A program made the translations under genes and the position numbers. A DNA stretch of 64,000 nucleotides from Acidilutibacter cellobiosedens. Its GTDB lineage: Bacteria; Bacillota; Clostridia; Tissierellales; Acidilutibacteraceae. Where the stretch lies: assembly GCF_004103715.1 (NCBI RefSeq), contig NZ_CP035282.1, forward strand, positions 372,001-436,000, read 5' to 3'. Below are positions 1-64,000 of this stretch, piece by piece (the first letter of the stretch is position 1; the number at the start of each line of letters is the position of its first letter). Below the pieces are notes generated by a model that saw nothing but the letters and a program-made list of their open reading frames with translations, was not told the origin of the DNA and made no database searches.

Positions 1-611
1 TGCTGGCCACACTTTTTATATATTTTTTAGCGTGGAAGGAAGGTGTTGTACCAACGAGATTGATACTGGCCGGAGTTGCCGTTTCTTCCTTATTGGGAGC
101 GGGAACAAACGCTTTGATGACGTTTTATCCAAACAAAGTGGCAGGAGTTATAGGCTTCATGGTGGGTGGCCTTTCATCTACTACGTGGCAGCAGGTAAAA
201 ATTATATTTCCTTATGCAGCTATAGGGATTTTTTTGATTTTATTGATACCAAACAAACTGAATATACTGATGATGGGAGACGAAGTAGCTACAAGCCTTG
301 GATTAAATGTTGAAAGAACAAGGTTTGCCTTTATTATAATTTCGTCCTTATTGGCAGGAAGTGCTGTAAGCGTTGTAGGGCTTTTAGGATTTGTAGGATT
401 TATAGTACCACATATGACGAGATTGTTTATAGGTTCTGATTATAGATATTTACTGCCGGCAGTTATTTTTACGGGAGCTACTGTAGTCATGCTATGTGAT
501 ACCCTCGCAAGAGTAATGTTTGCACCTATGGAAATACCTGTAGGAATTATAATGTCAGCATTGGGAGCTCCGTTTTTCTTATATTTACTAAGAAGAAAGA
601 AGGAGTATTAA
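1..611 (+). CDS. FecCD/BtuC-type ABC importer permease, 5' end cut by window
   Basis: Membrane permease of an iron-siderophore, heme or cobalamin importer. The open frame runs in from the left edge (first complete codon at position 3), so only about the last 203 of the usual ~330 residues are visible. The visible part is hydrophobic with several membrane helices, a typical GLLGFVGFIVPH stretch and a family-like C-terminal end at IPVGIIMSALGAPFF. A TTG at position 60 is internal and not the start. The gene is followed after 2 bp by its ATPase, which confirms the operon. The exact substrate cannot be told from this fragment, because the binding protein lies outside the window. Confidence 0.9.
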   Translation, partial: LATLFIYFLAWKEGVVPTRLILAGVAVSSLLGAGTNALMTFYPNKVAGVIGFMVGGLSSTTWQQVKIIFPYAAIGIFLILLIPNKLNILMMGDEVATSLGLNVERTRFAFIIISSLLAGSAVSVVGLLGFVGFIVPHMTRLFIGSDYRYLLPAVIFTGATVVMLCDTLARVMFAPMEIPVGIIMSALGAPFFLYLLRRKKEY

Positions 612-613
612 AT

Positions 614-1396
614 ATGGAATTAAAAGTTGAAAACTTAGATGTGAATTATGGAGACAAGAATGTTGTGAAAAATATAAGCTTTAATGTAGATTCCGGACAA
701 ATAGTTACCGTTATAGGGCCTAACGGTTCAGGAAAATCAACTTTAATTAAAGCTATGGGCAGATGCTTAAAGCCGGCAAGAGGTAATATCTACTTAGACG
801 GAACCAATATCAAGGATATGAATACTAAGGTCATTGCTCAAAAACTATCTATGCTGCCCCAGGTAAAGAATATAGCATCCGATATATCTGTGGAAGAATT
901 GGTATCATACGGCAGGTACCCTCATTTAAAATTTGGGAAAAGGCTTAGTAAAGAAGATACGGATATAATAAATTGGGCGTTGGAAAAAACCGGTCTTATT
1001 CCGTTGAGAAAAAGATTTGTTACAACCTTGTCGGGAGGAGAAGAACAGAGAGCGTGGTTAGCCATGTCTTTGGCTCAAAGGCCTAAGATACTTATGCTCG
1101 ATGAGCCTACTACATTTCTTGATATATCCTATCAGGTAGAAATTTTAGAATTGGTAAGGGAATTAAACAGAACACTGAGATTAACGGTAGTGATGGTTTT
1201 GCATGATTTAAACCAAGCCGCAAGATATTCGGATACAATTTTGGTTATAAAAGACGGTAAGCTATGGAATCAAGGGCCGCCGGATAAGATAATGGATGAG
1301 AAATTATTAAGAGAAGTTTTTAAAATAGAAGCGGACATATATGATGATAAAGTAAATAATTGTCCTTATTTTATTCCTAAAAATGTTATTGGTTAA
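614..1396 (+). CDS. ABC importer ATPase, FepC/BtuD type
   Basis: Cytoplasmic ATPase that powers the FecCD-type permease just upstream (2 bp gap). In the 260 residues I see Walker A GPNGSGKST, the signature LSGGEEQRAWLAMSLAQ, Walker B ILMLDEPTTFLD and an H-loop at VMVLHDLNQAARY. The order and the FLDISYQ continuation are those of iron-siderophore, heme and vitamin B12 importers. The start ATG at 614 has AAGGAG-like sequence about 9 bp upstream, inside the end of the permease gene. Length is normal and nothing is broken. Substrate unknown. Confidence 0.93.
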   Translation: MELKVENLDVNYGDKNVVKNISFNVDSGQIVTVIGPNGSGKSTLIKAMGRCLKPARGNIYLDGTNIKDMNTKVIAQKLSMLPQVKNIASDISVEELVSYGRYPHLKFGKRLSKEDTDIINWALEKTGLIPLRKRFVTTLSGGEEQRAWLAMSLAQRPKILMLDEPTTFLDISYQVEILELVRELNRTLRLTVVMVLHDLNQAARYSDTILVIKDGKLWNQGPPDKIMDEKLLREVFKIEADIYDDKVNNCPYFIPKNVIG

Positions 1397-1471
1397 AATT
1401 TTGTCCTTATTTACTTTTTGAGGAATCAATTATATTATTGATATAAATAATATATTAAGGAGTTGAATTTA

Positions 1472-2548
1472 ATGATACAGGAAAGACTTAAAAAGGTTTT
1501 AGAAATTATGGAAAAGAAGAAATTGCCTCAGATTATAGTTTCCGATCCGTCAGCTATATTTTATCTTACAGGGAAATGGATTTTTCCCGGGGAAAGAATG
1601 CTTGCACTTTATATAACGTTAAATGGGGATAATAAACTGTTTGTAAATGAATTATTTCCAATAAGCGAAGACTTGGGACCGGAAATTGTATGGTACAATG
1701 ATGTGCAGAATCCTGTAGATGTATTGGTGAAATATATTGAAAAGGATAAGCCAATGGGTATTGATAAGAATTGGCCTGCTCATTTTCTGTTGAAGCTTAT
1801 GGAACTAAAAGGCGGCACTGTATTTGTAAATGCTTCCGAGATTATAGATAGAGTAAGGATGTGCAAAGATGAAACTGAAAAACAACTTATGAGAAGTGCT
1901 TCAAAATTAAATGACACTGCCATGGATAAAATGGTTAAACTTGTGCCAAAGAAATATTCGGAAAAGAAAATGGGGAAAATACTTTCTGACATATGGGATG
2001 AATTAGGAGCGGAAGGCCATTCCTTTGACCCTATTGTAGGATATGGCGCTAATGCAGCAGATCCACATCATACAATGGATAATTCAACTGTAAAAGAAGG
2101 GGACTGTGTTGTAATTGATATGGGCTGCAGAAAGGATTCCTATTGTTCCGATATGACAAGGACCGTTTTTTATAAATATGCATCGGAACACAGCAAAGAA
2201 GTTTATAATGTAGTTCTTGAAGCAAATAAAAGAGGAATCGAAAAAGTTAAAGCAGGAATAAGATTTTGTGATATAGATGAAGCAGCAAGAGATTATATTA
2301 CGAAAAAAGGATATGGAAAATATTTCACCCATAGACTCGGACATTCCATAGGAATAGATGTTCATGATTTTGGGGATGTTTCTTCGGCTAATACTGATAT
2401 AGTTCAGCCGGGGCAAATTTTTTCTATTGAACCCGGGATTTATATACCGGGAGAAGTGGGAGTCCGTATAGAGGATTTGGTAATTGCTACTGAAGACGGG
2501 TGTGAAGTGTTGAATCATTATCCCAAGGACTTGATAATAGTAGAATAA
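1472..2548 (+). CDS. M24 family metallopeptidase (Xaa-Pro aminopeptidase-like)
   Basis: Cytoplasmic two-metal peptidase expected to remove N-terminal residues from proline-containing peptides. The N-terminal third is the creatinase/prolidase-N type and the C-terminal part is the pita-bread fold. Metal ligands are visible in order: the two Asp of VIDMGCRKDSYCSDMTRTV (about 216 and 226), His in HRLGHSIGIDVHD (about 290), Glu in IEPGIY (about 319) and Glu in VRIEDLV (about 333). I chose the ATG at 1472 because AAGGAG lies at 1457-1462, nine bases upstream; an in-frame TTG at 1463 overlaps no better site. 358 residues, normal length. It stands before the HutP-family gene and fits a peptide-degrading lifestyle. 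Confidence 0.9.
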   Translation: MIQERLKKVLEIMEKKKLPQIIVSDPSAIFYLTGKWIFPGERMLALYITLNGDNKLFVNELFPISEDLGPEIVWYNDVQNPVDVLVKYIEKDKPMGIDKNWPAHFLLKLMELKGGTVFVNASEIIDRVRMCKDETEKQLMRSASKLNDTAMDKMVKLVPKKYSEKKMGKILSDIWDELGAEGHSFDPIVGYGANAADPHHTMDNSTVKEGDCVVIDMGCRKDSYCSDMTRTVFYKYASEHSKEVYNVVLEANKRGIEKVKAGIRFCDIDEAARDYITKKGYGKYFTHRLGHSIGIDVHDFGDVSSANTDIVQPGQIFSIEPGIYIPGEVGVRIEDLVIATEDGCEVLNHYPKDLIIVE

Positions 2549-2607
2549 TATAAAATTAGGAGAATTTACGATAAAAGTACAAAATAATATAAATTGGGGG
2601 TATAATA

Positions 2608-3024
2608 ATGGCATTTGATAGTTTTGATGTTGCTAAAGCCGCAATAACTCTTGCCATATCTTCAAGAGCTTCTGAAGAATCGATAATAAAGGATCTGAAA
2701 AAAAGAGGCATACTTTCCGTAGCGGTAGATATAGGAGGAGATTTTAATTCCTCTATTCCTAAGATAATAGAAAGGGCTGTTGTGGCTTCAAAGAGAAGCG
2801 GAGTTATAAAGGAGTGCCATGTTCATGAAGGTGCTGTAATCGGAGCAACAAGAGAAGCATTGATGCAAATAGGACTGAAAGCCAACGGGTACAATATAGG
2901 GGGAAAGATTGGAGTAGCACGAGCCGGAGAGCATTTGAGCGTATGTATTTTTATGAGTATGGGTCTTTTATATTTAAACGATATAGTTATAGGTCTTGCT
3001 CATCGAGCTATACCGGATCTATAA
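2608..3024 (+). CDS. HutP-family RNA-binding regulator
   Basis: A 138-residue protein of the HutP superfamily, recognised by GVIKECHVHEGAVIGATREAL, the glycine-rich YNIGGKIG segment and GEHLSVCIFMSMGLLYLNDIVIGLAHRAIP. In Bacillus subtilis HutP is a hexameric, histidine- and Mg-dependent RNA-binding antiterminator of the hut operon; that function is known only for the family founder. Here no histidine-utilisation gene is adjacent. Downstream lies a promoter, a UAG-rich leader and a terminator hairpin in front of an ABC importer, which may be its target (inference). The start has GGGGG at 2596-2600. Could also act in trans elsewhere. Confidence 0.82.
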   Translation: MAFDSFDVAKAAITLAISSRASEESIIKDLKKRGILSVAVDIGGDFNSSIPKIIERAVVASKRSGVIKECHVHEGAVIGATREALMQIGLKANGYNIGGKIGVARAGEHLSVCIFMSMGLLYLNDIVIGLAHRAIPDL

Positions 3025-3072
3025 TAGTTTATCAAATATTATAAATTTTCCAAATGGAACATATTTTTTATG

Positions 3073-3101
3073 TTGACATTTTAGGTTTTATATAATAAAA
3101 T
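3073..3101 (+). promoter_or_regulatory. Sigma-A-like promoter for the TrpX-type importer
   Basis: TTGACA at 3073-3078 and TAAAAT at 3096-3101 are separated by 17 bp, an ideal spacing. An overlapping TATAAT at 3091 is too close (12 bp). Transcription would start near 3108 and give a leader of about 125 nt that holds four UAG triplets (3140, 3153, 3156, 3160) and the hairpin at 3172-3202 before the importer genes. Confidence 0.6.
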
Positions 3102-3171
3102 CTAATTTAAAATTATTTAAATTTTTAAACGGTTTATTGTAGGATGGAAGGGTAGTAGGTAGTATATTTTT

Positions 3172-3202
3172 AAAAAAGCTGAATACTATTGTCAGCTTTT
3201 TT
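3172..3202 (+). terminator. Intrinsic terminator or attenuator in the importer leader
   Basis: An 11-bp stem, AAAAAAGCTGA paired with TCAGCTTTTTT, encloses a 9-nt loop and runs straight into T residues. It sits between the promoter at 3073 and the importer start at 3234, so it is more likely an attenuator than the end of the HutP-family gene. The loop sequence ATACTATT can also pair with GGTAGTAT just upstream (about 3158-3165), so an alternative fold is possible. Regulation is inferred; the hairpin itself is plain. Confidence 0.65.
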
Positions 3203-3233
3203 TATATAAAAAACATAATTGGAGGATGGTAGT

Positions 3234-4247
3234 ATGGTAAATAAGCAAAAATTGTCAGTTTTTTTAACAGTTCTTATGTTGTTCACTTCTTTAGCTGCAG
3301 GTTGCAGCAATTCCAAATCTCAAAATCAAAGTAAGGAAAACAAAGTAGTAGAAATAGGTATAATGCAGATAAGCGAACATCCCGCATTGGATTCATCAAG
3401 ACAAGGCTTTATAGATGCTTTGAGTTCAAAAGGATTAAAGGATGGGGAAAATATTAAAATAGATTTTCAGAATGCCCAAGGGGATATTCCTACAGCCCAA
3501 ACTATTGCTCAAAATTTTGTATCGGCGAAAAAAGATATTATATTTGCAATAGCTACACCTACGGCCCAAGCAGCTTATAATGCTACAAAGGATATACCCA
3601 TAATTATAACTGCCGTTACGGATCCTGTAGATGCGGGTTTAGCCGAATCTTTGGATAAATCGGGAACAAATGTTACAGGAACAAGTGACGCCACTCCTAT
3701 GGATAAACAGTTTGAACTCCTTAAAAAATTAATTCCAAATGCCAGAAAGGTAGGCATCTTGTATAATACAAGCGAAAGAAATTCTGAGATACAAGTAGAA
3801 ATGGCCAAAAAATTGTCCGATAATTATGGATTTGAAATAGTGGAAAACGGAATTACAAGTACAAATGAAGTCGTTCAAGCTATTGATTCTATTAAAAAGA
3901 AGATTGACGTTCTTTATGTTCCCACAGACAATTTAATAGTTTCGTCTATGGCCATTATTTCACAAAAATGTACGGAGGCCGGCATACCCATTATAGGGTC
4001 TGAAAAGGGACAAGCAGAAAACGGAGCTCTTGCTGCGGAAGGGATAGACTATTATAAACTTGGGTTTCAGACGGGACTTATGGCTGTCAAAGTTATAAAT
4101 GGTTCCAAACCTAAAGACATACCAATAGAAACTCTTAAGGATACTTCTCTTACAATAAATTCAGATGCTGCAAAGAAATTAGGAATATCAATACCTGATG
4201 AATTAATGAAAAAAGCCGAAGTAGTACAAGGTGGTGTTGAAAATTGA
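3234..4247 (+). CDS. ABC transporter substrate-binding lipoprotein, TrpX-like (ABC_sub_bind family)
   Basis: Extracytoplasmic binding protein tethered as a lipoprotein. The N-terminus has a basic start, a hydrophobic stretch and a lipobox at SLAAGC, followed by a Ser/Asn/Lys-rich linker. The mature part carries the family pattern EIGIMQISEHPALDSSRQGF, then a two-lobed fold. The ATG at 3234 is preceded by GGAGG at 3221-3225; the in-frame TTG at 3219 lies upstream of this site. 337 residues. Known relatives bind tryptophan, tyrosine or other small ligands, so the substrate here is open. Its stop overlaps the permease start. Probably controlled by the leader hairpin upstream. Confidence 0.88.
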   Translation: MVNKQKLSVFLTVLMLFTSLAAGCSNSKSQNQSKENKVVEIGIMQISEHPALDSSRQGFIDALSSKGLKDGENIKIDFQNAQGDIPTAQTIAQNFVSAKKDIIFAIATPTAQAAYNATKDIPIIITAVTDPVDAGLAESLDKSGTNVTGTSDATPMDKQFELLKKLIPNARKVGILYNTSERNSEIQVEMAKKLSDNYGFEIVENGITSTNEVVQAIDSIKKKIDVLYVPTDNLIVSSMAIISQKCTEAGIPIIGSEKGQAENGALAAEGIDYYKLGFQTGLMAVKVINGSKPKDIPIETLKDTSLTINSDAAKKLGISIPDELMKKAEVVQGGVEN

Positions 4248-5161
4248 GTAGCTTTTGGATAGGAATATTAGAGCAAGGTCTCTTATTTTCGATTATGGTT
4301 TTAGGAGTTTATATAACTTATAAAGTACTTGATTTTCCGGATTTATCTGTTGACGGAACCTTTCCTTTAGGAGCATCTGTAACTGCCATGCTTCTACTTA
4401 GAGGATATAATCCTTTACTGTCATGCCTTGTCTCTCTTTGTGCAGGCATGGCAGCCGGATTTGTTACGGGAATACTGAATGTTAAGCTGAAAATAACAAA
4501 TCTACTTTCGGGTATATTGGTTATGTTAAGCCTTTATTCCGTAAATTTGAGAATCATGGGTAAATCCAATACTCCCTTGTTTAATGTAAAAACAATTTTT
4601 TCGGGGAATATGCCGCCGATATTTGTCATACTTGTATTTGCCTTAGTTGTTAAGATATTTCTTGATTTATTTTTTAAGACAAAATTTGGATTTATATTAA
4701 AAACTGCGGGAGATAATTATAAAATGGTGACTTCCCTTGGTGTGGATATTGATAAGGTGAAAGTGATAGGGATAATGATGTCTAACGGGTTGGTTGCCTT
4801 GGCAGGTTCTGTCATGGCTCAGTACCAGCGTTTTTCAGATGTAGGAATGGGAAGCGGCATAGTAGTTATGGGACTTGCTTCGATTATAATAGGGGAAACA
4901 ATTCTAAGAGTTTTTCCCTTTAAGCTGGGAACGGCTTGTGCCATTTTAGGTTCCATACTTTATAAAGCGAGTATAGCTGCGGCTTTGAAAGCAGGACTGC
5001 CTGCCACGGATTTGAAACTTATCACTTCTGCTGTAGTTGTGGTTGCCTTAGGACTTTATAATAACGAGCTGAGAGCAAAAGTCAGGAAATGGTTAAAGGA
5101 TTTAGTGGCCGGAGGGATAAAAAATGCTGAAAATACAAAATCTGCAAAAAACTTTCAATAA
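4244..5161 (+). CDS. ABC transporter permease, TrpY-like
   Basis: Integral membrane permease of the branched-chain-type (BPD_transp_2) fold and partner of the binding protein before it and the ATPase after it. 305 residues with about eight hydrophobic segments and the conserved LDFPDLSVDGTFPLGA and AGDNYKMVTSLGVD stretches typical of the TrpXYZ-type family. The start is TTG at 4244, overlapping the previous stop (TGA at 4245-4247), so translation is probably coupled. It overlaps the ATPase gene by 38 bp at its end. Substrate unknown. Confidence 0.88.
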   Translation: MSSFWIGILEQGLLFSIMVLGVYITYKVLDFPDLSVDGTFPLGASVTAMLLLRGYNPLLSCLVSLCAGMAAGFVTGILNVKLKITNLLSGILVMLSLYSVNLRIMGKSNTPLFNVKTIFSGNMPPIFVILVFALVVKIFLDLFFKTKFGFILKTAGDNYKMVTSLGVDIDKVKVIGIMMSNGLVALAGSVMAQYQRFSDVGMGSGIVVMGLASIIIGETILRVFPFKLGTACAILGSILYKASIAAALKAGLPATDLKLITSAVVVVALGLYNNELRAKVRKWLKDLVAGGIKNAENTKSAKNFQ

Positions 5162-5918
5162 AAATACAGTCAATGAAAATAAACTTTTTAAGGGATTATG
5201 CCTTAGTGTAGAAAAAGGAGATTTTATAACAATAATAGGAAGTAATGGAGCAGGAAAATCTACTCTTTTAGATATCATTTCGGGAAGTGTGCCTTGTGAC
5301 GGAGGTTCAATATTTTTAGGAGAACAAAAAATATCAAATATGTCTGAATATAAGATCAGCAGATTTATAGGAAGAGTATTTCAAGACACTAAAATTGGGA
5401 CATCGCCTTCTATGACAGTATTGGAAAATATATCTATGGCATTAAATAAAAATAAAAGATATGGTTTTTCTTGGGGGATTGAAAAGAAGAAAATACCGGA
5501 TATAAAGATTCTCCTCTCGGAGTTATCTTTGGAGTTGGAAAATAAGTTGAATATAAAAGTAGGACTTCTATCTGGAGGACAGAGGCAGGCTTTATCTCTT
5601 TTAATGGCTTCTTTGTCAAATCCCTATCTTCTGCTTTTAGATGAACACATGGCGGCATTAGACCCTAAGACTTCAAATATTATTGAAAACCTCACAGATA
5701 AGATAATTAAGAGGGGAAATATAACAACCCTTATGGTTACACATAATCTTAAACAGGCTGTAGCCATGGGAAATAGACTTGTTATGATGCACAGAGGAAG
5801 GATTATTTTGGATATAAAAGGGGAAGAAAAAAAATCTATTACTCCGGAAAAACTTTTAAGCTTATTTACGGAGAAAGAATCAGGGGATATAATTAGTGAC
5901 CGCTTGATGTTCGCATAA
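5124..5918 (+). CDS. ABC transporter ATPase, TrpZ-like
   Basis: Cytoplasmic ATPase for the TrpX/Y-type importer. 264 residues with Walker A GSNGAGKST, signature LLSGGQRQALSLLMA, Walker B LLLLDEHMAALDP and H-loop VTHNLKQAVAMG. The DEH in Walker B (instead of DEP) is the usual form in this subfamily. The start ATG at 5124 lies inside the permease gene, with GGAGGG about 9 bases upstream. A hairpin terminator at 5931-5957 closes the operon. Confidence 0.88.
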   Translation: MLKIQNLQKTFNKNTVNENKLFKGLCLSVEKGDFITIIGSNGAGKSTLLDIISGSVPCDGGSIFLGEQKISNMSEYKISRFIGRVFQDTKIGTSPSMTVLENISMALNKNKRYGFSWGIEKKKIPDIKILLSELSLELENKLNIKVGLLSGGQRQALSLLMASLSNPYLLLLDEHMAALDPKTSNIIENLTDKIIKRGNITTLMVTHNLKQAVAMGNRLVMMHRGRIILDIKGEEKKSITPEKLLSLFTEKESGDIISDRLMFA

Positions 5919-5930
5919 TCGGTAAAATGA

Positions 5931-5957
5931 AAAAACATGATCTCAGATCGTGTTTTT
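5931..5957 (+). terminator. Intrinsic terminator after importer operon
   Basis: An 11-bp stem (AAAAACATGAT with ATCGTGTTTTT, one G-U pair), loop CTCAG and a run of seven Ts. It lies 12 bp after the ATPase stop. Confidence 0.8.
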
Positions 5958-6038
5958 TTATTTTAGTTGGCCGTATTTATATTATAATATATATATATAC
6001 CTTTGCTCCATTCAAAATTAAAAAATTAGAGGATAAAT

Positions 6039-6773
6039 ATGAAAGATAATAAATATTTTTTAGGAATCAAGGGGAATAAAATATTTTATAGGTTAATCAA
6101 AACCAAGCGGAAAACTGTAGGGATAACCATTGATGAAAAAGGTGAAGTCAAGGTATCCGTACCTTTGTATATTGACGAAGAGAAAATCAGGGAAATAGTA
6201 CAACAAAAAGCTCCTTGGATTGAGAAAAAAATAAATGAAATTCGAAGTATGAATTTAAATACAGTGCATAGAGAGTTCACTGACGGTGAAAGCCTCTTTT
6301 ATCTTGGAAAGGAATATGTCTTTAAAATAATAAAGGAAGATTTAAATGTACCTAAAGTAATAATCAATGGTAATATTATTGAAATGTATATAAGTGAAAA
6401 CCTGCTTAAAGAAAACTCAAAACAGGTGATAAAGGAAATATTAATTAAATGGTACAGACAGAATTTTGCTGAAATTGTTAAAGACAGAATTGAAAAATAT
6501 TCTTTATTGCTAAAAGTGAAATATAAGAAAATAAAAATAAAGGATCAAAAAACTTTGTGGGGAAGCTGCAGTACAAAGGAAAATATTAATCTCAATTGGA
6601 GATTAATTATGGCGCCTTTTCCTATAATTGATTATGTAGTTGTACATGAGCTTTGTCATCTGAGATTTATGAATCATTCCAAGGATTTCTGGGCTCTTGT
6701 GGAATCTGTTATGCCTGATTATCCTGAAAGAAGAGAATGGTTAAAAGTGAACGGATATAAACTGACATTGTAG
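6039..6773 (+). CDS. YgjP-like (DUF45) zinc metallopeptidase
   Basis: A soluble SprT/M48-related metalloprotein of 244 residues. The zinc site VVHELCHLRFMNHSKDFW (HExxH with a downstream H) is near residue 205, preceded by the family pattern WGSCSTKENINLNWRL. The N-terminal half, with IKTKRKTVGITIDEKGEVKVSVP, is the usual YgjP beta-rich part. The physiological substrate of this widespread family is not established. It looks like a single-gene unit between two terminators. AGAGGA sits about 8 bases before the ATG. Confidence 0.87.
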   Translation: MKDNKYFLGIKGNKIFYRLIKTKRKTVGITIDEKGEVKVSVPLYIDEEKIREIVQQKAPWIEKKINEIRSMNLNTVHREFTDGESLFYLGKEYVFKIIKEDLNVPKVIINGNIIEMYISENLLKENSKQVIKEILIKWYRQNFAEIVKDRIEKYSLLLKVKYKKIKIKDQKTLWGSCSTKENINLNWRLIMAPFPIIDYVVVHELCHLRFMNHSKDFWALVESVMPDYPERREWLKVNGYKLTL

Positions 6774-6874
6774 GATTGACCTATTAAACCATTATAGAAC
6801 TGTAGGAATGATGGAAGGGGCTGTAAGCTGGCTTAATAGATGGTTGTTTAAAATTTTATTTTGGGAGGTGTATT

Positions 6875-7774
6875 ATGGCAAATACAGTTTGGTCGGAAAA
6901 TATTCAGGGAATTTTAAATCTCGATTTAAGCAGGGAAATGAGATTTAGAGATGACAGAAAGAATTTATATTTGAACTTGCTTGGCCTTAAAGAAGGAATG
7001 ACTGTAGTTGACATCGGATGCGGGCCTGGAACCCTTACGAGAAAATTATCCTGCTGGCTTGGAGAAAAGTCAAGAATAATAGGGATAGACAGAGACACAA
7101 AATTTATTGATTATGCAAGGAATAAAGCAATGGAACAAAACCTTCACAATATAAATTATATTGAAGGGGATGCGCTAAGTTTACCGTTGGAAGATAATTC
7201 GGTTGATGCATGTATATCATACACTGTAATTGAGCATTTGCCTAATCGAGAATTTTTATCCGAGCAAAAAAGGGTGTGCCGTTTAAAGGGAAGAGTATCC
7301 GTAATGTATGCAAGACCTGATAAATACATAAAAACCGAACCGAATTTGTTGCTAAGCCCAAGTGAACGGGAGGAAGAACTTTTATCCAAACTGTTTAAGA
7401 CAACATATGAAGTTGGTGAAAGATATCATGTAGGAAAATACTGGCCGGATTCTGTGGAACTGCCTAAACTATTCGAAAAAATAGGTTTTAAGGATATTCA
7501 GGCAGATGCTGTTGCAATTCCTATTGCCACTGACGATTCAAGAAATTGTTATGAAGAAAAAATTAAAATCGTTGAAGGAGAAATGAAGCAACTTTTTGAA
7601 AGCATCGATATAGGATTAAAATCGAATAGTGATGGATTGACAAGTCGGGAATTAATGGAATTAAGACAGTTAGTCTCAGGCAGATTTAATAAAAGGATAA
7701 ATTTTATAAAAGAAGGGGTAAGCCTTTGGGATTATACGATTGTGATATCCCAAATAGTTTCAGGTTCAAAGTAG
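6875..7774 (+). CDS. Class I SAM-dependent methyltransferase
   Basis: 299 residues. SAM-binding motif I VVDIGCGPGTLTRKL is near residue 46, motif II GIDRDTKFIDYARNKA follows, then EGDALSLPLEDNSVDACIS and the UbiE/type 11-like YTVIEHLPN. The C-terminal 120 residues carry no domain I recognise and may set substrate choice. GGGAGGTG before the ATG fixes the start. It stands alone, with a terminator at 7835-7883. Substrate unknown. Confidence 0.85.
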   Translation: MANTVWSENIQGILNLDLSREMRFRDDRKNLYLNLLGLKEGMTVVDIGCGPGTLTRKLSCWLGEKSRIIGIDRDTKFIDYARNKAMEQNLHNINYIEGDALSLPLEDNSVDACISYTVIEHLPNREFLSEQKRVCRLKGRVSVMYARPDKYIKTEPNLLLSPSEREEELLSKLFKTTYEVGERYHVGKYWPDSVELPKLFEKIGFKDIQADAVAIPIATDDSRNCYEEKIKIVEGEMKQLFESIDIGLKSNSDGLTSRELMELRQLVSGRFNKRINFIKEGVSLWDYTIVISQIVSGSK

Positions 7775-7834
7775 TCTTAAGAGAAGTTTATTATGAAATA
7801 AGATTGATTAAATATTAAGAAGATTATGTATTAT

Positions 7835-7883
7835 AAATAAAGAAAGCTGTCGATTTGTGTAAAATCAACAGCTTTCTTTATTT
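7835..7883 (+). terminator. Intrinsic terminator after methyltransferase
   Basis: A long hairpin: AAATAAAGAAAGCTGT (7835-7850) pairs with ACAGCTTTCTTTATTT (7868-7883), with further pairing GATTT/AAATC inside. The rest of the 311-bp gap (7775-8085) is AT-rich and should carry the promoter of the peptide operon; I cannot pick a convincing -35/-10 pair in it. Confidence 0.8.
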
Positions 7884-8085
7884 CTCAAATATCTTTTATG
7901 CGTTAATTCAGCAAACTGCATATAAACGATTATATAATTTTGTTCATCTTTACATAGGCCAAATGCGTTTTAAGTGATAGAATAGAAAAAATAACAATAA
8001 GAATTCAGAATTAATTAAATCATTATACAAATGAAATTTATATTGATGAAATATTTATATTAGAAGGCAAGGGAGGAAACATGTA

Positions 8086-9027
8086 ATGATTTTAAAACAA
8101 GTTATAGAAATATTTGAGTTGTTGGATAAGCCGAGTGCTAATGGTGGCGAGGTTGCAAAATATATCGAAAATTATGGAAACGATAACCTAAAAGTAAATG
8201 TGGAAACTGTAAAGGGAAAACAAGGAAGTACGGATTTTATAAAAATTTTAATAAAAGGGAAAAATGGGAAAAGTAATAATGGCTCCGCAAAGACATTGGG
8301 CATAATCGGGAGATTGGGAGGATTAGGAGCAAGGCCGGAGATGAATGGATTTGTTTCTGATGGAGATGGAGCGTTGACTGCACTTTCGGCTGCATTAAAA
8401 TTAGTTGATATGAATACAAAAGGAGATATTTTAGAGGGTGATGTGATAGTTGCAACTCATATATGCCCTGATGCTCCGACACTAAAGCATTATCCGGTTT
8501 ATTTTATGGATTCTCCTGTAGATATGGATACTATGAATAGGTTGGAAGTTTCAGATGAAATGGATGCAATATTGGCTATAGACACAACTAAAGGAAACGA
8601 AATACTCAACTACAGAGGGTTTTCAATATCACCGACAGTGAAAGACGGATATATTCTAAAGGTTAGTAATGACATTATAAATATTATGAAAAGAGTGACG
8701 GGGAAACCCCCTGTAGTATTCCCCCTTTCACAGCAGGATGTAACTCCTTATGGCAATGAGTTATATCACTTAAACAGTATTCTTCAACCTTCTACTACAA
8801 CCAGTTCACCGGTAGTGGGGGTTGCCATAACAACTGAAACATCTGTAGCCGGTTGTGCCACAGGTTCAACTCAAGTTACTGATGTGGAGACGGCAGGTAG
8901 ATTTGCCATAGAAATTGCTAAAGAATACGGGCAAGGGAAGTGTAGTTTCTACGATGAAAAAGAATTTGAATTATTAATTAAACTGTATGGAGAAAACAGA
9001 AGATTTCAAAGGAAAGGGAATATATAG
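8086..9027 (+). CDS. DUF1177 family protein, first gene of the peptide operon
   Basis: 313 residues matching DUF1177, with the hallmark IGRLGGLGARPEMNGFVSDG near residue 82, VATHICPDAPTLKH and the late GVAITTETSVAGCATGSTQ. The family has no established reaction to my knowledge. It is commonly seen beside peptide importers and AroM proteins, as here, so a role in handling an imported peptide or amino-acid derivative is inferred. GGGAGG at 8071-8076 supports the start at 8086; the ATG at 8081 is followed at once by a stop. Confidence 0.85.
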   Translation: MILKQVIEIFELLDKPSANGGEVAKYIENYGNDNLKVNVETVKGKQGSTDFIKILIKGKNGKSNNGSAKTLGIIGRLGGLGARPEMNGFVSDGDGALTALSAALKLVDMNTKGDILEGDVIVATHICPDAPTLKHYPVYFMDSPVDMDTMNRLEVSDEMDAILAIDTTKGNEILNYRGFSISPTVKDGYILKVSNDIINIMKRVTGKPPVVFPLSQQDVTPYGNELYHLNSILQPSTTTSSPVVGVAITTETSVAGCATGSTQVTDVETAGRFAIEIAKEYGQGKCSFYDEKEFELLIKLYGENRRFQRKGNI

Positions 9028-9109
9028 TTTTAAATACTAAATATGTTGATAACTCAGTGAACAACTATATTTAGGTTAAAATAATGATTTATTATGAGGA
9101 GGAAAAGGA

Positions 9110-10717
9110 ATGAAAAAGAAACTATTATTACTGTTTTTAGTTTTTACCATGGTATTATCATTAGCATTGACTGGTTGCGGCAATAAAGAAACCGCCGATC
9201 CATCAACCGGTAACAAAAATACAACAGATGATAATTCCTCCGATAGTCCAAAAGAAGGCGGAATGTTAACTGTTGCATTGGCTGCTATCCCTAAGACATT
9301 AGATCCTGTTAAATATACCGGTATATATGAGTCAAATGTTATTCACAGCATAGCCGATACTTTAGTTTATTATAACAAGGCACTAAACAAAATAATTCCG
9401 GGGTTAGCAACAAAGTGGGAAATATCAGACGATCTCAAAACGTATAAATTCACTTTAAGAGATGATGTATATTTTCAAAAAGGTAAATTCCAAGACGGAA
9501 GAAAAATGACAGCTGAAGATATTAAATACAGCCTTGAAAGATCAGCAAAAGAATCTGTTATGAAAAGATTAAGAATGTTAGAAAGTGTTGAAGTTGTATC
9601 CGATACAGAAATTATTTGTCATTTAACAGAGCCAAATGCAGCCTTTTTAACGGTTCTAACGGATGCAGGCAATGTTATAGTTCCAAAGGAAGAAGTTGAA
9701 GGTTGGGGAGAAGATTTTGGTACTCATTTAGTTGGTACAGGTCCCTTTGCATTTAAAGAATGGAAAAACAGCGACAGCATTGTTCTTGAAAAATCGAAGA
9801 ATTATTGGGGAGAAAAACCGCATTTAGATGGTGTTACTTTCAAATTTATAACGGATCAAAATATGATGACAAACGCACTAAGGACCGGAGAAATTGATGT
9901 AGCTACAGATGTAACGGGTGAAAGTATACAGGCTATAAAGTCTGATTCAAATTTGGTATTGAATGAAAAGCCGGCACTAAAGATAATATATATGTCGATG
10001 AACTTGATGGAAGGACCTACGAAGGACCCGAAGGTAAGAGAGGCAATTATTTCAGCAATAGATGTAGATGCGATGGTTAAGGGTTTATATCCGTGGGGAG
10101 AAGCACAAAGAGCGTATTTAGCATTACCTACAGGATCCTGGGGATATGATGCATCTTTGGAAAAAGAAGTGCCGAAATATGATCCTGAAAGAGCAAAACA
10201 ACTTATGAAGGAAGCCGGATATCCCGATGGTTTTAAAACCGAAATATATGTATCGGGAAGTGATAAAGCTGCAGTTATAATACAGGATTATTTAAAGAAA
10301 AATCTAAATATCGACGTTAAGATAAACTTACTTGAATGGGGAACGTTCAGTGAAGTGGTTTCCAAGGGAAAAGCTCCGATGTATGCTATGTCATGGACAT
10401 GGTATCCTGACCCTGATTTCTTCTTGTATCAGATGTTTCATAGCAAACAAATCGGCTCTTTAGGGAATGGTCAGGGATTTAACGACTCCAAAGTAGATGA
10501 ATTGTTAGATAAGGCAGTATCAGAGACTGCCGATCAAAATGAAAGGGCAAAATTATACAAAGAAGCTTTAAAAATAATTACTGAAAACAATGGAAGAATT
10601 AATTTTGCGAATGGAAAGATTATAGATGGAATAAATAAGAAGGTACACGATTTTGAAAGAGGTTCTGACGGTACTATATTCATTACGAATCCAGAAATAA
10701 ATGTATGGAAAGAATAA
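9110..10717 (+). CDS. Peptide ABC transporter substrate-binding lipoprotein (DppA/OppA type, SBP_bac_5)
   Basis: 535-residue extracytoplasmic receptor. It has a lipoprotein signal (basic start, long Leu-rich stretch, lipobox LALTGC about residue 22), a Thr/Asn/Ser-rich linker, then the family core with GGMLTVALAAIPKTLDPVKY and DVYFQKGKFQDGRKMTAEDI. Binds oligopeptides or similar ligands and hands them to the permeases that follow. AGGAGGAAAAGGA precedes the ATG. A strong hairpin after the gene (10734-10771) probably keeps this receptor at higher level than the membrane parts. Confidence 0.93.
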   Translation: MKKKLLLLFLVFTMVLSLALTGCGNKETADPSTGNKNTTDDNSSDSPKEGGMLTVALAAIPKTLDPVKYTGIYESNVIHSIADTLVYYNKALNKIIPGLATKWEISDDLKTYKFTLRDDVYFQKGKFQDGRKMTAEDIKYSLERSAKESVMKRLRMLESVEVVSDTEIICHLTEPNAAFLTVLTDAGNVIVPKEEVEGWGEDFGTHLVGTGPFAFKEWKNSDSIVLEKSKNYWGEKPHLDGVTFKFITDQNMMTNALRTGEIDVATDVTGESIQAIKSDSNLVLNEKPALKIIYMSMNLMEGPTKDPKVREAIISAIDVDAMVKGLYPWGEAQRAYLALPTGSWGYDASLEKEVPKYDPERAKQLMKEAGYPDGFKTEIYVSGSDKAAVIIQDYLKKNLNIDVKINLLEWGTFSEVVSKGKAPMYAMSWTWYPDPDFFLYQMFHSKQIGSLGNGQGFNDSKVDELLDKAVSETADQNERAKLYKEALKIITENNGRINFANGKIIDGINKKVHDFERGSDGTIFITNPEINVWKE

Positions 10718-10733
10718 GTCTTAAAAGGTAAAA

Positions 10734-10771
10734 TTGAAAAGTCCTATATAGCGATATATAGGGCTTTTCAA
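10734..10771 (+). terminator. Hairpin between binding protein and permeases
   Basis: A 17-bp near-perfect stem, TTGAAAAGTCCTATATA with TATATAGGGCTTTTCAA, loop GCGA. The 3' side is followed by TAATCTTTAAC, not a clean T-run. Placed after the receptor gene, it is likely a partial terminator or mRNA-stabilising hairpin that raises receptor expression relative to the rest of the operon. Confidence 0.65.
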
Positions 10772-10805
10772 TAATCTTTAACAGAGAAGGTTGAGGTGAG
10801 CTGGA

Positions 10806-11771
10806 TTGATTAAATATTCATTAAAAAGAATACTGGAATTAATACCAACTGTATTTGTAGTAGTGTTTATAGTATTTGTCGTAACCCGTGTCATTCCTGG
10901 GGATCCTGCGGCTGTTATGTTAGGACCTCAAGCCAGTGTAGAAGCTGTAGAAGAACTAAGAGAGAACTTAGGTTTAAACGATAGTATAGCAGTACAGTTT
11001 GGCAGGTATTTGAAAGGAGTTGTACATGGGGATTTAGGTAAATCCTATTATTACAACCAACCTGTTACAAAACTTATAAGTGAAAGATTTCCCAATACTT
11101 TGGTATTGGCTGTTATAAGTATAATAATCGGACTTTTGATAGGTATACCTGTGGGAGTAGTATCGGCAACTAAACAATATTCAGTTTTTGATTATATATC
11201 TATGATTTTAGCCTTAGTTGGCATATCGGTACCTATATTTTGGTTAGCTATGATGGCAGTGTTGTTATTTAGTGTAAACCTCGGATGGCTGCCGTCTGTA
11301 GGAATGGGCGAAGGGGGTTTGATAGATATTATAAAACATTTAATTTTACCTTCACTTTGCCTTGCAACAGGACCTACAGCTACCTTTGCCAGGTTTACCC
11401 GTTCGAGTATGTTAGATATAACTAAACAGGATTATATAAAAACAGCTCATGCGAAGGGACTAAAGGAAAAATTGGTTATATGGAGGCATGCATTTAAAAA
11501 TGCTTTACCTCCTATTATTACTATAGCAGGTATGCAATTTTCGTCGTTATTATCCGGTGCGGTTTTGACAGAGACCATATTTAGTTGGCCCGGATTAGGG
11601 AAGTTAATAGTTGATGCAATACAAAACAGAGACTATACTCTTGTCCAAGGAAGTGTTGTATACATGGCCTTTGTATATATAATAGTAAATTTGGCAGTTG
11701 ATATTTGCTATGCATTTTTAAATCCAAAGGTTAAAGCTTCCTTTGAAGGCAACGGAGGTGGAGAAGGATAA
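10806..11771 (+). CDS. Peptide ABC transporter permease, DppB type
   Basis: 321-residue inner-membrane permease with six hydrophobic segments. The family patterns are RVIPGDPAAVMLGPQAS, the cytoplasmic EAA loop at DYIKTAHAKGLKEKLVIWRHAFKNALPP and the late SGAVLTETIFSWPGLGKL. The start is TTG at 10806 with GAGGTGAG upstream. Its stop overlaps the ATG of the DppC-type gene. Forms the channel with that partner. Confidence 0.92.
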   Translation: MIKYSLKRILELIPTVFVVVFIVFVVTRVIPGDPAAVMLGPQASVEAVEELRENLGLNDSIAVQFGRYLKGVVHGDLGKSYYYNQPVTKLISERFPNTLVLAVISIIIGLLIGIPVGVVSATKQYSVFDYISMILALVGISVPIFWLAMMAVLLFSVNLGWLPSVGMGEGGLIDIIKHLILPSLCLATGPTATFARFTRSSMLDITKQDYIKTAHAKGLKEKLVIWRHAFKNALPPIITIAGMQFSSLLSGAVLTETIFSWPGLGKLIVDAIQNRDYTLVQGSVVYMAFVYIIVNLAVDICYAFLNPKVKASFEGNGGGEG

Positions 11772-12679
11772 TGACTGATGGAGATAAAAACAGATTAGTT
11801 GAACAGGAGAAGAAAGATTTAGAAACAATGAAAAGAGAGCAGAAGGCCAATAGCTTTATGAAAAAGCTGTTAAGGAATAAAACTGCAGTTATAGGCCTTG
11901 TAATCATTGTATTTGTAACATTTTCGGCTATTCTTGCACCGGTGTTGGCACCTTATGATCCTACTGCGGTTAATTTAACTGAAATATGTTTGAAGCCGGG
12001 AACAAGGGGGCATATTCTGGGAACAGATGAATATGGAAGAGACCTGTTGAGTAGGGTTATATATGGTTCGAGAATATCCATTGTTGTTGGTGTCGGAGCT
12101 ACACTTTTGGGAGCTTTTTTGGGAATTGTTCTTGGGCTGATTTCAGGATATAATGGCGGAATTATAGATACGATAATCATGAGGATTATGGATGGCATGT
12201 TTGCATTCCCGTTTATACTTTTGGCTATAATACTTATGACTGTACTCGGCAGTGGTGTAAACAATGTAATATTTGCCATAGGCGTTGCCAATATACCGTA
12301 CTATGCGAGAATCGTAAGAGGTCAAGTTTTGATTGTTAAAGAGGAAGATTATTGTCAAGCAGTTAGAGCCTTGGGAGCCTCTAACTATAAAATAATAAAA
12401 GATCACATATTGCCCAATATTGCTTCTCCTATAATTGTTTATGCTACTTTGAATATAGCCGGAACTATTATTTCTGAAGCGGGACTTAGTTTTTTAGGTT
12501 TAGGGATTCAACCACCAACTGCATCCTGGGGGAATATTCTAAAGTCAGGAAAAGACTACTTGCTGACATCCCCTCATATAGCAACATTTTCCGGTCTGGC
12601 CATATTGATTACAGTTATTGGTTTTAATCTTTTTGGTGATGGCGTAAGGGATGCATTAGATCCGAAGATGAACAAATAG
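11771..12679 (+). CDS. Peptide ABC transporter permease, DppC type
   Basis: 302 residues. Second channel subunit with an N-terminal cytoplasmic extension (about 30 charged residues), six membrane helices, the hallmark HILGTDEYGRDLLSRVIYGSR and the EAA loop DYCQAVRALGASNYKIIKDHILPN. The ATG overlaps the preceding stop by one base, so translation is coupled. Ends with the family motif GDGVRDALDPKM. Confidence 0.93.
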   Translation: MTDGDKNRLVEQEKKDLETMKREQKANSFMKKLLRNKTAVIGLVIIVFVTFSAILAPVLAPYDPTAVNLTEICLKPGTRGHILGTDEYGRDLLSRVIYGSRISIVVGVGATLLGAFLGIVLGLISGYNGGIIDTIIMRIMDGMFAFPFILLAIILMTVLGSGVNNVIFAIGVANIPYYARIVRGQVLIVKEEDYCQAVRALGASNYKIIKDHILPNIASPIIVYATLNIAGTIISEAGLSFLGLGIQPPTASWGNILKSGKDYLLTSPHIATFSGLAILITVIGFNLFGDGVRDALDPKMNK

Positions 12680-12710
12680 TGTTAAATAATATTAGATGGT
12701 GGTGAAAAAG

Positions 12711-13715
12711 ATGAATGAAAGGTTATTAGAAGTTAATAACTTGCAAACATATTTTTATACATCCTCGGGAGTAGTAAAGGCAGTAGACGGAGTGAGCTTT
12801 TCACTTAAGAAAGGACAGACTTTGGGAATAGTCGGAGAATCCGGTTCGGGAAAAAGTGTCACTGCTTCGTCTATCGTGAGGCTTGTACCTTCGCCTCCTG
12901 GGAAAATAGCGGGTGGAGAGATAATCTTTGATGGAAAAGATATACTGAAATTGTCACGAAAAGAGCTTTTAAATGTAAGAGGAAGAGATATAGCTATGAT
13001 TTTTCAAGATCCGATGACAGCTTTAAATCCGGTGTTTACCATAGGAAAACAGATAAGTGAAGCAATACTTGTTCATAGGAAAATATCGAAAGATGATGCT
13101 AAGAAGCTGACTATACAAGCTTTGGAAACTGTGGGAATATCGGATGCGGAGTCAAGATATAAAAACTATCCTTTTGAGTTTTCAGGCGGAATGAGGCAGC
13201 GTGCCATGATAGCTATGGCAATTGTATGTAACCCAAAACTTTTGATAGCTGATGAACCCACGACTGCCTTAGATGTGACTATTCAAGCCCAGGTATTGGA
13301 ACTTATGAAAAATTTGCAAAAAGAATTAAATACATCTATCCTTATAATCACCCATGATTTAGGCGTAATATGGGAAATGGCCGATTATGTTATGGTTATG
13401 TATGCTGGGAAAACTGTTGAATATACGGATATGATAAATCTTTATAAAAACCCTAAACATCCATATACGTGGGGGCTCTTGGATTCTATACCAAAGAGAA
13501 ACAGTGAAAAGAATGAGCCTTTAAATACTATAGAGGGCAATCCTCCGGACTTAAGGAACACAGGAGTCGGCTGTAATTTTGCCGGCAGATGTCCATATGC
13601 AAAAGATATATGCAGTAAAAAGCAGCCGCCTCTTATAGAATTGGAAACAAATCACTTTGTTGCTTGCCACTTTCAAACAAAGAAAGAAGCTCTTACAAGA
13701 AGGGGTGATATATAG
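12711..13715 (+). CDS. Peptide ABC transporter ATPase, DppD type
   Basis: 334 residues. Walker A GESGSGKS, signature FSGGMRQRAMIAMAI, Walker B LLIADEPTTALD, and the oligopeptide-specific C-terminal part with four cysteines around GCNFAGRCPYAKDIC, which in relatives hold an iron-sulfur cluster. An in-frame ATG at 12696 exists, but GGTGG at 12699-12703 is positioned for the ATG at 12711, which I prefer. Works as a heterodimer with the next gene. Confidence 0.92.
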   Translation: MNERLLEVNNLQTYFYTSSGVVKAVDGVSFSLKKGQTLGIVGESGSGKSVTASSIVRLVPSPPGKIAGGEIIFDGKDILKLSRKELLNVRGRDIAMIFQDPMTALNPVFTIGKQISEAILVHRKISKDDAKKLTIQALETVGISDAESRYKNYPFEFSGGMRQRAMIAMAIVCNPKLLIADEPTTALDVTIQAQVLELMKNLQKELNTSILIITHDLGVIWEMADYVMVMYAGKTVEYTDMINLYKNPKHPYTWGLLDSIPKRNSEKNEPLNTIEGNPPDLRNTGVGCNFAGRCPYAKDICSKKQPPLIELETNHFVACHFQTKKEALTRRGDI

Positions 13716-14701
13716 TGAGCAGTCCCATACTAAAAGTAGAGAATTTAAAAAAATATTTTCCCGTAAAGAGTGGGAAATTATTTGGAGAAAAAGCATATTT
13801 AAAGGCCGTAAATGATGTAACTTTTTCAATAGAAAAGGGAAAGACTTTAGGACTGATTGGTGAATCTGGTTGTGGAAAATCGACTGTAGGAAAAGCTGTC
13901 ATGGGGCTTTTCAAGGCAACGTCCGGCAGCATTAAATATCAGGATAAGGATATAAGCTCCTATAGTTCAAAGGAGATAAAGAAATTCCGCAGAAATGTTC
14001 AGATGATTTTTCAAGATCCTTATTCATCTCTGGACCCGAAAAAGAGAATCAGCTATGCTGTTCAGGAACCATTATATATACACAACATAGGAACTCCTAA
14101 GGAAAGGCTTGAGAGGGCAAAAGAACTGTTAGAAACGGTAGGCCTCAGCTACTATTATATGAATAGGTATCCTCATGAGTTTAGCGGAGGGCAAAGACAG
14201 AGAATAAATATTGCCAGGGCATTAACCTTAAACCCGGAACTGTTAGTTTGCGATGAACCTACATCAGCATTGGACGTATCTATACAAGCTCAAGTTTTAA
14301 ACCTTTTTAAACAATTACAGGAGAAGTTTGAACTGACATATTTGTTTATTTCTCACAGTTTAAATGTAGTTAAATATCTGAGCGATAATATTGCGGTAAT
14401 GTATCTTGGCAAAATGGTGGAATTAGGAGATTCCAACGGAATATATAAAAAACCCCTTCATCCTTATACTCAGGCACTTTTTTCCGCAATACCTACTGAA
14501 GACCCGACTGCCAAAGTTGACAGAATAATCCTGAAAGGCGAAGTACCAAGTCCGCTGAAACCGCCTTCGGGATGTCAATTCCACAACAGATGTCCTTATG
14601 CTAAGAGTATTTGTAAGGAATTGTCACCGGAATTAGCGGAAATTGAAAAAGACCATAAGGTTGCCTGCCATATATATGAAGATGGATGGACATCAATGTA
14701 A
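13715..14701 (+). CDS. Peptide ABC transporter ATPase, DppF type
   Basis: 328 residues. Walker A GESGCGKST, signature FSGGQRQRINIARALT, Walker B LLVCDEPTSALD and the C-terminal cysteine motif GCQFHNRCPYAKSIC. The start is GTG at 13715, overlapping the last base of the preceding stop, with GGGGTG upstream. It is the partner of the DppD-type ATPase. An overlapping longer frame belonging to the next gene begins inside it, but that extension is not credible. Confidence 0.92.
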   Translation: MSSPILKVENLKKYFPVKSGKLFGEKAYLKAVNDVTFSIEKGKTLGLIGESGCGKSTVGKAVMGLFKATSGSIKYQDKDISSYSSKEIKKFRRNVQMIFQDPYSSLDPKKRISYAVQEPLYIHNIGTPKERLERAKELLETVGLSYYYMNRYPHEFSGGQRQRINIARALTLNPELLVCDEPTSALDVSIQAQVLNLFKQLQEKFELTYLFISHSLNVVKYLSDNIAVMYLGKMVELGDSNGIYKKPLHPYTQALFSAIPTEDPTAKVDRIILKGEVPSPLKPPSGCQFHNRCPYAKSICKELSPELAEIEKDHKVACHIYEDGWTSM

Positions 14702-14717
14702 GGGAGAGGATAACAAA

Positions 14718-15971
14718 ATGACAGATAATATTTTGAAAGATAGATTGTGGAAATATATAGATGAAAGAAACGAGGATTTGATAAAACTCTGTAGCCGGCT
14801 TATAGCAATTCCAACAGAAAATCCTCCGGGCAATATGGAAGATGTGACTTCGTTTATCTGTAACTATTTAAAGAGTAAGGGTATTTCATATGAAGTCCTA
14901 AGACCCAAGGAAAATAAGCCCAATATAGTGGCTAAATACGGAAAAGAAAAGGGAACAAGGCTTTTATTTAACGGTCATTCAGATGTAGTACCGGCCGGAG
15001 ATTTGAAAAAATGGGATTTCGAACCCTTTTCCGGAGAAGTAAGAGATGGGAGGATTTTAGGAAGAGGAACTTCTGATATGAAAGGAGGCTTAGCATGTAT
15101 ACTATTCGCTATGGGACTTCTTGCAGAAGAAGATGTATCCCTAAATGGGCAGCTTATATTGACTATTGTTCCTGACGAAGAGATAAGCGGAGACATGGGG
15201 ACAAAATGGCTGGTAGAAGAAGGAATTGTTGACGGAGACTATTGTGTAGTAGCGGAACCGACGGGATATGACAACTGTGAAGTCGGGCAGAAAGGTGCTT
15301 TGTGGTTGAAGTTAACTGCAACGGGTGTTTCAGCTCATGGGAGTTTGTCACCTTATGTAGGAAAAAATGCTATAAGAAAGATGATGGATTTTTTAGATGA
15401 AATTCAAAAACTAACGGAAATCCACGGAGAATATGAAGGTGAAGTCAAAGAGGTTATGTCGGAATCCAAAAGGGTAGCAAAAGAATGTCTGAAGGCTCCC
15501 CAGGTAGAAAACATTTTGGATCATATAACAGTAAATATCGGAGAAATTCATGGAGGTACAAAGACCAATATGGTCGCAGACCATGCAGAAGCATACGTTG
15601 ATATCAGGATACCTATAGGAATAAATTCAAAAGACATATTAGATAGGGTTGATAAGATAATAGAAGATTTGGATGGAGGAATCACATACACTTACAGTTG
15701 GAGGTCTGAGCCTAACTATGTTTTGATAACTAATCCCTTGGTTAAGTCAGTCGAAGCTAATGCAAAGGATGTATTAGGCATAGACATAACTGCGACGTAT
15801 CAATGGGCTTCCAGTGATGCCAGGTATTTTAGATACAAGGGCATTCCGACAATACAATACGGACCTGCCAATACAGAGGGTATCCATTCATATAATGAAA
15901 CAGTGGATATAAAGGATTTAATAAGTTCAGCTAAGGTATATACCGGTATGATATTAGACCTTCTTAAATAA
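14718..15971 (+). CDS. M20 family peptidase/deacylase (ArgE/DapE/ACY1 type)
   Basis: Cytoplasmic two-zinc hydrolase of 417 residues that would cleave an imported dipeptide or N-acyl amino acid. Metal-site pieces in order: LLFNGHSDVVPAGD (His), GRGTSDMKGGLA (bridging Asp), VPDEEISGDMGT (catalytic and metal Glu), VVAEPTG (metal Asp/Glu position). The dimerisation insert follows ISAHGS-like VSAHGSLSP. The ATG at 14718 has GGGAGAGGA upstream; an upstream in-frame ATG at 14643 lies inside the previous gene and has no ribosome site. Substrate not predictable. Confidence 0.9.
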   Translation: MTDNILKDRLWKYIDERNEDLIKLCSRLIAIPTENPPGNMEDVTSFICNYLKSKGISYEVLRPKENKPNIVAKYGKEKGTRLLFNGHSDVVPAGDLKKWDFEPFSGEVRDGRILGRGTSDMKGGLACILFAMGLLAEEDVSLNGQLILTIVPDEEISGDMGTKWLVEEGIVDGDYCVVAEPTGYDNCEVGQKGALWLKLTATGVSAHGSLSPYVGKNAIRKMMDFLDEIQKLTEIHGEYEGEVKEVMSESKRVAKECLKAPQVENILDHITVNIGEIHGGTKTNMVADHAEAYVDIRIPIGINSKDILDRVDKIIEDLDGGITYTYSWRSEPNYVLITNPLVKSVEANAKDVLGIDITATYQWASSDARYFRYKGIPTIQYGPANTEGIHSYNETVDIKDLISSAKVYTGMILDLLK

Positions 15972-15995
15972 TTGATTTTAAAAGAGGTGTTAAAG

Positions 15996-17141
15996 ATGCT
16001 CTTATTAAAAAACTGTAATGTTTTCGATTCTTTAGAGGGGCAGTTTTTTTTAAGCGATATTCTTATAGAAGACGGCAAGATAAAAAAGGTTAAAAAAAAT
16101 ATAATTGTGAACAATTTAGATACTAATGTTATTGATGTAAAGGGGAATACAGTATGTCCCGGTTTTATAGACGGGCACAGCCATATAGGCATGTGGACAT
16201 TAAACGATAAAGGAAATGATGCCAACGAATGTGTAAAACCTTTGACTCCGGCGCTGAGAGCCATAGATGGATTGAATCCTCATGATGAAGCTTTTAGAGA
16301 TGCTTATTCTTCCGGAATAACAACAGTTATGATATGTCCCGGAAGCGGAAATGTTATAGGAGGACAAGCTGCTATTATCAAAACATACGGCAGCAGTGTT
16401 GAAGAGATGACTGTAAAGAGCCCTGCCGCTATGAAAATTGCTTTCGGGGAAAATCCGAAAAATGTCTATTCGGCTCAAAAAAAATCTCCGAGCAGTAGAA
16501 TGTCTACGGCATTTCTTATAAGAGAAATGCTGAATAGGGCAGAGAGGTATTATGAAGAAGAAAAAAATGGTTCATACCATGAATATGATGAAGAATTAGA
16601 AGTTTTTATACCTGTTTTCAATGGAGAAATACCTTTGAAAATACATGCTCATAGATTGGATGACATAATGACGGCTATAAGAATCGCGGAAGAATTCGGG
16701 CTTGACTATACATTGGATCACTGTACGGAAGGATATATGGCCGCAGATTATATAAAGGAGAAAAATATTCCGGTTATGTTAGGACCATTGTTTTCCTTTG
16801 CTACTAAAGTAGAAACTAAAGATGCTTGTGCGGAAGCACCGGCAATTTTTAACGATAAAGGAATTTTGATATCATTTATATCGGATCATCCCTTTATGAA
16901 TTGCAAATTTTTACCTTTATATGCAGGACTGTTGTCAAGATACGGCCTTGATATGATAGACGGATTAAAGGCCCTTACGATTAATCCCGCAAAAGCATTG
17001 AGGATAGACAATAGGGTTGGAAGTATTGAAGAGGGAAAAGATGCGGATTTGGCAGTATTTAACGGAGAACCCTTGGAAACTATGACAAAGGTAACTTTGA
17101 CAATTATTAATGGGGACATTGTATATAAAGATTTTGATTGA
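15996..17141 (+). CDS. Amidohydrolase (COG1228-like), metal site complete
   Basis: 381-residue cytoplasmic metal-dependent hydrolase. N-terminal beta-sandwich, then the TIM barrel with HxH in VCPGFIDGHSHIG, His in KIHAHRLDD, His in LDHCTEG and Asp in ISDHPF, so all expected metal or catalytic residues are present. It closes with the family INPAKALRIDNRVGSIEEGKDADL. The ATG at 15996 is preceded by AGAGGTG; a TTG at 15972 directly follows the previous stop. Likely opens a ring or amide in a peptide-derived product (inference). A paralogue follows 14 bp later. Confidence 0.87.
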   Translation: MLLLKNCNVFDSLEGQFFLSDILIEDGKIKKVKKNIIVNNLDTNVIDVKGNTVCPGFIDGHSHIGMWTLNDKGNDANECVKPLTPALRAIDGLNPHDEAFRDAYSSGITTVMICPGSGNVIGGQAAIIKTYGSSVEEMTVKSPAAMKIAFGENPKNVYSAQKKSPSSRMSTAFLIREMLNRAERYYEEEKNGSYHEYDEELEVFIPVFNGEIPLKIHAHRLDDIMTAIRIAEEFGLDYTLDHCTEGYMAADYIKEKNIPVMLGPLFSFATKVETKDACAEAPAIFNDKGILISFISDHPFMNCKFLPLYAGLLSRYGLDMIDGLKALTINPAKALRIDNRVGSIEEGKDADLAVFNGEPLETMTKVTLTIINGDIVYKDFD

Positions 17142-17155
17142 TTGGGGGATTAAAG

Positions 17156-18349
17156 ATGTTACTGCTTAAAAATGGGAAAATTTTCACAATGGCAGATGAT
17201 AAAGTTATATATGGTGATATATTGATAGATAAAGGTAAAATTGTTAATATAAATAGCTCTATACATGAAGAAGGTGCGGAAATTGTGGACTTAAGAAATC
17301 ATATTGTTGTACCGGGATTTATTGACGGTCACTGCCATGCTGGTATAACTGAAAGCGGTGTTGGGGCTGTGGGAAACGATATGGATGAAAAGAGTGATAC
17401 TTTAAATCCTCAATTGCTGGCGGAAGACGGAATAAATATCAGAGATTCCGCTTTTGAAGCGGCAGTCAGGTCCGGTATTACTACGGTTTCCGTTGCTCCG
17501 GGAGAATCCAATGTTATAGGGGGCAAATCTTGTGTGATAAAAACCTATGGGAATATATTAAAAGAAAGAATAGTGAAGTCTTCTTCCGCTTTAAATATTT
17601 CAATCGGGGATTTTGTAAAAAGACTTGATGACGTTAGAACAGAAATGCCGAGATCAAGAATGGCTATAACGTATATGATAAGAAATTTCTTAATCCGGGC
17701 TAAAAAATATTATGAAGAAACTAAAGATAAAGGTGTAGACGGGAACCATTTTTGTGAAAAGTACGAAAGTGTCAAATCCATATTTACGAAGGAGGAAAAG
17801 GTAGAAATTTGTGCTCACAAAGCTCAAGATATACAGACTGCTCTGAGGCTGAAAAAGGAATTTGATTTGGATTTGATACTGACTTATTGTACGGAAGGAT
17901 ATTTAATTGAATCCCAGATAGATAAAAATATCCCTTTAATGTTGGGACCTTATTTAACAGATAAATCGAATTTTGAGATGGAAAATAGGAATTCTAAATC
18001 TCCGGCTGTTTTTTCCGAAAGGGGTTTTAATACTTGCCTTATCACAAATCATCCGGATGTTCCTTTAGATTTTTTACCCGTTTGCGCAGCTGTAGCGATT
18101 AAAGACGGAATGAGTTTTGAAAATGCTCTTAAATCAATAACTATAAACCCCGCAGAGGCACTGGGTGTAGATAATAGAGTGGGAAGTATAGAGGTTGGAA
18201 AGGATGCGGATATTGCTGTATTTGACGGGGATCCATTTAAAGCTAAAACCAGAACTTTCATGACTATAGTCAATGGAAAAATTGCTTATAGGAGATGTGG
18301 ATATGAAAAGAGTAGCAACTATAACTATAGGACAGTCACCCAGAATTGA
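17156..18349 (+). CDS. Amidohydrolase paralogue with altered metal site
   Basis: 397 residues, clearly homologous to the gene before it over the full length (VPGFIDGHCHAG; EICAHKAQD; CTEGYL; INPAEALGVDNRVGSIE). By eye two key positions differ: the His of LDHCTEG is Tyr (LTYCTEG) and the Asp of ISDHP is Asn (ITNHP). In this superfamily these are the beta-6 metal His and the beta-8 catalytic Asp. The protein may therefore be a non-catalytic partner of its neighbour or use another chemistry. GGGGGA precedes the ATG at 17156. The end overlaps the AroM gene by 47 bp. Confidence 0.85.
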   Translation: MLLLKNGKIFTMADDKVIYGDILIDKGKIVNINSSIHEEGAEIVDLRNHIVVPGFIDGHCHAGITESGVGAVGNDMDEKSDTLNPQLLAEDGINIRDSAFEAAVRSGITTVSVAPGESNVIGGKSCVIKTYGNILKERIVKSSSALNISIGDFVKRLDDVRTEMPRSRMAITYMIRNFLIRAKKYYEETKDKGVDGNHFCEKYESVKSIFTKEEKVEICAHKAQDIQTALRLKKEFDLDLILTYCTEGYLIESQIDKNIPLMLGPYLTDKSNFEMENRNSKSPAVFSERGFNTCLITNHPDVPLDFLPVCAAVAIKDGMSFENALKSITINPAEALGVDNRVGSIEVGKDADIAVFDGDPFKAKTRTFMTIVNGKIAYRRCGYEKSSNYNYRTVTQN

Positions 18350-18971
18350 TTTGGTACCGGAAATATCAAAATATATGAGTGGTAATATTGAAATCGTGGA
18401 ATATGGCATTTTAGATCCATATACCTATGAAGAATCAGAAAAAATGCTAAAACCCGGTAGAGGGGATAATGTTTTAGTCAGCCGGATGAGAGACGGCAGG
18501 GAGATAAGGATGAAAGAGGAGCTGGTTCCGGATCTTATTCAGAAATGTATACACAAGATTGAAGGAGAAGGTATTAACACTATATTTTTGTTATGTACAG
18601 GAAAATTTCCCGAGTTTGAACATAAAGGGCTTTTTATAGAACCCTTTTCCCTGCTGCATTCGATAGTAAAAAATGTGGTCAGCGATAGAATAGGGGTTAT
18701 TGTCCCGGACAGTTCTCAAATTAAACAATCAATTAAATACTGGCGGGAAAGCGGAAATGAAGTTTCTGTAAGGGCGGTTTCTCCCTATAAAAATTTTTAT
18801 GAGGAGATAGAAAAAGAAACATTAGAGCTAAAAAAAGAAAACTTACCTCTGATAGTGTTAGATTGCATGGGTTATTCTTTAGAGATGAAGGAGAAGGTTA
18901 AGGCAATAACGGGGAAACCGGTTTTGCTGCCGCGAATCGTTATGGCAAAGCTTTTAGAAGAATTAGCATAA
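18303..18971 (+). CDS. AroM family protein
   Basis: 222 residues of the AroM family, recognised by the start RVATITIGQSPRIDLVPEI, then IFLLCTGKFPEF and the end LVLDCMGYS-like segment followed by TGKPVLLPRIVMAKLLEEL. The fold is related to Asp/Glu racemases; no reaction is established for AroM itself. The ATG at 18303 has AGGAGATG upstream; a longer in-frame ATG at 18273 has none. It overlaps the preceding amidohydrolase gene by 47 bp, so the two are cotranslated. Its place in a peptide operon suggests a task on an amino-acid derivative (inference). Confidence 0.85.
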   Translation: MKRVATITIGQSPRIDLVPEISKYMSGNIEIVEYGILDPYTYEESEKMLKPGRGDNVLVSRMRDGREIRMKEELVPDLIQKCIHKIEGEGINTIFLLCTGKFPEFEHKGLFIEPFSLLHSIVKNVVSDRIGVIVPDSSQIKQSIKYWRESGNEVSVRAVSPYKNFYEEIEKETLELKKENLPLIVLDCMGYSLEMKEKVKAITGKPVLLPRIVMAKLLEELA

Positions 18972-18993
18972 ATTAACTGAGGAGGAGATATAT

Positions 18994-20334
18994 ATGGGGA
19001 AAAAACCTATTACTGCTGATATCATCGACAAGTGTTCGGAGTATTATAGGTCCGATAAAAATAATAAGGTTTATTCGGATGCGGTTATGAGAAACGGACT
19101 TGTAGAAGTTAGTCTAAATCATGATTCTATAAAAAATATGCATTTTGACTTTTCAGATGAAATAGAAGTAGGCAGAGTTACAGCCCAGAAAAAGACTGCA
19201 AGATGTTGGATGTTTGCAGCTTTGAATACAGTAAGGTATAGTATTTCTCATAGTTTGAAGATGAAAGAAGTGGATTTTCAGCTGTCCCAAAACTATATAT
19301 ATTTCTGGGATAAATTTGAAAAATCCAATTTGTTTTTAGAAAATATTATAGAAACAATTGACAGAGAATTGTCTGACCATGAAGTGGCCGGATTATTAAA
19401 AGAACCTCAAAGTGACTGCGGACAATGGGATATGTTTGCCAAGCTTATAGAGAAATACGGAGTAGCTCCGTTATATGCAATGCCGGAAACACAAAGCTGC
19501 ACGGATTCAAAGATTATCAACGAAATAGTTAATGAAAAGTTGAGACAAGGGGCAAAAGAACTCAGAGATATGCATAGAAGCGGGAAACCATTAAAGGAAA
19601 TCGAAGATCATAAAGAATATATTCTTATGGATATGTATAATATTATATGCCATTTTCTTGGGGAACCTCCTGACAAATTTGATTTTGAATACCGGGATTT
19701 GGACGGAGTATTCCATAGGGATAAGGATATAACTCCACTGGAATTTTACCATAAATATTCTAAAGTTAAACCGATTGATTATATAAGTATTATTAACTTT
19801 CCGACAGATGACAAACCTTTTGGAAATACTTATTCATTAAAATATCTTGGAAATGTAGTTGATGATGAGCCGATTAAGTATTTAAATCTTGACATTGAGG
19901 TTCTAAGGCAGCTTACCATTGCACAAATTAAAGACGGAGAGCAAGTTGTATTTGGATGTGATGTGGGTAAGATGTCTCATAGAGGATTGGGAATACTCGA
20001 TATAAATCTATATAACTATGAGGCAGTTTTAAATACTAAGTTCAACATGACAAAAAAGGACAGACTTATGTATAGAGGAACAAGCTTAACTCATGTTATG
20101 ACATTTACAGGGGTAAATCTTGTTGACGGGAAACCAAACAGATGGAAGATACAAAATAGCTGGGGCGAAGCTGAAGGAAAGAAAGGTTTTTATATAATGA
20201 GCGACAGATGGTTTGATGAATATGTGTTTAAAGTTATCATAAACAAGAAACATATAAGTAACGAAATACTTAAACAATATGAAAAAGCTCCTATAATACT
20301 GAGTCCTTGGGACCAGGTCGGTCCGTTGTTTTAA
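18994..20334 (+). CDS. C1 family aminopeptidase (PepC/bleomycin hydrolase type)
   Basis: 446-residue cytoplasmic cysteine aminopeptidase, last gene of the peptide operon. The catalytic set is visible: Gln and Cys in VTAQKKTARCWMFAA (about residue 70), His in LTHVMTFTGV (about 370) and Asn in WKIQNSWGEAEG (about 391). Normal length for the family, which forms hexameric barrels with the active sites inside. Would trim N-terminal residues from imported peptides. GAGGAGA precedes the ATG. A bidirectional terminator follows. Confidence 0.92.
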   Translation: MGKKPITADIIDKCSEYYRSDKNNKVYSDAVMRNGLVEVSLNHDSIKNMHFDFSDEIEVGRVTAQKKTARCWMFAALNTVRYSISHSLKMKEVDFQLSQNYIYFWDKFEKSNLFLENIIETIDRELSDHEVAGLLKEPQSDCGQWDMFAKLIEKYGVAPLYAMPETQSCTDSKIINEIVNEKLRQGAKELRDMHRSGKPLKEIEDHKEYILMDMYNIICHFLGEPPDKFDFEYRDLDGVFHRDKDITPLEFYHKYSKVKPIDYISIINFPTDDKPFGNTYSLKYLGNVVDDEPIKYLNLDIEVLRQLTIAQIKDGEQVVFGCDVGKMSHRGLGILDINLYNYEAVLNTKFNMTKKDRLMYRGTSLTHVMTFTGVNLVDGKPNRWKIQNSWGEAEGKKGFYIMSDRWFDEYVFKVIINKKHISNEILKQYEKAPIILSPWDQVGPLF

Positions 20335-20335
20335 A

Positions 20336-20377
20336 AAATAAAGATACCAGAACAATTTGACTCTGGTATCTTTATTT
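20336..20377. terminator. Bidirectional intrinsic terminator
   Basis: A 16-bp perfect stem, AAATAAAGATACCAGA with TCTGGTATCTTTATTT, 10-nt loop. A and T flanks on the two sides allow termination of both the peptide operon (+) and the convergent PucR-type gene (-), whose stop lies inside the hairpin. Confidence 0.85.
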
Positions 20378-22021
20378 TAAATTTAAAGAAAATATGTCAT
20401 GTATTTTCAGGCCTAATTGAAGTACAAGCCGTGTTTCGGAACTGTCGATATCTAATCCTATGATCTTTTCAATCTTTTTAAGCCTTTGGTACAATGTATT
20501 TCTGTGGATAAATAATTTATCTGCTGCTTCAGAAAAATTGAAATTATGCTTAATAAGAACTTGAATAGTTTGGAACAATTGAGTATTATTTTCTATGTCA
20601 TAGGAATATATTTTTCCTATTCCATTGTTATATAGCCTTTCAAGTATAGGTTCACTTGGATATTTATATAAGAAATGATATATTATCAAATCATCATAAG
20701 CATAAATGGTTTTCCTGTTTTTAAATATTTTGGCTCCTATTTTTAAACTAAATATTGCATCTTCATAAGCTAAATTCAGTTCCTCCAATGTATCATAAGC
20801 TCTGCTTACGCCGATAGAAAATTTGTATTCGGGTATTTGAAATTCCAAAGTGTTTAAAAGGTCATTGTATTTTTGAAGCAGTTTTTCATTTGGAATATCA
20901 TGCTTCAATCTGATAAATATAATAGATGAATTATTTGTTATGGCATAATCTTCATAGAAATTAGTTTTGACAAAATTTAGAGCTTCATTAATAATATTTC
21001 CTGGTATCTTTTCAGATGTCAATGGATCAGAATGGCTTCTTTTCAGCGGTCTTATATTTATTATCCATACAAATCTTTTTAAATTGTATTCTATATTGAA
21101 AAACTTTGCTTCCTTCTCAATGGTATTCTTATCGGAGTATAATCCATACAACAACCCTCTTATGAACTCATCTTTGGATTTGTTATAGGCTAATTCTTTT
21201 TCATGATAGGTTGTCAGAGATATAATCATAAAAGGTATAGCTTCATTGGAAATTTTAATATTATAATTGTCTCTATCAATTTCCTTAGATTTTTCTACAA
21301 TACAAAGGTATCCTAATTTTCTGTCATAGGTTTCCAACGGATATATTGTATATGCCTCGCTATTACTATTATATACAATTGGGTTAAGGGTAGATAAGGT
21401 ATTTGACTTGTTATTTTTAATCAGAGAAATTATAGTATCTGTAGCAATTTTTTTCCCCTCAATTAAGAAGCCGGTATCAGCAAAATCGACTATTTCCCCA
21501 TGAGACGATAATAACAGCACAAGCCCGTTTAAATAATGTGTAAGCATATTCAGAATATTATTTGCAGAGAAATAGCTGCTGTTTTTTAAATGAATTAGAT
21601 TATTTTTAAATTGCTCAACTAAGAAACAGTTTACATTTTTGATAAATTTAAAAGGCGAAATTATATCCGCATAAGTAGTATCTGCCGGTATTTTAATAAT
21701 AGGGAAGTTTGCCTCATAAAGTTTAATCATCTGCTGAAAGTGTTTAATAATCTTATCATTTATATTGCTGTTATATATAAGCCCTAATAGCGCAATATTT
21801 TGTTCTTTTAGCGTATTGAAAGTACTGACAAAATTTATTTTTTCCTTGATTATAATATCAAGAGAAATAATAACAAAATCTCCTTTGCTGAATTGAATGT
21901 TTTCATGAGGAACATTTATTATTTTAATATTTTTAATACTGTTATTTAAATATTCATTTCCGGAAATAACTTCAAAATTACTGAAGTTTTGGTTAAGATG
22001 AAATATTTCCCGAACTTTCAT
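20372..22021 (-). CDS. PucR family transcriptional regulator
   Basis: 549-residue regulator. An N-terminal PucR-type ligand domain (about 1-125, with FVIISLDIIIKEKINFVSTFN), a middle GGDEF-like CdaR region (about 285-420) and a C-terminal helix-turn-helix of the PucR/HTH_30 type (LFQTIQVLIKHNFNFSEAAD with FIHRNTLYQRLKKIE). Family members sense metabolites of purine or amino-acid use and activate adjacent catabolic operons. Convergent to the peptide operon and upstream of the UxaA-type pair, so either may be its target (inference). The start ATG is at 22021-22019, with GGGTG upstream. Confidence 0.87.
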   Translation of the reverse strand: MKVREIFHLNQNFSNFEVISGNEYLNNSIKNIKIINVPHENIQFSKGDFVIISLDIIIKEKINFVSTFNTLKEQNIALLGLIYNSNINDKIIKHFQQMIKLYEANFPIIKIPADTTYADIISPFKFIKNVNCFLVEQFKNNLIHLKNSSYFSANNILNMLTHYLNGLVLLLSSHGEIVDFADTGFLIEGKKIATDTIISLIKNNKSNTLSTLNPIVYNSNSEAYTIYPLETYDRKLGYLCIVEKSKEIDRDNYNIKISNEAIPFMIISLTTYHEKELAYNKSKDEFIRGLLYGLYSDKNTIEKEAKFFNIEYNLKRFVWIINIRPLKRSHSDPLTSEKIPGNIINEALNFVKTNFYEDYAITNNSSIIFIRLKHDIPNEKLLQKYNDLLNTLEFQIPEYKFSIGVSRAYDTLEELNLAYEDAIFSLKIGAKIFKNRKTIYAYDDLIIYHFLYKYPSEPILERLYNNGIGKIYSYDIENNTQLFQTIQVLIKHNFNFSEAADKLFIHRNTLYQRLKKIEKIIGLDIDSSETRLVLQLGLKIHDIFSLNLK

Positions 22022-22105
22022 TAAGAATTCACCCTTATCTTTAAATGTTTTTAGTAAATAGTATACTTTATTATATTAATATGTTCAAGTGCATATATAA
22101 TATTA

Positions 22106-22134
22106 GGGATAATTCTTTTTAAAAGAACTATCCC
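22106..22134 (-). terminator. Possible terminator after the UxaA-type pair
   Basis: Inverted repeat with arms GGGATA and TATCCC plus inner TTCTTTT/AAAAGAA pairing. It lies 45 bp beyond the stop of the minus-strand UxaA gene. The tract after it on the minus strand is AT-rich but not a clean T-run, so this could be only a structural hairpin. Confidence 0.4.
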
Positions 22135-22178
22135 CCTTAGACAGTATTTCAAAATAGAAATATGATTTTTAAATTAGC

Positions 22179-23348
22179 TTATAAAGTACACCAAATTTCT
22201 TGATTCCTGTATATGCATAAATCCGCGAACCCGTAGGATTCTGCTTTTGTGTATTTGCCGTTACATACGTCTATCAATTCTTTTAAAATCATTTCTCCGC
22301 ATTCCTTAATGCTTTGTCTGCCGTATACCACGTCAGAAATGTCAAGATCCATATTATCAATCATTTTTTCATATGTTTGTTTATTGCCTGTTATCTTGAT
22401 TACGGGAATAATGGGATTACCTATTGGGGTACCTCGTCCCGTTGTAAATATACAGATTTGGGCCCCTCCAGATACCATGCCGGTAACGGATTCAATATCA
22501 TATCCCGGTGTATCCATTATTATAAGCCCTTTTTCTTCAGGCGCTTCTCCGTATCGTACCACTTCGTTAACACTGCTCGTTCCGCCCTTGCTGATTCCGC
22601 CCAAAGCTTTTTCTTCCAGAGTACTCAATCCGCCCTTAATATTTCCCGGAGTGGGATTTGCCCCTCTAACATCGATTCCAAGCCTTATAAATTCCTTCTC
22701 CAAATCTTTAACTATCTTTAATATATCATTTTTCACTTTTTCATTTTTTGCTCTTTTCGCCAATATATGCTCTGTACCGATAAGTTCGGTAGTTTCCCCT
22801 AAAAATACGGTACCTCCTTCTTTTATTAAAATATCGCTGCAGTATCCCAGAGATGGATTGGCGGAAAGTCCGGAAGTGGCATCGGAACCGCCGCAATTAG
22901 TCGCTAAAATGATATTGGAGAGATCCGTTTCTTCCCTTTTTACCATTGACATTTCTTCAGCCATTTTTCGTGCCAATTTTACTCCCTTTTGGATAGTATT
23001 CAATGTACCGCCTTCATCCTGTATTGTCAGGACTTCTATAGGTTTGCTGCTTTTTTTCTTTATTTCCTCAAACAGATCATAAGGTTTTGTTGTTTCACAG
23101 CCTAATCCTACAAGTATGGTTCCGTATATATTTGGATTTAAAGAGAGTCCGATTAATGTCCTTCTCATGATTTCAATACCTTTTCCGATTTGACCGCAGC
23201 CCTTGGGATTAACTATAGAAACAGCATCCTTTACCTGTTCTGCTATTAATCTTGCCGTTTCGTTTGCACATCCCACTGTCGGCAGAATTAAAATTTTGTT
23301 TCTTATTCCATATTTTCCATCCGGTCTTTTATATGCATTAATTTTCAT
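22179..23348 (-). CDS. UxaA family dehydratase/hydro-lyase, C-terminal (large) part
   Basis: 389 residues of the UxaA C-terminal family (altronate and galactarate dehydratases, sulfolactate sulfo-lyase large subunit). Visible hallmarks are an N-terminal RPDGKYGIRNKILILPTVGC, NPKGCGQI, LVGLGCET, then NCGGSDATSGLSANPSLGY and GETTELIGTEH. Cysteines in these motifs probably serve the metal site. In this genome the N-terminal SAF part is a separate gene overlapping upstream by 11 bp, so the enzyme is a two-subunit form. The substrate (hexonate, sulfolactate or other) cannot be decided. Confidence 0.88.
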   Translation of the reverse strand: MKINAYKRPDGKYGIRNKILILPTVGCANETARLIAEQVKDAVSIVNPKGCGQIGKGIEIMRRTLIGLSLNPNIYGTILVGLGCETTKPYDLFEEIKKKSSKPIEVLTIQDEGGTLNTIQKGVKLARKMAEEMSMVKREETDLSNIILATNCGGSDATSGLSANPSLGYCSDILIKEGGTVFLGETTELIGTEHILAKRAKNEKVKNDILKIVKDLEKEFIRLGIDVRGANPTPGNIKGGLSTLEEKALGGISKGGTSSVNEVVRYGEAPEEKGLIIMDTPGYDIESVTGMVSGGAQICIFTTGRGTPIGNPIIPVIKITGNKQTYEKMIDNMDLDISDVVYGRQSIKECGEMILKELIDVCNGKYTKAESYGFADLCIYRNQEIWCTL

Positions 23349-23634
23349 TTTTCGTCATCACGCTTTCTATATTATTAATATGGACATGCTGTCCGACCTT
23401 TATGTTATCAGTAGCTTTTCCTATTATTTCCCCATATTTGAAAACCAAATCTCCTTTTTGGATAGGCTTTATTGCAATTTTGTGATACAATTCTATATCC
23501 TCTAAAGCACATAATTCAGCAGCTTTTTCATTATTGTAAAATACCGATATACTGTTATTTTTTTCGATGGGAAATAGTGCCATTGCCACATTGTCTTTCT
23601 TATTCATAAGAATAGCTTTTTTAGAATCAGGCAT
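23338..23634 (-). CDS. UxaA family dehydratase, SAF-domain (small) subunit
   Basis: 98-residue SAF-domain protein, the small half of a UxaA-type enzyme. Typical pieces are DNVAMALFPIEKN near the start, the helix-rich AIKPIQKGDLVFKYGEIIGKAT and the final KVGQHVHINNIES, where the His-Val-His-x-Asn motif is the known hallmark. AAAGGAGGA just before the ATG fixes the start. It overlaps the large-subunit gene by 11 bp, so coupled translation is likely. Confidence 0.88.
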   Translation of the reverse strand: MPDSKKAILMNKKDNVAMALFPIEKNNSISVFYNNEKAAELCALEDIELYHKIAIKPIQKGDLVFKYGEIIGKATDNIKVGQHVHINNIESVMTKNEN

Positions 23635-23701
23635 TTAAAAAATCCTCCTTTGAAAAATATTTTTCTACAACTAATATTTATTATACCATCTATTTAAATT
23701 C

Positions 23702-23727
23702 TGCACAATTTTTGTATTTGATGCACA
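23702..23727 (-). promoter_or_regulatory. TGCACA direct repeat upstream of the UxaA pair
   Basis: TGCACA occurs at 23702-23707 and again at 23722-23727, 20 bp apart (about two helical turns), 68 bp upstream of the SAF gene start. It may be a regulator site, for instance for the PucR-type protein, but nothing in the sequence proves that. Confidence 0.25.
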
Positions 23728-23772
23728 GAAGTTTATTTTTTTATATTAAGGGAAAGAATTACTTTTATAATT

Positions 23773-23824
23773 GCTAAAATAAAATCCACGAATATCATAT
23801 GATATTCGTGAATTTTATTTTAGC
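23773..23824. terminator. Palindromic bidirectional terminator
   Basis: A 52-bp palindrome with arms GCTAAAATAAAATCCACGAA and its complement (one C/A mismatch), centred on ATCATATGAT. It ends the small secreted-protein gene on the minus strand, whose stop codon lies in it, and marks the border between core genes and the accessory region. Confidence 0.75.
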
Positions 23825-24101
23825 AAGGTTCCCATTCACCAATCCATTTTTCTTTTGAGTAATTATATAGGCGCCTGTATAATTTTTCGTTTACTTTTTT
23901 GTATCTCCAGCCGATGACATCGGAAAATGGAGTTATTAAGTGATCGGATTGTACGTTTTCCGTAATCTGAACAGCATTAACAGGCAGTGGCTTTGTTTCT
24001 GCTAAATATGGTCCCGAAGCAGAGACATCTTTGGATAAAAGTATTGATCCAATATAAATTGAAATAATACATACAGATATTTTTCTCTTACTTTTTTTCA
24101 T
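23820..24101 (-). CDS. Small secreted protein, last gene of BlaI/M56 triad
   Basis: 93 residues, no function I can assign. It has a clear signal peptide (KKSKRKI, hydrophobic core, likely cleavage after VSASG) and a compact C-terminal motif, DVIGWRYKKVNEKLYRRLYN followed by WIGEWEPC. The start overlaps the end of the M56 gene by 14 bp, so it is co-translated. A shortened paralogue sits in the same position at 52811-53035. The constant pairing suggests it is the extracellular partner or ligand of the membrane protease (inference). Confidence 0.72.
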   Translation of the reverse strand: MKKSKRKISVCIISIYIGSILLSKDVSASGPYLAETKPLPVNAVQITENVQSDHLITPFSDVIGWRYKKVNEKLYRRLYNYSKEKWIGEWEPC

Positions 24102-25188
24102 CCTTTCGCACCTCCTTTATATTTTTATATATGGGTAAGTCTGCAGGCAAATTTTTAACATCATTGACAGTAACAAAGAATTTATTATTGACATAAAGAT
24201 CATAAGTATTGTCTCGATTTTTAACTAAATATGAATTTTCCTTTGTAAGCTCAACCGTATCGGAAGCATCTTTAGGAGATATAGAATAAGGTTCAAATAC
24301 AAAACAAAAAGATAAAACAACCAACAATAATACCGGCATAACCATAAAAAAGACATTCTTCAATTTGAATTTTTCTTTTTGTGTGGAATTTTCCAAAACT
24401 ATGTGAAATCGCTGAGAAAGAGTAGAAACGTTTTCGCTGTCAAAGTTTAGTACCACTTTATTCACATATTTACCAGTATGATGTTTTGCTATTTTTAGAA
24501 GACATTCCAGATATTCAATTCGTTTCGATTCACACATTGATTTTGTGGCAGTGAGATCCGTATGCATTTCGAGTATTTTGGATACTTGCCTCCTTAACAT
24601 ATATATAAAAGGATTCCACCAATATATAATACATAAAAATTCAACAATTATTTTAATCAATAAATCGTCATGGTAGTAGTGGGCTACCTCGTGGCTAAAA
24701 ATGTAGTACCATTCGTTTTCCGAAAGTTCTATTTGAGGAATAACGATCCATGGTTTCCGTATACCCAGTACCATGGGAGTAGAGACAAGATTAGCTTGTA
24801 TAATTTTAAAACTCATCGGCTTACTGTAGTTTTGAAGTACTTTCCGCAAAGCACCTTGAATCTCTGGATTTCTTACCACAGGAAATTTATTTATCACTTT
24901 TGTAAAATTTTTATAAATGATTATTGCTTTACTCAATTGGATGATTGATCCCGTTAACCAAATTAAAACCATAATATGCAGAGGACAAATATTATGACCG
25001 TTTAGTTTTAATATTGGTGTTCTAAAGGGAAAAACAATTTTTGGAAGAAGACGTTTGAAAATTAAATTATTCGAAAAGGAAAATTCAAAAGGAATCAGCA
25101 GCCTGATAACAATAACAAAGATGCAGAAAAATAATGCACCAATTCCAAGTTTTTTGATTGAATTATTATTTCGTAAAAAGAAGTACAT
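24088..25188 (-). CDS. BlaR1/MecR1-like M56 membrane metalloprotease without sensor domain
   Basis: Membrane zinc protease of the M56 family, with several membrane helices and the catalytic FSHEVAHYYHDDL (HExxH). Unlike BlaR1 it has no penicillin-binding C-terminal domain: after the last helix there are only about 75 residues. In the Bla system such a protease relieves BlaI repression, and blaI lies directly upstream. The ATG at 25188 given here is probably not the true start: the frame stays open to 25257 and encodes another hydrophobic helix (FTAFLTILFFSSISIVL), with AAAGGAGGG at 25267-25259 but only ATT (25257) or ACG (25251) as start codons. The second copy at 53 kb differs at about 12 residues. 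Confidence 0.85.
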   Translation of the reverse strand: MYFFLRNNNSIKKLGIGALFFCIFVIVIRLLIPFEFSFSNNLIFKRLLPKIVFPFRTPILKLNGHNICPLHIMVLIWLTGSIIQLSKAIIIYKNFTKVINKFPVVRNPEIQGALRKVLQNYSKPMSFKIIQANLVSTPMVLGIRKPWIVIPQIELSENEWYYIFSHEVAHYYHDDLLIKIIVEFLCIIYWWNPFIYMLRRQVSKILEMHTDLTATKSMCESKRIEYLECLLKIAKHHTGKYVNKVVLNFDSENVSTLSQRFHIVLENSTQKEKFKLKNVFFMVMPVLLLVVLSFCFVFEPYSISPKDASDTVELTKENSYLVKNRDNTYDLYVNNKFFVTVNDVKNLPADLPIYKNIKEVRKDEKK

Positions 25189-25252
25189 TAAAACAATCGA
25201 TATACTACTAAAAAAAAGAATAGTTAAAAAAGCAGTAAAAGAGAAGGACGTT

Positions 25253-25666
25253 TTAATTCCCTCCTTTCAGACGCTTTTTTCTTTCTTCAAGCATTTTTTC
25301 AAGTTCTTCTATAACAGCTTCCTCGTTTTTTTCGTGCTCCAGCAAGGTAGCAACAATAGTGGGCGTGGGAATATCTTTATTTAAATTTTGAAACTGTTTG
25401 ACAAATTGTTTAAGAAAAAAATCGTGTGAACTTATAGTCGGTTTATATCTGCGGGAAAGAACAGTTCCGCTATGAACAATATCGGAAACCTCAATAAGCT
25501 TTTTTTTCAGCAGATTTCTTAAAACAGCCTGAGCCGTATTTATACTTATGGAATTATCTATTTGGGGGATGTCTGAGGCCAGCAACGGTTTTTCAGCAGA
25601 CCATAAAATATTCAAGATATCTAATTCTCTCTCAGTTAATTCAAAACGGTTATTTTGTTTTGGCAT
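25253..25666 (-). CDS. BlaI/MecI family repressor
   Basis: 137-residue winged-helix repressor with FELTERELDILNILWSAEKP, a recognition-helix region INTAQAVLRNLLKKKLIEV and the dimerising C-terminal helix. It is the first gene of a triad with the M56 protease and a small secreted protein. It is transcribed divergently from the radical-SAM operon, whose promoter lies about 120 bp away, so repression of that operon and of itself is likely (inference). A protein-identical copy sits at 54187-54600. AAAAGGAGAG precedes the ATG. Confidence 0.9.
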   Translation of the reverse strand: MPKQNNRFELTERELDILNILWSAEKPLLASDIPQIDNSISINTAQAVLRNLLKKKLIEVSDIVHSGTVLSRRYKPTISSHDFFLKQFVKQFQNLNKDIPTPTIVATLLEHEKNEEAVIEELEKMLEERKKRLKGGN

Positions 25667-25714
25667 TGAAAACTCTCCTTTTATAAAGTTAATATCAAAA
25701 TCATTTTCAATTTC

Positions 25715-25743
25715 ATTATAAACATAAAAATAAAATATGTCAA
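25715..25743 (-). promoter_or_regulatory. Promoter of the BlaI/M56 triad (copy 1)
   Basis: On the minus strand TTGACA (25743-25738) and TATAAT (25720-25715) are separated by exactly 17 bp, a perfect sigma-A match, about 50 bp before the blaI start. The identical arrangement stands at 54649-54677. Confidence 0.75.
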
Positions 25744-25786
25744 TTTTTAATGCATTGTTAAATTATAAAAAACATTATATATATAC

Positions 25787-25815
25787 TTGACAAAATATGA
25801 AATATATGATTTAAT
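25787..25815 (+). promoter_or_regulatory. Promoter of radical-SAM unit 1, shared-block type
   Basis: TTGACA at 25787-25792, 17 bp, TTTAAT at 25810-25815, followed by a block ending TAAATTAAATACATTAA. The same promoter plus block recurs at 45002 and 54721. In the first two sites the block contains TGTA-N7-TACA. The likely regulator is the BlaI encoded next door (inference). I do not see a textbook TACA-N-TGTA BlaI operator. Confidence 0.6.
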
Positions 25816-25944
25816 TATATTGTAAATTAAATACATTAATATTATCAAATATACTTTATATAATATAAAAGTAAGAAATAAGCAACCTGGAAGTTAAAGA
25901 TTTAAGAAGAATGGAAAGCTCATATTGCAAGTACCCCTAAAATA

Positions 25945-25982
25945 TATTCTCCTTTTTGGTAATCATACTAAAAAGGAGAATA
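25945..25982. other. Hairpin in the long leader of radical-SAM unit 1
   Basis: A 13-bp perfect inverted repeat (TATTCTCCTTTTT with AAAAAGGAGAATA), extendable by three pairs, in the ~375-nt leader between promoter (25815) and maturase start (26193). There is no T-run on the + strand, so it is not a usual terminator of the operon. The rest of the leader holds a possible 29-residue frame at 26023-26112 (ATG with AAGGA upstream), whose product I do not recognise. No other gene is seen in this stretch. Confidence 0.5.
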
Positions 25983-26192
25983 AGGATATATTGTTCGATA
26001 AAGATTAAAAGGAAAACGTTTAATGAATATAACAAAAACTATAAATTTCTGCGGTAATACTGAGTATATTCGGTTATTTAAGAATGAAAAACAAGAATAT
26101 TTACTAAATTGATCAAAGCAATATTTGAGTATACGAGGGAATAAGGTATAGTTGAATTAAAAAACAAGGAGAGTTTAATGGGGAGGAATAAT

Positions 26193-27428
26193 ATGACTTA
26201 CAAATTTAGCGAACATAGTGGAAGAATAATAAATCAAAACAAAGTGGTCTTAGGAAATAGGCAAACCGGACAGTGGATGAGAATTTCAAAAGAGGTATAT
26301 GATATCTTAAATTTGGGAATAGATAATAATCTTTCAATAAGTGAACTAAAAATGAGTTTGTATGATGAAGAAGACAAAAATTATATATCTCAAATATATC
26401 TCAAGTTATGCAATATAGGTATTATTGAAGATGAAAATAATAAGCAAGTTTTGCCAAATAAATTAGCTGTATTTGAAATGACTCATAGATGTAACTTAAA
26501 ATGTATTCATTGTTGTATAGATGCTGATGACCTTGTTAGTGATAATCAAGATTTATCTACCGAGGAAACCAAGTGTGTATTATATAAAATAATAGAATGG
26601 AATCCTAAAAGAATACTTTTAAGTGGTGGAGAACCAATGATTAGAAAGGATTTTAAATATTTACTAAAGTATTTAAGAAATAATTATCATGGAACTATAA
26701 TTGTTTCTACAAATGGGACTCTTATAAACAGTGATAATGTAGATAATTTAGTAGAATGTTCTGATGAAATATCCATTAGTGTTGATGGAATAAACGAAGA
26801 AACGTGTTCTATAGTGAGAGGACATGGAGTATTTGATAAGGTTATAAATAGTGTGAAATTATTACAAAGCAGAGGATTTAAAAGAATAACTTTATCTATG
26901 ACAACGGGTGATAAAAATGAATATTTAGAAGATGATTTTAATGAATTGAATAGATTGTTGGGGACAAAACCTTGCATTAGAGGATTTGCACCGATTGGAA
27001 GAGGAGAAAAAAATAGATCATATTTTTCAAGTTATGAGAAAAATGAAATACATGTACCAAATAAATTTATAAGTGATAATTATAATAATCCGATGGTGAT
27101 GCTTTCTTGTGGGGGTGGAAATAGAGAAATATTTATAGCGCATAATGGTGATATATATCCTTGTCCCTCATTTCTTAGACCGAAATATTTGATGGGAAAT
27201 ATTTTAAAGTTGGATAAATTATCTAATTGGAATAAGGAAGTTTATAAACTATTAAAAGAAATAGATCCCAATAATTATAAAATATGCAAAGGTTGTAAAG
27301 TTAATTTGTTTTGCTGGACATGTTTGGCGCAACTTGACAGTGTAAGAGATAATGGTAAAGCGATAGAAAATAAGTGTAAAAAGGTAAAACCAGTATTATT
27401 TAAAAGAATTTGGGGTTCTGTAAATTAA
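26193..27428 (+). CDS. Radical SAM/SPASM peptide maturase 1a with N-terminal RRE-like domain
   Basis: 411-residue maturase. Residues 1-90 form a PqqD-like winged-helix (TGQWMRISKEVYDIL), the expected precursor-recognition element. The radical-SAM cluster motif CNLKCIHC uses Cys100, 104 and 107, followed by SGGEPMIRKDF. The C-terminal SPASM region has cysteines in SCGGGNREIF, YPCPSF and CKGCKVNLFCWTC for auxiliary Fe-S clusters. Such enzymes make thioether or C-C crosslinks in Cys-containing peptides. Two starts are possible (26178 and 26193); alignment with its paralogues favours 26193, which has GGGGAGG upstream. The precursor gene follows after 79 bp. Confidence 0.88.
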   Translation: MTYKFSEHSGRIINQNKVVLGNRQTGQWMRISKEVYDILNLGIDNNLSISELKMSLYDEEDKNYISQIYLKLCNIGIIEDENNKQVLPNKLAVFEMTHRCNLKCIHCCIDADDLVSDNQDLSTEETKCVLYKIIEWNPKRILLSGGEPMIRKDFKYLLKYLRNNYHGTIIVSTNGTLINSDNVDNLVECSDEISISVDGINEETCSIVRGHGVFDKVINSVKLLQSRGFKRITLSMTTGDKNEYLEDDFNELNRLLGTKPCIRGFAPIGRGEKNRSYFSSYEKNEIHVPNKFISDNYNNPMVMLSCGGGNREIFIAHNGDIYPCPSFLRPKYLMGNILKLDKLSNWNKEVYKLLKEIDPNNYKICKGCKVNLFCWTCLAQLDSVRDNGKAIENKCKKVKPVLFKRIWGSVN

Positions 27429-27507
27429 AAGATTAGCAATATTTAAATTTCTATATTTAAATTGTAGAATTTTAAATAAATAAAATAAATGAGGGGGGAA
27501 AAATCAT

Positions 27508-27675
27508 ATGTTGAAAATTAAAAAGATAGAGGACAAAGATTTTGTTGAGGTATTGGCGCAATATGATTGTCAAGTTCTTCATAAACCGAAGTCATATGGT
27601 GATAATGATAGCAGTTGTTTCTTTGATTGTTTGTCTCCACCACATCCTAGTTACTATAAATCTCCTGATCTTTAA
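27508..27675 (+). CDS. Candidate Cys-containing RiPP precursor A (55 aa)
   Basis: A 55-codon gene with GAGGGGGGA upstream, between a radical-SAM maturase and an ABC permease. The leader MLKIKKIEDKDFVEVLAQ is nearly the same as in precursor B (57252): by eye 11 of the first 18 residues match, and Cys21 is shared. The core has Cys21, Cys37 and Cys41 (C-FFD-C), an acidic/aromatic middle and a Pro/Ser/Tyr-rich tail ending SPDL. No similarity to housekeeping proteins is visible. A strong terminator directly follows, as expected for a highly made peptide. The modification type is not predictable from sequence alone. Confidence 0.78.
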   Translation: MLKIKKIEDKDFVEVLAQYDCQVLHKPKSYGDNDSSCFFDCLSPPHPSYYKSPDL

Positions 27676-27687
27676 AATTAACTAAGT

Positions 27688-27729
27688 ATAATCAACCATT
27701 TCTTTAAAATTAAAGAAATGGTTGATTAT
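27688..27729 (+). terminator. Strong hairpin terminator after precursor A
   Basis: A 19-bp perfect stem, ATAATCAACCATTTCTTTA with its complement, loop AAAT, followed by TTATAAAAAAA. It lies between the precursor and its permease, so most transcripts should end after the peptide gene and the permease is made at a lower level. Confidence 0.8.
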
Positions 27730-27769
27730 TTATAAAAAAATGATAAATTCAATAAAACTTTTTCAGAGT

Positions 27770-30280
27770 ATTTTGTATTCAAGAAAGAGAGTGAATAATA
27801 AACATGGTTGAGAGTATGAAATTATCTTTAAAGTATATAAAGAAATTTTCCACAAGAACCTTTGCGATATCATTAAGCATCATATTAAGTATGCTTTTGA
27901 TAGTAGGTGTGGGGATTTTATCCCAGAGTGCAAAAGTTTTGGAAGTTGAATATCTTAAATATGATAATGGAAATTTTCATGTAGTATATTCAGAAATAAA
28001 CAAAAAACAGTTAGAAGAAATAAGAAACACAGAAGGTATAAAGAATATAGCTGTTAAATCATTTTATGATGGATTTAATTATAATGACATTCTATTTATT
28101 AGTTTGAATTGTGTTGATGAAAATTATCTTCCTATAAATAATTCCAAAATTATAAAGGGCAGGCTTCCTAAAAATGAAAATGAAATAGCTTTGGAAACAT
28201 GGGTTATAAGTAATTTGGGAATAAAACCAGATTTGAATCAAACTATAGATGTGAAACTGGAAAACAGAAACGAACGGAGACAGTACAAACTTGTTGGGAT
28301 AATTGAAGATATAGTCCGAAACAAAACCGCAGGAGTAACTGAAGGCATAGTAGGTAGATCTTCTGAAGAAACGAATACAAATGGATTAAAAGCTTATGTA
28401 GAATTTAATGAAAATGTAAATATAATGAATTCTATAAATAATCTTTCAAAGAAAATAGGTTTAGATAAAGATCATATATATAAAAATAAAATGCTTATAG
28501 ATGTATTAAATCAGACGGGAAAGATAGATAGAAATATGTTATTTTTTTCTGTACTTGTATCTTTTGTATCTGCTATTGTAATATACAGCATTTTTAATAT
28601 ATCAATGTATCAGAGAATAAAAGATTATGGAATAATAAGGGCAATAGGAGGAACCAAGGCTCAGATATTTAAGCTTATACTGTCAGAATTGTTGATAATA
28701 TCTTCAGCAAGTATACCAATTGGTATACTGGTAGGAATTTTAAGTGCCAAGGGACTCAGTTCTATATTTGGAAAGTTGTTTACCGAATTTGAAATAAGTA
28801 ATCTTAAAATAATTATACCAAAAGAGATAATATTATTGGCAGTAGTACTTGTATTGATTTTGATAATTATTATATCTGCGTGGATATCATCAAGAGTATT
28901 AAAGATATCACCAGTGGAAGCCATATCTAAAAATTTTAAAAGTAATAAGAAAAGCACAAAATCAATTTTCTCTGTGAATGTACTGTCTAAATTTATATCA
29001 TTTAATAAAATACTTTCATTTAAAAACATAGAAAGGGATAAAAAAGGCGCTTTAATAACCGTATTATCTATGACAATGGGAAGCATTCTTTTTATGGTTT
29101 CAAGTTATTATGGAAATATACAACAACAGCAAATAAATGAAAAATTAAAAATAGGGAAAATGTATGATGATTATAAATTAGTTACAAATGGCAATCTTGA
29201 TATGAATGCCGGACTTAGCAAAGATGAGGTAAAAAAGCTGAAAAATTTGGAAGGAGTGAGAGAAGTAGTTCCCTACAAGACATTATACGGAAGAATATTT
29301 TTAGACAAAGATATTATTTACCAGAATTTTATAGAGTTTTTAAGGGACATGAACAGAAAAGAGGAAGGTGCTATGATATTTATAAAGAAAGATGAAAAAA
29401 GTTCCAAAATGGTAATGGTAAGTACTTTGTGGGGACTTAATGATGAGTCTTTAAAAAATCTCGACTCGAAATTATTGGAAGGAAATGTTGATTTAACCAA
29501 GATGAAGAAAAAACCTGTTGCCATACTGTGTACCCCTTTTAAGGGAAATAGAAAGATAATAGATGCAAATGTTGGAGATACCATAAGAGTTTCTTTCAGA
29601 AAAGACGGAGAGCCAGTAAAAGGATTTTGGACTATGGAAGATGAAGGAGAATATGTGGAACAAGAATTTTTAATAGGAGGGATAATTACTTATGATGATT
29701 TTCCCACTTCTGATGACTATTATTCAGCTTATGGGTTAGGAGCAGATATGATTGTGTCAGAGAATATTTTTGATAAGCTAAGCGGATTTAAACCTTATAG
29801 AATAATAACAGTAAATAAGGAGAAAGGTTATGACAATAGAAGGCTTGAAAAGAAAATTATTAGTATAGCAAGGCAAGGAAAAGGAGTTACGGTAAGGGAT
29901 TTTACTACTCAGAGAAAAGAAATGAATAAATATGGAGAAACGAAAATGACATTTTTATATGTTATATCGTTGGTGCTGTTTATAATAAGTATGTTTAATA
30001 TAATAAATAACATAAGCTATAGTCTGATATCAAGGACAGGAGAATTCGGAATGATAAGAGCTGTAGGGCTTACAAATAAAGAATTCAGACAGATGATAAG
30101 AACGGAAGGGATATTATATGGAATGGTTTCAAGTATATTTTCACTAATAATAGGGATATCTATAGAGCATAGACTTTATGAGTATTATATATGGTCAATT
30201 GAAAACCCGAGATTTATTTTACAGTGGAAGACTTATATTCTAGTGGTATGTGTAAATATACTTATAGGATTGTTATCTAC
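27770..30280. repeat. Permease A long repeat, copy 1
   Basis: About 2.5 kb, nearly identical and without indels to 61382-63892. The left border at 27770 is sharp; the right border lies in the last ~25 codons, where the copy changes to a permease-B-like end. Confidence 0.88.
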
Positions 30281-30344
30281 TTATTTCCCGTCGAGAAAGA
30301 TAAAGAATATGAGTATAGTAGAATCCATAAATTCTTTGAAATAG
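27804..30344 (+). CDS. FtsX/MacB-type ABC permease A
   Basis: 846-residue permease with two FtsX domains. By hydrophobicity there are eight membrane helices (about 20-40, 247-267, 291-317, 342-363, 415-437, 714-737, 770-790, 808-828) and two large extracytoplasmic parts. It would work with a LolD/MacB-like ATPase (e.g. the one at 35305). Such pairs often give self-immunity to, or release of, peptides; its place right after the precursor supports that (inference). Start ATG at 27804 with AAAGAGAGTG upstream. A near-identical copy lies at 61416-63956, where Trp133 is a stop. Confidence 0.87.
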   Translation: MVESMKLSLKYIKKFSTRTFAISLSIILSMLLIVGVGILSQSAKVLEVEYLKYDNGNFHVVYSEINKKQLEEIRNTEGIKNIAVKSFYDGFNYNDILFISLNCVDENYLPINNSKIIKGRLPKNENEIALETWVISNLGIKPDLNQTIDVKLENRNERRQYKLVGIIEDIVRNKTAGVTEGIVGRSSEETNTNGLKAYVEFNENVNIMNSINNLSKKIGLDKDHIYKNKMLIDVLNQTGKIDRNMLFFSVLVSFVSAIVIYSIFNISMYQRIKDYGIIRAIGGTKAQIFKLILSELLIISSASIPIGILVGILSAKGLSSIFGKLFTEFEISNLKIIIPKEIILLAVVLVLILIIIISAWISSRVLKISPVEAISKNFKSNKKSTKSIFSVNVLSKFISFNKILSFKNIERDKKGALITVLSMTMGSILFMVSSYYGNIQQQQINEKLKIGKMYDDYKLVTNGNLDMNAGLSKDEVKKLKNLEGVREVVPYKTLYGRIFLDKDIIYQNFIEFLRDMNRKEEGAMIFIKKDEKSSKMVMVSTLWGLNDESLKNLDSKLLEGNVDLTKMKKKPVAILCTPFKGNRKIIDANVGDTIRVSFRKDGEPVKGFWTMEDEGEYVEQEFLIGGIITYDDFPTSDDYYSAYGLGADMIVSENIFDKLSGFKPYRIITVNKEKGYDNRRLEKKIISIARQGKGVTVRDFTTQRKEMNKYGETKMTFLYVISLVLFIISMFNIINNISYSLISRTGEFGMIRAVGLTNKEFRQMIRTEGILYGMVSSIFSLIIGISIEHRLYEYYIWSIENPRFILQWKTYILVVCVNILIGLLSTYFPSRKIKNMSIVESINSLK

Positions 30345-30364
30345 ATAGAACTGGGGGAGATACA

Positions 30365-31612
30365 ATGGGATATAGATTTAGTAATAGCAGTAGGTATATA
30401 ATAAATGAAAATAAAGTAGTATTGGGGAATCGATATACAGGATTATGGATAAGAATTTCGAAAGAAGTATATGATATTTTAGAATTAGGAATAAATAATG
30501 ATTTTTCATTAAATGAATTAAAGTGTTGTTTATATGATGAAGAAGATAGAAATTATATAGATAGTTTATATAAGAAATTATGTTATATGGAAATCATAGA
30601 AGATAGAAATCCCAAAAAGAGATTAGAAAATAAAATGGCATCGTTTGAAATAACTCATAGATGTAATTTAAAATGTATACATTGTTGTATAGATGCTGAT
30701 AGTATTGTTAGCGATAAAAAGGATTTAAGTACTAAAAAAGTACAAGAAGTGTTAAATAAACTCATAGAGTGGGGTCCTGCACGAATAATGCTCAGTGGTG
30801 GAGAGCCACTGGTTAGAAAAGATTTTACAAAACTCCTAATTTATTTAAGAAAAAGTTATAAAGGTAAGATAGTGGTTTCTACAAATGGTACTCTTATAAA
30901 TGAATCTAATTCAGAAATTTTATCTAAATGTGCTGATCAAATAGATATTAGTTTAGATGGTATAGACGAAAAGACTTGCAAAGTAGTAAGAGGTACTGGG
31001 ATATTTGATAAAGTTATAAATAGTGTAAAATTATTACAAAACAAAGGGTTTAAAAATATAACTTTATCTATGGTTATAGGAGATAAAAATCAATATTTAG
31101 AAGGAAAATTTAATGAATTAAATAAAATGTTAAATACAATACCGCTCATTAGGGTATTTTCAGCTGTTGGGAGAGGATTAAATAATAGAAGTTCTTTTTT
31201 AAATGGCGGAGAGGATGAGACATATGTGCCATCAAATTTTTTGGATGATAATTATGATAAGCCATTTGGGATGTGTAATTGTGGTGCTGGGGAAAGAGAA
31301 CTATTTATAACTTATAATGGGGATATATACCCATGCCCTGAATTTATGAAATCAGAATATTTACTTGGTAATATATTTAATATAAACAAGATATCAGAAT
31401 TGAGTATATTCACAAATAATAATATAAAAAATTATAATTTATTATATATGTTAAATTATGAAAATTATAAAGAATGTATAAATTGTAAGGTAAATTTATT
31501 TTGCTGGACTTGCCCTGGACAATTAGAAGAATTAAAAAATAATAAGTTAGCTATTGAAGATAAATGTAAAAAAATTAAACCAGTACTGTATAAAAGGATC
31601 TGGGAGAGATAG
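30365..31612 (+). CDS. Radical SAM/SPASM peptide maturase 1b with RRE-like domain
   Basis: 415-residue paralogue of maturase 1a: the same N-terminal winged-helix (YTGLWIRISKEVYDILELG), the cluster motif CNLKCIHC, SGGEPLVRKDF, and SPASM cysteines in MCNCGAGERE, YPCPEF and CINCKVNLFCWTC. The ATG at 30365 has GGGGGAGA upstream; the frame extends upstream into permease A, but without a start site. A second, different radical-SAM gene follows after 10 bp. No precursor gene lies next to this pair, so it may act on precursor A or on a lost peptide (inference). Confidence 0.87.
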   Translation: MGYRFSNSSRYIINENKVVLGNRYTGLWIRISKEVYDILELGINNDFSLNELKCCLYDEEDRNYIDSLYKKLCYMEIIEDRNPKKRLENKMASFEITHRCNLKCIHCCIDADSIVSDKKDLSTKKVQEVLNKLIEWGPARIMLSGGEPLVRKDFTKLLIYLRKSYKGKIVVSTNGTLINESNSEILSKCADQIDISLDGIDEKTCKVVRGTGIFDKVINSVKLLQNKGFKNITLSMVIGDKNQYLEGKFNELNKMLNTIPLIRVFSAVGRGLNNRSSFLNGGEDETYVPSNFLDDNYDKPFGMCNCGAGERELFITYNGDIYPCPEFMKSEYLLGNIFNINKISELSIFTNNNIKNYNLLYMLNYENYKECINCKVNLFCWTCPGQLEELKNNKLAIEDKCKKIKPVLYKRIWER

Positions 31613-31622
31613 GTGGGAGATA

Positions 31623-32642
31623 ATGCCAGCCATATTTTGGGTTACAACGAGATGTAATTTAAATTGCAAATATTGCTATGAAGGGAAAAATAAATATGAA
31701 AAATCAATGTCAAAAGATGTTGTAGATAGAGCTATTGAATATACATTAGATTATTTCAAAGATAGAGAAACAGATAAAAAAGAATTGATTGTTCCTATAC
31801 ATGGAGGAGAACCATTTTTAGAGTTTGGGACTATAAAGTATGTTGTAAAAAAATTTAGAGAGCAATGCGATAAAAAAAGCACAAAATTACTATTCTGTAC
31901 AACTACAAATGGAACGTTGTTAAATGATGAAATGATTGATTTTATTGTAAAAGAAATGATTGATGTGACAGTAAGCATAGATGGGACAAAAAAGACTCAT
32001 GATAAAATGAGGCCGTTTAAAAGTGGCGAGGGAAGTCATGATATAGTTTTAAAAAATGTATACAAACTGATCAAATATAAACCTAATATAAGAATAAGAA
32101 TGACATTTGACAGTGATACTGTGTGTAGTCTGTTTGAAGATATAAAATACTTAATTGACAGAAAATTTAAGGTTATAGTTCCCGCTCCGAATTTGTTCGA
32201 CACGAATTGGGATGATAAACATGTGGCTATTCTTGAAGATCAGATTCGGAAAATAAAAGAGTATGCAAATGGGAGAAAAGATTTGTTAATAAGTATTATA
32301 GATGGGAATTTATATTTTCCGAAGGGTTATTGTAGGGGAGGTGATACGAGTTTTCATATATATCCAGACGGAAAAATATATCCGTGTATATTATCCGCTG
32401 GAAATGATGAATTTTGTATAGGAGATATATATAACGGGATAAATGAATTGAGAAGAGATTATTTATTAGGATTTTCTAAAATAAGAAATCCTGATTGTTA
32501 TGGATGTAAATTATATAATTATTGTGATGGCCCGAGATGTAAAATTGTAAACAAGATAATAACTGGGGATTATTTTTCACCGCCACCTATGAACTGTTCT
32601 TTAGAAAATTTACAGTACAAGATAAATCTTTTGAATAAATAA
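31623..32642 (+). CDS. Radical SAM/SPASM peptide maturase 2a (no RRE)
   Basis: 339 residues. The cluster motif CNLNCKYC is at Cys11, 15 and 18, right at the N-terminus, so there is no recognition domain; it probably relies on the partner maturase for peptide binding. HGGEPFLEF follows. The SPASM end has YCRGGDTSFHIYPDGKIYPC and CYGCKLYNYCDGPRC, then a final NC. This is the anSME/peptide-maturase branch. The ATG at 31623 lies 10 bp after the stop of maturase 1b with AGGTGGGAGA between them; an upstream ATG at 31554 is inside that gene. Pairs with 1b as 2b pairs with 1c. Confidence 0.86.
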   Translation: MPAIFWVTTRCNLNCKYCYEGKNKYEKSMSKDVVDRAIEYTLDYFKDRETDKKELIVPIHGGEPFLEFGTIKYVVKKFREQCDKKSTKLLFCTTTNGTLLNDEMIDFIVKEMIDVTVSIDGTKKTHDKMRPFKSGEGSHDIVLKNVYKLIKYKPNIRIRMTFDSDTVCSLFEDIKYLIDRKFKVIVPAPNLFDTNWDDKHVAILEDQIRKIKEYANGRKDLLISIIDGNLYFPKGYCRGGDTSFHIYPDGKIYPCILSAGNDEFCIGDIYNGINELRRDYLLGFSKIRNPDCYGCKLYNYCDGPRCKIVNKIITGDYFSPPPMNCSLENLQYKINLLNK

Positions 32643-32646
32643 AGCT

Positions 32647-32677
32647 GATATTAAAATATTTGATATATTTTAATATC
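32647..32677. other. AT-only hairpin between maturase 2a and permease B
   Basis: A 13-bp perfect stem (GATATTAAAATAT with ATATTTTAATATC), loop TTGAT, lies in the 85-bp gap. Without a T-run it is a weak terminator at best. The gap is too short for a precursor gene, and I see none. Confidence 0.4.
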
Positions 32678-32727
32678 AAATGTTCATTTGTTATAATGGT
32701 CATGGATATAGAAAGGAGTTGGTGAGC

Positions 32728-35277
32728 ATGAAAAGTTATTTAAAAATAGCCCCTTCCTACATAAAAAAATACAGAAGCAGATCTGTTGCAATATTACTGA
32801 GCATGATCCTCAGTGCATCTCTTATAATAGGTGTAGGTACTTTATCTAAAAGTGCCAGGGAGGAAAACATTAACCAGACAAGGAAAGAACTTGGAGACCT
32901 CCATGCAGCATATAAAGATATAAATAAGAATCAATTAGATATAATACGAAAAAATAAAGCTGTAGAGAAAATAGGTTTGTCTTCTTATTACGGTGGGAGT
33001 GATCCGAATTTCAAATTAGCAATGAATTTAGAGAAAGTAGACCAAAACTATATAAGCATGTATGACCCAAAGATAATAAAGGGAAGATTTCCGTCTAAAG
33101 TAGGGGAAATAGCTTTGGAAGAATGGGTTATGAAAAACCTTCAAATGAAGCCTACTGTCGGTCAAAAATTTTCTATAAAGCTGTGTGAGAAAAAAGAATT
33201 AGAAACTTATACAGTGGTAGGAATATTGAAGGACATACCAAGTAATAAATCTATGGGAGCAGCAGAAGGATATCTGGCTTTAGACAAAGAGTCCCTAAAT
33301 GAAGTTAATGCATATGTAAAATTTGATGAAAAATCAAACATACTTAAAAATATAGATAGATTATCCGGAGAACTTAGTATACCTAAAAACAAAATCGGGA
33401 AGAATTCCATGCTTATAGAACTTATAGGCAAAGGTGAATATATAGACTATGATGTTATAAAACTTGCACTCATATTAGCTTTGGTTGGCGGAATAGTTAT
33501 ATACAGCATATTCAACATATCAATACTTCAGAGAATATCGGACTATGGAATAATAAAAGCATTGGGAGGCACATCACGTCAGATATTTAATTTGGTATTA
33601 TTTGAGCTTTTCCTGCTATCTTTAATAAGTATACCGATTGGAACGGCAGGAGGTCTGCTTACGGCAAGGCTTTTGAGTTCAGTGTCCGGAGGACTGTTCA
33701 CAGAAGGTCAGGTTCATATAAAACATATTATAATATCAAAAAGTTCTATATTTCTGTTTATTGCAGTAATTTTTGCTGTTATCCTTATCATATCCTTTAA
33801 GATTTTCTATACCATAAAGAAGATATCATCCATAGAAGCAATAAGAAAAAATATAGATAAAGAAGAAATAAAAAATAAGAACATATTTCATGACAAAGTG
33901 TTAATTGAACAGTTTGGAATATCTAAAGTTGTATTGCTGAAAAACATATTCAGAAACAAAAAAGGCTTTTATACCACGGTGATATGCATGAGCTTGGGAA
34001 GTATTATATTTATAGTAAGCAATTTCCAAAATGTTTTATACAAAAAACAGGATGAGATATTCCTTCGAAACAGCGGCATGAACTGTGATTTTAAGATAAC
34101 TCTTAATTTTCCCCATTATTTAAGTGAAGGAATATCAGATGAACAGCTAAAAGAGATAAAGAAATTAAAGGGAGTAAAGGAAGGAAAATCGGTTCAAGTA
34201 CTTTATTCACGAATGGCCATAGATAAAGATCAAATAGGTATACCCGAATATTTTAAAAGGCGAAATGAAAGTGGTTATATTAAAACAGTATTAAAAGGAT
34301 TGCTGACTAAAAACAAAGAAGGAAGATATACATTAAAACAAACTGTATTTGGATATGACGATAGCAGCTTGAAGGATCTTAAAGATTATCTTGCTGAAGG
34401 TGAGATAGACGTTGACAGGATGAAGAAAGGAGACACGGCATTAATACTTATTCCCAAACCCGGCATTGAAATGGGAATGGAGAGCATGAAAGGGATGAAA
34501 ACATTAAATATAAAAGTGGGGGATAAAGTAAAGATAAGATTTAGGAAAGATGGAGAAATAAGCGAGGAATTTTTTAAGATGGAAGATAAAGGAGAATATG
34601 TAGAAAAGGAGTTTACCGTAGGCGGAATAATAGAAGATAACACACAGCATATGGATGTTTATGCCGATGAATGCGGTTCTCTTATATTATCTCAAGATAA
34701 ATTTAAAGAGATGACAGGATTTAAAAATTATCAAATAGTAGATGTAAACAAGGTAAAAAATGAAGATGAGAATAAACTGTACGATGATATTGTTAAAATA
34801 TCAAGCAGAACGCCGGGAACGGTTGTAAGAAGTTTTTATAAAGAGATAAAAGAAGAACAAGTTTCGACGGATAGAGAATTCGCGTTTAGATATGCTATAG
34901 TTGCAATTTTGTTTTTGATAAGTGTAATAAATATATTAAATACCATAAGCTATAATCTGACATCAAGATCAAAGGAATTTGGAATGATGAGAGCCATAGG
35001 AATGACCGACAGAGAATTTAAAAATATGATAGGCTTTGAGGGAATACTGTATGGGATAATATCGGGGATAACGTCGTTTGTGGGAGGACTAATAGGACAA
35101 GTCACATTATTTGAACATTTAAAGCCTGTACTTACAAATCCTCAGTTTACGATACAGTGGGGAAATTATATATTATCAGTATGTATGAATATATTCATAG
35201 GATATATAGTTACTTATATTCCGTCAAGGAAGATAAAAAAATTATCGATAGTCGAATCTATAAGTGCTGTGGAGTAG
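32728..35277 (+). CDS. FtsX/MacB-type ABC permease B
   Basis: 849 residues with the same eight-helix, two-FtsX layout as permease A but clearly diverged. N-terminal helix around SVAILLSMILSASLIIGVG; the middle cluster includes YSIFNISILQRISDYGIIKA; C-terminal end YIPSRKIKKLSIVESIS. AAAGGAG at 32713-32719 fixes the ATG at 32728. Its ATPase follows 27 bp downstream, the standard MacB/LolCDE-like arrangement. Peptide immunity or export is the likely role (inference). Confidence 0.87.
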   Translation: MKSYLKIAPSYIKKYRSRSVAILLSMILSASLIIGVGTLSKSAREENINQTRKELGDLHAAYKDINKNQLDIIRKNKAVEKIGLSSYYGGSDPNFKLAMNLEKVDQNYISMYDPKIIKGRFPSKVGEIALEEWVMKNLQMKPTVGQKFSIKLCEKKELETYTVVGILKDIPSNKSMGAAEGYLALDKESLNEVNAYVKFDEKSNILKNIDRLSGELSIPKNKIGKNSMLIELIGKGEYIDYDVIKLALILALVGGIVIYSIFNISILQRISDYGIIKALGGTSRQIFNLVLFELFLLSLISIPIGTAGGLLTARLLSSVSGGLFTEGQVHIKHIIISKSSIFLFIAVIFAVILIISFKIFYTIKKISSIEAIRKNIDKEEIKNKNIFHDKVLIEQFGISKVVLLKNIFRNKKGFYTTVICMSLGSIIFIVSNFQNVLYKKQDEIFLRNSGMNCDFKITLNFPHYLSEGISDEQLKEIKKLKGVKEGKSVQVLYSRMAIDKDQIGIPEYFKRRNESGYIKTVLKGLLTKNKEGRYTLKQTVFGYDDSSLKDLKDYLAEGEIDVDRMKKGDTALILIPKPGIEMGMESMKGMKTLNIKVGDKVKIRFRKDGEISEEFFKMEDKGEYVEKEFTVGGIIEDNTQHMDVYADECGSLILSQDKFKEMTGFKNYQIVDVNKVKNEDENKLYDDIVKISSRTPGTVVRSFYKEIKEEQVSTDREFAFRYAIVAILFLISVINILNTISYNLTSRSKEFGMMRAIGMTDREFKNMIGFEGILYGIISGITSFVGGLIGQVTLFEHLKPVLTNPQFTIQWGNYILSVCMNIFIGYIVTYIPSRKIKKLSIVESISAVE

Positions 35278-35304
35278 AGAATTCATGAAAGGAGGGTTTA
35301 ATTT

Positions 35305-35967
35305 ATGCCCATATTAAAAACTGTAAACTTAAATAAGATTTACGGAGAAGATGAAAATAGAGTATATGCATTGAAAAATATAAATATGAGCGTAGATAAA
35401 GGAGAATTTGTAGCAATAATAGGACCCAGCGGAAGCGGGAAATCAACGCTGCTTCATCTTCTGGGAGGCCTTGACAGGCCAACGGAAGGGACCGTTAAAA
35501 TAAACGGTGATGATATATATAAATTTTCGGAGGATATGCTGGCTAAATACAGAAGAACAAATATAGGGTTTGTATTTCAGCAGTACAATTTAATATCCGT
35601 ATTAGATGCAAGAGAAAATATAGAGCTGCCAATAAGACTTGATAAAAAAATACCTGATAAAGAATATATAGATAAACTGATAAATTTTTTGGGACTCACT
35701 GAAAGACAAGAACATTTTCCAAATCAGCTTTCAGGAGGGCAGCAGCAGAGAGTGGCTATAGGAAGGGCGTTGGCGGCAAAGCCAAGTATAATACTTGCAG
35801 ACGAACCTACGGGGAATTTGGATACGAAAACTACGGAAGAAGTAATGGAACTTCTTGAAATGTCCAGCAGAGAATTCAATCAAACGCTGATAGTTATAAC
35901 CCACAATACCAGTATAGCAAAGAAAGCAGAGAGAGTGATTTCCATAGTAGACGGAGAAATTCAATAG
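35305..35967 (+). CDS. LolD/MacB-like ABC ATPase B
   Basis: 220-residue ATPase for the FtsX-type permeases. Walker A GPSGSGKST, Q-loop FVFQQYNLI, signature [16 protein letters not shown], Walker [14 protein letters not shown]-loop VITHN. AAAGGAGGG precedes the ATG. Almost identical proteins are at 60103 (four differing residues by eye) and, in two pieces, at 38853/41543 (five), whereas the adjacent permeases differ widely. So one ATPase type probably serves all permeases, kept uniform by recent duplication or gene conversion. Confidence 0.92.
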   Translation: MPILKTVNLNKIYGEDENRVYALKNINMSVDKGEFVAIIGPSGSGKSTLLHLLGGLDRPTEGTVKINGDDIYKFSEDMLAKYRRTNIGFVFQQYNLISVLDARENIELPIRLDKKIPDKEYIDKLINFLGLTERQEHFPNQLSGGQQQRVAIGRALAAKPSIILADEPTGNLDTKTTEEVMELLEMSSREFNQTLIVITHNTSIAKKAERVISIVDGEIQ

Positions 35968-35995
35968 ATGTTTAGCGACTACGAGAGTGACATAT

Positions 35996-36096
35996 ATGAA
36001 AAATAAAATAAAGGTGTACTTATGGATATAAGAATTGATGACAATCACGAATATCTGAGAGATAATGTAATAGAAGAGAATATCTTTTAGCTGTGT
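35996..36096 (+). pseudogene. Decayed 5' remnant of subtilase gene
   Basis: About 100 bp aligning with the first ~33 codons of the intact subtilase at 42112, at the same place after an ATPase gene: it begins with the same ATGAAAAATAAA and keeps AATCACGAATATCTGA and TCTTTTAGCTGTG. Small indels break the frame after 11 codons and the rest of the gene is gone. It shows that the order ATPase-subtilase was ancestral here too. The following ~110 bp hold no gene. Confidence 0.7.
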
Positions 36097-36208
36097 ATAA
36101 ATAAGTTTATGAGAGATGATTACTTGCTGATCTCTTTGGTAGTAAGTAGCTAAAATATATTTATAAAAAATTTATTTAGAGATACTGAAAGCGGAGGAGA
36201 GATTTCAA

Positions 36209-38749
36209 ATGAAATCATACAAATCTTTAGCACTAAGGTATATCAAGAAGAACATTTCTGAGTCGTTTTCAATAATATTGAGCATAGTTTTGAGTATGAG
36301 TTTAATTATAGGAATGAGTACTCTTTCGCTGAGTGCTAAAAATGCAGAAGTTGAAAAGGTTAAATATGAGGGGAAATACCATGTAAGATTTGATGAGCTG
36401 GATAAAGAGCAGTTAAACCTGTTAAAAAAGAACAGCAAGAATATTAAATCTATGGGAGTATATGTATATTATGCATCTTGGAATTATAAAGAAAAAATTT
36501 ATATGAATTTATTAAATGCTAATGAAGAATATATAAATTTCAGAAATTCAAAAATAATTTCAGGAAGATACCCTTTAAAATCTGGGGAGATTGCGTTGGA
36601 AAAGTGGGTTATATACAATATTGGATTAAAACCCTTATTGAATCAAAAGATAACTATGAATTTAGAAAATATAAATGGGAAATCAAAAGGAGAAGAAGAA
36701 TTTGAACTGGTAGGAATTTTGAGTGATAGCCCCAGAGGGAAATCTGCATTGGATGCGGTGGGAATATTGAACCTGCAGCAAGATGGACTTAACAGGGTTG
36801 ACAAAAAGCATCCTATGGACGTTTATATTGAATTTAAAGATGGAGTTGATTTGAATAAATCGATTAAAGAACTTACCGAACTTATAAAAGCTAAAAAAGA
36901 TAAAATAAGTATAAATTATGAACTTCTGGAAGCTATGGGTGAGCTTAATGATATAAATTGGGATATAGTAATCGTTTCTTTATTTGTTGTTGTATTGTCA
37001 TCTATGATAATATACAGCATTTTTAGTATTTCCATGTATAAAAGAATTAGAGAATATGGGATGATAAAAGCAGTAGGAGCTACGTCAGGTCAGATATTCA
37101 AAATTATTTTTTGTGAGATGTTTGGACTTCTGATAATATCAATACCATTAGGTGCGATAGGTGGATATTTGGGAGCTTGGGGATTACAAAGGATTACAAC
37201 GGGATTATTTACTGACAGTTATATTAACAGCGGACAAATAGTTTTTTCCATTTCGTCCTTTGTCGTTAGCATATTGGTAGCTCTGATTTCAATAACTGTT
37301 TCAACTGCAAAGATATCAAGCTTTATATGGAAAACACCGGCAGTAGATATAATAACGGAAGGATTTGAGCAGAAAAAAACAAGGAATATTAAAAAACATA
37401 GAAGCTTAAATAATATGGATATTACATATAAAATAATAAACCGTAATATTATTAAAAATAATAAAAAGTTTTGGACTATGGTTTTATCAATGAGTTTAGG
37501 TGGAGTATTATTTATTTCAGCAAACTTTTATAATGATGCTATAAGCAGAAATATAGATATTAAACAAAACTCTTCAAAATTCAACGCGGATTATGAAGTA
37601 TTTATTAATCCTGTTATACCCTTATTTCAAGGGTTCAGCAAAAAAGATGTAAAAGATATTGAGAATATCAACGGAATAAAAGAGGTAATACCAATTCAGA
37701 AACTGTATGGTCAGCTCCTTTTAGATAAAAAAGACATAGCGGATATGGAGTATTTTGATAATATAAACAATAGCAGATATTATAAAGAGGTGCTTAAGGG
37801 AATTATAAAACAAGATAAATATTCAGATAAGTATATTCTTGAAAATAATTTATGGGGATATACAGATCAGCAGATTAAAAGTCTTAAGGACTATTTAGTA
37901 GAGGGAAGACTTGATGATAATATGTTTGAAAAAGAAGATAAGGTCATTATATATATGCCTAAAGGCAAAAATGGATATGTAGGTAATATATCGGTAGGAG
38001 ATGAAATCCAAATTAGATTTAAAAAAGATGGGGTTTTGATTTCTCAGAGAGAAGAAAATTTTAGGGAACCCGGAAAACATAATGACTATGTCAATAAAAC
38101 ATTAAAAGTCGGTGCAATAGTTTCAACTTTGCCTACTAAAGATATTTATTATGTTATGGATAATAGCATAGATGTGATTATTCCAATTAATAAATTTTAC
38201 GAATTAACAAAATGTGATAAGTACAGAATGATAAAAATCAATAAATATAAAAATGTTTCTCATGAAATAATTAACGAAAAATTGTTGGAAAAAATAAACA
38301 AAATTAATGGTTCCTATATCTTAGACTATAGTCAAGAAAGGGAGAATATAAAAACTTTAAATGAAGAGAGAAAGATTTCTATTTATTCTATAGTATTGGT
38401 AGTATTTCTTATCTCATTTATAAATGTAATAAATGAGATAAACCACAATTTTTTATCAAGAGCGAAGGAATTTAATATGATGATAGCTGTAGGTCTTACA
38501 AATACACAGTTCAATAACATGATAAGATATGAAGGAATTTTCTATGGTTTGATAAGTTCGATTATTACTTGCCTTGCAAGTGTAATTGCGGAAATATTTA
38601 TTTATAATTATCTTAAGGGAAGACAGATTCTTGTAAATCCCAAATTTATTTTTAATTTTAATGCGTATATAGTTATTATAGTTATTAATTTGTCTATTGG
38701 AATTTTGTCTACACACATTTCTTCAAGAGTTATAAGAAAGACGAGATAG
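36209..38749 (+). CDS. FtsX/MacB-type ABC permease C
   Basis: 846 residues with the same architecture as permeases A and B (helix near SFSIILSIVLSMSLIIGMS, central YSIFSISMYKRIREYGMIKA, late helices around ISIYSIVLVVFLISFINVIN), but it is the most diverged of the A-C set and lacks the usual SIVESI ending, stopping at HISSRVIRKTR. GGAGGAGAG before the ATG supports the start. An ATPase gene follows at 38853 but is broken by an IS element, so this permease would need an ATPase from another copy. Confidence 0.85.
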   Translation: MKSYKSLALRYIKKNISESFSIILSIVLSMSLIIGMSTLSLSAKNAEVEKVKYEGKYHVRFDELDKEQLNLLKKNSKNIKSMGVYVYYASWNYKEKIYMNLLNANEEYINFRNSKIISGRYPLKSGEIALEKWVIYNIGLKPLLNQKITMNLENINGKSKGEEEFELVGILSDSPRGKSALDAVGILNLQQDGLNRVDKKHPMDVYIEFKDGVDLNKSIKELTELIKAKKDKISINYELLEAMGELNDINWDIVIVSLFVVVLSSMIIYSIFSISMYKRIREYGMIKAVGATSGQIFKIIFCEMFGLLIISIPLGAIGGYLGAWGLQRITTGLFTDSYINSGQIVFSISSFVVSILVALISITVSTAKISSFIWKTPAVDIITEGFEQKKTRNIKKHRSLNNMDITYKIINRNIIKNNKKFWTMVLSMSLGGVLFISANFYNDAISRNIDIKQNSSKFNADYEVFINPVIPLFQGFSKKDVKDIENINGIKEVIPIQKLYGQLLLDKKDIADMEYFDNINNSRYYKEVLKGIIKQDKYSDKYILENNLWGYTDQQIKSLKDYLVEGRLDDNMFEKEDKVIIYMPKGKNGYVGNISVGDEIQIRFKKDGVLISQREENFREPGKHNDYVNKTLKVGAIVSTLPTKDIYYVMDNSIDVIIPINKFYELTKCDKYRMIKINKYKNVSHEIINEKLLEKINKINGSYILDYSQERENIKTLNEERKISIYSIVLVVFLISFINVINEINHNFLSRAKEFNMMIAVGLTNTQFNNMIRYEGIFYGLISSIITCLASVIAEIFIYNYLKGRQILVNPKFIFNFNAYIVIIVINLSIGILSTHISSRVIRKTR

Positions 38750-39078
38750 GTATAATAGCACACAGATATCAGTATATTCTAGATGACTTGGGGGTTACAT
38801 AAGTACTTTCCTAAGTATTATAAAGTAGAAAATCATGAGGAGGATTTAATTTATGCAAGTACTAAAAACTATAAACTTAAATAAGATCTATGGAGAAGAT
38901 GAAAATAGAGTATATGCATTGAAAAATATAAATATGAGCGTAGATAAAGGAGAATTTGTAGCAATAATAGGACCCTGTATTTGTCAACCGAAAATTAGGT
39001 CAAAAGACCATTTAATTTTAGGTCACTTTCTTGTAAATAAATGTGCCTCTAAAATTTGTGTACAAAGGCACAAATACT

Positions 39079-39843
39079 TTAAGCTGTTAAAGATTTAATA
39101 GATGCACCATTTTCTCTTAATGTTTCTCTTAGCCGATAAGAATCACCCTCCATGTCGACAAGAATTGCCTTGTAAGTAAGTCTATCTATCATCGCACTTG
39201 TAACTGTCGGATCACCGAAAACCTCAATCCAACGCTCAAATGAAAGGTTAGAAGTAATTATTGTTGATTTCCTTGCTGCCCTTAAAGAAAGATTATTAAA
39301 CAGCAGATCTGTCCCTTCCCGGTCAAACGAGGTGTACCCAAGTTCATCTGCCACTACAAGGTCATATTTTTCAAATCTATTCTCAAAATATCTCAAGGTC
39401 TTAGCGCTATTGCTTTCCTTCAATGTAGTAACCAGTAGTGGAATTGTCGTGAACAGAACCTTATAACCTGCCATGCAAGCCTTTAATGCTAAAGCAATAC
39501 TAACCATAGTTTTTCCGGTTCCCGGGTTACCGGTCATTATGATATTTTTGCCTTTTTCGATAAAATCAAGTGTTGCTAACTCAGGAAGTCTTTTCTGCAT
39601 ATCTACTGGGAGACAGTCAATTTCAATATCTTCAATATATTGCCTGTAAGGCAAATGTGCATTTCGAATACGACATTCAATGGAACGCTTATCCTTTTCT
39701 TCCATCTCATAAGTTAAAAGCTTATGAAGAAAATCCTCATAATCAGCCGCTTCAGATATTACTTCTTCATAGTGAGTTTTAATTCCTTTAAGTTTCAATA
39801 TATTACAGTATTCTTTAATCTCTTCATTTAATTTAACCTTCAT
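39079..39843 (-). CDS. istB: IS21 helper ATPase IstB
   Basis: 254-residue AAA+ helper that promotes transposition by IstA. Walker A GNPGTGKTMVSIALAL, Walker B VVADELGYTSFD, and the sensor region IITSNLSFERWIEVFGDP. I use the ATG at 39843, one base past the istA stop, with GGAGG nine bases upstream; an in-frame ATG at 39897 lies inside istA. Length normal. Confidence 0.92.
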   Translation of the reverse strand: MKVKLNEEIKEYCNILKLKGIKTHYEEVISEAADYEDFLHKLLTYEMEEKDKRSIECRIRNAHLPYRQYIEDIEIDCLPVDMQKRLPELATLDFIEKGKNIIMTGNPGTGKTMVSIALALKACMAGYKVLFTTIPLLVTTLKESNSAKTLRYFENRFEKYDLVVADELGYTSFDREGTDLLFNNLSLRAARKSTIITSNLSFERWIEVFGDPTVTSAMIDRLTYKAILVDMEGDSYRLRETLRENGASIKSLTA

Positions 39844-39844
39844 A

Positions 39845-41428
39845 CTATACAGCCTCCTTGTTAAGCTTTCTTGATTGGAGTGCTGCAAGTTTATCATAAA
39901 TCGATAATGTGCTCCTTGATTTTTCAGTTAGATGATCATTTAATGGAACAGTAACGCAAATTTCTTTTTCCTTTCTACTTTCACAAATCACCTTAACCTT
40001 ATCAGCACTCATATCCATTGGTGACAGTTTTTCAAGTTCCCTTAAAGCTTCTGTCACAGCATGGATTCCTTTTTCATAAATAATTTCTAAAACTTGTAGA
40101 AATGTCTTGGCATCTTTGGTATAATACTGTTCATAGATATATTTGATCTGGGTGTCCGTTTGGAGCAGTGCTGTGCTTCCTTTGAGGGCACCTGGTTTTT
40201 TATGTAGAGTTCTAAGATAATGATGAATCTCAATTTTCCAGTCATGCAGTTTAAAACTGCGGTCATGTTTAGCTACAATGCTGTTATCGTAGTAGATAAT
40301 TATCTTATCTGTAAACATCTTCACTTTTACCATTTTACCAACTAATGTATCCGGCACAGAATAATGATTTTGACTTACCGTTACGGTCGAATATTTGTCA
40401 ACACGGTTTTCTGAATAAATACTGCTTTCAAACTTAGGTAAGTTAGGAAACAAGTGTTTTTGCTCTTCTTTAAAGATTTCCATCGGCACCAATCCGTTAG
40501 ATGTTTCTTTATTATTAAGCTTCATACATTCTTCAAAAAGAAACTTGTTTGCTTCTGCAAGAGTGTCGAATTTGTCATTACCCGGCTCACTGAATACTTT
40601 TCTTCTAACATATTCTACACTTCTCTCAACGTGGCCCTTTTCATTGCCTTTTGCAATATTCGTGAACCTAAAGTTGAATCCATAGTATATTGATAATTCT
40701 GTCAATGCTTTTGTTGGCTCTTTTTCGAACAATCCAACAAATTTCTTAACTGCAACCCTCATATTATCATAGACCATTGTTCTAAAATTACCTTTGCAAA
40801 ATGAGAAAAATTCTGCATGTGATTGTTGAAATGCTGGAGTATCTTGAGATTTAAAAAGCATTGAATATCTGATTCCGCTTTTAGCAGGAGTAAAAACTGC
40901 CATTTGATAAGCTTTATATCCTTCTCCCCCTATATCTAATTTTGCCGTACCCCAGTCAAATTCACATACATCTCCAAGAACATATTCTTGTCTTATGAAA
41001 GCTTCACGATGCCTATCCTCGATTGTTTTAACTAATCTTTTAACTGATGAATAACTAATATTAAAATTTTTCTTTAACAAGTATTCATGAATATCAATTT
41101 TTCTCATTTGCTGCTTTGACATACCGTTAGCACGCTTCCATTCATTAACCTTTAAGCATTCTTCAATTACTTCAATCATCTCAGATGTTACCTTGTTTGG
41201 CCCTCTGTTTTCAGAATTGTATTTTGGTTTTTCAACAATTGCTTGAATTAATTCTTTTGTATCTGTTTCAGGATTTTTTGCTAAAAGTTCTTGCTTTTGA
41301 TTTTCATACTCATTTACATATTTATTTACAGTATCCTTGCTCATGTGAAGCTCACTGGCAATGCTTCGATTGCTCATACCGTCAATATGTTTAAGTATGA
41401 TTTTTTGTTTTTGATTCAATTTTATCAC
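39845..41428 (-). CDS. istA: IS21 transposase IstA
   Basis: 527-residue DDE transposase. N-terminal helix-turn-helix (MSNRSIASELHMSKDTVNKY), catalytic residues Asp in CEFDWGTAKLD, Asp in MVYDNMRVAVKKF and Glu in NEKGHVERSVEYVRR, then a C-terminal Mu-like beta-barrel. The start is GTG at 41428 with AGAAGGA upstream. It ends one base before istB. Confidence 0.92.
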   Translation of the reverse strand: MIKLNQKQKIILKHIDGMSNRSIASELHMSKDTVNKYVNEYENQKQELLAKNPETDTKELIQAIVEKPKYNSENRGPNKVTSEMIEVIEECLKVNEWKRANGMSKQQMRKIDIHEYLLKKNFNISYSSVKRLVKTIEDRHREAFIRQEYVLGDVCEFDWGTAKLDIGGEGYKAYQMAVFTPAKSGIRYSMLFKSQDTPAFQQSHAEFFSFCKGNFRTMVYDNMRVAVKKFVGLFEKEPTKALTELSIYYGFNFRFTNIAKGNEKGHVERSVEYVRRKVFSEPGNDKFDTLAEANKFLFEECMKLNNKETSNGLVPMEIFKEEQKHLFPNLPKFESSIYSENRVDKYSTVTVSQNHYSVPDTLVGKMVKVKMFTDKIIIYYDNSIVAKHDRSFKLHDWKIEIHHYLRTLHKKPGALKGSTALLQTDTQIKYIYEQYYTKDAKTFLQVLEIIYEKGIHAVTEALRELEKLSPMDMSADKVKVICESRKEKEICVTVPLNDHLTEKSRSTLSIYDKLAALQSRKLNKEAV

Positions 41429-41542
41429 TTCCTTCTCTTCCTCCTCCCAGTTTATACTGAAAGGATACCATATTTTCTTAAGAAAGTGACCTAATTTTCA
41501 ATGAGCCAGCTGACCTATTTTTAGATTAGCATAAACAGACCC

Positions 41543-42696
41543 AGCGGAAGCGGGAAATCAACTCTGCTTCATCTTTTGGGAGGCCTTGACAGGCCAACGG
41601 AAGGGACCGTTAAAATAAACGGTGATGATATATATAAATTTTCGGAGGATATGCTGGCTAAATACAGAAGAACAAATATAGGGTTTGTATTTCAGCAGTA
41701 CAATTTAATATCCGTATTAGATGCAAGAGAAAATATAGAGCTGCCAATAAGACTTGATAAAAAAATACCTGATAAAGAATATATAGATAAACTGATAAAT
41801 TTTTTGGGACTCACTGAAAGACAAGAACATTTTCCAAATCAGCTTTCAGGAGGGCAGCAGCAGAGAGTGGCTATAGGAAGAGCGTTGGCAGCAAAGCCAA
41901 GTATAATACTTGCAGACGAACCTACGGGGAATTTGGATACGAAAACTACTGAAGAAGTAATGAAGCTTCTTGAAATGTCCAGCAGAGAATTCAATCAAAC
42001 GCTGATAGTTATAACCCACAATACCAGTATAGCTAAGAAAGCGGAGAGAGTGATTTCTATAGTAGACGGAAAAATTCAATAGATGTTTTATAGTAAGCAA
42101 AGGTGATACATATGAAAAATAAAGTAAAGGCAGTACTGATGGATACGGGAGTTGATAAAAATCACGAATATCTGAAAGATAATATAATAGGAGGAATGTC
42201 TTTTAGCTGTGATGATGAATATATAACGGCGGATGATAATTATGAAGACGAGAACGGCCACGGGACTTCCTGTGCCTCCGTTATAAAGAGAGAATTCAAG
42301 GATGTGGAAATATTTGCGGTGAAAGTCCTTGATGAAATGGGAAGGACAAACATACAGATATTAGAAGAAGCCTTAAAGTATTTCTTGGATAAGAATTTCA
42401 GGCTTATAAATTTGAGCTTGTCGGTTATAGAAAATGAAGAAGTGGAAGACTTGTACGGAATATGCGGGAAGCTGAAAGAAAAAGGCAAGATAATTGTATG
42501 TTCCCTTGCAAACGGATTTGAAAAAAGTTATCCTGCTTCATTTGATAATGTTATAGGTGTTAAGGGCTTTATATTGGAAGATGAAAACTCTTTCTGGTAC
42601 AGCAAAGATAAAGATATCCAGTGCATCATGGACAATAACCCGTATATGAACTGCAAACCAGGAAATTCTTATGCTCTGTTCGGAAAATGCAACAGT
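41543..42696 (+). repeat. ATPase-subtilase repeat block, copy 1
   Basis: The ATPase 3' part, the 29-bp gap and the first 195 subtilase codons are colinear and nearly identical with 60226-61379 (offset 18683 bp). ATPase B at 35305 shares the ATPase part, followed by a decayed subtilase start. Confidence 0.85.
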
Positions 42697-43137
42697 CAGG
42701 CAGCAGGAAAACTTACGGGAAAGATTGCCCGTATGTTATCGGAAGAACCGGAAATGACATTTGAATCATTAAATGACAAACTCGAAATCATGGCTCGCAG
42801 AAACAACTGGACAGAAAGGGATTTGCAAGCAAGCAAAAGGTACCCCGACTTTAAGAAAAATTTATATGACAAAAACAGTCCCATTCTTTTAAAGACAGCG
42901 GATGCCGTAAAAGAAGCACTAAAATTAGATAAATCCGATGGTATATACGAATATGGCCTTTTCAGCAGGAAAATCGGATTAACATATGATAACTGCTTTG
43001 AAGTATTAAAGAAACTGGAAGGAGAATTTAATATTAAATTTGATTATCCCAATATATCAAGATATGATTTCATATCAATAGAAACCCTAACGGATCTTGT
43101 AGCAAAGACCTTATCATATCAAAAAGATAATATATAA
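42112..43137 (+). CDS. Intracellular S8 subtilase fused to an acyl-carrier-like C-terminal domain
   Basis: 341 residues with no signal peptide or propeptide, so it acts in the cytoplasm. Catalytic triad by motif: Asp11 (VLMDTGVD), His50 (ENGHGTSCAS), Ser195 (CNSQAAGKLTG), oxyanion Asn134 (SLANGF). After residue 210 comes a spacer and, at about 265-335, a helical segment ending GEFNIKFDYPNISRYDFISI then ETLTDLVAKTL, which looks like the second half of an acyl carrier protein. The carrier Ser position seems lost (YDNCFEVL). The likely job is leader removal from the modified peptide. AAAGGTG precedes the ATG; the in-frame GTG at 42103 is less likely. It follows the ATPase and precedes the exporter. 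Confidence 0.85.
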   Translation: MKNKVKAVLMDTGVDKNHEYLKDNIIGGMSFSCDDEYITADDNYEDENGHGTSCASVIKREFKDVEIFAVKVLDEMGRTNIQILEEALKYFLDKNFRLINLSLSVIENEEVEDLYGICGKLKEKGKIIVCSLANGFEKSYPASFDNVIGVKGFILEDENSFWYSKDKDIQCIMDNNPYMNCKPGNSYALFGKCNSQAAGKLTGKIARMLSEEPEMTFESLNDKLEIMARRNNWTERDLQASKRYPDFKKNLYDKNSPILLKTADAVKEALKLDKSDGIYEYGLFSRKIGLTYDNCFEVLKKLEGEFNIKFDYPNISRYDFISIETLTDLVAKTLSYQKDNI

Positions 43138-43172
43138 TTTCCATTAACATAAATAATGATGGAGATGAAAAA

Positions 43173-44927
43173 ATGAACAAAAGGAAAAACATAAAAAGGT
43201 TTTTAAAAATATTGTTAAAAAACAGTAAAGGCATTATGCTTATATACTTTATCATAATGCTCTCCATATCAGTATTGGGCCTTTTTCAGCCTCAGCTGAT
43301 AAAGAGAATCCTCGACGATGCCATACAGGGGAGCAATATTAAATTACTGATAAAACTTGCAATATTATACGGTTTAATAAGCCTCATAACAGCCATGCTT
43401 AATATAATACTGCAGTATATGTACTCCAAGATGCAGAAGAAAATCTCAATCAATTTGAAGATGAATATCCTAAAACATATATCAAAACTATCGGGGAATT
43501 ATTTTACAAACATAAAAACCGGGAATATACTTAGCACCATAGAAAACGACATATACACCATAGAAAGTTTTGGAGTTGACGTATTATTCTCATTAATAAT
43601 AGACATTTTCACAGCCGTCATGGCTTTATTCTTTCTAATAAAAATGGAATCAAGCCTGCTGATTTTAGTTGTATTACTTCAATTCATTCTGATGTTCAGC
43701 CAATTCAAATTCAATAAGATCATATCGGAAAGAATAAGTGAAATAAGAAACAAAGCAGGAAACATATCAAACATAATAGAAGAATACATATCGAACATAA
43801 TGAACGTAGTAATAACAAAATCGATCTTTAAATTCTTTAAAAACTATATAAACAAAGAAAAAAACATCATAAAGAAATTCGTAAAACTTGACGTTATCAT
43901 TTCATGCAATTCCTCCTGGGGAAGACTTTTAAGCAGCTTAATAACAATATTAATCTACGGATACGGAGGATACAAAATAATAAACAAAGAAATGACCTTC
44001 GGTGAACTCATTGCATTTCAGCAATATGTAGGAATGTTCATAGGGCCCTGCATGGAAATAATAAACGCAAACACCAAAATACAGAGATCTTCAGTATCAA
44101 TAAACCGAGTATTTAATATAACAGACGAACCAATAACCATAAAACAAGACAATAAAGGGAAAAGATGCACCGAAGACTTCAAAGGAAACATCTCATTCAA
44201 CGAAGTCAGCTTTTCCTATAACAAAGACAATAAAATCTTGGACAAGATAAACCTAAAATTTGAAAACGGAAAAGCGACAGCATTAGTAGGATCAAGCGGC
44301 TGCGGAAAAACAACAATAATCAAACTTCTGTACAGACTTTGGGATGCGGACGAAGGAAACATAACAATAGACGGAATACCATTAAAAGAATACAACCTGA
44401 AAAGTATAAGAAAAGAGATCTCAATAGTAACCCAAGATCTTTTATTATTCGACGATACAATAATGAATAATTTAACCTTAGAAAAAAATAAAGATAAGAG
44501 CTATGTAGAAGATTTATGCAGAAAAGCGGGGATCTATAACTTCATCTCAAATCTTCCCCAAGGATTTGACACAATAGTAGGAGAAAGAGGAGTAAAACTG
44601 TCAGGAGGACAGAAACAGAGAATAGCCATAGTAAGAGCCATATTGAACAATTCAAAGATAATAATATTTGACGAAGCCACCTCAGCCTTAGACAGCATAT
44701 CCCAAAAGAAAATATCCGAAAACATGAAAGAATTCTTAAAAGAGAAGACAGTCATAGAAATAGCCCATAGATTATCCTCAATAAAAGATGCAGATATCAT
44801 ATATGTAATACATAAAGGGAAAGCAGTGGAAAAAGGGAACTTTGAGGAATTGGTAGAAAAGAAGGGATATTATTACAGATTCTTGAAGGAACAAAGTATG
44901 GATTCCGATGCAGATTCTATTGCATAG
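43173..44927 (+). CDS. ABC exporter (membrane plus ATPase domains), peptidase-less
   Basis: 584 residues: six membrane helices in the first ~310 residues, then an ATPase domain with Walker A GSSGCGKTT, signature LSGGQKQRIAIVRAI, Walker B IIIFDEATSALD and H-loop IEIAHRL. There is no N-terminal C39 peptidase domain, so leader cleavage must come from another protease, presumably the subtilase 35 bp upstream. Likely exporter of the mature peptide. ATGGAGATG precedes the ATG. Complete; its paralogue at 48480 is broken by an IS. Confidence 0.9.
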   Translation: MNKRKNIKRFLKILLKNSKGIMLIYFIIMLSISVLGLFQPQLIKRILDDAIQGSNIKLLIKLAILYGLISLITAMLNIILQYMYSKMQKKISINLKMNILKHISKLSGNYFTNIKTGNILSTIENDIYTIESFGVDVLFSLIIDIFTAVMALFFLIKMESSLLILVVLLQFILMFSQFKFNKIISERISEIRNKAGNISNIIEEYISNIMNVVITKSIFKFFKNYINKEKNIIKKFVKLDVIISCNSSWGRLLSSLITILIYGYGGYKIINKEMTFGELIAFQQYVGMFIGPCMEIINANTKIQRSSVSINRVFNITDEPITIKQDNKGKRCTEDFKGNISFNEVSFSYNKDNKILDKINLKFENGKATALVGSSGCGKTTIIKLLYRLWDADEGNITIDGIPLKEYNLKSIRKEISIVTQDLLLFDDTIMNNLTLEKNKDKSYVEDLCRKAGIYNFISNLPQGFDTIVGERGVKLSGGQKQRIAIVRAILNNSKIIIFDEATSALDSISQKKISENMKEFLKEKTVIEIAHRLSSIKDADIIYVIHKGKAVEKGNFEELVEKKGYYYRFLKEQSMDSDADSIA

Positions 44928-45001
44928 GCTTTACACATATAAAGAAAAAATATATTAATTTTAGATATATTATTAGATTATAAAAAATATTGTATGCATA
45001 C

Positions 45002-45030
45002 TTGATAAAACATTAAATATATGCTTTAAT
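45002..45030 (+). promoter_or_regulatory. Promoter of permease D, shared-block type
   Basis: TTGATA at 45002-45007, 17 bp, TTTAAT at 45025-45030, followed by TATATTGTAAATTAAATACA and TTAA. The upstream AT-rich stretch and downstream block match the promoters at 25787 and 54721, which suggests a common regulator. Confidence 0.6.
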
Positions 45031-45128
45031 TATATTGTAAATTAAATACATTAAAATTATTAAACAGACAATTAATTTTTAAATTGATTATCTGTTTATA
45101 TTGTCTTTATAGAGAGGTGGAAAGTTTG

Positions 45129-47681
45129 ATGATAATTAAATTGGCTTTTTCCTATATAAAAAAGCAGAAAGGAAAAACTATAGCACTTTTAGCCAGCGTA
45201 GGATTAGCGGTTATGTTAATCTTTTCAATGTTTGTAATCAGGGATTCGGGATACGACAGCCAGATAAGAGAAGCAAAAAACTTACATGGAGATTATAATC
45301 TGTTTTTTGATGACATTGATATGAATTCGGTAGAAGAACTGAAAAAACAGAAAGAGGTAAAAAAATTAATCAGTGTGAGATATTTATGCGAAGTAGTTAA
45401 CACTAATAATGGAGTTATACTTGATTTAAATACATTTAATAAAGATTATATTGATTCCCTCAATTATAAATTTATAGGGAGAAAGCCTATAAAAGACGGA
45501 GAAATAGTAATAGAAGAAGAAGCAACAGAACAAATGGGGATTAAAGATCCTTTAAATAAAGAGATTGACTTAATGGTATTAAACAAGTATTTGGATAAAG
45601 ACAATATTTCGCAAATAGACAGCGGAAATAAAAGATTTAAAATTGTAGGTTTGATACAGAAACCGGAAAAATATTATAAATCATTAAATGGTTTTAAGGG
45701 ACAAGCATTTATTTCAGAAGAAACAAATCTGACTATAACGAAAACTGAAGATACATATAAAGGGAATATATATCTTCATAATAAGAAAGACGAATCTGCT
45801 TTTTTAGATAAAATGTATAAAAAATTAAATCTTGAGGATTACAATTTATTCTATAATGTCGAAGTATTTCAAGGAGAAGTTTATAAAATCGTTACCAAAT
45901 ATAGCATAAAAAATATTGAAAACTCAATTATTTTAATTATTGTATCATGCCTTGTTATATACAATATCTACAACATTATATTATCGGACAGGATAAAACA
46001 AATTGGAATGTTGAGAGCTATAGGCATGTCAAATAAAGATATTAAAAGAATGTTTCGAGTATCAAGTTTATTTTATATAATATTTGGGACGCTAATAGGC
46101 ATATTAGCAGGTACAGTTTTTTCATATATAGGCGTAAGAATGATATATGGATATAGTACAGTTCTATCAATAGAAAAAGAGAGCATAATTTTTTCTTTCT
46201 TAGTTTCGATAATAGCAGTATCCGTTTCAAACTTTATAATAGTCAGAAAAACATTGAGAATGTCCATAATTGAGTCCATAAACAAAAGCGATAAGGTTAA
46301 AAAGAGATCAAGAGCAAATATAGATGAAAGAAAGAAAATGAAGGGAAATATATTAATTAAATTTGCCAACGGAAATATCTGGAGAAATAAATCTAAAACA
46401 ATTTTAACAATTACAGCGATGTTTTTAGTTAGCGCTATATTTATACAGACGTCTGTCATTAACGATCGAATGAAGTTAACAACCAATATAACAAGTGGAC
46501 TTAGGCCTATGTCCTATGGAAATGTTGATATAACCTTAAGCGGTAATTATCGAAATACGGAAGATATATTTTATAATATAAATGCTCCCATTATACAAAA
46601 AATAAAAAAATTAAAAGGTGTAAAAAAAGTCGAGCCTTTCTTCTATAACCAAGATAGTTTTTTGTCAATCAGTAAGAAAAGAGTATCTGATGATTTAATA
46701 AAAGAGTTAAGACGACAAGAGCAAAAATACTATTCTGATTATGATAAGGAATATCCTCTTCTTGTAAAGGGCTATAATAAAAATTTGTTAAAAAATATAA
46801 ACAGGTTTATTGCCAAAGGAGAAAATATAATAGAGGAAAAACCGGGAGACTATAAAAAAGTACTATTGATTAACAACATTTATTCCAGAGGTATTCACTC
46901 ATATTCAACAAAAGTTATAAAAGATGTAAATGTGGGAGATGTTTTAGAAATAAAATTGCCTGTTTACAGAGACGGAGTAGAGAGATATGAAAAATTTAAA
47001 GTAGAGGTTTCAGGCATAATGGATAATACTTATATCGCAACCCAAGATGGTGACCCGGAGTTTACGGGAGGACAGATAATCTTTAGGAAAGACGATTACA
47101 GGGAGTTAACCGGCCAGCAAAACTACAATAAACTTTTTGTGGCTGTTGAAGATGGAGAACTTGAATCTGTTGAGGGAAAAATAGAGCAAATGGTTAAAGA
47201 CTATTCCTTTTCTTCAGTAGGGGGAAAAAATGAAAATAAGAAGTATATAGCGCGAACATCAGAAGAAAAGTTGGATATCATATATCAGTTTTTAATGATT
47301 CTCATATTATCTGTTAATATTATTACCATTGTGAGGAGCAATATTATATTAAGGACAAAAGAATTATCAGTTTTAAGAGCAATTGGAATGAGTATCAGAA
47401 ATTTAAAAAAGGCAGTACTGGTTGAATCTGAAACATATGGTATCATTGCTTCTGTATTAGCTGCAATTTTTGGCATATATGACTATAATAAAGGCATTGT
47501 AAGAATAAATAATACGATGTTAGAAGATGGATATAATCAAACTCTTTCATACGGCATTCCTTTTAAACAGATACTGATAGTTTTTATAGTTTCTGCTGTA
47601 ATGTGTTTTATTGCAGTATATGTTTCTAAAGATAAAATTGAAAAGCTTAACATAATTGAAGGAATTTCAGAAAATGAATAG
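45129..47681 (+). CDS. FtsX/MacB-type ABC permease D
   Basis: 850 residues. Two FtsX domains and eight helices as in permeases A-C, but the sequence is the most distant of the family (central LSDRIKQIGMLRAIGMSNKD, late LRTKELSVLRAIGMSIRNLK, end DKIEKLNIIEGISENE). The ATG at 45129 follows GAGAGGTGG; a frame extension to 45084 has no ribosome site. It has its own promoter of the shared type. Its ATPase, directly downstream, carries a frameshift. Confidence 0.85.
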   Translation: MIIKLAFSYIKKQKGKTIALLASVGLAVMLIFSMFVIRDSGYDSQIREAKNLHGDYNLFFDDIDMNSVEELKKQKEVKKLISVRYLCEVVNTNNGVILDLNTFNKDYIDSLNYKFIGRKPIKDGEIVIEEEATEQMGIKDPLNKEIDLMVLNKYLDKDNISQIDSGNKRFKIVGLIQKPEKYYKSLNGFKGQAFISEETNLTITKTEDTYKGNIYLHNKKDESAFLDKMYKKLNLEDYNLFYNVEVFQGEVYKIVTKYSIKNIENSIILIIVSCLVIYNIYNIILSDRIKQIGMLRAIGMSNKDIKRMFRVSSLFYIIFGTLIGILAGTVFSYIGVRMIYGYSTVLSIEKESIIFSFLVSIIAVSVSNFIIVRKTLRMSIIESINKSDKVKKRSRANIDERKKMKGNILIKFANGNIWRNKSKTILTITAMFLVSAIFIQTSVINDRMKLTTNITSGLRPMSYGNVDITLSGNYRNTEDIFYNINAPIIQKIKKLKGVKKVEPFFYNQDSFLSISKKRVSDDLIKELRRQEQKYYSDYDKEYPLLVKGYNKNLLKNINRFIAKGENIIEEKPGDYKKVLLINNIYSRGIHSYSTKVIKDVNVGDVLEIKLPVYRDGVERYEKFKVEVSGIMDNTYIATQDGDPEFTGGQIIFRKDDYRELTGQQNYNKLFVAVEDGELESVEGKIEQMVKDYSFSSVGGKNENKKYIARTSEEKLDIIYQFLMILILSVNIITIVRSNIILRTKELSVLRAIGMSIRNLKKAVLVESETYGIIASVLAAIFGIYDYNKGIVRINNTMLEDGYNQTLSYGIPFKQILIVFIVSAVMCFIAVYVSKDKIEKLNIIEGISENE

Positions 47682-47694
47682 TGAGGTAATAAAA

Positions 47695-48383
47695 GTGAAA
47701 ATGTTAAAAACAATTGATTTAAACAAGATTTATGGGGAGGGGAAAATGAAGTTTATGCTTTAAAAGGCGTAAATATAGAAATTGAACCGCATAAATTTAT
47801 ATCTATAGTAGGGCCAAGCGGATCCGGCAAAAGTACTTTTTTACATTGTGTTGCCAGCCTTGATAGGCCAACATCAGGGAAAGTCTATTTAGACGATATG
47901 GATATATATAATTTAAATGATGATAAATTATCGCAAATAAGAAGGCAGAAATTTGGATTCATATTTCAAAATTTCAACCTCATCCCGGTAATAAACGTAT
48001 ATGACAACATAATATTGCCGGTTTCAATAGATAAGAAGAAAGGAAACAAGGAATATATAAATAATCTCATAGAAAAGCTTGGCTTGAAATCACAGATAAT
48101 GAAATTTCCAAACGAACTTTCGGGAGGACAGCAGCAAAGAGTGGCAATAGCAAGAGCTCTTGCAAATAAACCTTCTGTAATATTTGCAGATGAGCCTACA
48201 GGAAACTTGGATTCAAAGACAACCGTAGAAGTAATGGAAATATTGAAAATGTGTGTAAGTGAATTTAATCAAACTTTAGTTATGATAACTCATAATGAGG
48301 ATATAGCAAAAACTGCCGACAGAATATTAACTATAATCGATGGGAAAATAATTGATGATTTGAGGAATAAAGAAATGGTATAG
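47695..48383 (+). pseudogene. LolD/MacB-like ATPase D with frameshift
   Basis: Starts with GTG at 47695 (GAGG 8 bp upstream) as KMLKTIDLNKIYGEG, then the frame is lost at a G4 run (47739-47742). One extra G would continue as ENEVYALKGVNIEIEP and join the open frame with Walker A GPSGSGKST, signature [16 protein letters not shown] and Walker [13 protein letters not shown]. The next internal ATG in the correct frame, at 47898, would lose Walker A. Either a real one-base loss, a sequencing error in a homopolymer, or slippage. Otherwise the protein is complete, clearly diverged from ATPases B, C and E. Confidence 0.82.
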
Positions 48384-49137
48384 ATAAATGTTATAATTAT
48401 CAATATTTTAATTTCGTTTGTTATTTGGTTAACAAGTAAATATTTGTTTTAGACTAAGATAATGATGGGAAGATAATGTATGATAGTAAAAAAGAGAAAA
48501 AGAGAAAAAGATAAGTATAAAAACATAATCAGATTTTCTAAACTTTTAATTAAAAAAAATAAAATACAACTTATTATTGCATTTATATTAGTAATTTTAA
48601 CAAGTATAATGGATTTAATATTACCTCAGTTTACTAAATATATAATTGATTATGGCATAATGAAAAAAAGTATAACTTTAACTTTTAAATTTATATCTTT
48701 ATCTTTTATAATATCTATTTTATCAGCATTACTTAATTTTATGCTTGAATATTTATATTCAATAATGAAAAATAAAGTTACAATAGACCTAAGAATAAAA
48801 ATTTTAGATCATTTATCAAAATTATCAGGTAATTATTACTTAAATATAAAAACTGGAAATATGCTATCAATAATCCAAGATGATATAAATATAATAGAAA
48901 ATTTTGATTCAAGTCTTATATTTTCTATTGTTGCCAATTTGCTTACATCCGCAGTATCAATTGTTTTATTAGTTGGAATGAAATTGGATCTATTTTTAAT
49001 GGTTCTTGTTCTTCAAGTATCTCTAGTATGTTTTTTGCAAGAGGAAATTCCTCACTTTTGCAAATTTTTTTCCTCACCCCATAGGTGGGGAATTTTTGAT
49101 CATTGCAGCCATCTTTCAACTTTTTATTCTGCGGTTA

Positions 49138-49863
49138 CTAAGCCGAAATACTTGATTCTCTCATCCTGTTGCTCTCCCCGGGGAAAAGCAGCAGGTGACA
49201 GTGGTGTAAAACTCTATCCAGTATTGCGGCTGTCATATCTTTATCATAAAAAACATTTATCCATCTTGAAAATTCAATATTAGTGTTTATAATCAGTGTT
49301 CTTTGTTCATAGCATTCGGATATAAGTTCAAACAACAGCCGGGCTCCTGTTACATCAAGGGGTACATATCCCCATTCATCACATATAATCAGTTCCGCTT
49401 TCATAATCTTTTTCATAAAACTGCTTAAGGTTCCTTCTTTCTTTGCTTCCGACAGTCTGTTAACTAATGCTGCCGTACGGTAAAAACGGGTTTCCATCCC
49501 TTTTTTACAAGCTTCTACTCCTAATGCTATGGATAAGTGAGTTTTCCCTGTACCTACATTTCCGTACATTATGATATTTGTTTTGCTTTCACAAAACTTT
49601 AACTCCTTTAAATACTCCGGTGTAACACCTGGAGGCAGGCTTATTTCATCAAACTTGAATCCGTTAAATGTTTTTATACTATAGAATCCTGCCTTGCTTA
49701 TTAGTTTATCTATTCTTGCTGTTTTTCTGTGTTCTATTTCTTCCTGCAGTAGTTTAAGTAAAAATTCCTGATGATTTTCCCCTTCCGTTGTCTGTGCCTG
49801 TTCTGCCAGGTTTTGACTTAATCTGAGACGTTTACAGCATTCTCTGATTTCTTTATCTAACAT
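49138..49863 (-). CDS. istB: IS21 helper ATPase IstB
   Basis: 241 residues. Walker A GNVGTGKTHLSIALGV, Walker B IICDEWGYVPLD, then LIINTNIEFSRWINVFYD. The ATG overlaps the end of istA by 7 bp. AAA+ helper for the transposase. Complete. Confidence 0.92.
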   Translation of the reverse strand: MLDKEIRECCKRLRLSQNLAEQAQTTEGENHQEFLLKLLQEEIEHRKTARIDKLISKAGFYSIKTFNGFKFDEISLPPGVTPEYLKELKFCESKTNIIMYGNVGTGKTHLSIALGVEACKKGMETRFYRTAALVNRLSEAKKEGTLSSFMKKIMKAELIICDEWGYVPLDVTGARLLFELISECYEQRTLIINTNIEFSRWINVFYDKDMTAAILDRVLHHCHLLLFPGESNRMRESSISA

Positions 49864-51389
49864 GTCCTTTTACCCCATTTTTTCAATGCCTTATCATACT
49901 TTGATAAATCTGTTTTCGTAGGTTTCAGTCGGGGTATTCTGCTTTCTGTTTTCATCGGAGGTAATTCCCTTATCTCACTGCATAAATGCCTGTGCATGCT
50001 TATCAGGCTGTCTACATCCACTGCATCATAACATAGTACTTGGGTTACTGTTTGTGCTGCATTCTCAAAACCATTTTTCTCTGTTAATGAAGCTATTACG
50101 GATAGTATCTTCCCTCTCTCGCTTCTTTTACATTTATCCAGGTATTTCTTCATATCTTCCGGCATAATGTTATAGATACCACTATATTTTAGTGCCCCAG
50201 GACGTTTGGCAAGCTGCCTCAGATAGGGAAGCCACTTCATGCTTTGCTGTTTATGATCTCCGTATAATCTTTTGTGCCGAACAATTTCGTTTTGATTTTC
50301 ATCCATAGGTATCACATATAAAGATGTAATTTTGATTACAACACGGGTATTTGCGTATTTTGGTGAAACGGAATATTCATGTAATCCATTGTTTAAATAA
50401 AATCGCCCATATCCGTTTGTATGTACTATATGATATCCTGCTGTATCAAACTCTGTTGCAGGCAGCGGTAAAAAATTCTTTTTATCTTCTTCAAACAATT
50501 TACTGATAAAATCTGCTTTCCTGTAATGCTCCCTGTTTCCGTCTTCATTACATTTGACAAGTAATTCCTCGTTATATTTCCTTAATTCCTGAAATCTCGG
50601 AATGGGGACTAACATATTTCTCCTGTGGTATCCTACTTTTGATTCAACATTCCCCTTTTCATGCCCTGCCTCAGGATTACAGAATACAGTATCAAAACCG
50701 TAATGTTCCCGAAATCTCATGAATTTTTCAGTCAGGTTACGGCTTCCTTCTTTCAGTATTTTGGTTACAATCGTCTTCGTATTGTCAAACCATAACCGGG
50801 TTGGAACACCTCCTATATATTCGAATATTGCTTTCAATCCTTCCAACAAACATTCAATATTTTCTCCATAGAATAACTGAAGATATCCCTGATTACTGTA
50901 TGGGAAAGATACATTCAGATATTTTCCGTCATGAAGTACGCCATTTTCATAAAACTGTGCATCCCCGAAATCAACCTGTGCTTCACCCGCAGGGTGCTCC
51001 AACGGCAAATATCCTTCTTTTTCGGTATGAAAAATTTCCTTTTTCTTTAATGTTACAAAAGCCGCTACTGTCCGGTAAGAACAGTCAAAACCTTCGATTT
51101 CTTCTTTCAGTCTGTTATAGACCCTGGTGGCTGTATGACGTTGTTTCTTTTTTGCTTTCTTATCATTCTCCAGCCATTGGGTAATAATTGACTTGTAAGG
51201 ATCAAGTTTAGAAAATTCCATATTTGTTTTAACTGCAGGAACAGGCTTGTTCCAATCATTTTTATTAATATACTCCCTTATTGTTTTTCTGTCATAACCG
51301 GTTTCACGGGATATTTGAGATATATTTTTCCCTTCCTCAAAGTAAAGTTTTCTGATATCATATATTTGTGCCATTGTTAGCATCTCCAT
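49857..51389 (-). CDS. istA: IS21 transposase IstA
   Basis: 510-residue DDE transposase. N-terminal helix-turn-helix (KNISQISRETGYDRKTIREY), Asp in AQVDFGDAQF, Asp in LWFDNTKTIV, Glu in EKGNVESKVGYHRR. AAGGAGG is only 2 bp from the first ATG (51389), so the ATG at 51383 may be the real start. Complete. Confidence 0.92.
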   Translation of the reverse strand: MEMLTMAQIYDIRKLYFEEGKNISQISRETGYDRKTIREYINKNDWNKPVPAVKTNMEFSKLDPYKSIITQWLENDKKAKKKQRHTATRVYNRLKEEIEGFDCSYRTVAAFVTLKKKEIFHTEKEGYLPLEHPAGEAQVDFGDAQFYENGVLHDGKYLNVSFPYSNQGYLQLFYGENIECLLEGLKAIFEYIGGVPTRLWFDNTKTIVTKILKEGSRNLTEKFMRFREHYGFDTVFCNPEAGHEKGNVESKVGYHRRNMLVPIPRFQELRKYNEELLVKCNEDGNREHYRKADFISKLFEEDKKNFLPLPATEFDTAGYHIVHTNGYGRFYLNNGLHEYSVSPKYANTRVVIKITSLYVIPMDENQNEIVRHKRLYGDHKQQSMKWLPYLRQLAKRPGALKYSGIYNIMPEDMKKYLDKCKRSERGKILSVIASLTEKNGFENAAQTVTQVLCYDAVDVDSLISMHRHLCSEIRELPPMKTESRIPRLKPTKTDLSKYDKALKKWGKRTC

Positions 51390-52810
51390 TTCCTCCTTGC
51401 AATCTAATCAATTACAAGGATAATATATTGGTCAGATGTCTGCAATGGCATTTGCAATATTGGGGAAATTACCTCTGCAAAAGTGGGGAATTCTACTTTG
51501 CAATATTGGGTAATTTTATTTTACAGCAAACACTCTAGTACTTATTCAAAATAAACTTACTAACAAAATTGCTAATCAAACTAATATAATTAGAAAAAAA
51601 TATGGTGAAAATTCAAGCTTAATACAAGAATATATATCTAATATTATGAATATAGTATTGTCAAAATCAAAGCTTAAGTTTTTTAAAACTTATTTAAGAA
51701 AAGAAAAAGATCTTATAAAAAAATATATAAATATAGATATGACAATAGGAGGAAACATGTTAATTGCAAAAATTTTTAGTGCTTTAATTATGGTTTGTAT
51801 ATATGGATATGGCGGATATATAGTAATAAAGGGGAATATGACATTAGGTACATTACTTGCTTTTCAAGAATATACTACTATGTTTATAGGCCCTTGTATA
51901 AATATAATTAGGGCAAATAATAGAATTCAGCAAACTAAAGTATCGATTGATAGAGTTTATTTTTTGCTTGATGAAGAATCTGATATTAAAATAAACGATA
52001 AAGGATATAAATTGCTGAAAGGGAATATAAACGAAATTGAATTTAAAGATGTTTATTTTAAATATTTAAATAAAGAAAAGGCAGATAGTAATTATGTATT
52101 AAAAGATATAAATCTTATGTTTAAAAAAGGTGCTACATCAGCGATTGTTGGTGAAAGTGGATGCGGAAAAACAACCTTGGTAAATTTAATCTATAGATTC
52201 TGGGATGTTAATGAAGGAAAAATATTAATAGATGGAATAAATATTAAAGATATAAATCTTCTCACTCTTAGAAAGAGTATTAGTGTTGTAAGTCAAGATA
52301 TTCTTATGCTTGATGATAGTATTAGAAATAATATAATTCTTTCCAGCACGATAAATGATGAAGAAATACTTAGAATTTGCGAGGTAGTTGGTTTAACCGA
52401 TTTTGTGAAAGGTTTAAAAGATGGTTTAGATACCGTAATAGGAGAAAAAGGCGTAAAAATATCAGGTGGACAAAGGCAAAGAATCTCAATAGCAAGGGCT
52501 CTTGTAAACGATAACGATATACTTGTTTTTGACGAAGCTACATCCGCCCTTGATAATATATCACAAGCCTATATATTAAAAAATATGAAGAAATATATGC
52601 AAGATAAAATAGTAATAATTATTGCACATAGACTCTCGACAATTAAAGATGCAGATAATATATATGTATTGCACAATGGAAAAATAGTTGAGTCTGGTAA
52701 TAAAGAAGAATTAAAATTAAATGATGGAATATATAATAAACTTGTAAAAGCTGATGCATAGAATTTAAAGGTTTTAATATCTACACAACTGTCTAAAATG
52801 GAGTCTTGTT

Positions 52811-53035
52811 TTAATAGTAAGGTTCCAATTCGCCAATCCGTTTTTCTTTTGAATAATTATATCGGCATCTGTATAATTTTCCGTTCACTTTTTTGTACCT
52901 CCAGCCGATAATATAGGGAAACGGAGTTATTAAGTGATCGGATTGTGGTGAAGCAAAGACATCTCTGGGTAAGAGAGTTATGCCAATACATATTGAAATA
53001 ACACACACAGATATTTTCCTTCTAATTTCTTTCAT
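52811..53035 (-). CDS. Small secreted protein, copy 2 (shortened)
   Basis: 74 residues, paralogue of the 93-residue protein at 23820. Same signal peptide (RRKISVCVISICIGITLL) and same GWRYKKVNGKLYR motif, but about 19 residues are missing right after the signal peptide and the end is ELEPYY rather than EWEPC. It overlaps the M56 gene by 14 bp, like copy 1. It has diverged much more than its neighbours in the triad. Function unknown. Confidence 0.7.
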   Translation of the reverse strand: MKEIRRKISVCVISICIGITLLPRDVFASPQSDHLITPFPYIIGWRYKKVNGKLYRCRYNYSKEKRIGELEPYY

Positions 53036-54122
53036 CCTTTTGCACCTCTTTTATATTTTTATATATGGGTAAGTCTGCAGGCAAATTTTTAACATCATTG
53101 ACAGTAACAAAGAATTTATTATTGACATAAAGATCATAAGTATTGTCTCGATTTTTAACTAAATATGAATTTTCCTTTGTAAGCTCAACCGTATCGGAAG
53201 CATCTTTAGGAGATATAGAATAAGGTTCAAATACAAAACAAAAAGATAAAACAACCAACAATAATACCGGCATAACCATAAAAAAGACATTCTTCAATTT
53301 GAATTTTTCTTTTTGTGTGGAATTTTCCAAAACTATGTGAAATCGCTGAGAAAGAGTAGAAACGTTTTCGCTGTCAAAGTTTAGTACCACTTTATTCACA
53401 TATTTACCAGTATGATGTTTTGCTATTTTTAGAAGACATTCCAGATATTCAATTCGTTTCGATTCACACATTGATTTTGTGGCAGTGAGATCCGTATGTA
53501 TTTCAAGTACTTTGGATACTTGTCTCCTTAACATATATATAAAAGGATTCCACCAATATATAATACATAAAAATTCAACAATTACTTTAATCAATAAATC
53601 GCCATGGTAGTAGTGGGCTACCTCGTGGCTAAAAATGTAGTACCATTCGTTTTCCGAAAGTTCTATTTGAGGAATAACGATCCATGGTTTCCGTATACCC
53701 AGTACCATGGGAGTAGAGACAAGATTAGCTTGTATAATTTTAAAACTCATCGGCTTACTGTAGTTTTGAAGTACTTTCCGCAAAGCACCTTGAATCTCTG
53801 GATTTCTTACCACAGGAAATTTATTTATCACTTTTGTAAAATTTTTATAAATGATTATTGCTTTACTCAATTGGATGATTGATCCCATTAACCAAATTAA
53901 ACCCATAATATGCAGAAGACAGATATTATGACTATTTAGTTTTAATATTGGTTTTCTAAAGGGAAAAACAATTTTTGGAAGAAGACGTTTGAAAATTAAA
54001 TTATTCGAAAAGGAAAATTCAAAAGGAATCAGCAGCCTGATAACAATAACAAAGATGCAGAAAAATAATGCACCAATTCCAAGTTTTTTGATTGAATTAT
54101 TATTTCGTAAAAAGAAGTACAT
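53022..54122 (-). CDS. BlaR1/MecR1-like M56 membrane metalloprotease, copy 2
   Basis: 366 residues from the first ATG, about 12 differences from the copy at 24088. Zinc motif FSHEVAHYYHGDL: the second Asp-like position is Gly here (HDD becomes HGD) while HExxH is intact. Again no penicillin-binding sensor domain. As in copy 1 the frame extends upstream of the ATG through another hydrophobic helix to a ribosome site that is followed only by ATT or ACG codons. In the BlaI operon next to radical-SAM unit 2. Confidence 0.85.
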   Translation of the reverse strand: MYFFLRNNNSIKKLGIGALFFCIFVIVIRLLIPFEFSFSNNLIFKRLLPKIVFPFRKPILKLNSHNICLLHIMGLIWLMGSIIQLSKAIIIYKNFTKVINKFPVVRNPEIQGALRKVLQNYSKPMSFKIIQANLVSTPMVLGIRKPWIVIPQIELSENEWYYIFSHEVAHYYHGDLLIKVIVEFLCIIYWWNPFIYMLRRQVSKVLEIHTDLTATKSMCESKRIEYLECLLKIAKHHTGKYVNKVVLNFDSENVSTLSQRFHIVLENSTQKEKFKLKNVFFMVMPVLLLVVLSFCFVFEPYSISPKDASDTVELTKENSYLVKNRDNTYDLYVNNKFFVTVNDVKNLPADLPIYKNIKEVQKDERN

Positions 54123-54186
54123 TAAAACAATCGATATACTACTAAAAAAAAGAATAGTTAAAAAAGCAGTAAAAGAGAAGGACGTT

Positions 54187-54600
54187 TTAATTCCCTCCTT
54201 TCAGACGTTTTTTTCTTTCTTCAAGCATTTTTTCAAGCTCTTCTATAACAGCTTCCTCGTTTTTTTCGTGCTCCAGCAAGGTAGCAACAATAGTGGGCGT
54301 GGGAATATCTTTATTTAAATTTTGAAACTGTTTGACAAATTGTTTAAGAAAAAAATCGTGTGAACTTATAGTCGGTTTATATCTGCGGGAAAGAACAGTT
54401 CCGCTATGAACAATATCGGAAACCTCAATAAGCTTTTTTTTCAGCAGATTTCTTAAAACAGCCTGAGCCGTATTTATACTTATGGAATTATCTATTTGGG
54501 GGATGTCTGAGGCCAGCAACGGTTTTTCAGCAGACCATAAAATATTCAAGATATCTAATTCTCTCTCAGTTAATTCAAAACGATTATTTTGTTTTGGCAT
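54187..54600 (-). CDS. BlaI/MecI family repressor, copy 2
   Basis: 137 residues, protein-identical by eye to the repressor at 25253. The ATG at 54600 is used because AAAAGGAGAG precedes it and copy 1 has the same start; the frame is open further upstream but without a start site. Divergent to radical-SAM unit 2. Two identical repressors would bind the same operators, linking both units. Confidence 0.9.
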   Translation of the reverse strand: MPKQNNRFELTERELDILNILWSAEKPLLASDIPQIDNSISINTAQAVLRNLLKKKLIEVSDIVHSGTVLSRRYKPTISSHDFFLKQFVKQFQNLNKDIPTPTIVATLLEHEKNEEAVIEELEKMLEERKKRLKGGN

Positions 54601-54648
54601 TGAAAACTCTCCTTTTATAAAATTAATATTAAAATCATTTTCAATTTC

Positions 54649-54677
54649 ATTATAAACATAAAAATAAAATATGTCAA
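54649..54677 (-). promoter_or_regulatory. Promoter of the BlaI/M56 triad (copy 2)
   Basis: Minus-strand TTGACA (54677-54672) and TATAAT (54654-54649), 17 bp apart, as in copy 1 at 25715-25743. Confidence 0.75.
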
Positions 54678-54720
54678 TTTTCAGCATATTATTAAATTAT
54701 AAAAAACATTATATATATAC

Positions 54721-54749
54721 TTGACAAAATATGAAATATATGATTTAAT
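54721..54749 (+). promoter_or_regulatory. Promoter of radical-SAM unit 2, shared-block type
   Basis: TTGACA at 54721-54726, 17 bp, TTTAAT at 54744-54749, then a block ending TAAATTAAATACATTAA as at 25787 and 45002. Here the first half of the TGTA-N7-TACA dyad is changed to TTTA. The leader to the maturase start is about 160 nt and lacks the hairpin seen in unit 1. Confidence 0.6.
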
Positions 54750-54916
54750 GATATTTTAAATTAAATACATTAACAGTATTTTAACTGTATTATAATTCAG
54801 ACATAATAGTAAAAAGAATAATATAGTTTTGGATAATAAACAGACTGTGAATAAATAATGGATGATCATTTTTATAAGTGAATCTAAAGAATTATTTTTA
54901 AAATGGGGTGTACAGA

Positions 54917-56152
54917 ATGAACCTTCCAAAGATTGCTTTTAGTAATTATACACGCACTATTGAATATGATAATAAAGTTGTAATATATAATAGAAAAAAT
55001 GGACAATGGATTAGGGTGTCGAAGGAAGTATATGATATATTTAAATATGCCGTAAATAATAAATTAAATATTAATGAATTAAATAACTGCATAGTAAATG
55101 ATGAAGATAAAAAGTTTATGACAGAAGTCTATAACAGACTTTTTAATAAAAAGCTTGTTAATAATACTTTTAAATCTAATAATATTAAATCCATCAGTTT
55201 TGAACTGACTAATAGATGTAATTTGAAATGTATCCATTGTTGTGTAGATGCGGATATTAATCATAGATATGAACTCTCAACAGTACAGATAAAAACTCTT
55301 TTTGATAGGGTACTACCTTGGAACTCTGATTCAATAATGTTGAGTGGGGGAGAACCCATGATTAGAAAAGATTTTATAGAATTATTAATATATTTAAGAA
55401 ATAAGTATAGCGGGGAAATAATATTAGCAACTAATGCAACATTAATCGATGATGAAAATATAAACTTTTTAGTAGAAAATGTTGATAAAATAGATATTAG
55501 TATCGACGGCATTGATGAAAAAAGCTGTTCACAAATTAGGGGTAAGGGTGTATTTAAAAAAGTTATAAAGAATATAGAAAAATTGAAAAAGGTGAACTAT
55601 AATAATATAACTTTGTCGATGGTTGTAGGTGATAAAAATGAGGACATGGAAGAAAAGTTTATTGAATTAAACAAAAGTTTGGGGACTCATCCTGTGCTAA
55701 GGAGATTCTCCCCTATAGGTAGAGGGAAATATAATGATGGGTATTTTTTAGATGATAGTGGAGGAAAATTTTTTATATCTAAAAAGTATCTTTCCGACGA
55801 TTATAGCGGCCCGATTAATATATGTACATGCAGTGCAGGGAGTGAAGAAGTTATCGTAAGATATAATGGGGATGTTTATCCTTGCCCTAGTTTTATGAAC
55901 GAAAATATGTTATTAGGGAATTTATGTTCGGATGATTTTGCCGATAAATTATTTACCAAAAATTATGATTTGTTAGAGGATGTTATTTATAAAAGATTTT
56001 CGGAATGCCGAGATTGTAAAGTTAATATATTTTGTTGGACTTGTCCGGGAAGCTTGGTAGATATTAAAAATATTAGAAATTTTTCTAATAGGTGTGATAA
56101 ATTAAAACCAATTTTATTTAAAAGAGTGTGGGGCGAATATTTATGTCAATAA
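54917..56152 (+). CDS. Radical SAM/SPASM peptide maturase 1c with RRE-like domain
   Basis: 411 residues, homologue of maturases 1a and 1b: N-terminal winged-helix (NGQWIRVSKEVYDIFKYA), cluster motif CNLKCIHC, SGGEPMIRKDF, SPASM cysteines in ICTCSAGSEE, YPCPSF and CRDCKVNIFCWTC. The ATG at 54917 has GGGGTG six bases upstream; a GTG at 54908 is an alternative. The end overlaps the next maturase gene by 10 bp. First gene of unit 2, which also holds precursor B. Confidence 0.87.
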   Translation: MNLPKIAFSNYTRTIEYDNKVVIYNRKNGQWIRVSKEVYDIFKYAVNNKLNINELNNCIVNDEDKKFMTEVYNRLFNKKLVNNTFKSNNIKSISFELTNRCNLKCIHCCVDADINHRYELSTVQIKTLFDRVLPWNSDSIMLSGGEPMIRKDFIELLIYLRNKYSGEIILATNATLIDDENINFLVENVDKIDISIDGIDEKSCSQIRGKGVFKKVIKNIEKLKKVNYNNITLSMVVGDKNEDMEEKFIELNKSLGTHPVLRRFSPIGRGKYNDGYFLDDSGGKFFISKKYLSDDYSGPINICTCSAGSEEVIVRYNGDVYPCPSFMNENMLLGNLCSDDFADKLFTKNYDLLEDVIYKRFSECRDCKVNIFCWTCPGSLVDIKNIRNFSNRCDKLKPILFKRVWGEYLCQ

Positions 56153-57165
56153 CGTTATGGATCACAAATAAATGTAATATGAATTGCAAGTATTGTTATG
56201 TAGGTGATGAAAAAAGTAATTTTTCTATGCCAAAACTAATTATTGATAAGTCGATTGAATTTATATTTAAAAATTTTGGTAAATATAAAGATAACGTGAA
56301 TGATTATCTTATGGTAAGATTTCATGGAGGAGAACCATTAATTGAGTTTAATTTAATAGAAGATATAGTAAAAAAAATAAATTATAGAAAGAAAGATAAA
56401 AATTTTAAATTTGCGATAACTACAAATGGTACGATATTAGATAAAGATATAATTTTATTTTTAAAGAACGAAATATACGACTTAACGGTTAGTTTAGATG
56501 GGAACAAAAAAACGCAGGATACTATGAGGCCTTTTAAAGATGGCAATAGCAGTTTTGAAAAAGTTTTAAAAAATGCTGAAATTTTAGAAAGAGAAATCGG
56601 TAACATTAGAATTAGAATGACCTATGATTCAAATACTGTTTATAATCTTTATGATGATATTAAGTTTTTAATTGATGAAGGCTTTAAATATATTGTACCG
56701 GCCAGCAATAATTATGATATTAATTGGGATGAGGATGATGTGGAATGTTTGAAAATAACAATAATTAAGTTGAGAGAATATATAAAGGCAAGGGGAACAT
56801 CAAATGTTCATATATCATTATTAGAAAAACCTCAATATATTAATAAAGGAAAATGTAATATGGGGAATAAAAGCATAAATATATATTCAAACGGAGATTT
56901 ATATCCATGTATTGCTTCTTCCGGCAGGAAAGGGTTTAAAATGGGGAATATTTTTTCTGGTTTAGATGAAGATAGAAGAAATAAAATAATATATGAATCA
57001 GAATGTGAAAGAGAATGTGCATGCAGAGGCTGCAGTATATATAATTATTGTGACGGCTCAAGATGCAGAATAGTAAATAAACTGACTACAGGTGATTATT
57101 TTACTCCCCCGGCAATACATTGTGCAGTTGAAAATCTTAAATATAGTTTAAATAAATATGTATGA
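56143..57165 (+). CDS. Radical SAM/SPASM peptide maturase 2b (no RRE)
   Basis: 340 residues, homologue of maturase 2a. Cluster motif CNMNCKYC starts at Cys11, then HGGEPLIEF; SPASM cysteines in KCNMGNKSINIYSNGDLYPC and CRGCSIYNYCDGSRC, final HC. The ATG at 56143 overlaps maturase 1c, so the two are co-translated and probably act on the same peptide: one brings recognition, the other a second modification (inference). Confidence 0.86.
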   Translation: MSITLWITNKCNMNCKYCYVGDEKSNFSMPKLIIDKSIEFIFKNFGKYKDNVNDYLMVRFHGGEPLIEFNLIEDIVKKINYRKKDKNFKFAITTNGTILDKDIILFLKNEIYDLTVSLDGNKKTQDTMRPFKDGNSSFEKVLKNAEILEREIGNIRIRMTYDSNTVYNLYDDIKFLIDEGFKYIVPASNNYDINWDEDDVECLKITIIKLREYIKARGTSNVHISLLEKPQYINKGKCNMGNKSINIYSNGDLYPCIASSGRKGFKMGNIFSGLDEDRRNKIIYESECERECACRGCSIYNYCDGSRCRIVNKLTTGDYFTPPAIHCAVENLKYSLNKYV

Positions 57166-57184
57166 ACTATATTTTTAAAGATTA

Positions 57185-57220
57185 ATTCCGGCAATAATAA
57201 TTTGCTGTAATTACCGGAAT
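57185..57220 (+). other. Hairpin upstream of precursor B
   Basis: Inverted repeat ATTCCGG (57185-57191) with CCGGAAT (57214-57220) and partial inner pairing, in the 86-bp gap between maturase 2b and precursor B. It could be a weak terminator or a processing site that separates maturase and precursor levels. Confidence 0.45.
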
Positions 57221-57251
57221 AAATAAATCAAATCGGGAAGGAGGGGAGAAT

Positions 57252-57431
57252 ATGCTGAAGATTAAAAAAATTAATGATAAAAAATTAGTCGATATTATTG
57301 CACAAGATAATTGTACTAAGCCAGGAGAAAGTGTTGTTTTCCAAAGAGGGCAAGACTGTCAAGACGATTGCCATAAGCAGGGCGAAGCACCAAGTTTCAC
57401 AAGTACATGGACTCAATTTGTATTTTGTTAA
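57252..57431 (+). CDS. Candidate Cys-containing RiPP precursor B (59 aa)
   Basis: A 59-codon gene with GGAGGGGAGA upstream, between maturase 2b and permease E. The leader MLKIKKINDKKLVDIIAQ matches precursor A closely, with the shared Cys21. The core has Cys36 and Cys40 (C-QDD-C, same CxxxC spacing as A), an acidic/Gln-rich middle and a final Cys59 as last residue. The core differs strongly from A, the classic conserved-leader and variable-core pattern of RiPPs. Permease E starts 16 bp after the stop, with no terminator between. Confidence 0.78.
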   Translation: MLKIKKINDKKLVDIIAQDNCTKPGESVVFQRGQDCQDDCHKQGEAPSFTSTWTQFVFC

Positions 57432-57447
57432 TGAGGAGGCATATTAT

Positions 57448-60021
57448 ATGTTTAAATTATCATTAAAATATATAAGGTATTATAAAAAAAGGGCTTTTTC
57501 TATTTTGATTGGGATGATTTTAAGTGTTGCTGTTATTGTAAGTATAACAATATTAAATAAAAGTGCCAATCAGGCAGATGTTGACCGTGTAAAATACGAT
57601 GGAGGGAGTTATAATACTGTTTTTAAAAATTTAGACAATACAAGGATGAAAAAAATTAAAAAAGACAAGTCAATAAAAGACAGAGGATTTGCAGGGTACT
57701 ATGATTCCGTTGCCTTAAGTGATGATTTTTATTTATATGTTATAAGAGCAAATACAGAATACATAAAATTAGGAAGTTCTTTCGATGAGAGTTCATTTAT
57801 CAAAGAAGGAAGGTATCCTAAAAATGATAATGAAATTGCTGTTGAAGAGTGGGTTTTAAACGTACTTGGAGAAGAACCCAAGGCAGGCAGTGATGTAAAG
57901 CTTAAACTGAAAGACAGAAATGAAGAAAAGATGTATAAGTTAGTCGGTATATTAAGAGACAGGCCTGAATTTAAAAGGACAATGACACTTCAGGTATTTT
58001 TACCCATTCCTTATAATTATAATTTTGAGGGAAATACGAATGTGGCCATGGTAACTTTTAAGGATGAAAACAGCATAAATAAATCAACAGCCTTACTGTC
58101 CAAGAAACTAAATATTAAGAGTGATGACATAATAAAAAACATGGAATTAATAGAGGTTTACAAAAATTTAAATAATATTGACAAAAATACTGTTTTTTCG
58201 TTTTTTATAATATTAGCAGTTTCTTTTATAGTTATATACGGAATATACAGTATATCCATCCTTCAGAGGATATCGGAATACGGAATTTTATTGGCTGTAG
58301 GGAGTAACAAGAAACAGCTTATAGGAATAACATTATGTGAACTGTTTGTTTTAAGTGCCGTAAGTATTCCAGCAGGTTACTTGTTGGGATTAATCGGCTC
58401 AAAATTATTAAGCGGTTTAGTCGGAAATGTATTCACAGAAGGAGCCGTCACTATAAGGAAGCTTGTTATACCAAAGGAAGCCTTCATTATACCTGTGGTT
58501 GTTATAGTATCAGTTATATTTATGATTACTTTGGCAATATATATGACCATATCAAAGATATCACCCATAGAAGCCATAAGAAAAAATTTAGGCAGGGAAA
58601 AAGTTACAAGGAAGAAAATACATAAAAAAGCAGCTCCAATGAGTAATCTGTCCGTATATTCAGTTATAATTATAAGGAATATTCTTTCCAACAGCAAAAG
58701 CTTTTTGATGATTGTTTTGTCAATAAGTATTGCGGGAGTGTTGTTTGTAAACGCAAGCTATTTGAGCTTTATGGAAAGGAGACAGGCAGACAATATAGCA
58801 GACATGATAGGGTATAATTCGGACTATAAGATAAATTTTGTGCCCGGTGCAAAAAAAACGGATGGATTGAGCAGTGAAGAATTAGAAAAAATAAAATCCT
58901 TAAAGGGAGTAAAAAATTTATCAGCCATACAGACAATATATTCTAGACTGTTGACAAGCAGGGTACATATATCGGAGCCAATGTATTTTGAAGACATAAA
59001 CAGTAAGCCTTATATAAAAGAAATAATGAACGGCATGTTAGTCAGAAATTTAAAAGCAACGGACAAATCAGAAGAATATATTTTGAAAAATAATATGTAC
59101 GGATATGATGATAAATCCCTTGACAAACTGAAAAAATACTTGGTAAAAGGTGAGATTGACGTTAACAAGATGAAAAAAGAAAATATTGCTGTTATAAGGA
59201 TACCAAATCCTATCAATACAGCAAATAAAAATCCTTATGTTGCAAACTTTAAAATAGGAGACAAAATAAGAATTGCCTTTTCAACCAAAGGAACGAACTC
59301 GGAAGAAGATTGGAAAGTCAATTATAATGATGAAAGCTATGAATATAAGGAATACACTGTGGGAGGGATAGTAAACAACCTTTTAGATTATGATAATTAT
59401 TATACCACGGACAACAGTGTTGATGTTGTTTTATCTTCAGATATATTTAAAAGGGATACAGGAATAATCCAATATAAAATTATAAGTATCAACAAAGAAA
59501 GAGGAATAAATCACAATGTTTTAAACAACAAAATCAAATCGGTAATTGAGAAGAAACCGGGAGTTATTCTAAGAGATTTGGACAAAGAAATAGAAAACTT
59601 TAATATACTGAATAAAAATAAGCAGAGATTTATGAATGCAATTGTAATGGTACTGTTTATTATGGGAGTATTTAATATAGCAAACAACATTAAATACAAT
59701 ATAGCATCTCGAATGAAGGAATTTGGGATGCTGAGAGCTGTTGGCACTACAGATGAAGGCCTTAAGGGTATGTTTTTGAGGGAAGGTTTCTTATACGGCG
59801 CTATATCGAGTATGGCGGTAGTTATATTCGGGGTGCTTGTTCAGTATATCTTATATAAGAAATATTTAACTATATATATAAACCCTGTTTTTAAGATACA
59901 ATGGAGGGAATATTTCTTTATTATTATTGTAAATTTTATAATAACAATTTTAACAACATATTTATCATCTGTGAATATAAGAAAAACGGCAGTAGTAAAT
60001 ATGATAAGAAATAATGAATAA
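57448..60021 (+). CDS. FtsX/MacB-type ABC permease E
   Basis: 857 residues with the two-FtsX, eight-helix layout (first helix near AFSILIGMILSVAVIVSITI, centre YGIYSISILQRISEYGILLA, end TYLSSVNIRKTAVVNMIRNN). The ATG at 57448 follows TGAGGAGG. A longer frame from 57298 overlaps precursor B in another frame and is not real. Its ATPase follows at 60103. Immediately follows the precursor, as permease A does in unit 1, so it is a candidate cognate immunity or transport protein. Confidence 0.86.
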   Translation: MFKLSLKYIRYYKKRAFSILIGMILSVAVIVSITILNKSANQADVDRVKYDGGSYNTVFKNLDNTRMKKIKKDKSIKDRGFAGYYDSVALSDDFYLYVIRANTEYIKLGSSFDESSFIKEGRYPKNDNEIAVEEWVLNVLGEEPKAGSDVKLKLKDRNEEKMYKLVGILRDRPEFKRTMTLQVFLPIPYNYNFEGNTNVAMVTFKDENSINKSTALLSKKLNIKSDDIIKNMELIEVYKNLNNIDKNTVFSFFIILAVSFIVIYGIYSISILQRISEYGILLAVGSNKKQLIGITLCELFVLSAVSIPAGYLLGLIGSKLLSGLVGNVFTEGAVTIRKLVIPKEAFIIPVVVIVSVIFMITLAIYMTISKISPIEAIRKNLGREKVTRKKIHKKAAPMSNLSVYSVIIIRNILSNSKSFLMIVLSISIAGVLFVNASYLSFMERRQADNIADMIGYNSDYKINFVPGAKKTDGLSSEELEKIKSLKGVKNLSAIQTIYSRLLTSRVHISEPMYFEDINSKPYIKEIMNGMLVRNLKATDKSEEYILKNNMYGYDDKSLDKLKKYLVKGEIDVNKMKKENIAVIRIPNPINTANKNPYVANFKIGDKIRIAFSTKGTNSEEDWKVNYNDESYEYKEYTVGGIVNNLLDYDNYYTTDNSVDVVLSSDIFKRDTGIIQYKIISINKERGINHNVLNNKIKSVIEKKPGVILRDLDKEIENFNILNKNKQRFMNAIVMVLFIMGVFNIANNIKYNIASRMKEFGMLRAVGTTDEGLKGMFLREGFLYGAISSMAVVIFGVLVQYILYKKYLTIYINPVFKIQWREYFFIIIVNFIITILTTYLSSVNIRKTAVVNMIRNNE

Positions 60022-60102
60022 AAATTAAAAAAGCAAGGAAAGTTGTAAATAAATTGAATTGAGTATTATAAAATAGAAAAATAATGAGAGGAGATTTAAT
60101 TT

Positions 60103-60765
60103 ATGCCTATATTAAAAACTGTAAACTTAAATAAGATTTACGGAGAAGATGAAAATAGAGTATATGCATTGAAGGATATAAATATGAGAGTAGATAAAGG
60201 AGAGTTTGTAGCAATAATAGGACCCAGCGGAAGCGGGAAATCGACGCTTCTTCATCTTCTGGGAGGTCTTGACAGACCAACGGAAGGTACCGTTGAAATA
60301 AACGGAGATGATATATATAAATTTTCGGAGGATATGCTGGCTAAATACAGAAGAACAAATATAGGGTTTGTATTTCAGCAGTACAATTTAATATCCGTAT
60401 TAGATGCAAGAGAAAATATAGAGCTGCCAATAAGACTTGATAAAAAAATACCTGATAAAGAATATATAGATAAACTGATAAATTTTTTGGGACTCACTGA
60501 AAGACAAGAACATTTTCCAAATCAGCTTTCAGGAGGGCAGCAGCAGAGAGTAGCTATAGGAAGGGCGTTGGCAGCAAAGCCAAGTATAATACTTGCAGAC
60601 GAACCTACGGGGAATTTGGATACAAAAACTACTGAAGAAGTAATGGAACTTCTTGAAATGTCCAGCAGAGAATTCAATCAAACGCTGATAGTTATAACTC
60701 ACAATACCATTATAGCGAAGAAAGCAGAGAGAGTGATTTCCATAGTAGACGGAGAAATTCAATAG
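60103..60765 (+). CDS. LolD/MacB-like ABC ATPase E
   Basis: 220 residues, intact: Walker A GPSGSGKST, signature [16 protein letters not shown], Walker [13 protein letters not shown]. Four residues differ from ATPase B (35305). GAGAGGAG precedes the ATG. From codon 42 on, the DNA is colinear with the 3' part of ATPase C and the following subtilase (constant offset 18683 bp) until 61379. Partner of permease E. Confidence 0.92.
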   Translation: MPILKTVNLNKIYGEDENRVYALKDINMRVDKGEFVAIIGPSGSGKSTLLHLLGGLDRPTEGTVEINGDDIYKFSEDMLAKYRRTNIGFVFQQYNLISVLDARENIELPIRLDKKIPDKEYIDKLINFLGLTERQEHFPNQLSGGQQQRVAIGRALAAKPSIILADEPTGNLDTKTTEEVMELLEMSSREFNQTLIVITHNTIIAKKAERVISIVDGEIQ

Positions 60766-61379
60766 ATGTTTTATAGTAGATAAAGGTGATACATATGAAA
60801 AATAAAGTAAAGGCAGTACTGATGGATACGGGAGTTGATAAAAATCACGAATATTTGAAAGATAATATAATAGGAGGAATGTCTTTTAGCTGTGATGATG
60901 AATATATAACGGCGGATGATAATTATGAAGATAAAAACGGCCACGGGACTTCCTGTGCCTCCGTTATAAAGAGAGAATTCAAGGATGTGGAAATATTTGC
61001 GGTGAAAGTCCTTGATGAAAAGGGAAGGACAAACATACAGATATTAGAAGAAGCCTTAAAGTATTTCTTGGATAAGAATTTCAGGCTTATAAATTTGAGC
61101 TTGTCGGTTATAGAAAATGAAGAAGTGGAAGACTTGTACGGAATATGCGGGAAGCTGAAAGAAAAAGGCAAGATAATTGTATGTTCCCTTGCAAACGGAT
61201 TTGAAAAAAGTTATCCTGCTTCCTTTGATAATGTTATAGGTGTTAAGGGCTTTATATTGGAAGATGAAAACTCTTTCTGGTACAGCAAAGATAAAGATAT
61301 CCAGTGCATCATGGACAATAACCCGTATATGAACTGCAAACCCGATAATTCTTACAGCCTGTTCAGAAAATACAACAGT
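60226..61379 (+). repeat. ATPase-subtilase repeat block, copy 2
   Basis: Partner of 41543-42696. Ends at the recombination junction in the catalytic-serine codon region of the truncated subtilase. Confidence 0.85.
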
Positions 61380-61406
61380 GCATTTTGTATTCAAGAAAGA
61401 GAGTGA
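60795..61406 (+). pseudogene. S8 subtilase, truncated at the catalytic serine
   Basis: The first 195 residues match the intact subtilase at 42112 with a handful of changes (Asp11, His50, Asn134 and Ser195 all kept). At about 61380 the sequence switches to the upstream region of permease A, adding AFCIQERE and a stop: 203 residues instead of 341. The helix after the catalytic Ser and the carrier-like C-terminal domain are lost, so it should be inactive. The break is a recombination junction, not a point mutation. Confidence 0.87.
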
Positions 61407-63892
61407 ATAATAAACATGGTTGAGAGTATGAAATTATCTTTAAAGTATATAAAGAAATTTTCCACAAGAACCTTTGCGATATCATTAAGCATCATATTAA
61501 GTATGCTTTTGATAGTAGGTGTGGGGATTTTATCCCAGAGTGCAAAAGTTTTGGAAGTTGAATATCTTAAATATGATAATGGAAATTTTCATGTAGTATA
61601 TTCAGAAATAAACAAAAAACAGTTAGAAGAAATAAGAAACACAGAAGGTATAAAGAATATAGCTGTTAAATCATTTTATGATGGATTTAATTATAATGAC
61701 ATTCTATTTATTAGTTTGAATTGTGTTGATGAAAATTATCTTCCTATAAATAATTCCAAAATTATAAAGGGCAGGCTTCCTAAAAATGAAAATGAAATAG
61801 CTTTAGAAACATGAGTTATAAGTAATTTGGGAATTAAACCAGATTTGAATCAAACTATAGATGTGAAACTGGAAAACAGAAACGAACGGAGACAGTACAA
61901 ACTTGTTGGGATAATTGAAGATATAGTCCGAAACAAAACCGCAGGAGTAACTGAAGGCATAGTAGGTAGATCTTCTGAAGAAACGAATACAAATGGATTA
62001 AAAGCCTATGTAGAATTTAATGAAAATGTAAATATAATGAATTCTACAAATAATCTTTCAAAGAAAATAGGTTTAGATAAAGATCATATATATAAAAATA
62101 AAATGCTTATAGATGTATTAAATCAGACGGGAAAGATAGATAGAAATATGTTATTTTTTTCTATACTTGTATCTTTTGTATCTGCTATTGTAATATACAG
62201 CATTTTTAATATATCAATGTATCAGAGAATAAAAGATTATGGAATAATAAGGGCAATCGGAGGAAGTAAGGCTCAGATATTTAAGCTTATACTGTCAGAA
62301 TTGTTGATAATATCTTCAGCAAGTATACCAATTGGTATATTGGTAGGAATTTTAAGTGCCAAGGGACTCGGCTCGATATTTGGAAAGTTGTTTACCGAAT
62401 TTGAAATAAGTAACCTTAAAATAATTATACCAAAAGAGATAATATTATTGGCAGTAGTACTTGTATTGATTTTAATAATTATTATATCTGCGTGGATATC
62501 ATCAAGAGTATTAAAGATATCACCAGTAGAAGCCATATCTAAAAATTTTAAAAGTAATAAGAAAAGCACAAAATCAATTTTCTCTGTGAATGTACTGTCT
62601 AAATTTATATCATTTAATAAAATACTTTCATTTAAAAACATAGAAAGGGATAAAAAAGGCGCTTTAATAACCGTATTATCTATGACAATGGGAAGCATTC
62701 TTTTTATGGTTTCAAGTTATTATGGAAATATACAACAACAGCAAATAAATGAAAAATTAAAAATAGGGAAAATGTATGATGATTATAAATTAGTTACAAA
62801 TGGCAATCTTGATATGAATGCCGGACTTAGCAAAGATGAGGTAAAAAAGCTGAAAAATTTGGAGGGAGTAAGAGAAGTAGTTTCCTACAAGACATTATAC
62901 GGAAGAATATTTTTAGACAAAGATATTATTTACCAGAATTTTATAGAGTTTTTAAGGGACATGAACAGAAAAGAGGAAGGTACTATGATATTTATAAAAA
63001 AAGATGAAAAAAGTTCCAAAATGGTAATGGTAAGTACTTTGTGGGGACTTAATGATGAGTCTTTAAAAAATCTTGACTCGAAATTATTGGAAGGAAATGT
63101 TGATTTAACCAGGATGAAGAAAAAACCTGTTGCCATACTGTGTACCCCTTTTAAGGGAAATAGAAAGATAATAGATGCAAATGTTGGAGATACCATAAGA
63201 GTTTCTTTCAGAAAAGACGGAGAGCCAGTAAAAGGATTTTGGACTATGGAAGATGAAGGAGAATATGTGGAACAAGAATTTTTAATAGGAGGGATAATTA
63301 CTTATGATGATTTTCCCACTTCTGATGACTATTATTCAGCTTATGGGTTAGGAGCAGATATGATTGTGTCAGAGAATATTTTTGATAAGCTAAGCGGATT
63401 TAAACCTTATAGAATAATAACAGTAAATAAGGAGAAAGGTTATGACAATAGAGGGCTTGAAAAGAAAATTATTAGTATAGCAAGGCAAGGAAAAGGAGTT
63501 ACGGTAAGGGATTTTACTACTCAGAGAAAAGAAATGAATAAATATGGAGAAACGAAAATGACATTTTTATATGTTATATCATTGGTGCTGTTTATAATAA
63601 GCATGTTTAATATAATAAATAACATAAGCTATAGTCTGATATCAAGGACAGGAGAATTCGGAATGATAAGAGCTGTAGGGCTTACAAATAAAGAATTCAG
63701 ACAGATGATAAGAACGGAAGGGATATTCTATGGAATGGTTTCAAGTATATTTTCACTAATAATAGGGATATCTATAGAGCATAGACTTTATGAGTATCAT
63801 ATATGGTCAATTGAAAACCCGAGATTTATTTTACAGTGGAAGACTTATGTTTTAGTAGTATGTGTAAATATACTTATAGGATTGTTATCTAC
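61382..63892. repeat. Permease A long repeat, copy 2
   Basis: Direct-repeat partner of 27770-30280 (offset 33612 bp). Its left border fuses to the truncated subtilase. Confidence 0.88.
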
Positions 63893-63956
63893 TTATATTC
63901 CATCAAGAAAGATAAAAAAATTATCAATAGTCGAATCTATAAATGCTGTGGAGTAG
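61416..63956 (+). pseudogene. FtsX-type permease A' with nonsense codon
   Basis: A copy of permease A at constant offset 33612 bp, same length, about eleven scattered amino-acid changes. Codon 133 is TGA (61812-61814) where permease A has TGG, so the product stops after 132 residues; the remainder stays open from 61815 and has a TTG at 61827 without a clear ribosome site. The last ~25 codons switch to the permease-B-like ending (KIKKLSIVESINAVE). Likely inactive unless reinitiated. Confidence 0.87.
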
Positions 63957-63959
63957 AGA

Positions 63960-64000
63960 ATTCATGAAAGAAGGGCTTAATTAAAGGCTGTAAAATTAAA
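63960..64000 (+). other. Damaged leader of a further ATPase copy at window edge
   Basis: The 41 bp after permease A' resemble the ribosome site and first codons of ATPase B (35281 onward): ATGAAAGAAGGGCTTAATT then AAAGGCTGTAAAATTAAA. A few bases including the ATG appear deleted, so the next ATPase copy probably starts broken. The rest lies outside the window. Confidence 0.45.

Follow-up and report, generated by a model that had tools for sequence, protein, structure and literature searches.

The precursor gene and its neighbours

The window that we analysed, a stretch of 64,000 nucleotides from Acidilutibacter cellobiosedens, carries on its forward strand a short open reading frame (57252..57431, exact coordinates confirmed) preceded by a Shine-Dalgarno-like ggaggggag (57240..57248). 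It encodes a peptide of 59 residues, precursor B, with the translation MLKIKKINDKKLVDIIAQDNCTKPGESVVFQRGQDCQDDCHKQGEAPSFTSTWTQFVFC. Alignment and motif counts delimit a predicted leader of 18 residues (MLKIKKINDKKLVDIIAQ, 57252..57305), the family alignment places the core motif C36-Q-D-D-C40 (CxxDC) at 57357..57371, and the C-terminal extension QFVFC, which includes Cys59, occupies 57414..57428.

On the same strand, two radical-SAM/SPASM enzymes are encoded upstream: rSAM1-B (54908..56152; PF04055, PF13186 and the CteB profile), with an N-terminal RRE-like domain, and the PapB-like rSAM2-B (56143..57165), without an RRE. Downstream, an 857-residue FtsX-type ABC permease (57448..60021; PF02687) starts 16 bases past the stop codon of B, followed by a LolD/MacB-like ABC ATPase recognised by profile matches (60103..60765) and by a copy of an S8 protease gene (60786..61406) that breaks off right behind the NS of its catalytic-Ser motif, with a breakpoint at 61379. 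On the reverse strand, an M56 (BlaR1-like) peptidase and a BlaI-type repressor (53022..54687) likely regulate the unit.

Precursor A (27508..27675, forward strand) has 55 residues (MLKIKKIEDKDFVEVLAQYDCQVLHKPKSYGDNDSSCFFDCLSPPHPSYYKSPDL) and lies beside rSAM1-A1 (26178..27428, forward). A third copy, C, adjoins rSAM genes elsewhere in the same genome (G000:C1:1508307; locus L006:8308-8472). As the initial annotation had it, A and B share the leader start MLKIKKI and Cys21, carry CxxxC near the same place (residues 37-41 in A, 36-40 in B) and each precede an FtsX-type permease (starting at 27804 and 57448, respectively). Their leaders are alike and their cores otherwise different: ungapped, A and B have 13 identities in residues 1-21 and 2 after, and among A, B and C 11-13 of the first 21 residues are common and almost none beyond. 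A further forward-strand pair, rSAM1-A2 (30365..31612) and rSAM2-A (31554..32642; 48% identical to rSAM2-B), has no adjoining precursor, and we saw no precursor ORF in the gap between this pair and the next permease.

B had also been described as an independent unit. This holds for the rSAM pair, the permease and the ATPase; because the adjoining S8 gene is truncated, however, B must borrow an S8 protease, either the copy at 42103 or one elsewhere in the genome. The copy at 42103..43137 (forward; PF00082) is intact and QhpE-like, with a subtilisin fold, the conserved Asp, His and Ser of the catalytic triad and no evident signal peptide; it is likely the leader peptidase for both A and B. Adjoining it, an ABC exporter with membrane and ATPase domains (43173..44927, forward; PF00664, PF00005) likely exports the peptide. 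The last ~90 residues of the protease (42838-43137) form, in the window and in relatives, a domain that resembles acyl/peptidyl carrier proteins: its best PDB profile match is 2lki (E 9e-4) and most other matches are carrier proteins, while the window copy seems to lack the attachment Ser.

The gene array looks amplified and rearranged. The BlaI/M56 pairs are near-identical duplications (24016-25839 and 52950-54773, 97.5%; the products of the first match PF05569 and PF03965), as are the FtsX permeases (27764-30345 and 61376-63957, 98.1%). IS21-type istA/istB insertions split a LolD-like ATPase gene (insertion 39079-41428 within 38853-42082) and a second ABC exporter (49138-51389 within 48480-52761). 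More than 1 Mb away in the same genome, S8 and exporter genes (L006:13307-16001) are 99.3% identical to window 42099-44793, an identity that, judged from the sequences, is the mark of a recent duplication or gene conversion.

A precursor family in Clostridia

The ORF of B is short and matches no Pfam or NCBIfam model, as a chance reading frame would. Against this stands an HMM that we built blind, from other genomes' precursors alone, excluding the own genome and G192, which is near-identical. Among 1,315 six-frame ORFs from the window and two own-genome loci, the first three places went to C (E 2e-7), B (1e-4) and A (1e-3), and the fourth-ranked ORF had E 0.75. This test and the held-out loci below, which add to a total of 21 homologous precursors in conserved context, exclude a chance frame, to which we give practically no weight; it had been judged very unlikely from the start.

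A precursor profile run against 249 genomes of the order gave 14 strong matches (E <= 1.1e-12), all in known cassettes, and the next-best match in these genomes had E 0.003. Relatives of rSAM2-B occur in 7 of the 249 genomes, the own genome included, and the six others carry precursors in their flanks. In a class-level search with an rSAM2 profile, true relatives scored 327-507 bits and SCIFF-like maturases, mostly longer ORFs, about 205-248 bits; four new genomes appeared at 327-420 bits. Each of these four held-out loci, chosen by rSAM2 score alone, contained one precursor with CxxDC, [DE][VLI]xxQ and [SN]xxx-stop, while the 25 other rSAM loci of this search yielded no precursor at E < 0.1. 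A genome-contig scan with rSAM2-B alone gave two weak relatives, neither with a family precursor, and none was found at the 33 loci with distant rSAM relatives in a viral-contig scan. A phylum sample, queried at E<=1e-45 with one sequence only, gave no new genome because this query lacked breadth; in the class, four more came up with the profile.

Plasmids carry the family as well, in Paraclostridium sordellii C171 (NZ_CP124282) and C116 (NZ_CP124296) and in Clostridioides difficile TW11 (NZ_CP045225). In all three records the peptide is annotated as a 'hypothetical protein', grouped with rSAM, S8 and ABC genes in one cassette. Such copies point to a trait that moves among gut Clostridia and is possibly antibacterial. 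The P. sordellii plasmid cassettes (L081, L082) adjoin an agr-type AgrB/autoinducer and LytTR regulator locus, which suggests that they are under quorum control.

In total the family counts 21 precursors in 14 genomes or plasmids, with B and G192, and G238 and G241, as near-duplicates. Had no third genome carried leader relatives beside radical-SAM genes, the initial annotation would have failed; in fact, the same rSAM pair accompanies 18 additional precursors from 13 other genomes or plasmids. Its RiPP signature, a conserved leader with a variable core, is thereby supported: all 21 precursors share the leader, each next to rSAM1 and rSAM2. Among 15 relative loci that we profiled, rSAM1, rSAM2 and the precursor were present in every one, the S8 protease in 14 and a clear ABC exporter in 13. 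The locus without S8 belongs to G021, which has the protease in its other cassette. FtsX/LolD genes stand at some relative loci and are missing from several. From this distribution we take five genes as the core (rSAM1 with an RRE, rSAM2 without, precursor, QhpE-like S8 protease and ABC exporter) and the FtsX/LolD genes as accessory. Two cassettes with a single rSAM pair carry several precursors, two in G238 and three in G241 (L020, L021).

Most of the 21 precursors start with [L/F]K[IV]xKI. Their leaders end in [DE][VLI]xxQ in 18 cases and in the strict form [DE][LV]xxQ in 15 (with the G241c site taken at LDVKGQ); after shuffling, no more than 3 of 17 precursors showed the leader-end motif. 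(D/E)-(L/V)-X2-Q is the recognition motif of ElxP, a cytoplasmic S8 protease that cuts after the Gln (PMC10885120). The leader of B ends in the predicted S8 site DIIAQ|D, which has the wider form [DE][VLI]xxQ, and since this is a motif of the kind cut by ElxP, the core of B probably begins at Asp19. In the core, the CxxxC first noticed in A and B keeps both Cys throughout the aligned family, but its conserved form is the more specific CxxDC (19 of 21), the Asp being replaced by Ser or Asn in two precursors. A further Cys lies about 15 residues before CxxDC (in B, A, C and the G189 type) or usually 17 residues after it (in the G238 and C. difficile type). Each core holds one CxxDC and each precursor 3-5 Cys, and many cores have a conserved Tyr/Trp near the C terminus.

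All precursors but B (20/21) end in Ser or Asn, three residues and a stop. The G192 copy, whose leader is identical to that of B in nucleotides, ends SYVSTLT-TAA; B has CAA at that codon, which adds QFVFC. Since the other 20 precursors all stop at the short position, stop loss (TAA to CAA) in the window copy is the simplest reading of the sequences, and a one-base sequencing error may also lie behind the CAA codon. The terminal Cys59 that had drawn attention is thus present in B but peculiar to it. We rejected the idea that it gives the family a fourth crosslinking Cys, and it is not evidence of a fourth conserved ring.

The extension might impair the product of B. The whole unit could be decaying: the stop loss is found in B alone, the adjoining S8 gene is truncated, and IS insertions and rearrangements lie nearby. 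We think it improbable, however, that B is a remnant, given that both radical-SAM enzymes of unit B are intact, with 99% identity to their G192 counterparts, that the leader is unchanged in nucleotides, and that an intact S8 protease and exporter stand elsewhere in the window. Against G192, nucleotide identity is 99-100% in the rSAM genes and leader, 87% in the core, 89.5% in the permease and 80-82% in the chromosomal flanks. This pattern is consistent with a recent transfer or recombination event and with a core and permease that change faster. Such change is suggestive of immunity co-evolution, although a recombination breakpoint would look alike.

The radical-SAM pair and known systems

Both rSAM1 and rSAM2 keep CxxxCxxC and seven SPASM Cys without exception. 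The profile alignment of rSAM1 to CteB spans residues 17-447 and thus covers the N-terminal RRE of CteB. In the AlphaFold model of rSAM1-B the N-terminus forms three strands and then three helices (bbb-aaa, pLDDT mostly 83-94), and Foldseek returns CteB as the best match, with EpeE also among the structural neighbours. A profile of the rSAM1 N-terminus by itself matched nothing among PDB sequences or in Pfam; our reading of this domain as a predicted RRE draws on the full-length CteB alignment and the modelled structure. In rSAM2-B the radical SAM domain comes first, and the match to CteB begins only at residue 100.

PapB (NF047865) is the best NCBIfam model of rSAM2 in all three members scanned, at 212 bits for rSAM2-B and 189 and 152 for the relatives, below the cut-off of 340. 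rSAM2 and the S8 protease fall below every curated cut-off, those of PapB and QhpE included. Like the PapA/PapB system (freyrasin), the family places Cys and Asp a few residues apart in the core and would rely on leader-dependent rSAM/SPASM maturation. It differs in the weak score of an rSAM2 without RRE, in a second, RRE-bearing rSAM that is always present and in the S8 protease. Where PapA has six CX3D repeats, the cores have one CxxDC and, in most, one further Cys, so that the repeated Cys-X3-Asp/Glu of PapB-family ranthipeptides is not found.

The QHNDH gamma-subunit system (QhpC/QhpD/QhpE/QhpF) offers, by analogy, rSAM crosslinking, cytoplasmic leader removal by a QhpE-like S8 protease and ABC export. 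Unlike in that system, we saw no amine dehydrogenase subunits or QhpG flavoprotein beside the precursor; the S8 protease carries the extra carrier-protein-like domain, and scores stay below the Qhp cut-offs (QhpE NF049966, 82 vs 165 bits; QhpD TIGR03906, 124 vs 453). Thuricin CD likewise pairs two rSAM/SPASM enzymes (TrnC/TrnD) with one short Cys-containing precursor, but here only rSAM1 has an RRE, the precursor lacks CxxxCxxxC, and an S8 protease and the [DE][VLI]xxQ leader end are present. CteB of the SCIFF system (5wgg/5why) is the closest solved structure for both rSAMs. SCIFF maturases, however, have their own RRE and 440-500 residues, the rSAM2 profile separates cleanly from them, the maturase score for TIGR03974 is 141 bits against a cut-off of 425, and SCIFF precursors are unrelated, with six Cys against 3-5. 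Epilancin 15x ElxP shares the leader-end motif [DE][LV]xxQ for a cytoplasmic S8 protease, but serves a lanthipeptide, and lanthionine enzymes are missing here.

No Pfam or NCBIfam model covers the precursors, and we rejected membership in a curated precursor family since nothing there was significant. The open literature that we searched (subscription papers, such as large rSAM-RiPP atlases, lay outside its scope) holds no named description of the family. Two candidate earlier reports were set aside: C. difficile 630 CD0162/CD0163 (PMC3132745, PMC4289311) are described as without the CX3CX2C motif, and a C. difficile bacteriocin element (PMC6807378) has different genes. Going by sequence comparison, the family is rare in Clostridia; by analogy it would work as the PapB, Qhp and thuricin CD systems do, while scoring below the curated cut-offs tested.

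A proposed pathway and its product

A short precursor with leader and variable core, with modifying enzymes encoded alongside at all 15 relative loci, supports B as a RiPP precursor. We consider it probable that the gene at 57252-57431 encodes the precursor of a peptide that is made on ribosomes, modified after translation and matured by the cassette as follows. By analogy with Qhp, PapB and TrnC/TrnD, we propose that the RRE-like N-terminal domain of rSAM1 binds the leader (residues 1-18) and that rSAM2, without an RRE of its own, pairs with rSAM1 on the same bound peptide. The pair would then link the core thiols of Cys21, Cys36 and Cys40 to neighbouring residues, the cytoplasmic QhpE/ElxP-like S8 protease would cut after Gln18, and the ABC exporter would secrete the product, with the FtsX/LolD-type ABC proteins exporting it or protecting the producer. 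In this scheme the precursor family, the five-gene cassette, the conserved catalytic residues and the motif at the leader end come from the sequences and the RRE from structure prediction, while the steps as events and the type of bond are inferred. In the Qhp system, QhpE removes the QhpC leader in the cytoplasm after rSAM crosslinking and QhpF then exports the product (PMC7876137).

As to the bonds, we tentatively favour PapB-type thioethers to the Asp beta carbon. PapB makes Cys-Asp thioethers and accepts Cys-Xn-Asp with n = 0-6 (PMC9413430), and the Asp of CxxDC would be one likely acceptor; it cannot be the sole one, because two precursors have Ser or Asn in its place. Those exceptions would sit well with a sactipeptide-type product, in which the rSAM pair joins Cys sulfur to alpha carbons and acceptors vary. 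TrnC and TrnD do this in thuricin CD, where two rSAMs act synergistically on each precursor in one complex (PMC12093266), and the sactisynthases StsB and AlbA are among the NCBIfam matches of rSAM1. Yet the maturase with the better score, rSAM2, comes closest to PapB, a maker of non-alpha links, the Asp is kept in 19 of 21 precursors, and TrnC and TrnD each carry an RRE or RRE-like domain, which rSAM2 lacks; we regard alpha-carbon links as fairly unlikely. More unlikely still, the Cys could stay uncrosslinked, in a disulfide (which CxxxC could form) or as metal ligands, with the rSAMs doing other chemistry, for instance epimerisation or C-C bonds at Tyr or Trp, which many cores conserve near the C terminus. 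The epimerase EpeE is a structural neighbour of rSAM1, but both enzymes have full SPASM Cys sets, their nearest relatives make thioethers, and CxxDC is the most conserved core element.

The product may serve as a bacteriocin or as a signal. Solventogenic clostridia offer a precedent, where SCIFF-derived ranthipeptides influence agr and sporulation (PMC8102284), and the agr-type locus beside the P. sordellii copies and the BlaI/M56 pair of the window units would suit a signal or intracellular regulator. Such a role, as opposed to an antibacterial one, is possible but somewhat doubtful: plasmid carriage, patchy distribution, amplified ABC permeases and the faster divergence of cores relative to leader and maturases speak rather for a bacteriocin with immunity.

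With due reserve, we envision that the family is a new class of RiPP. One rSAM with an RRE and one lacking it might work there as an obligate machine that knots CxxDC and a third Cys into thioether rings, and a subtilisin with a fused, degenerate carrier-protein-like domain might remove the leader intracellularly. Pfam and NCBIfam have no curated precursor model for this family, despite its defined leader, invariant core motif, predicted cut site and cassette of five genes. The predicted cut after Gln18 gives exact expected masses for the unmodified core of B, 4624.98 Da (41 residues) or 4000.71 Da in the 36-residue form, less a predicted 2.016 per ring. The family offers a clean test of two radical-SAM enzymes sharing one recognition domain; it can also tell if Cys-Asp links still form when a PapB-like enzyme lacks an RRE.
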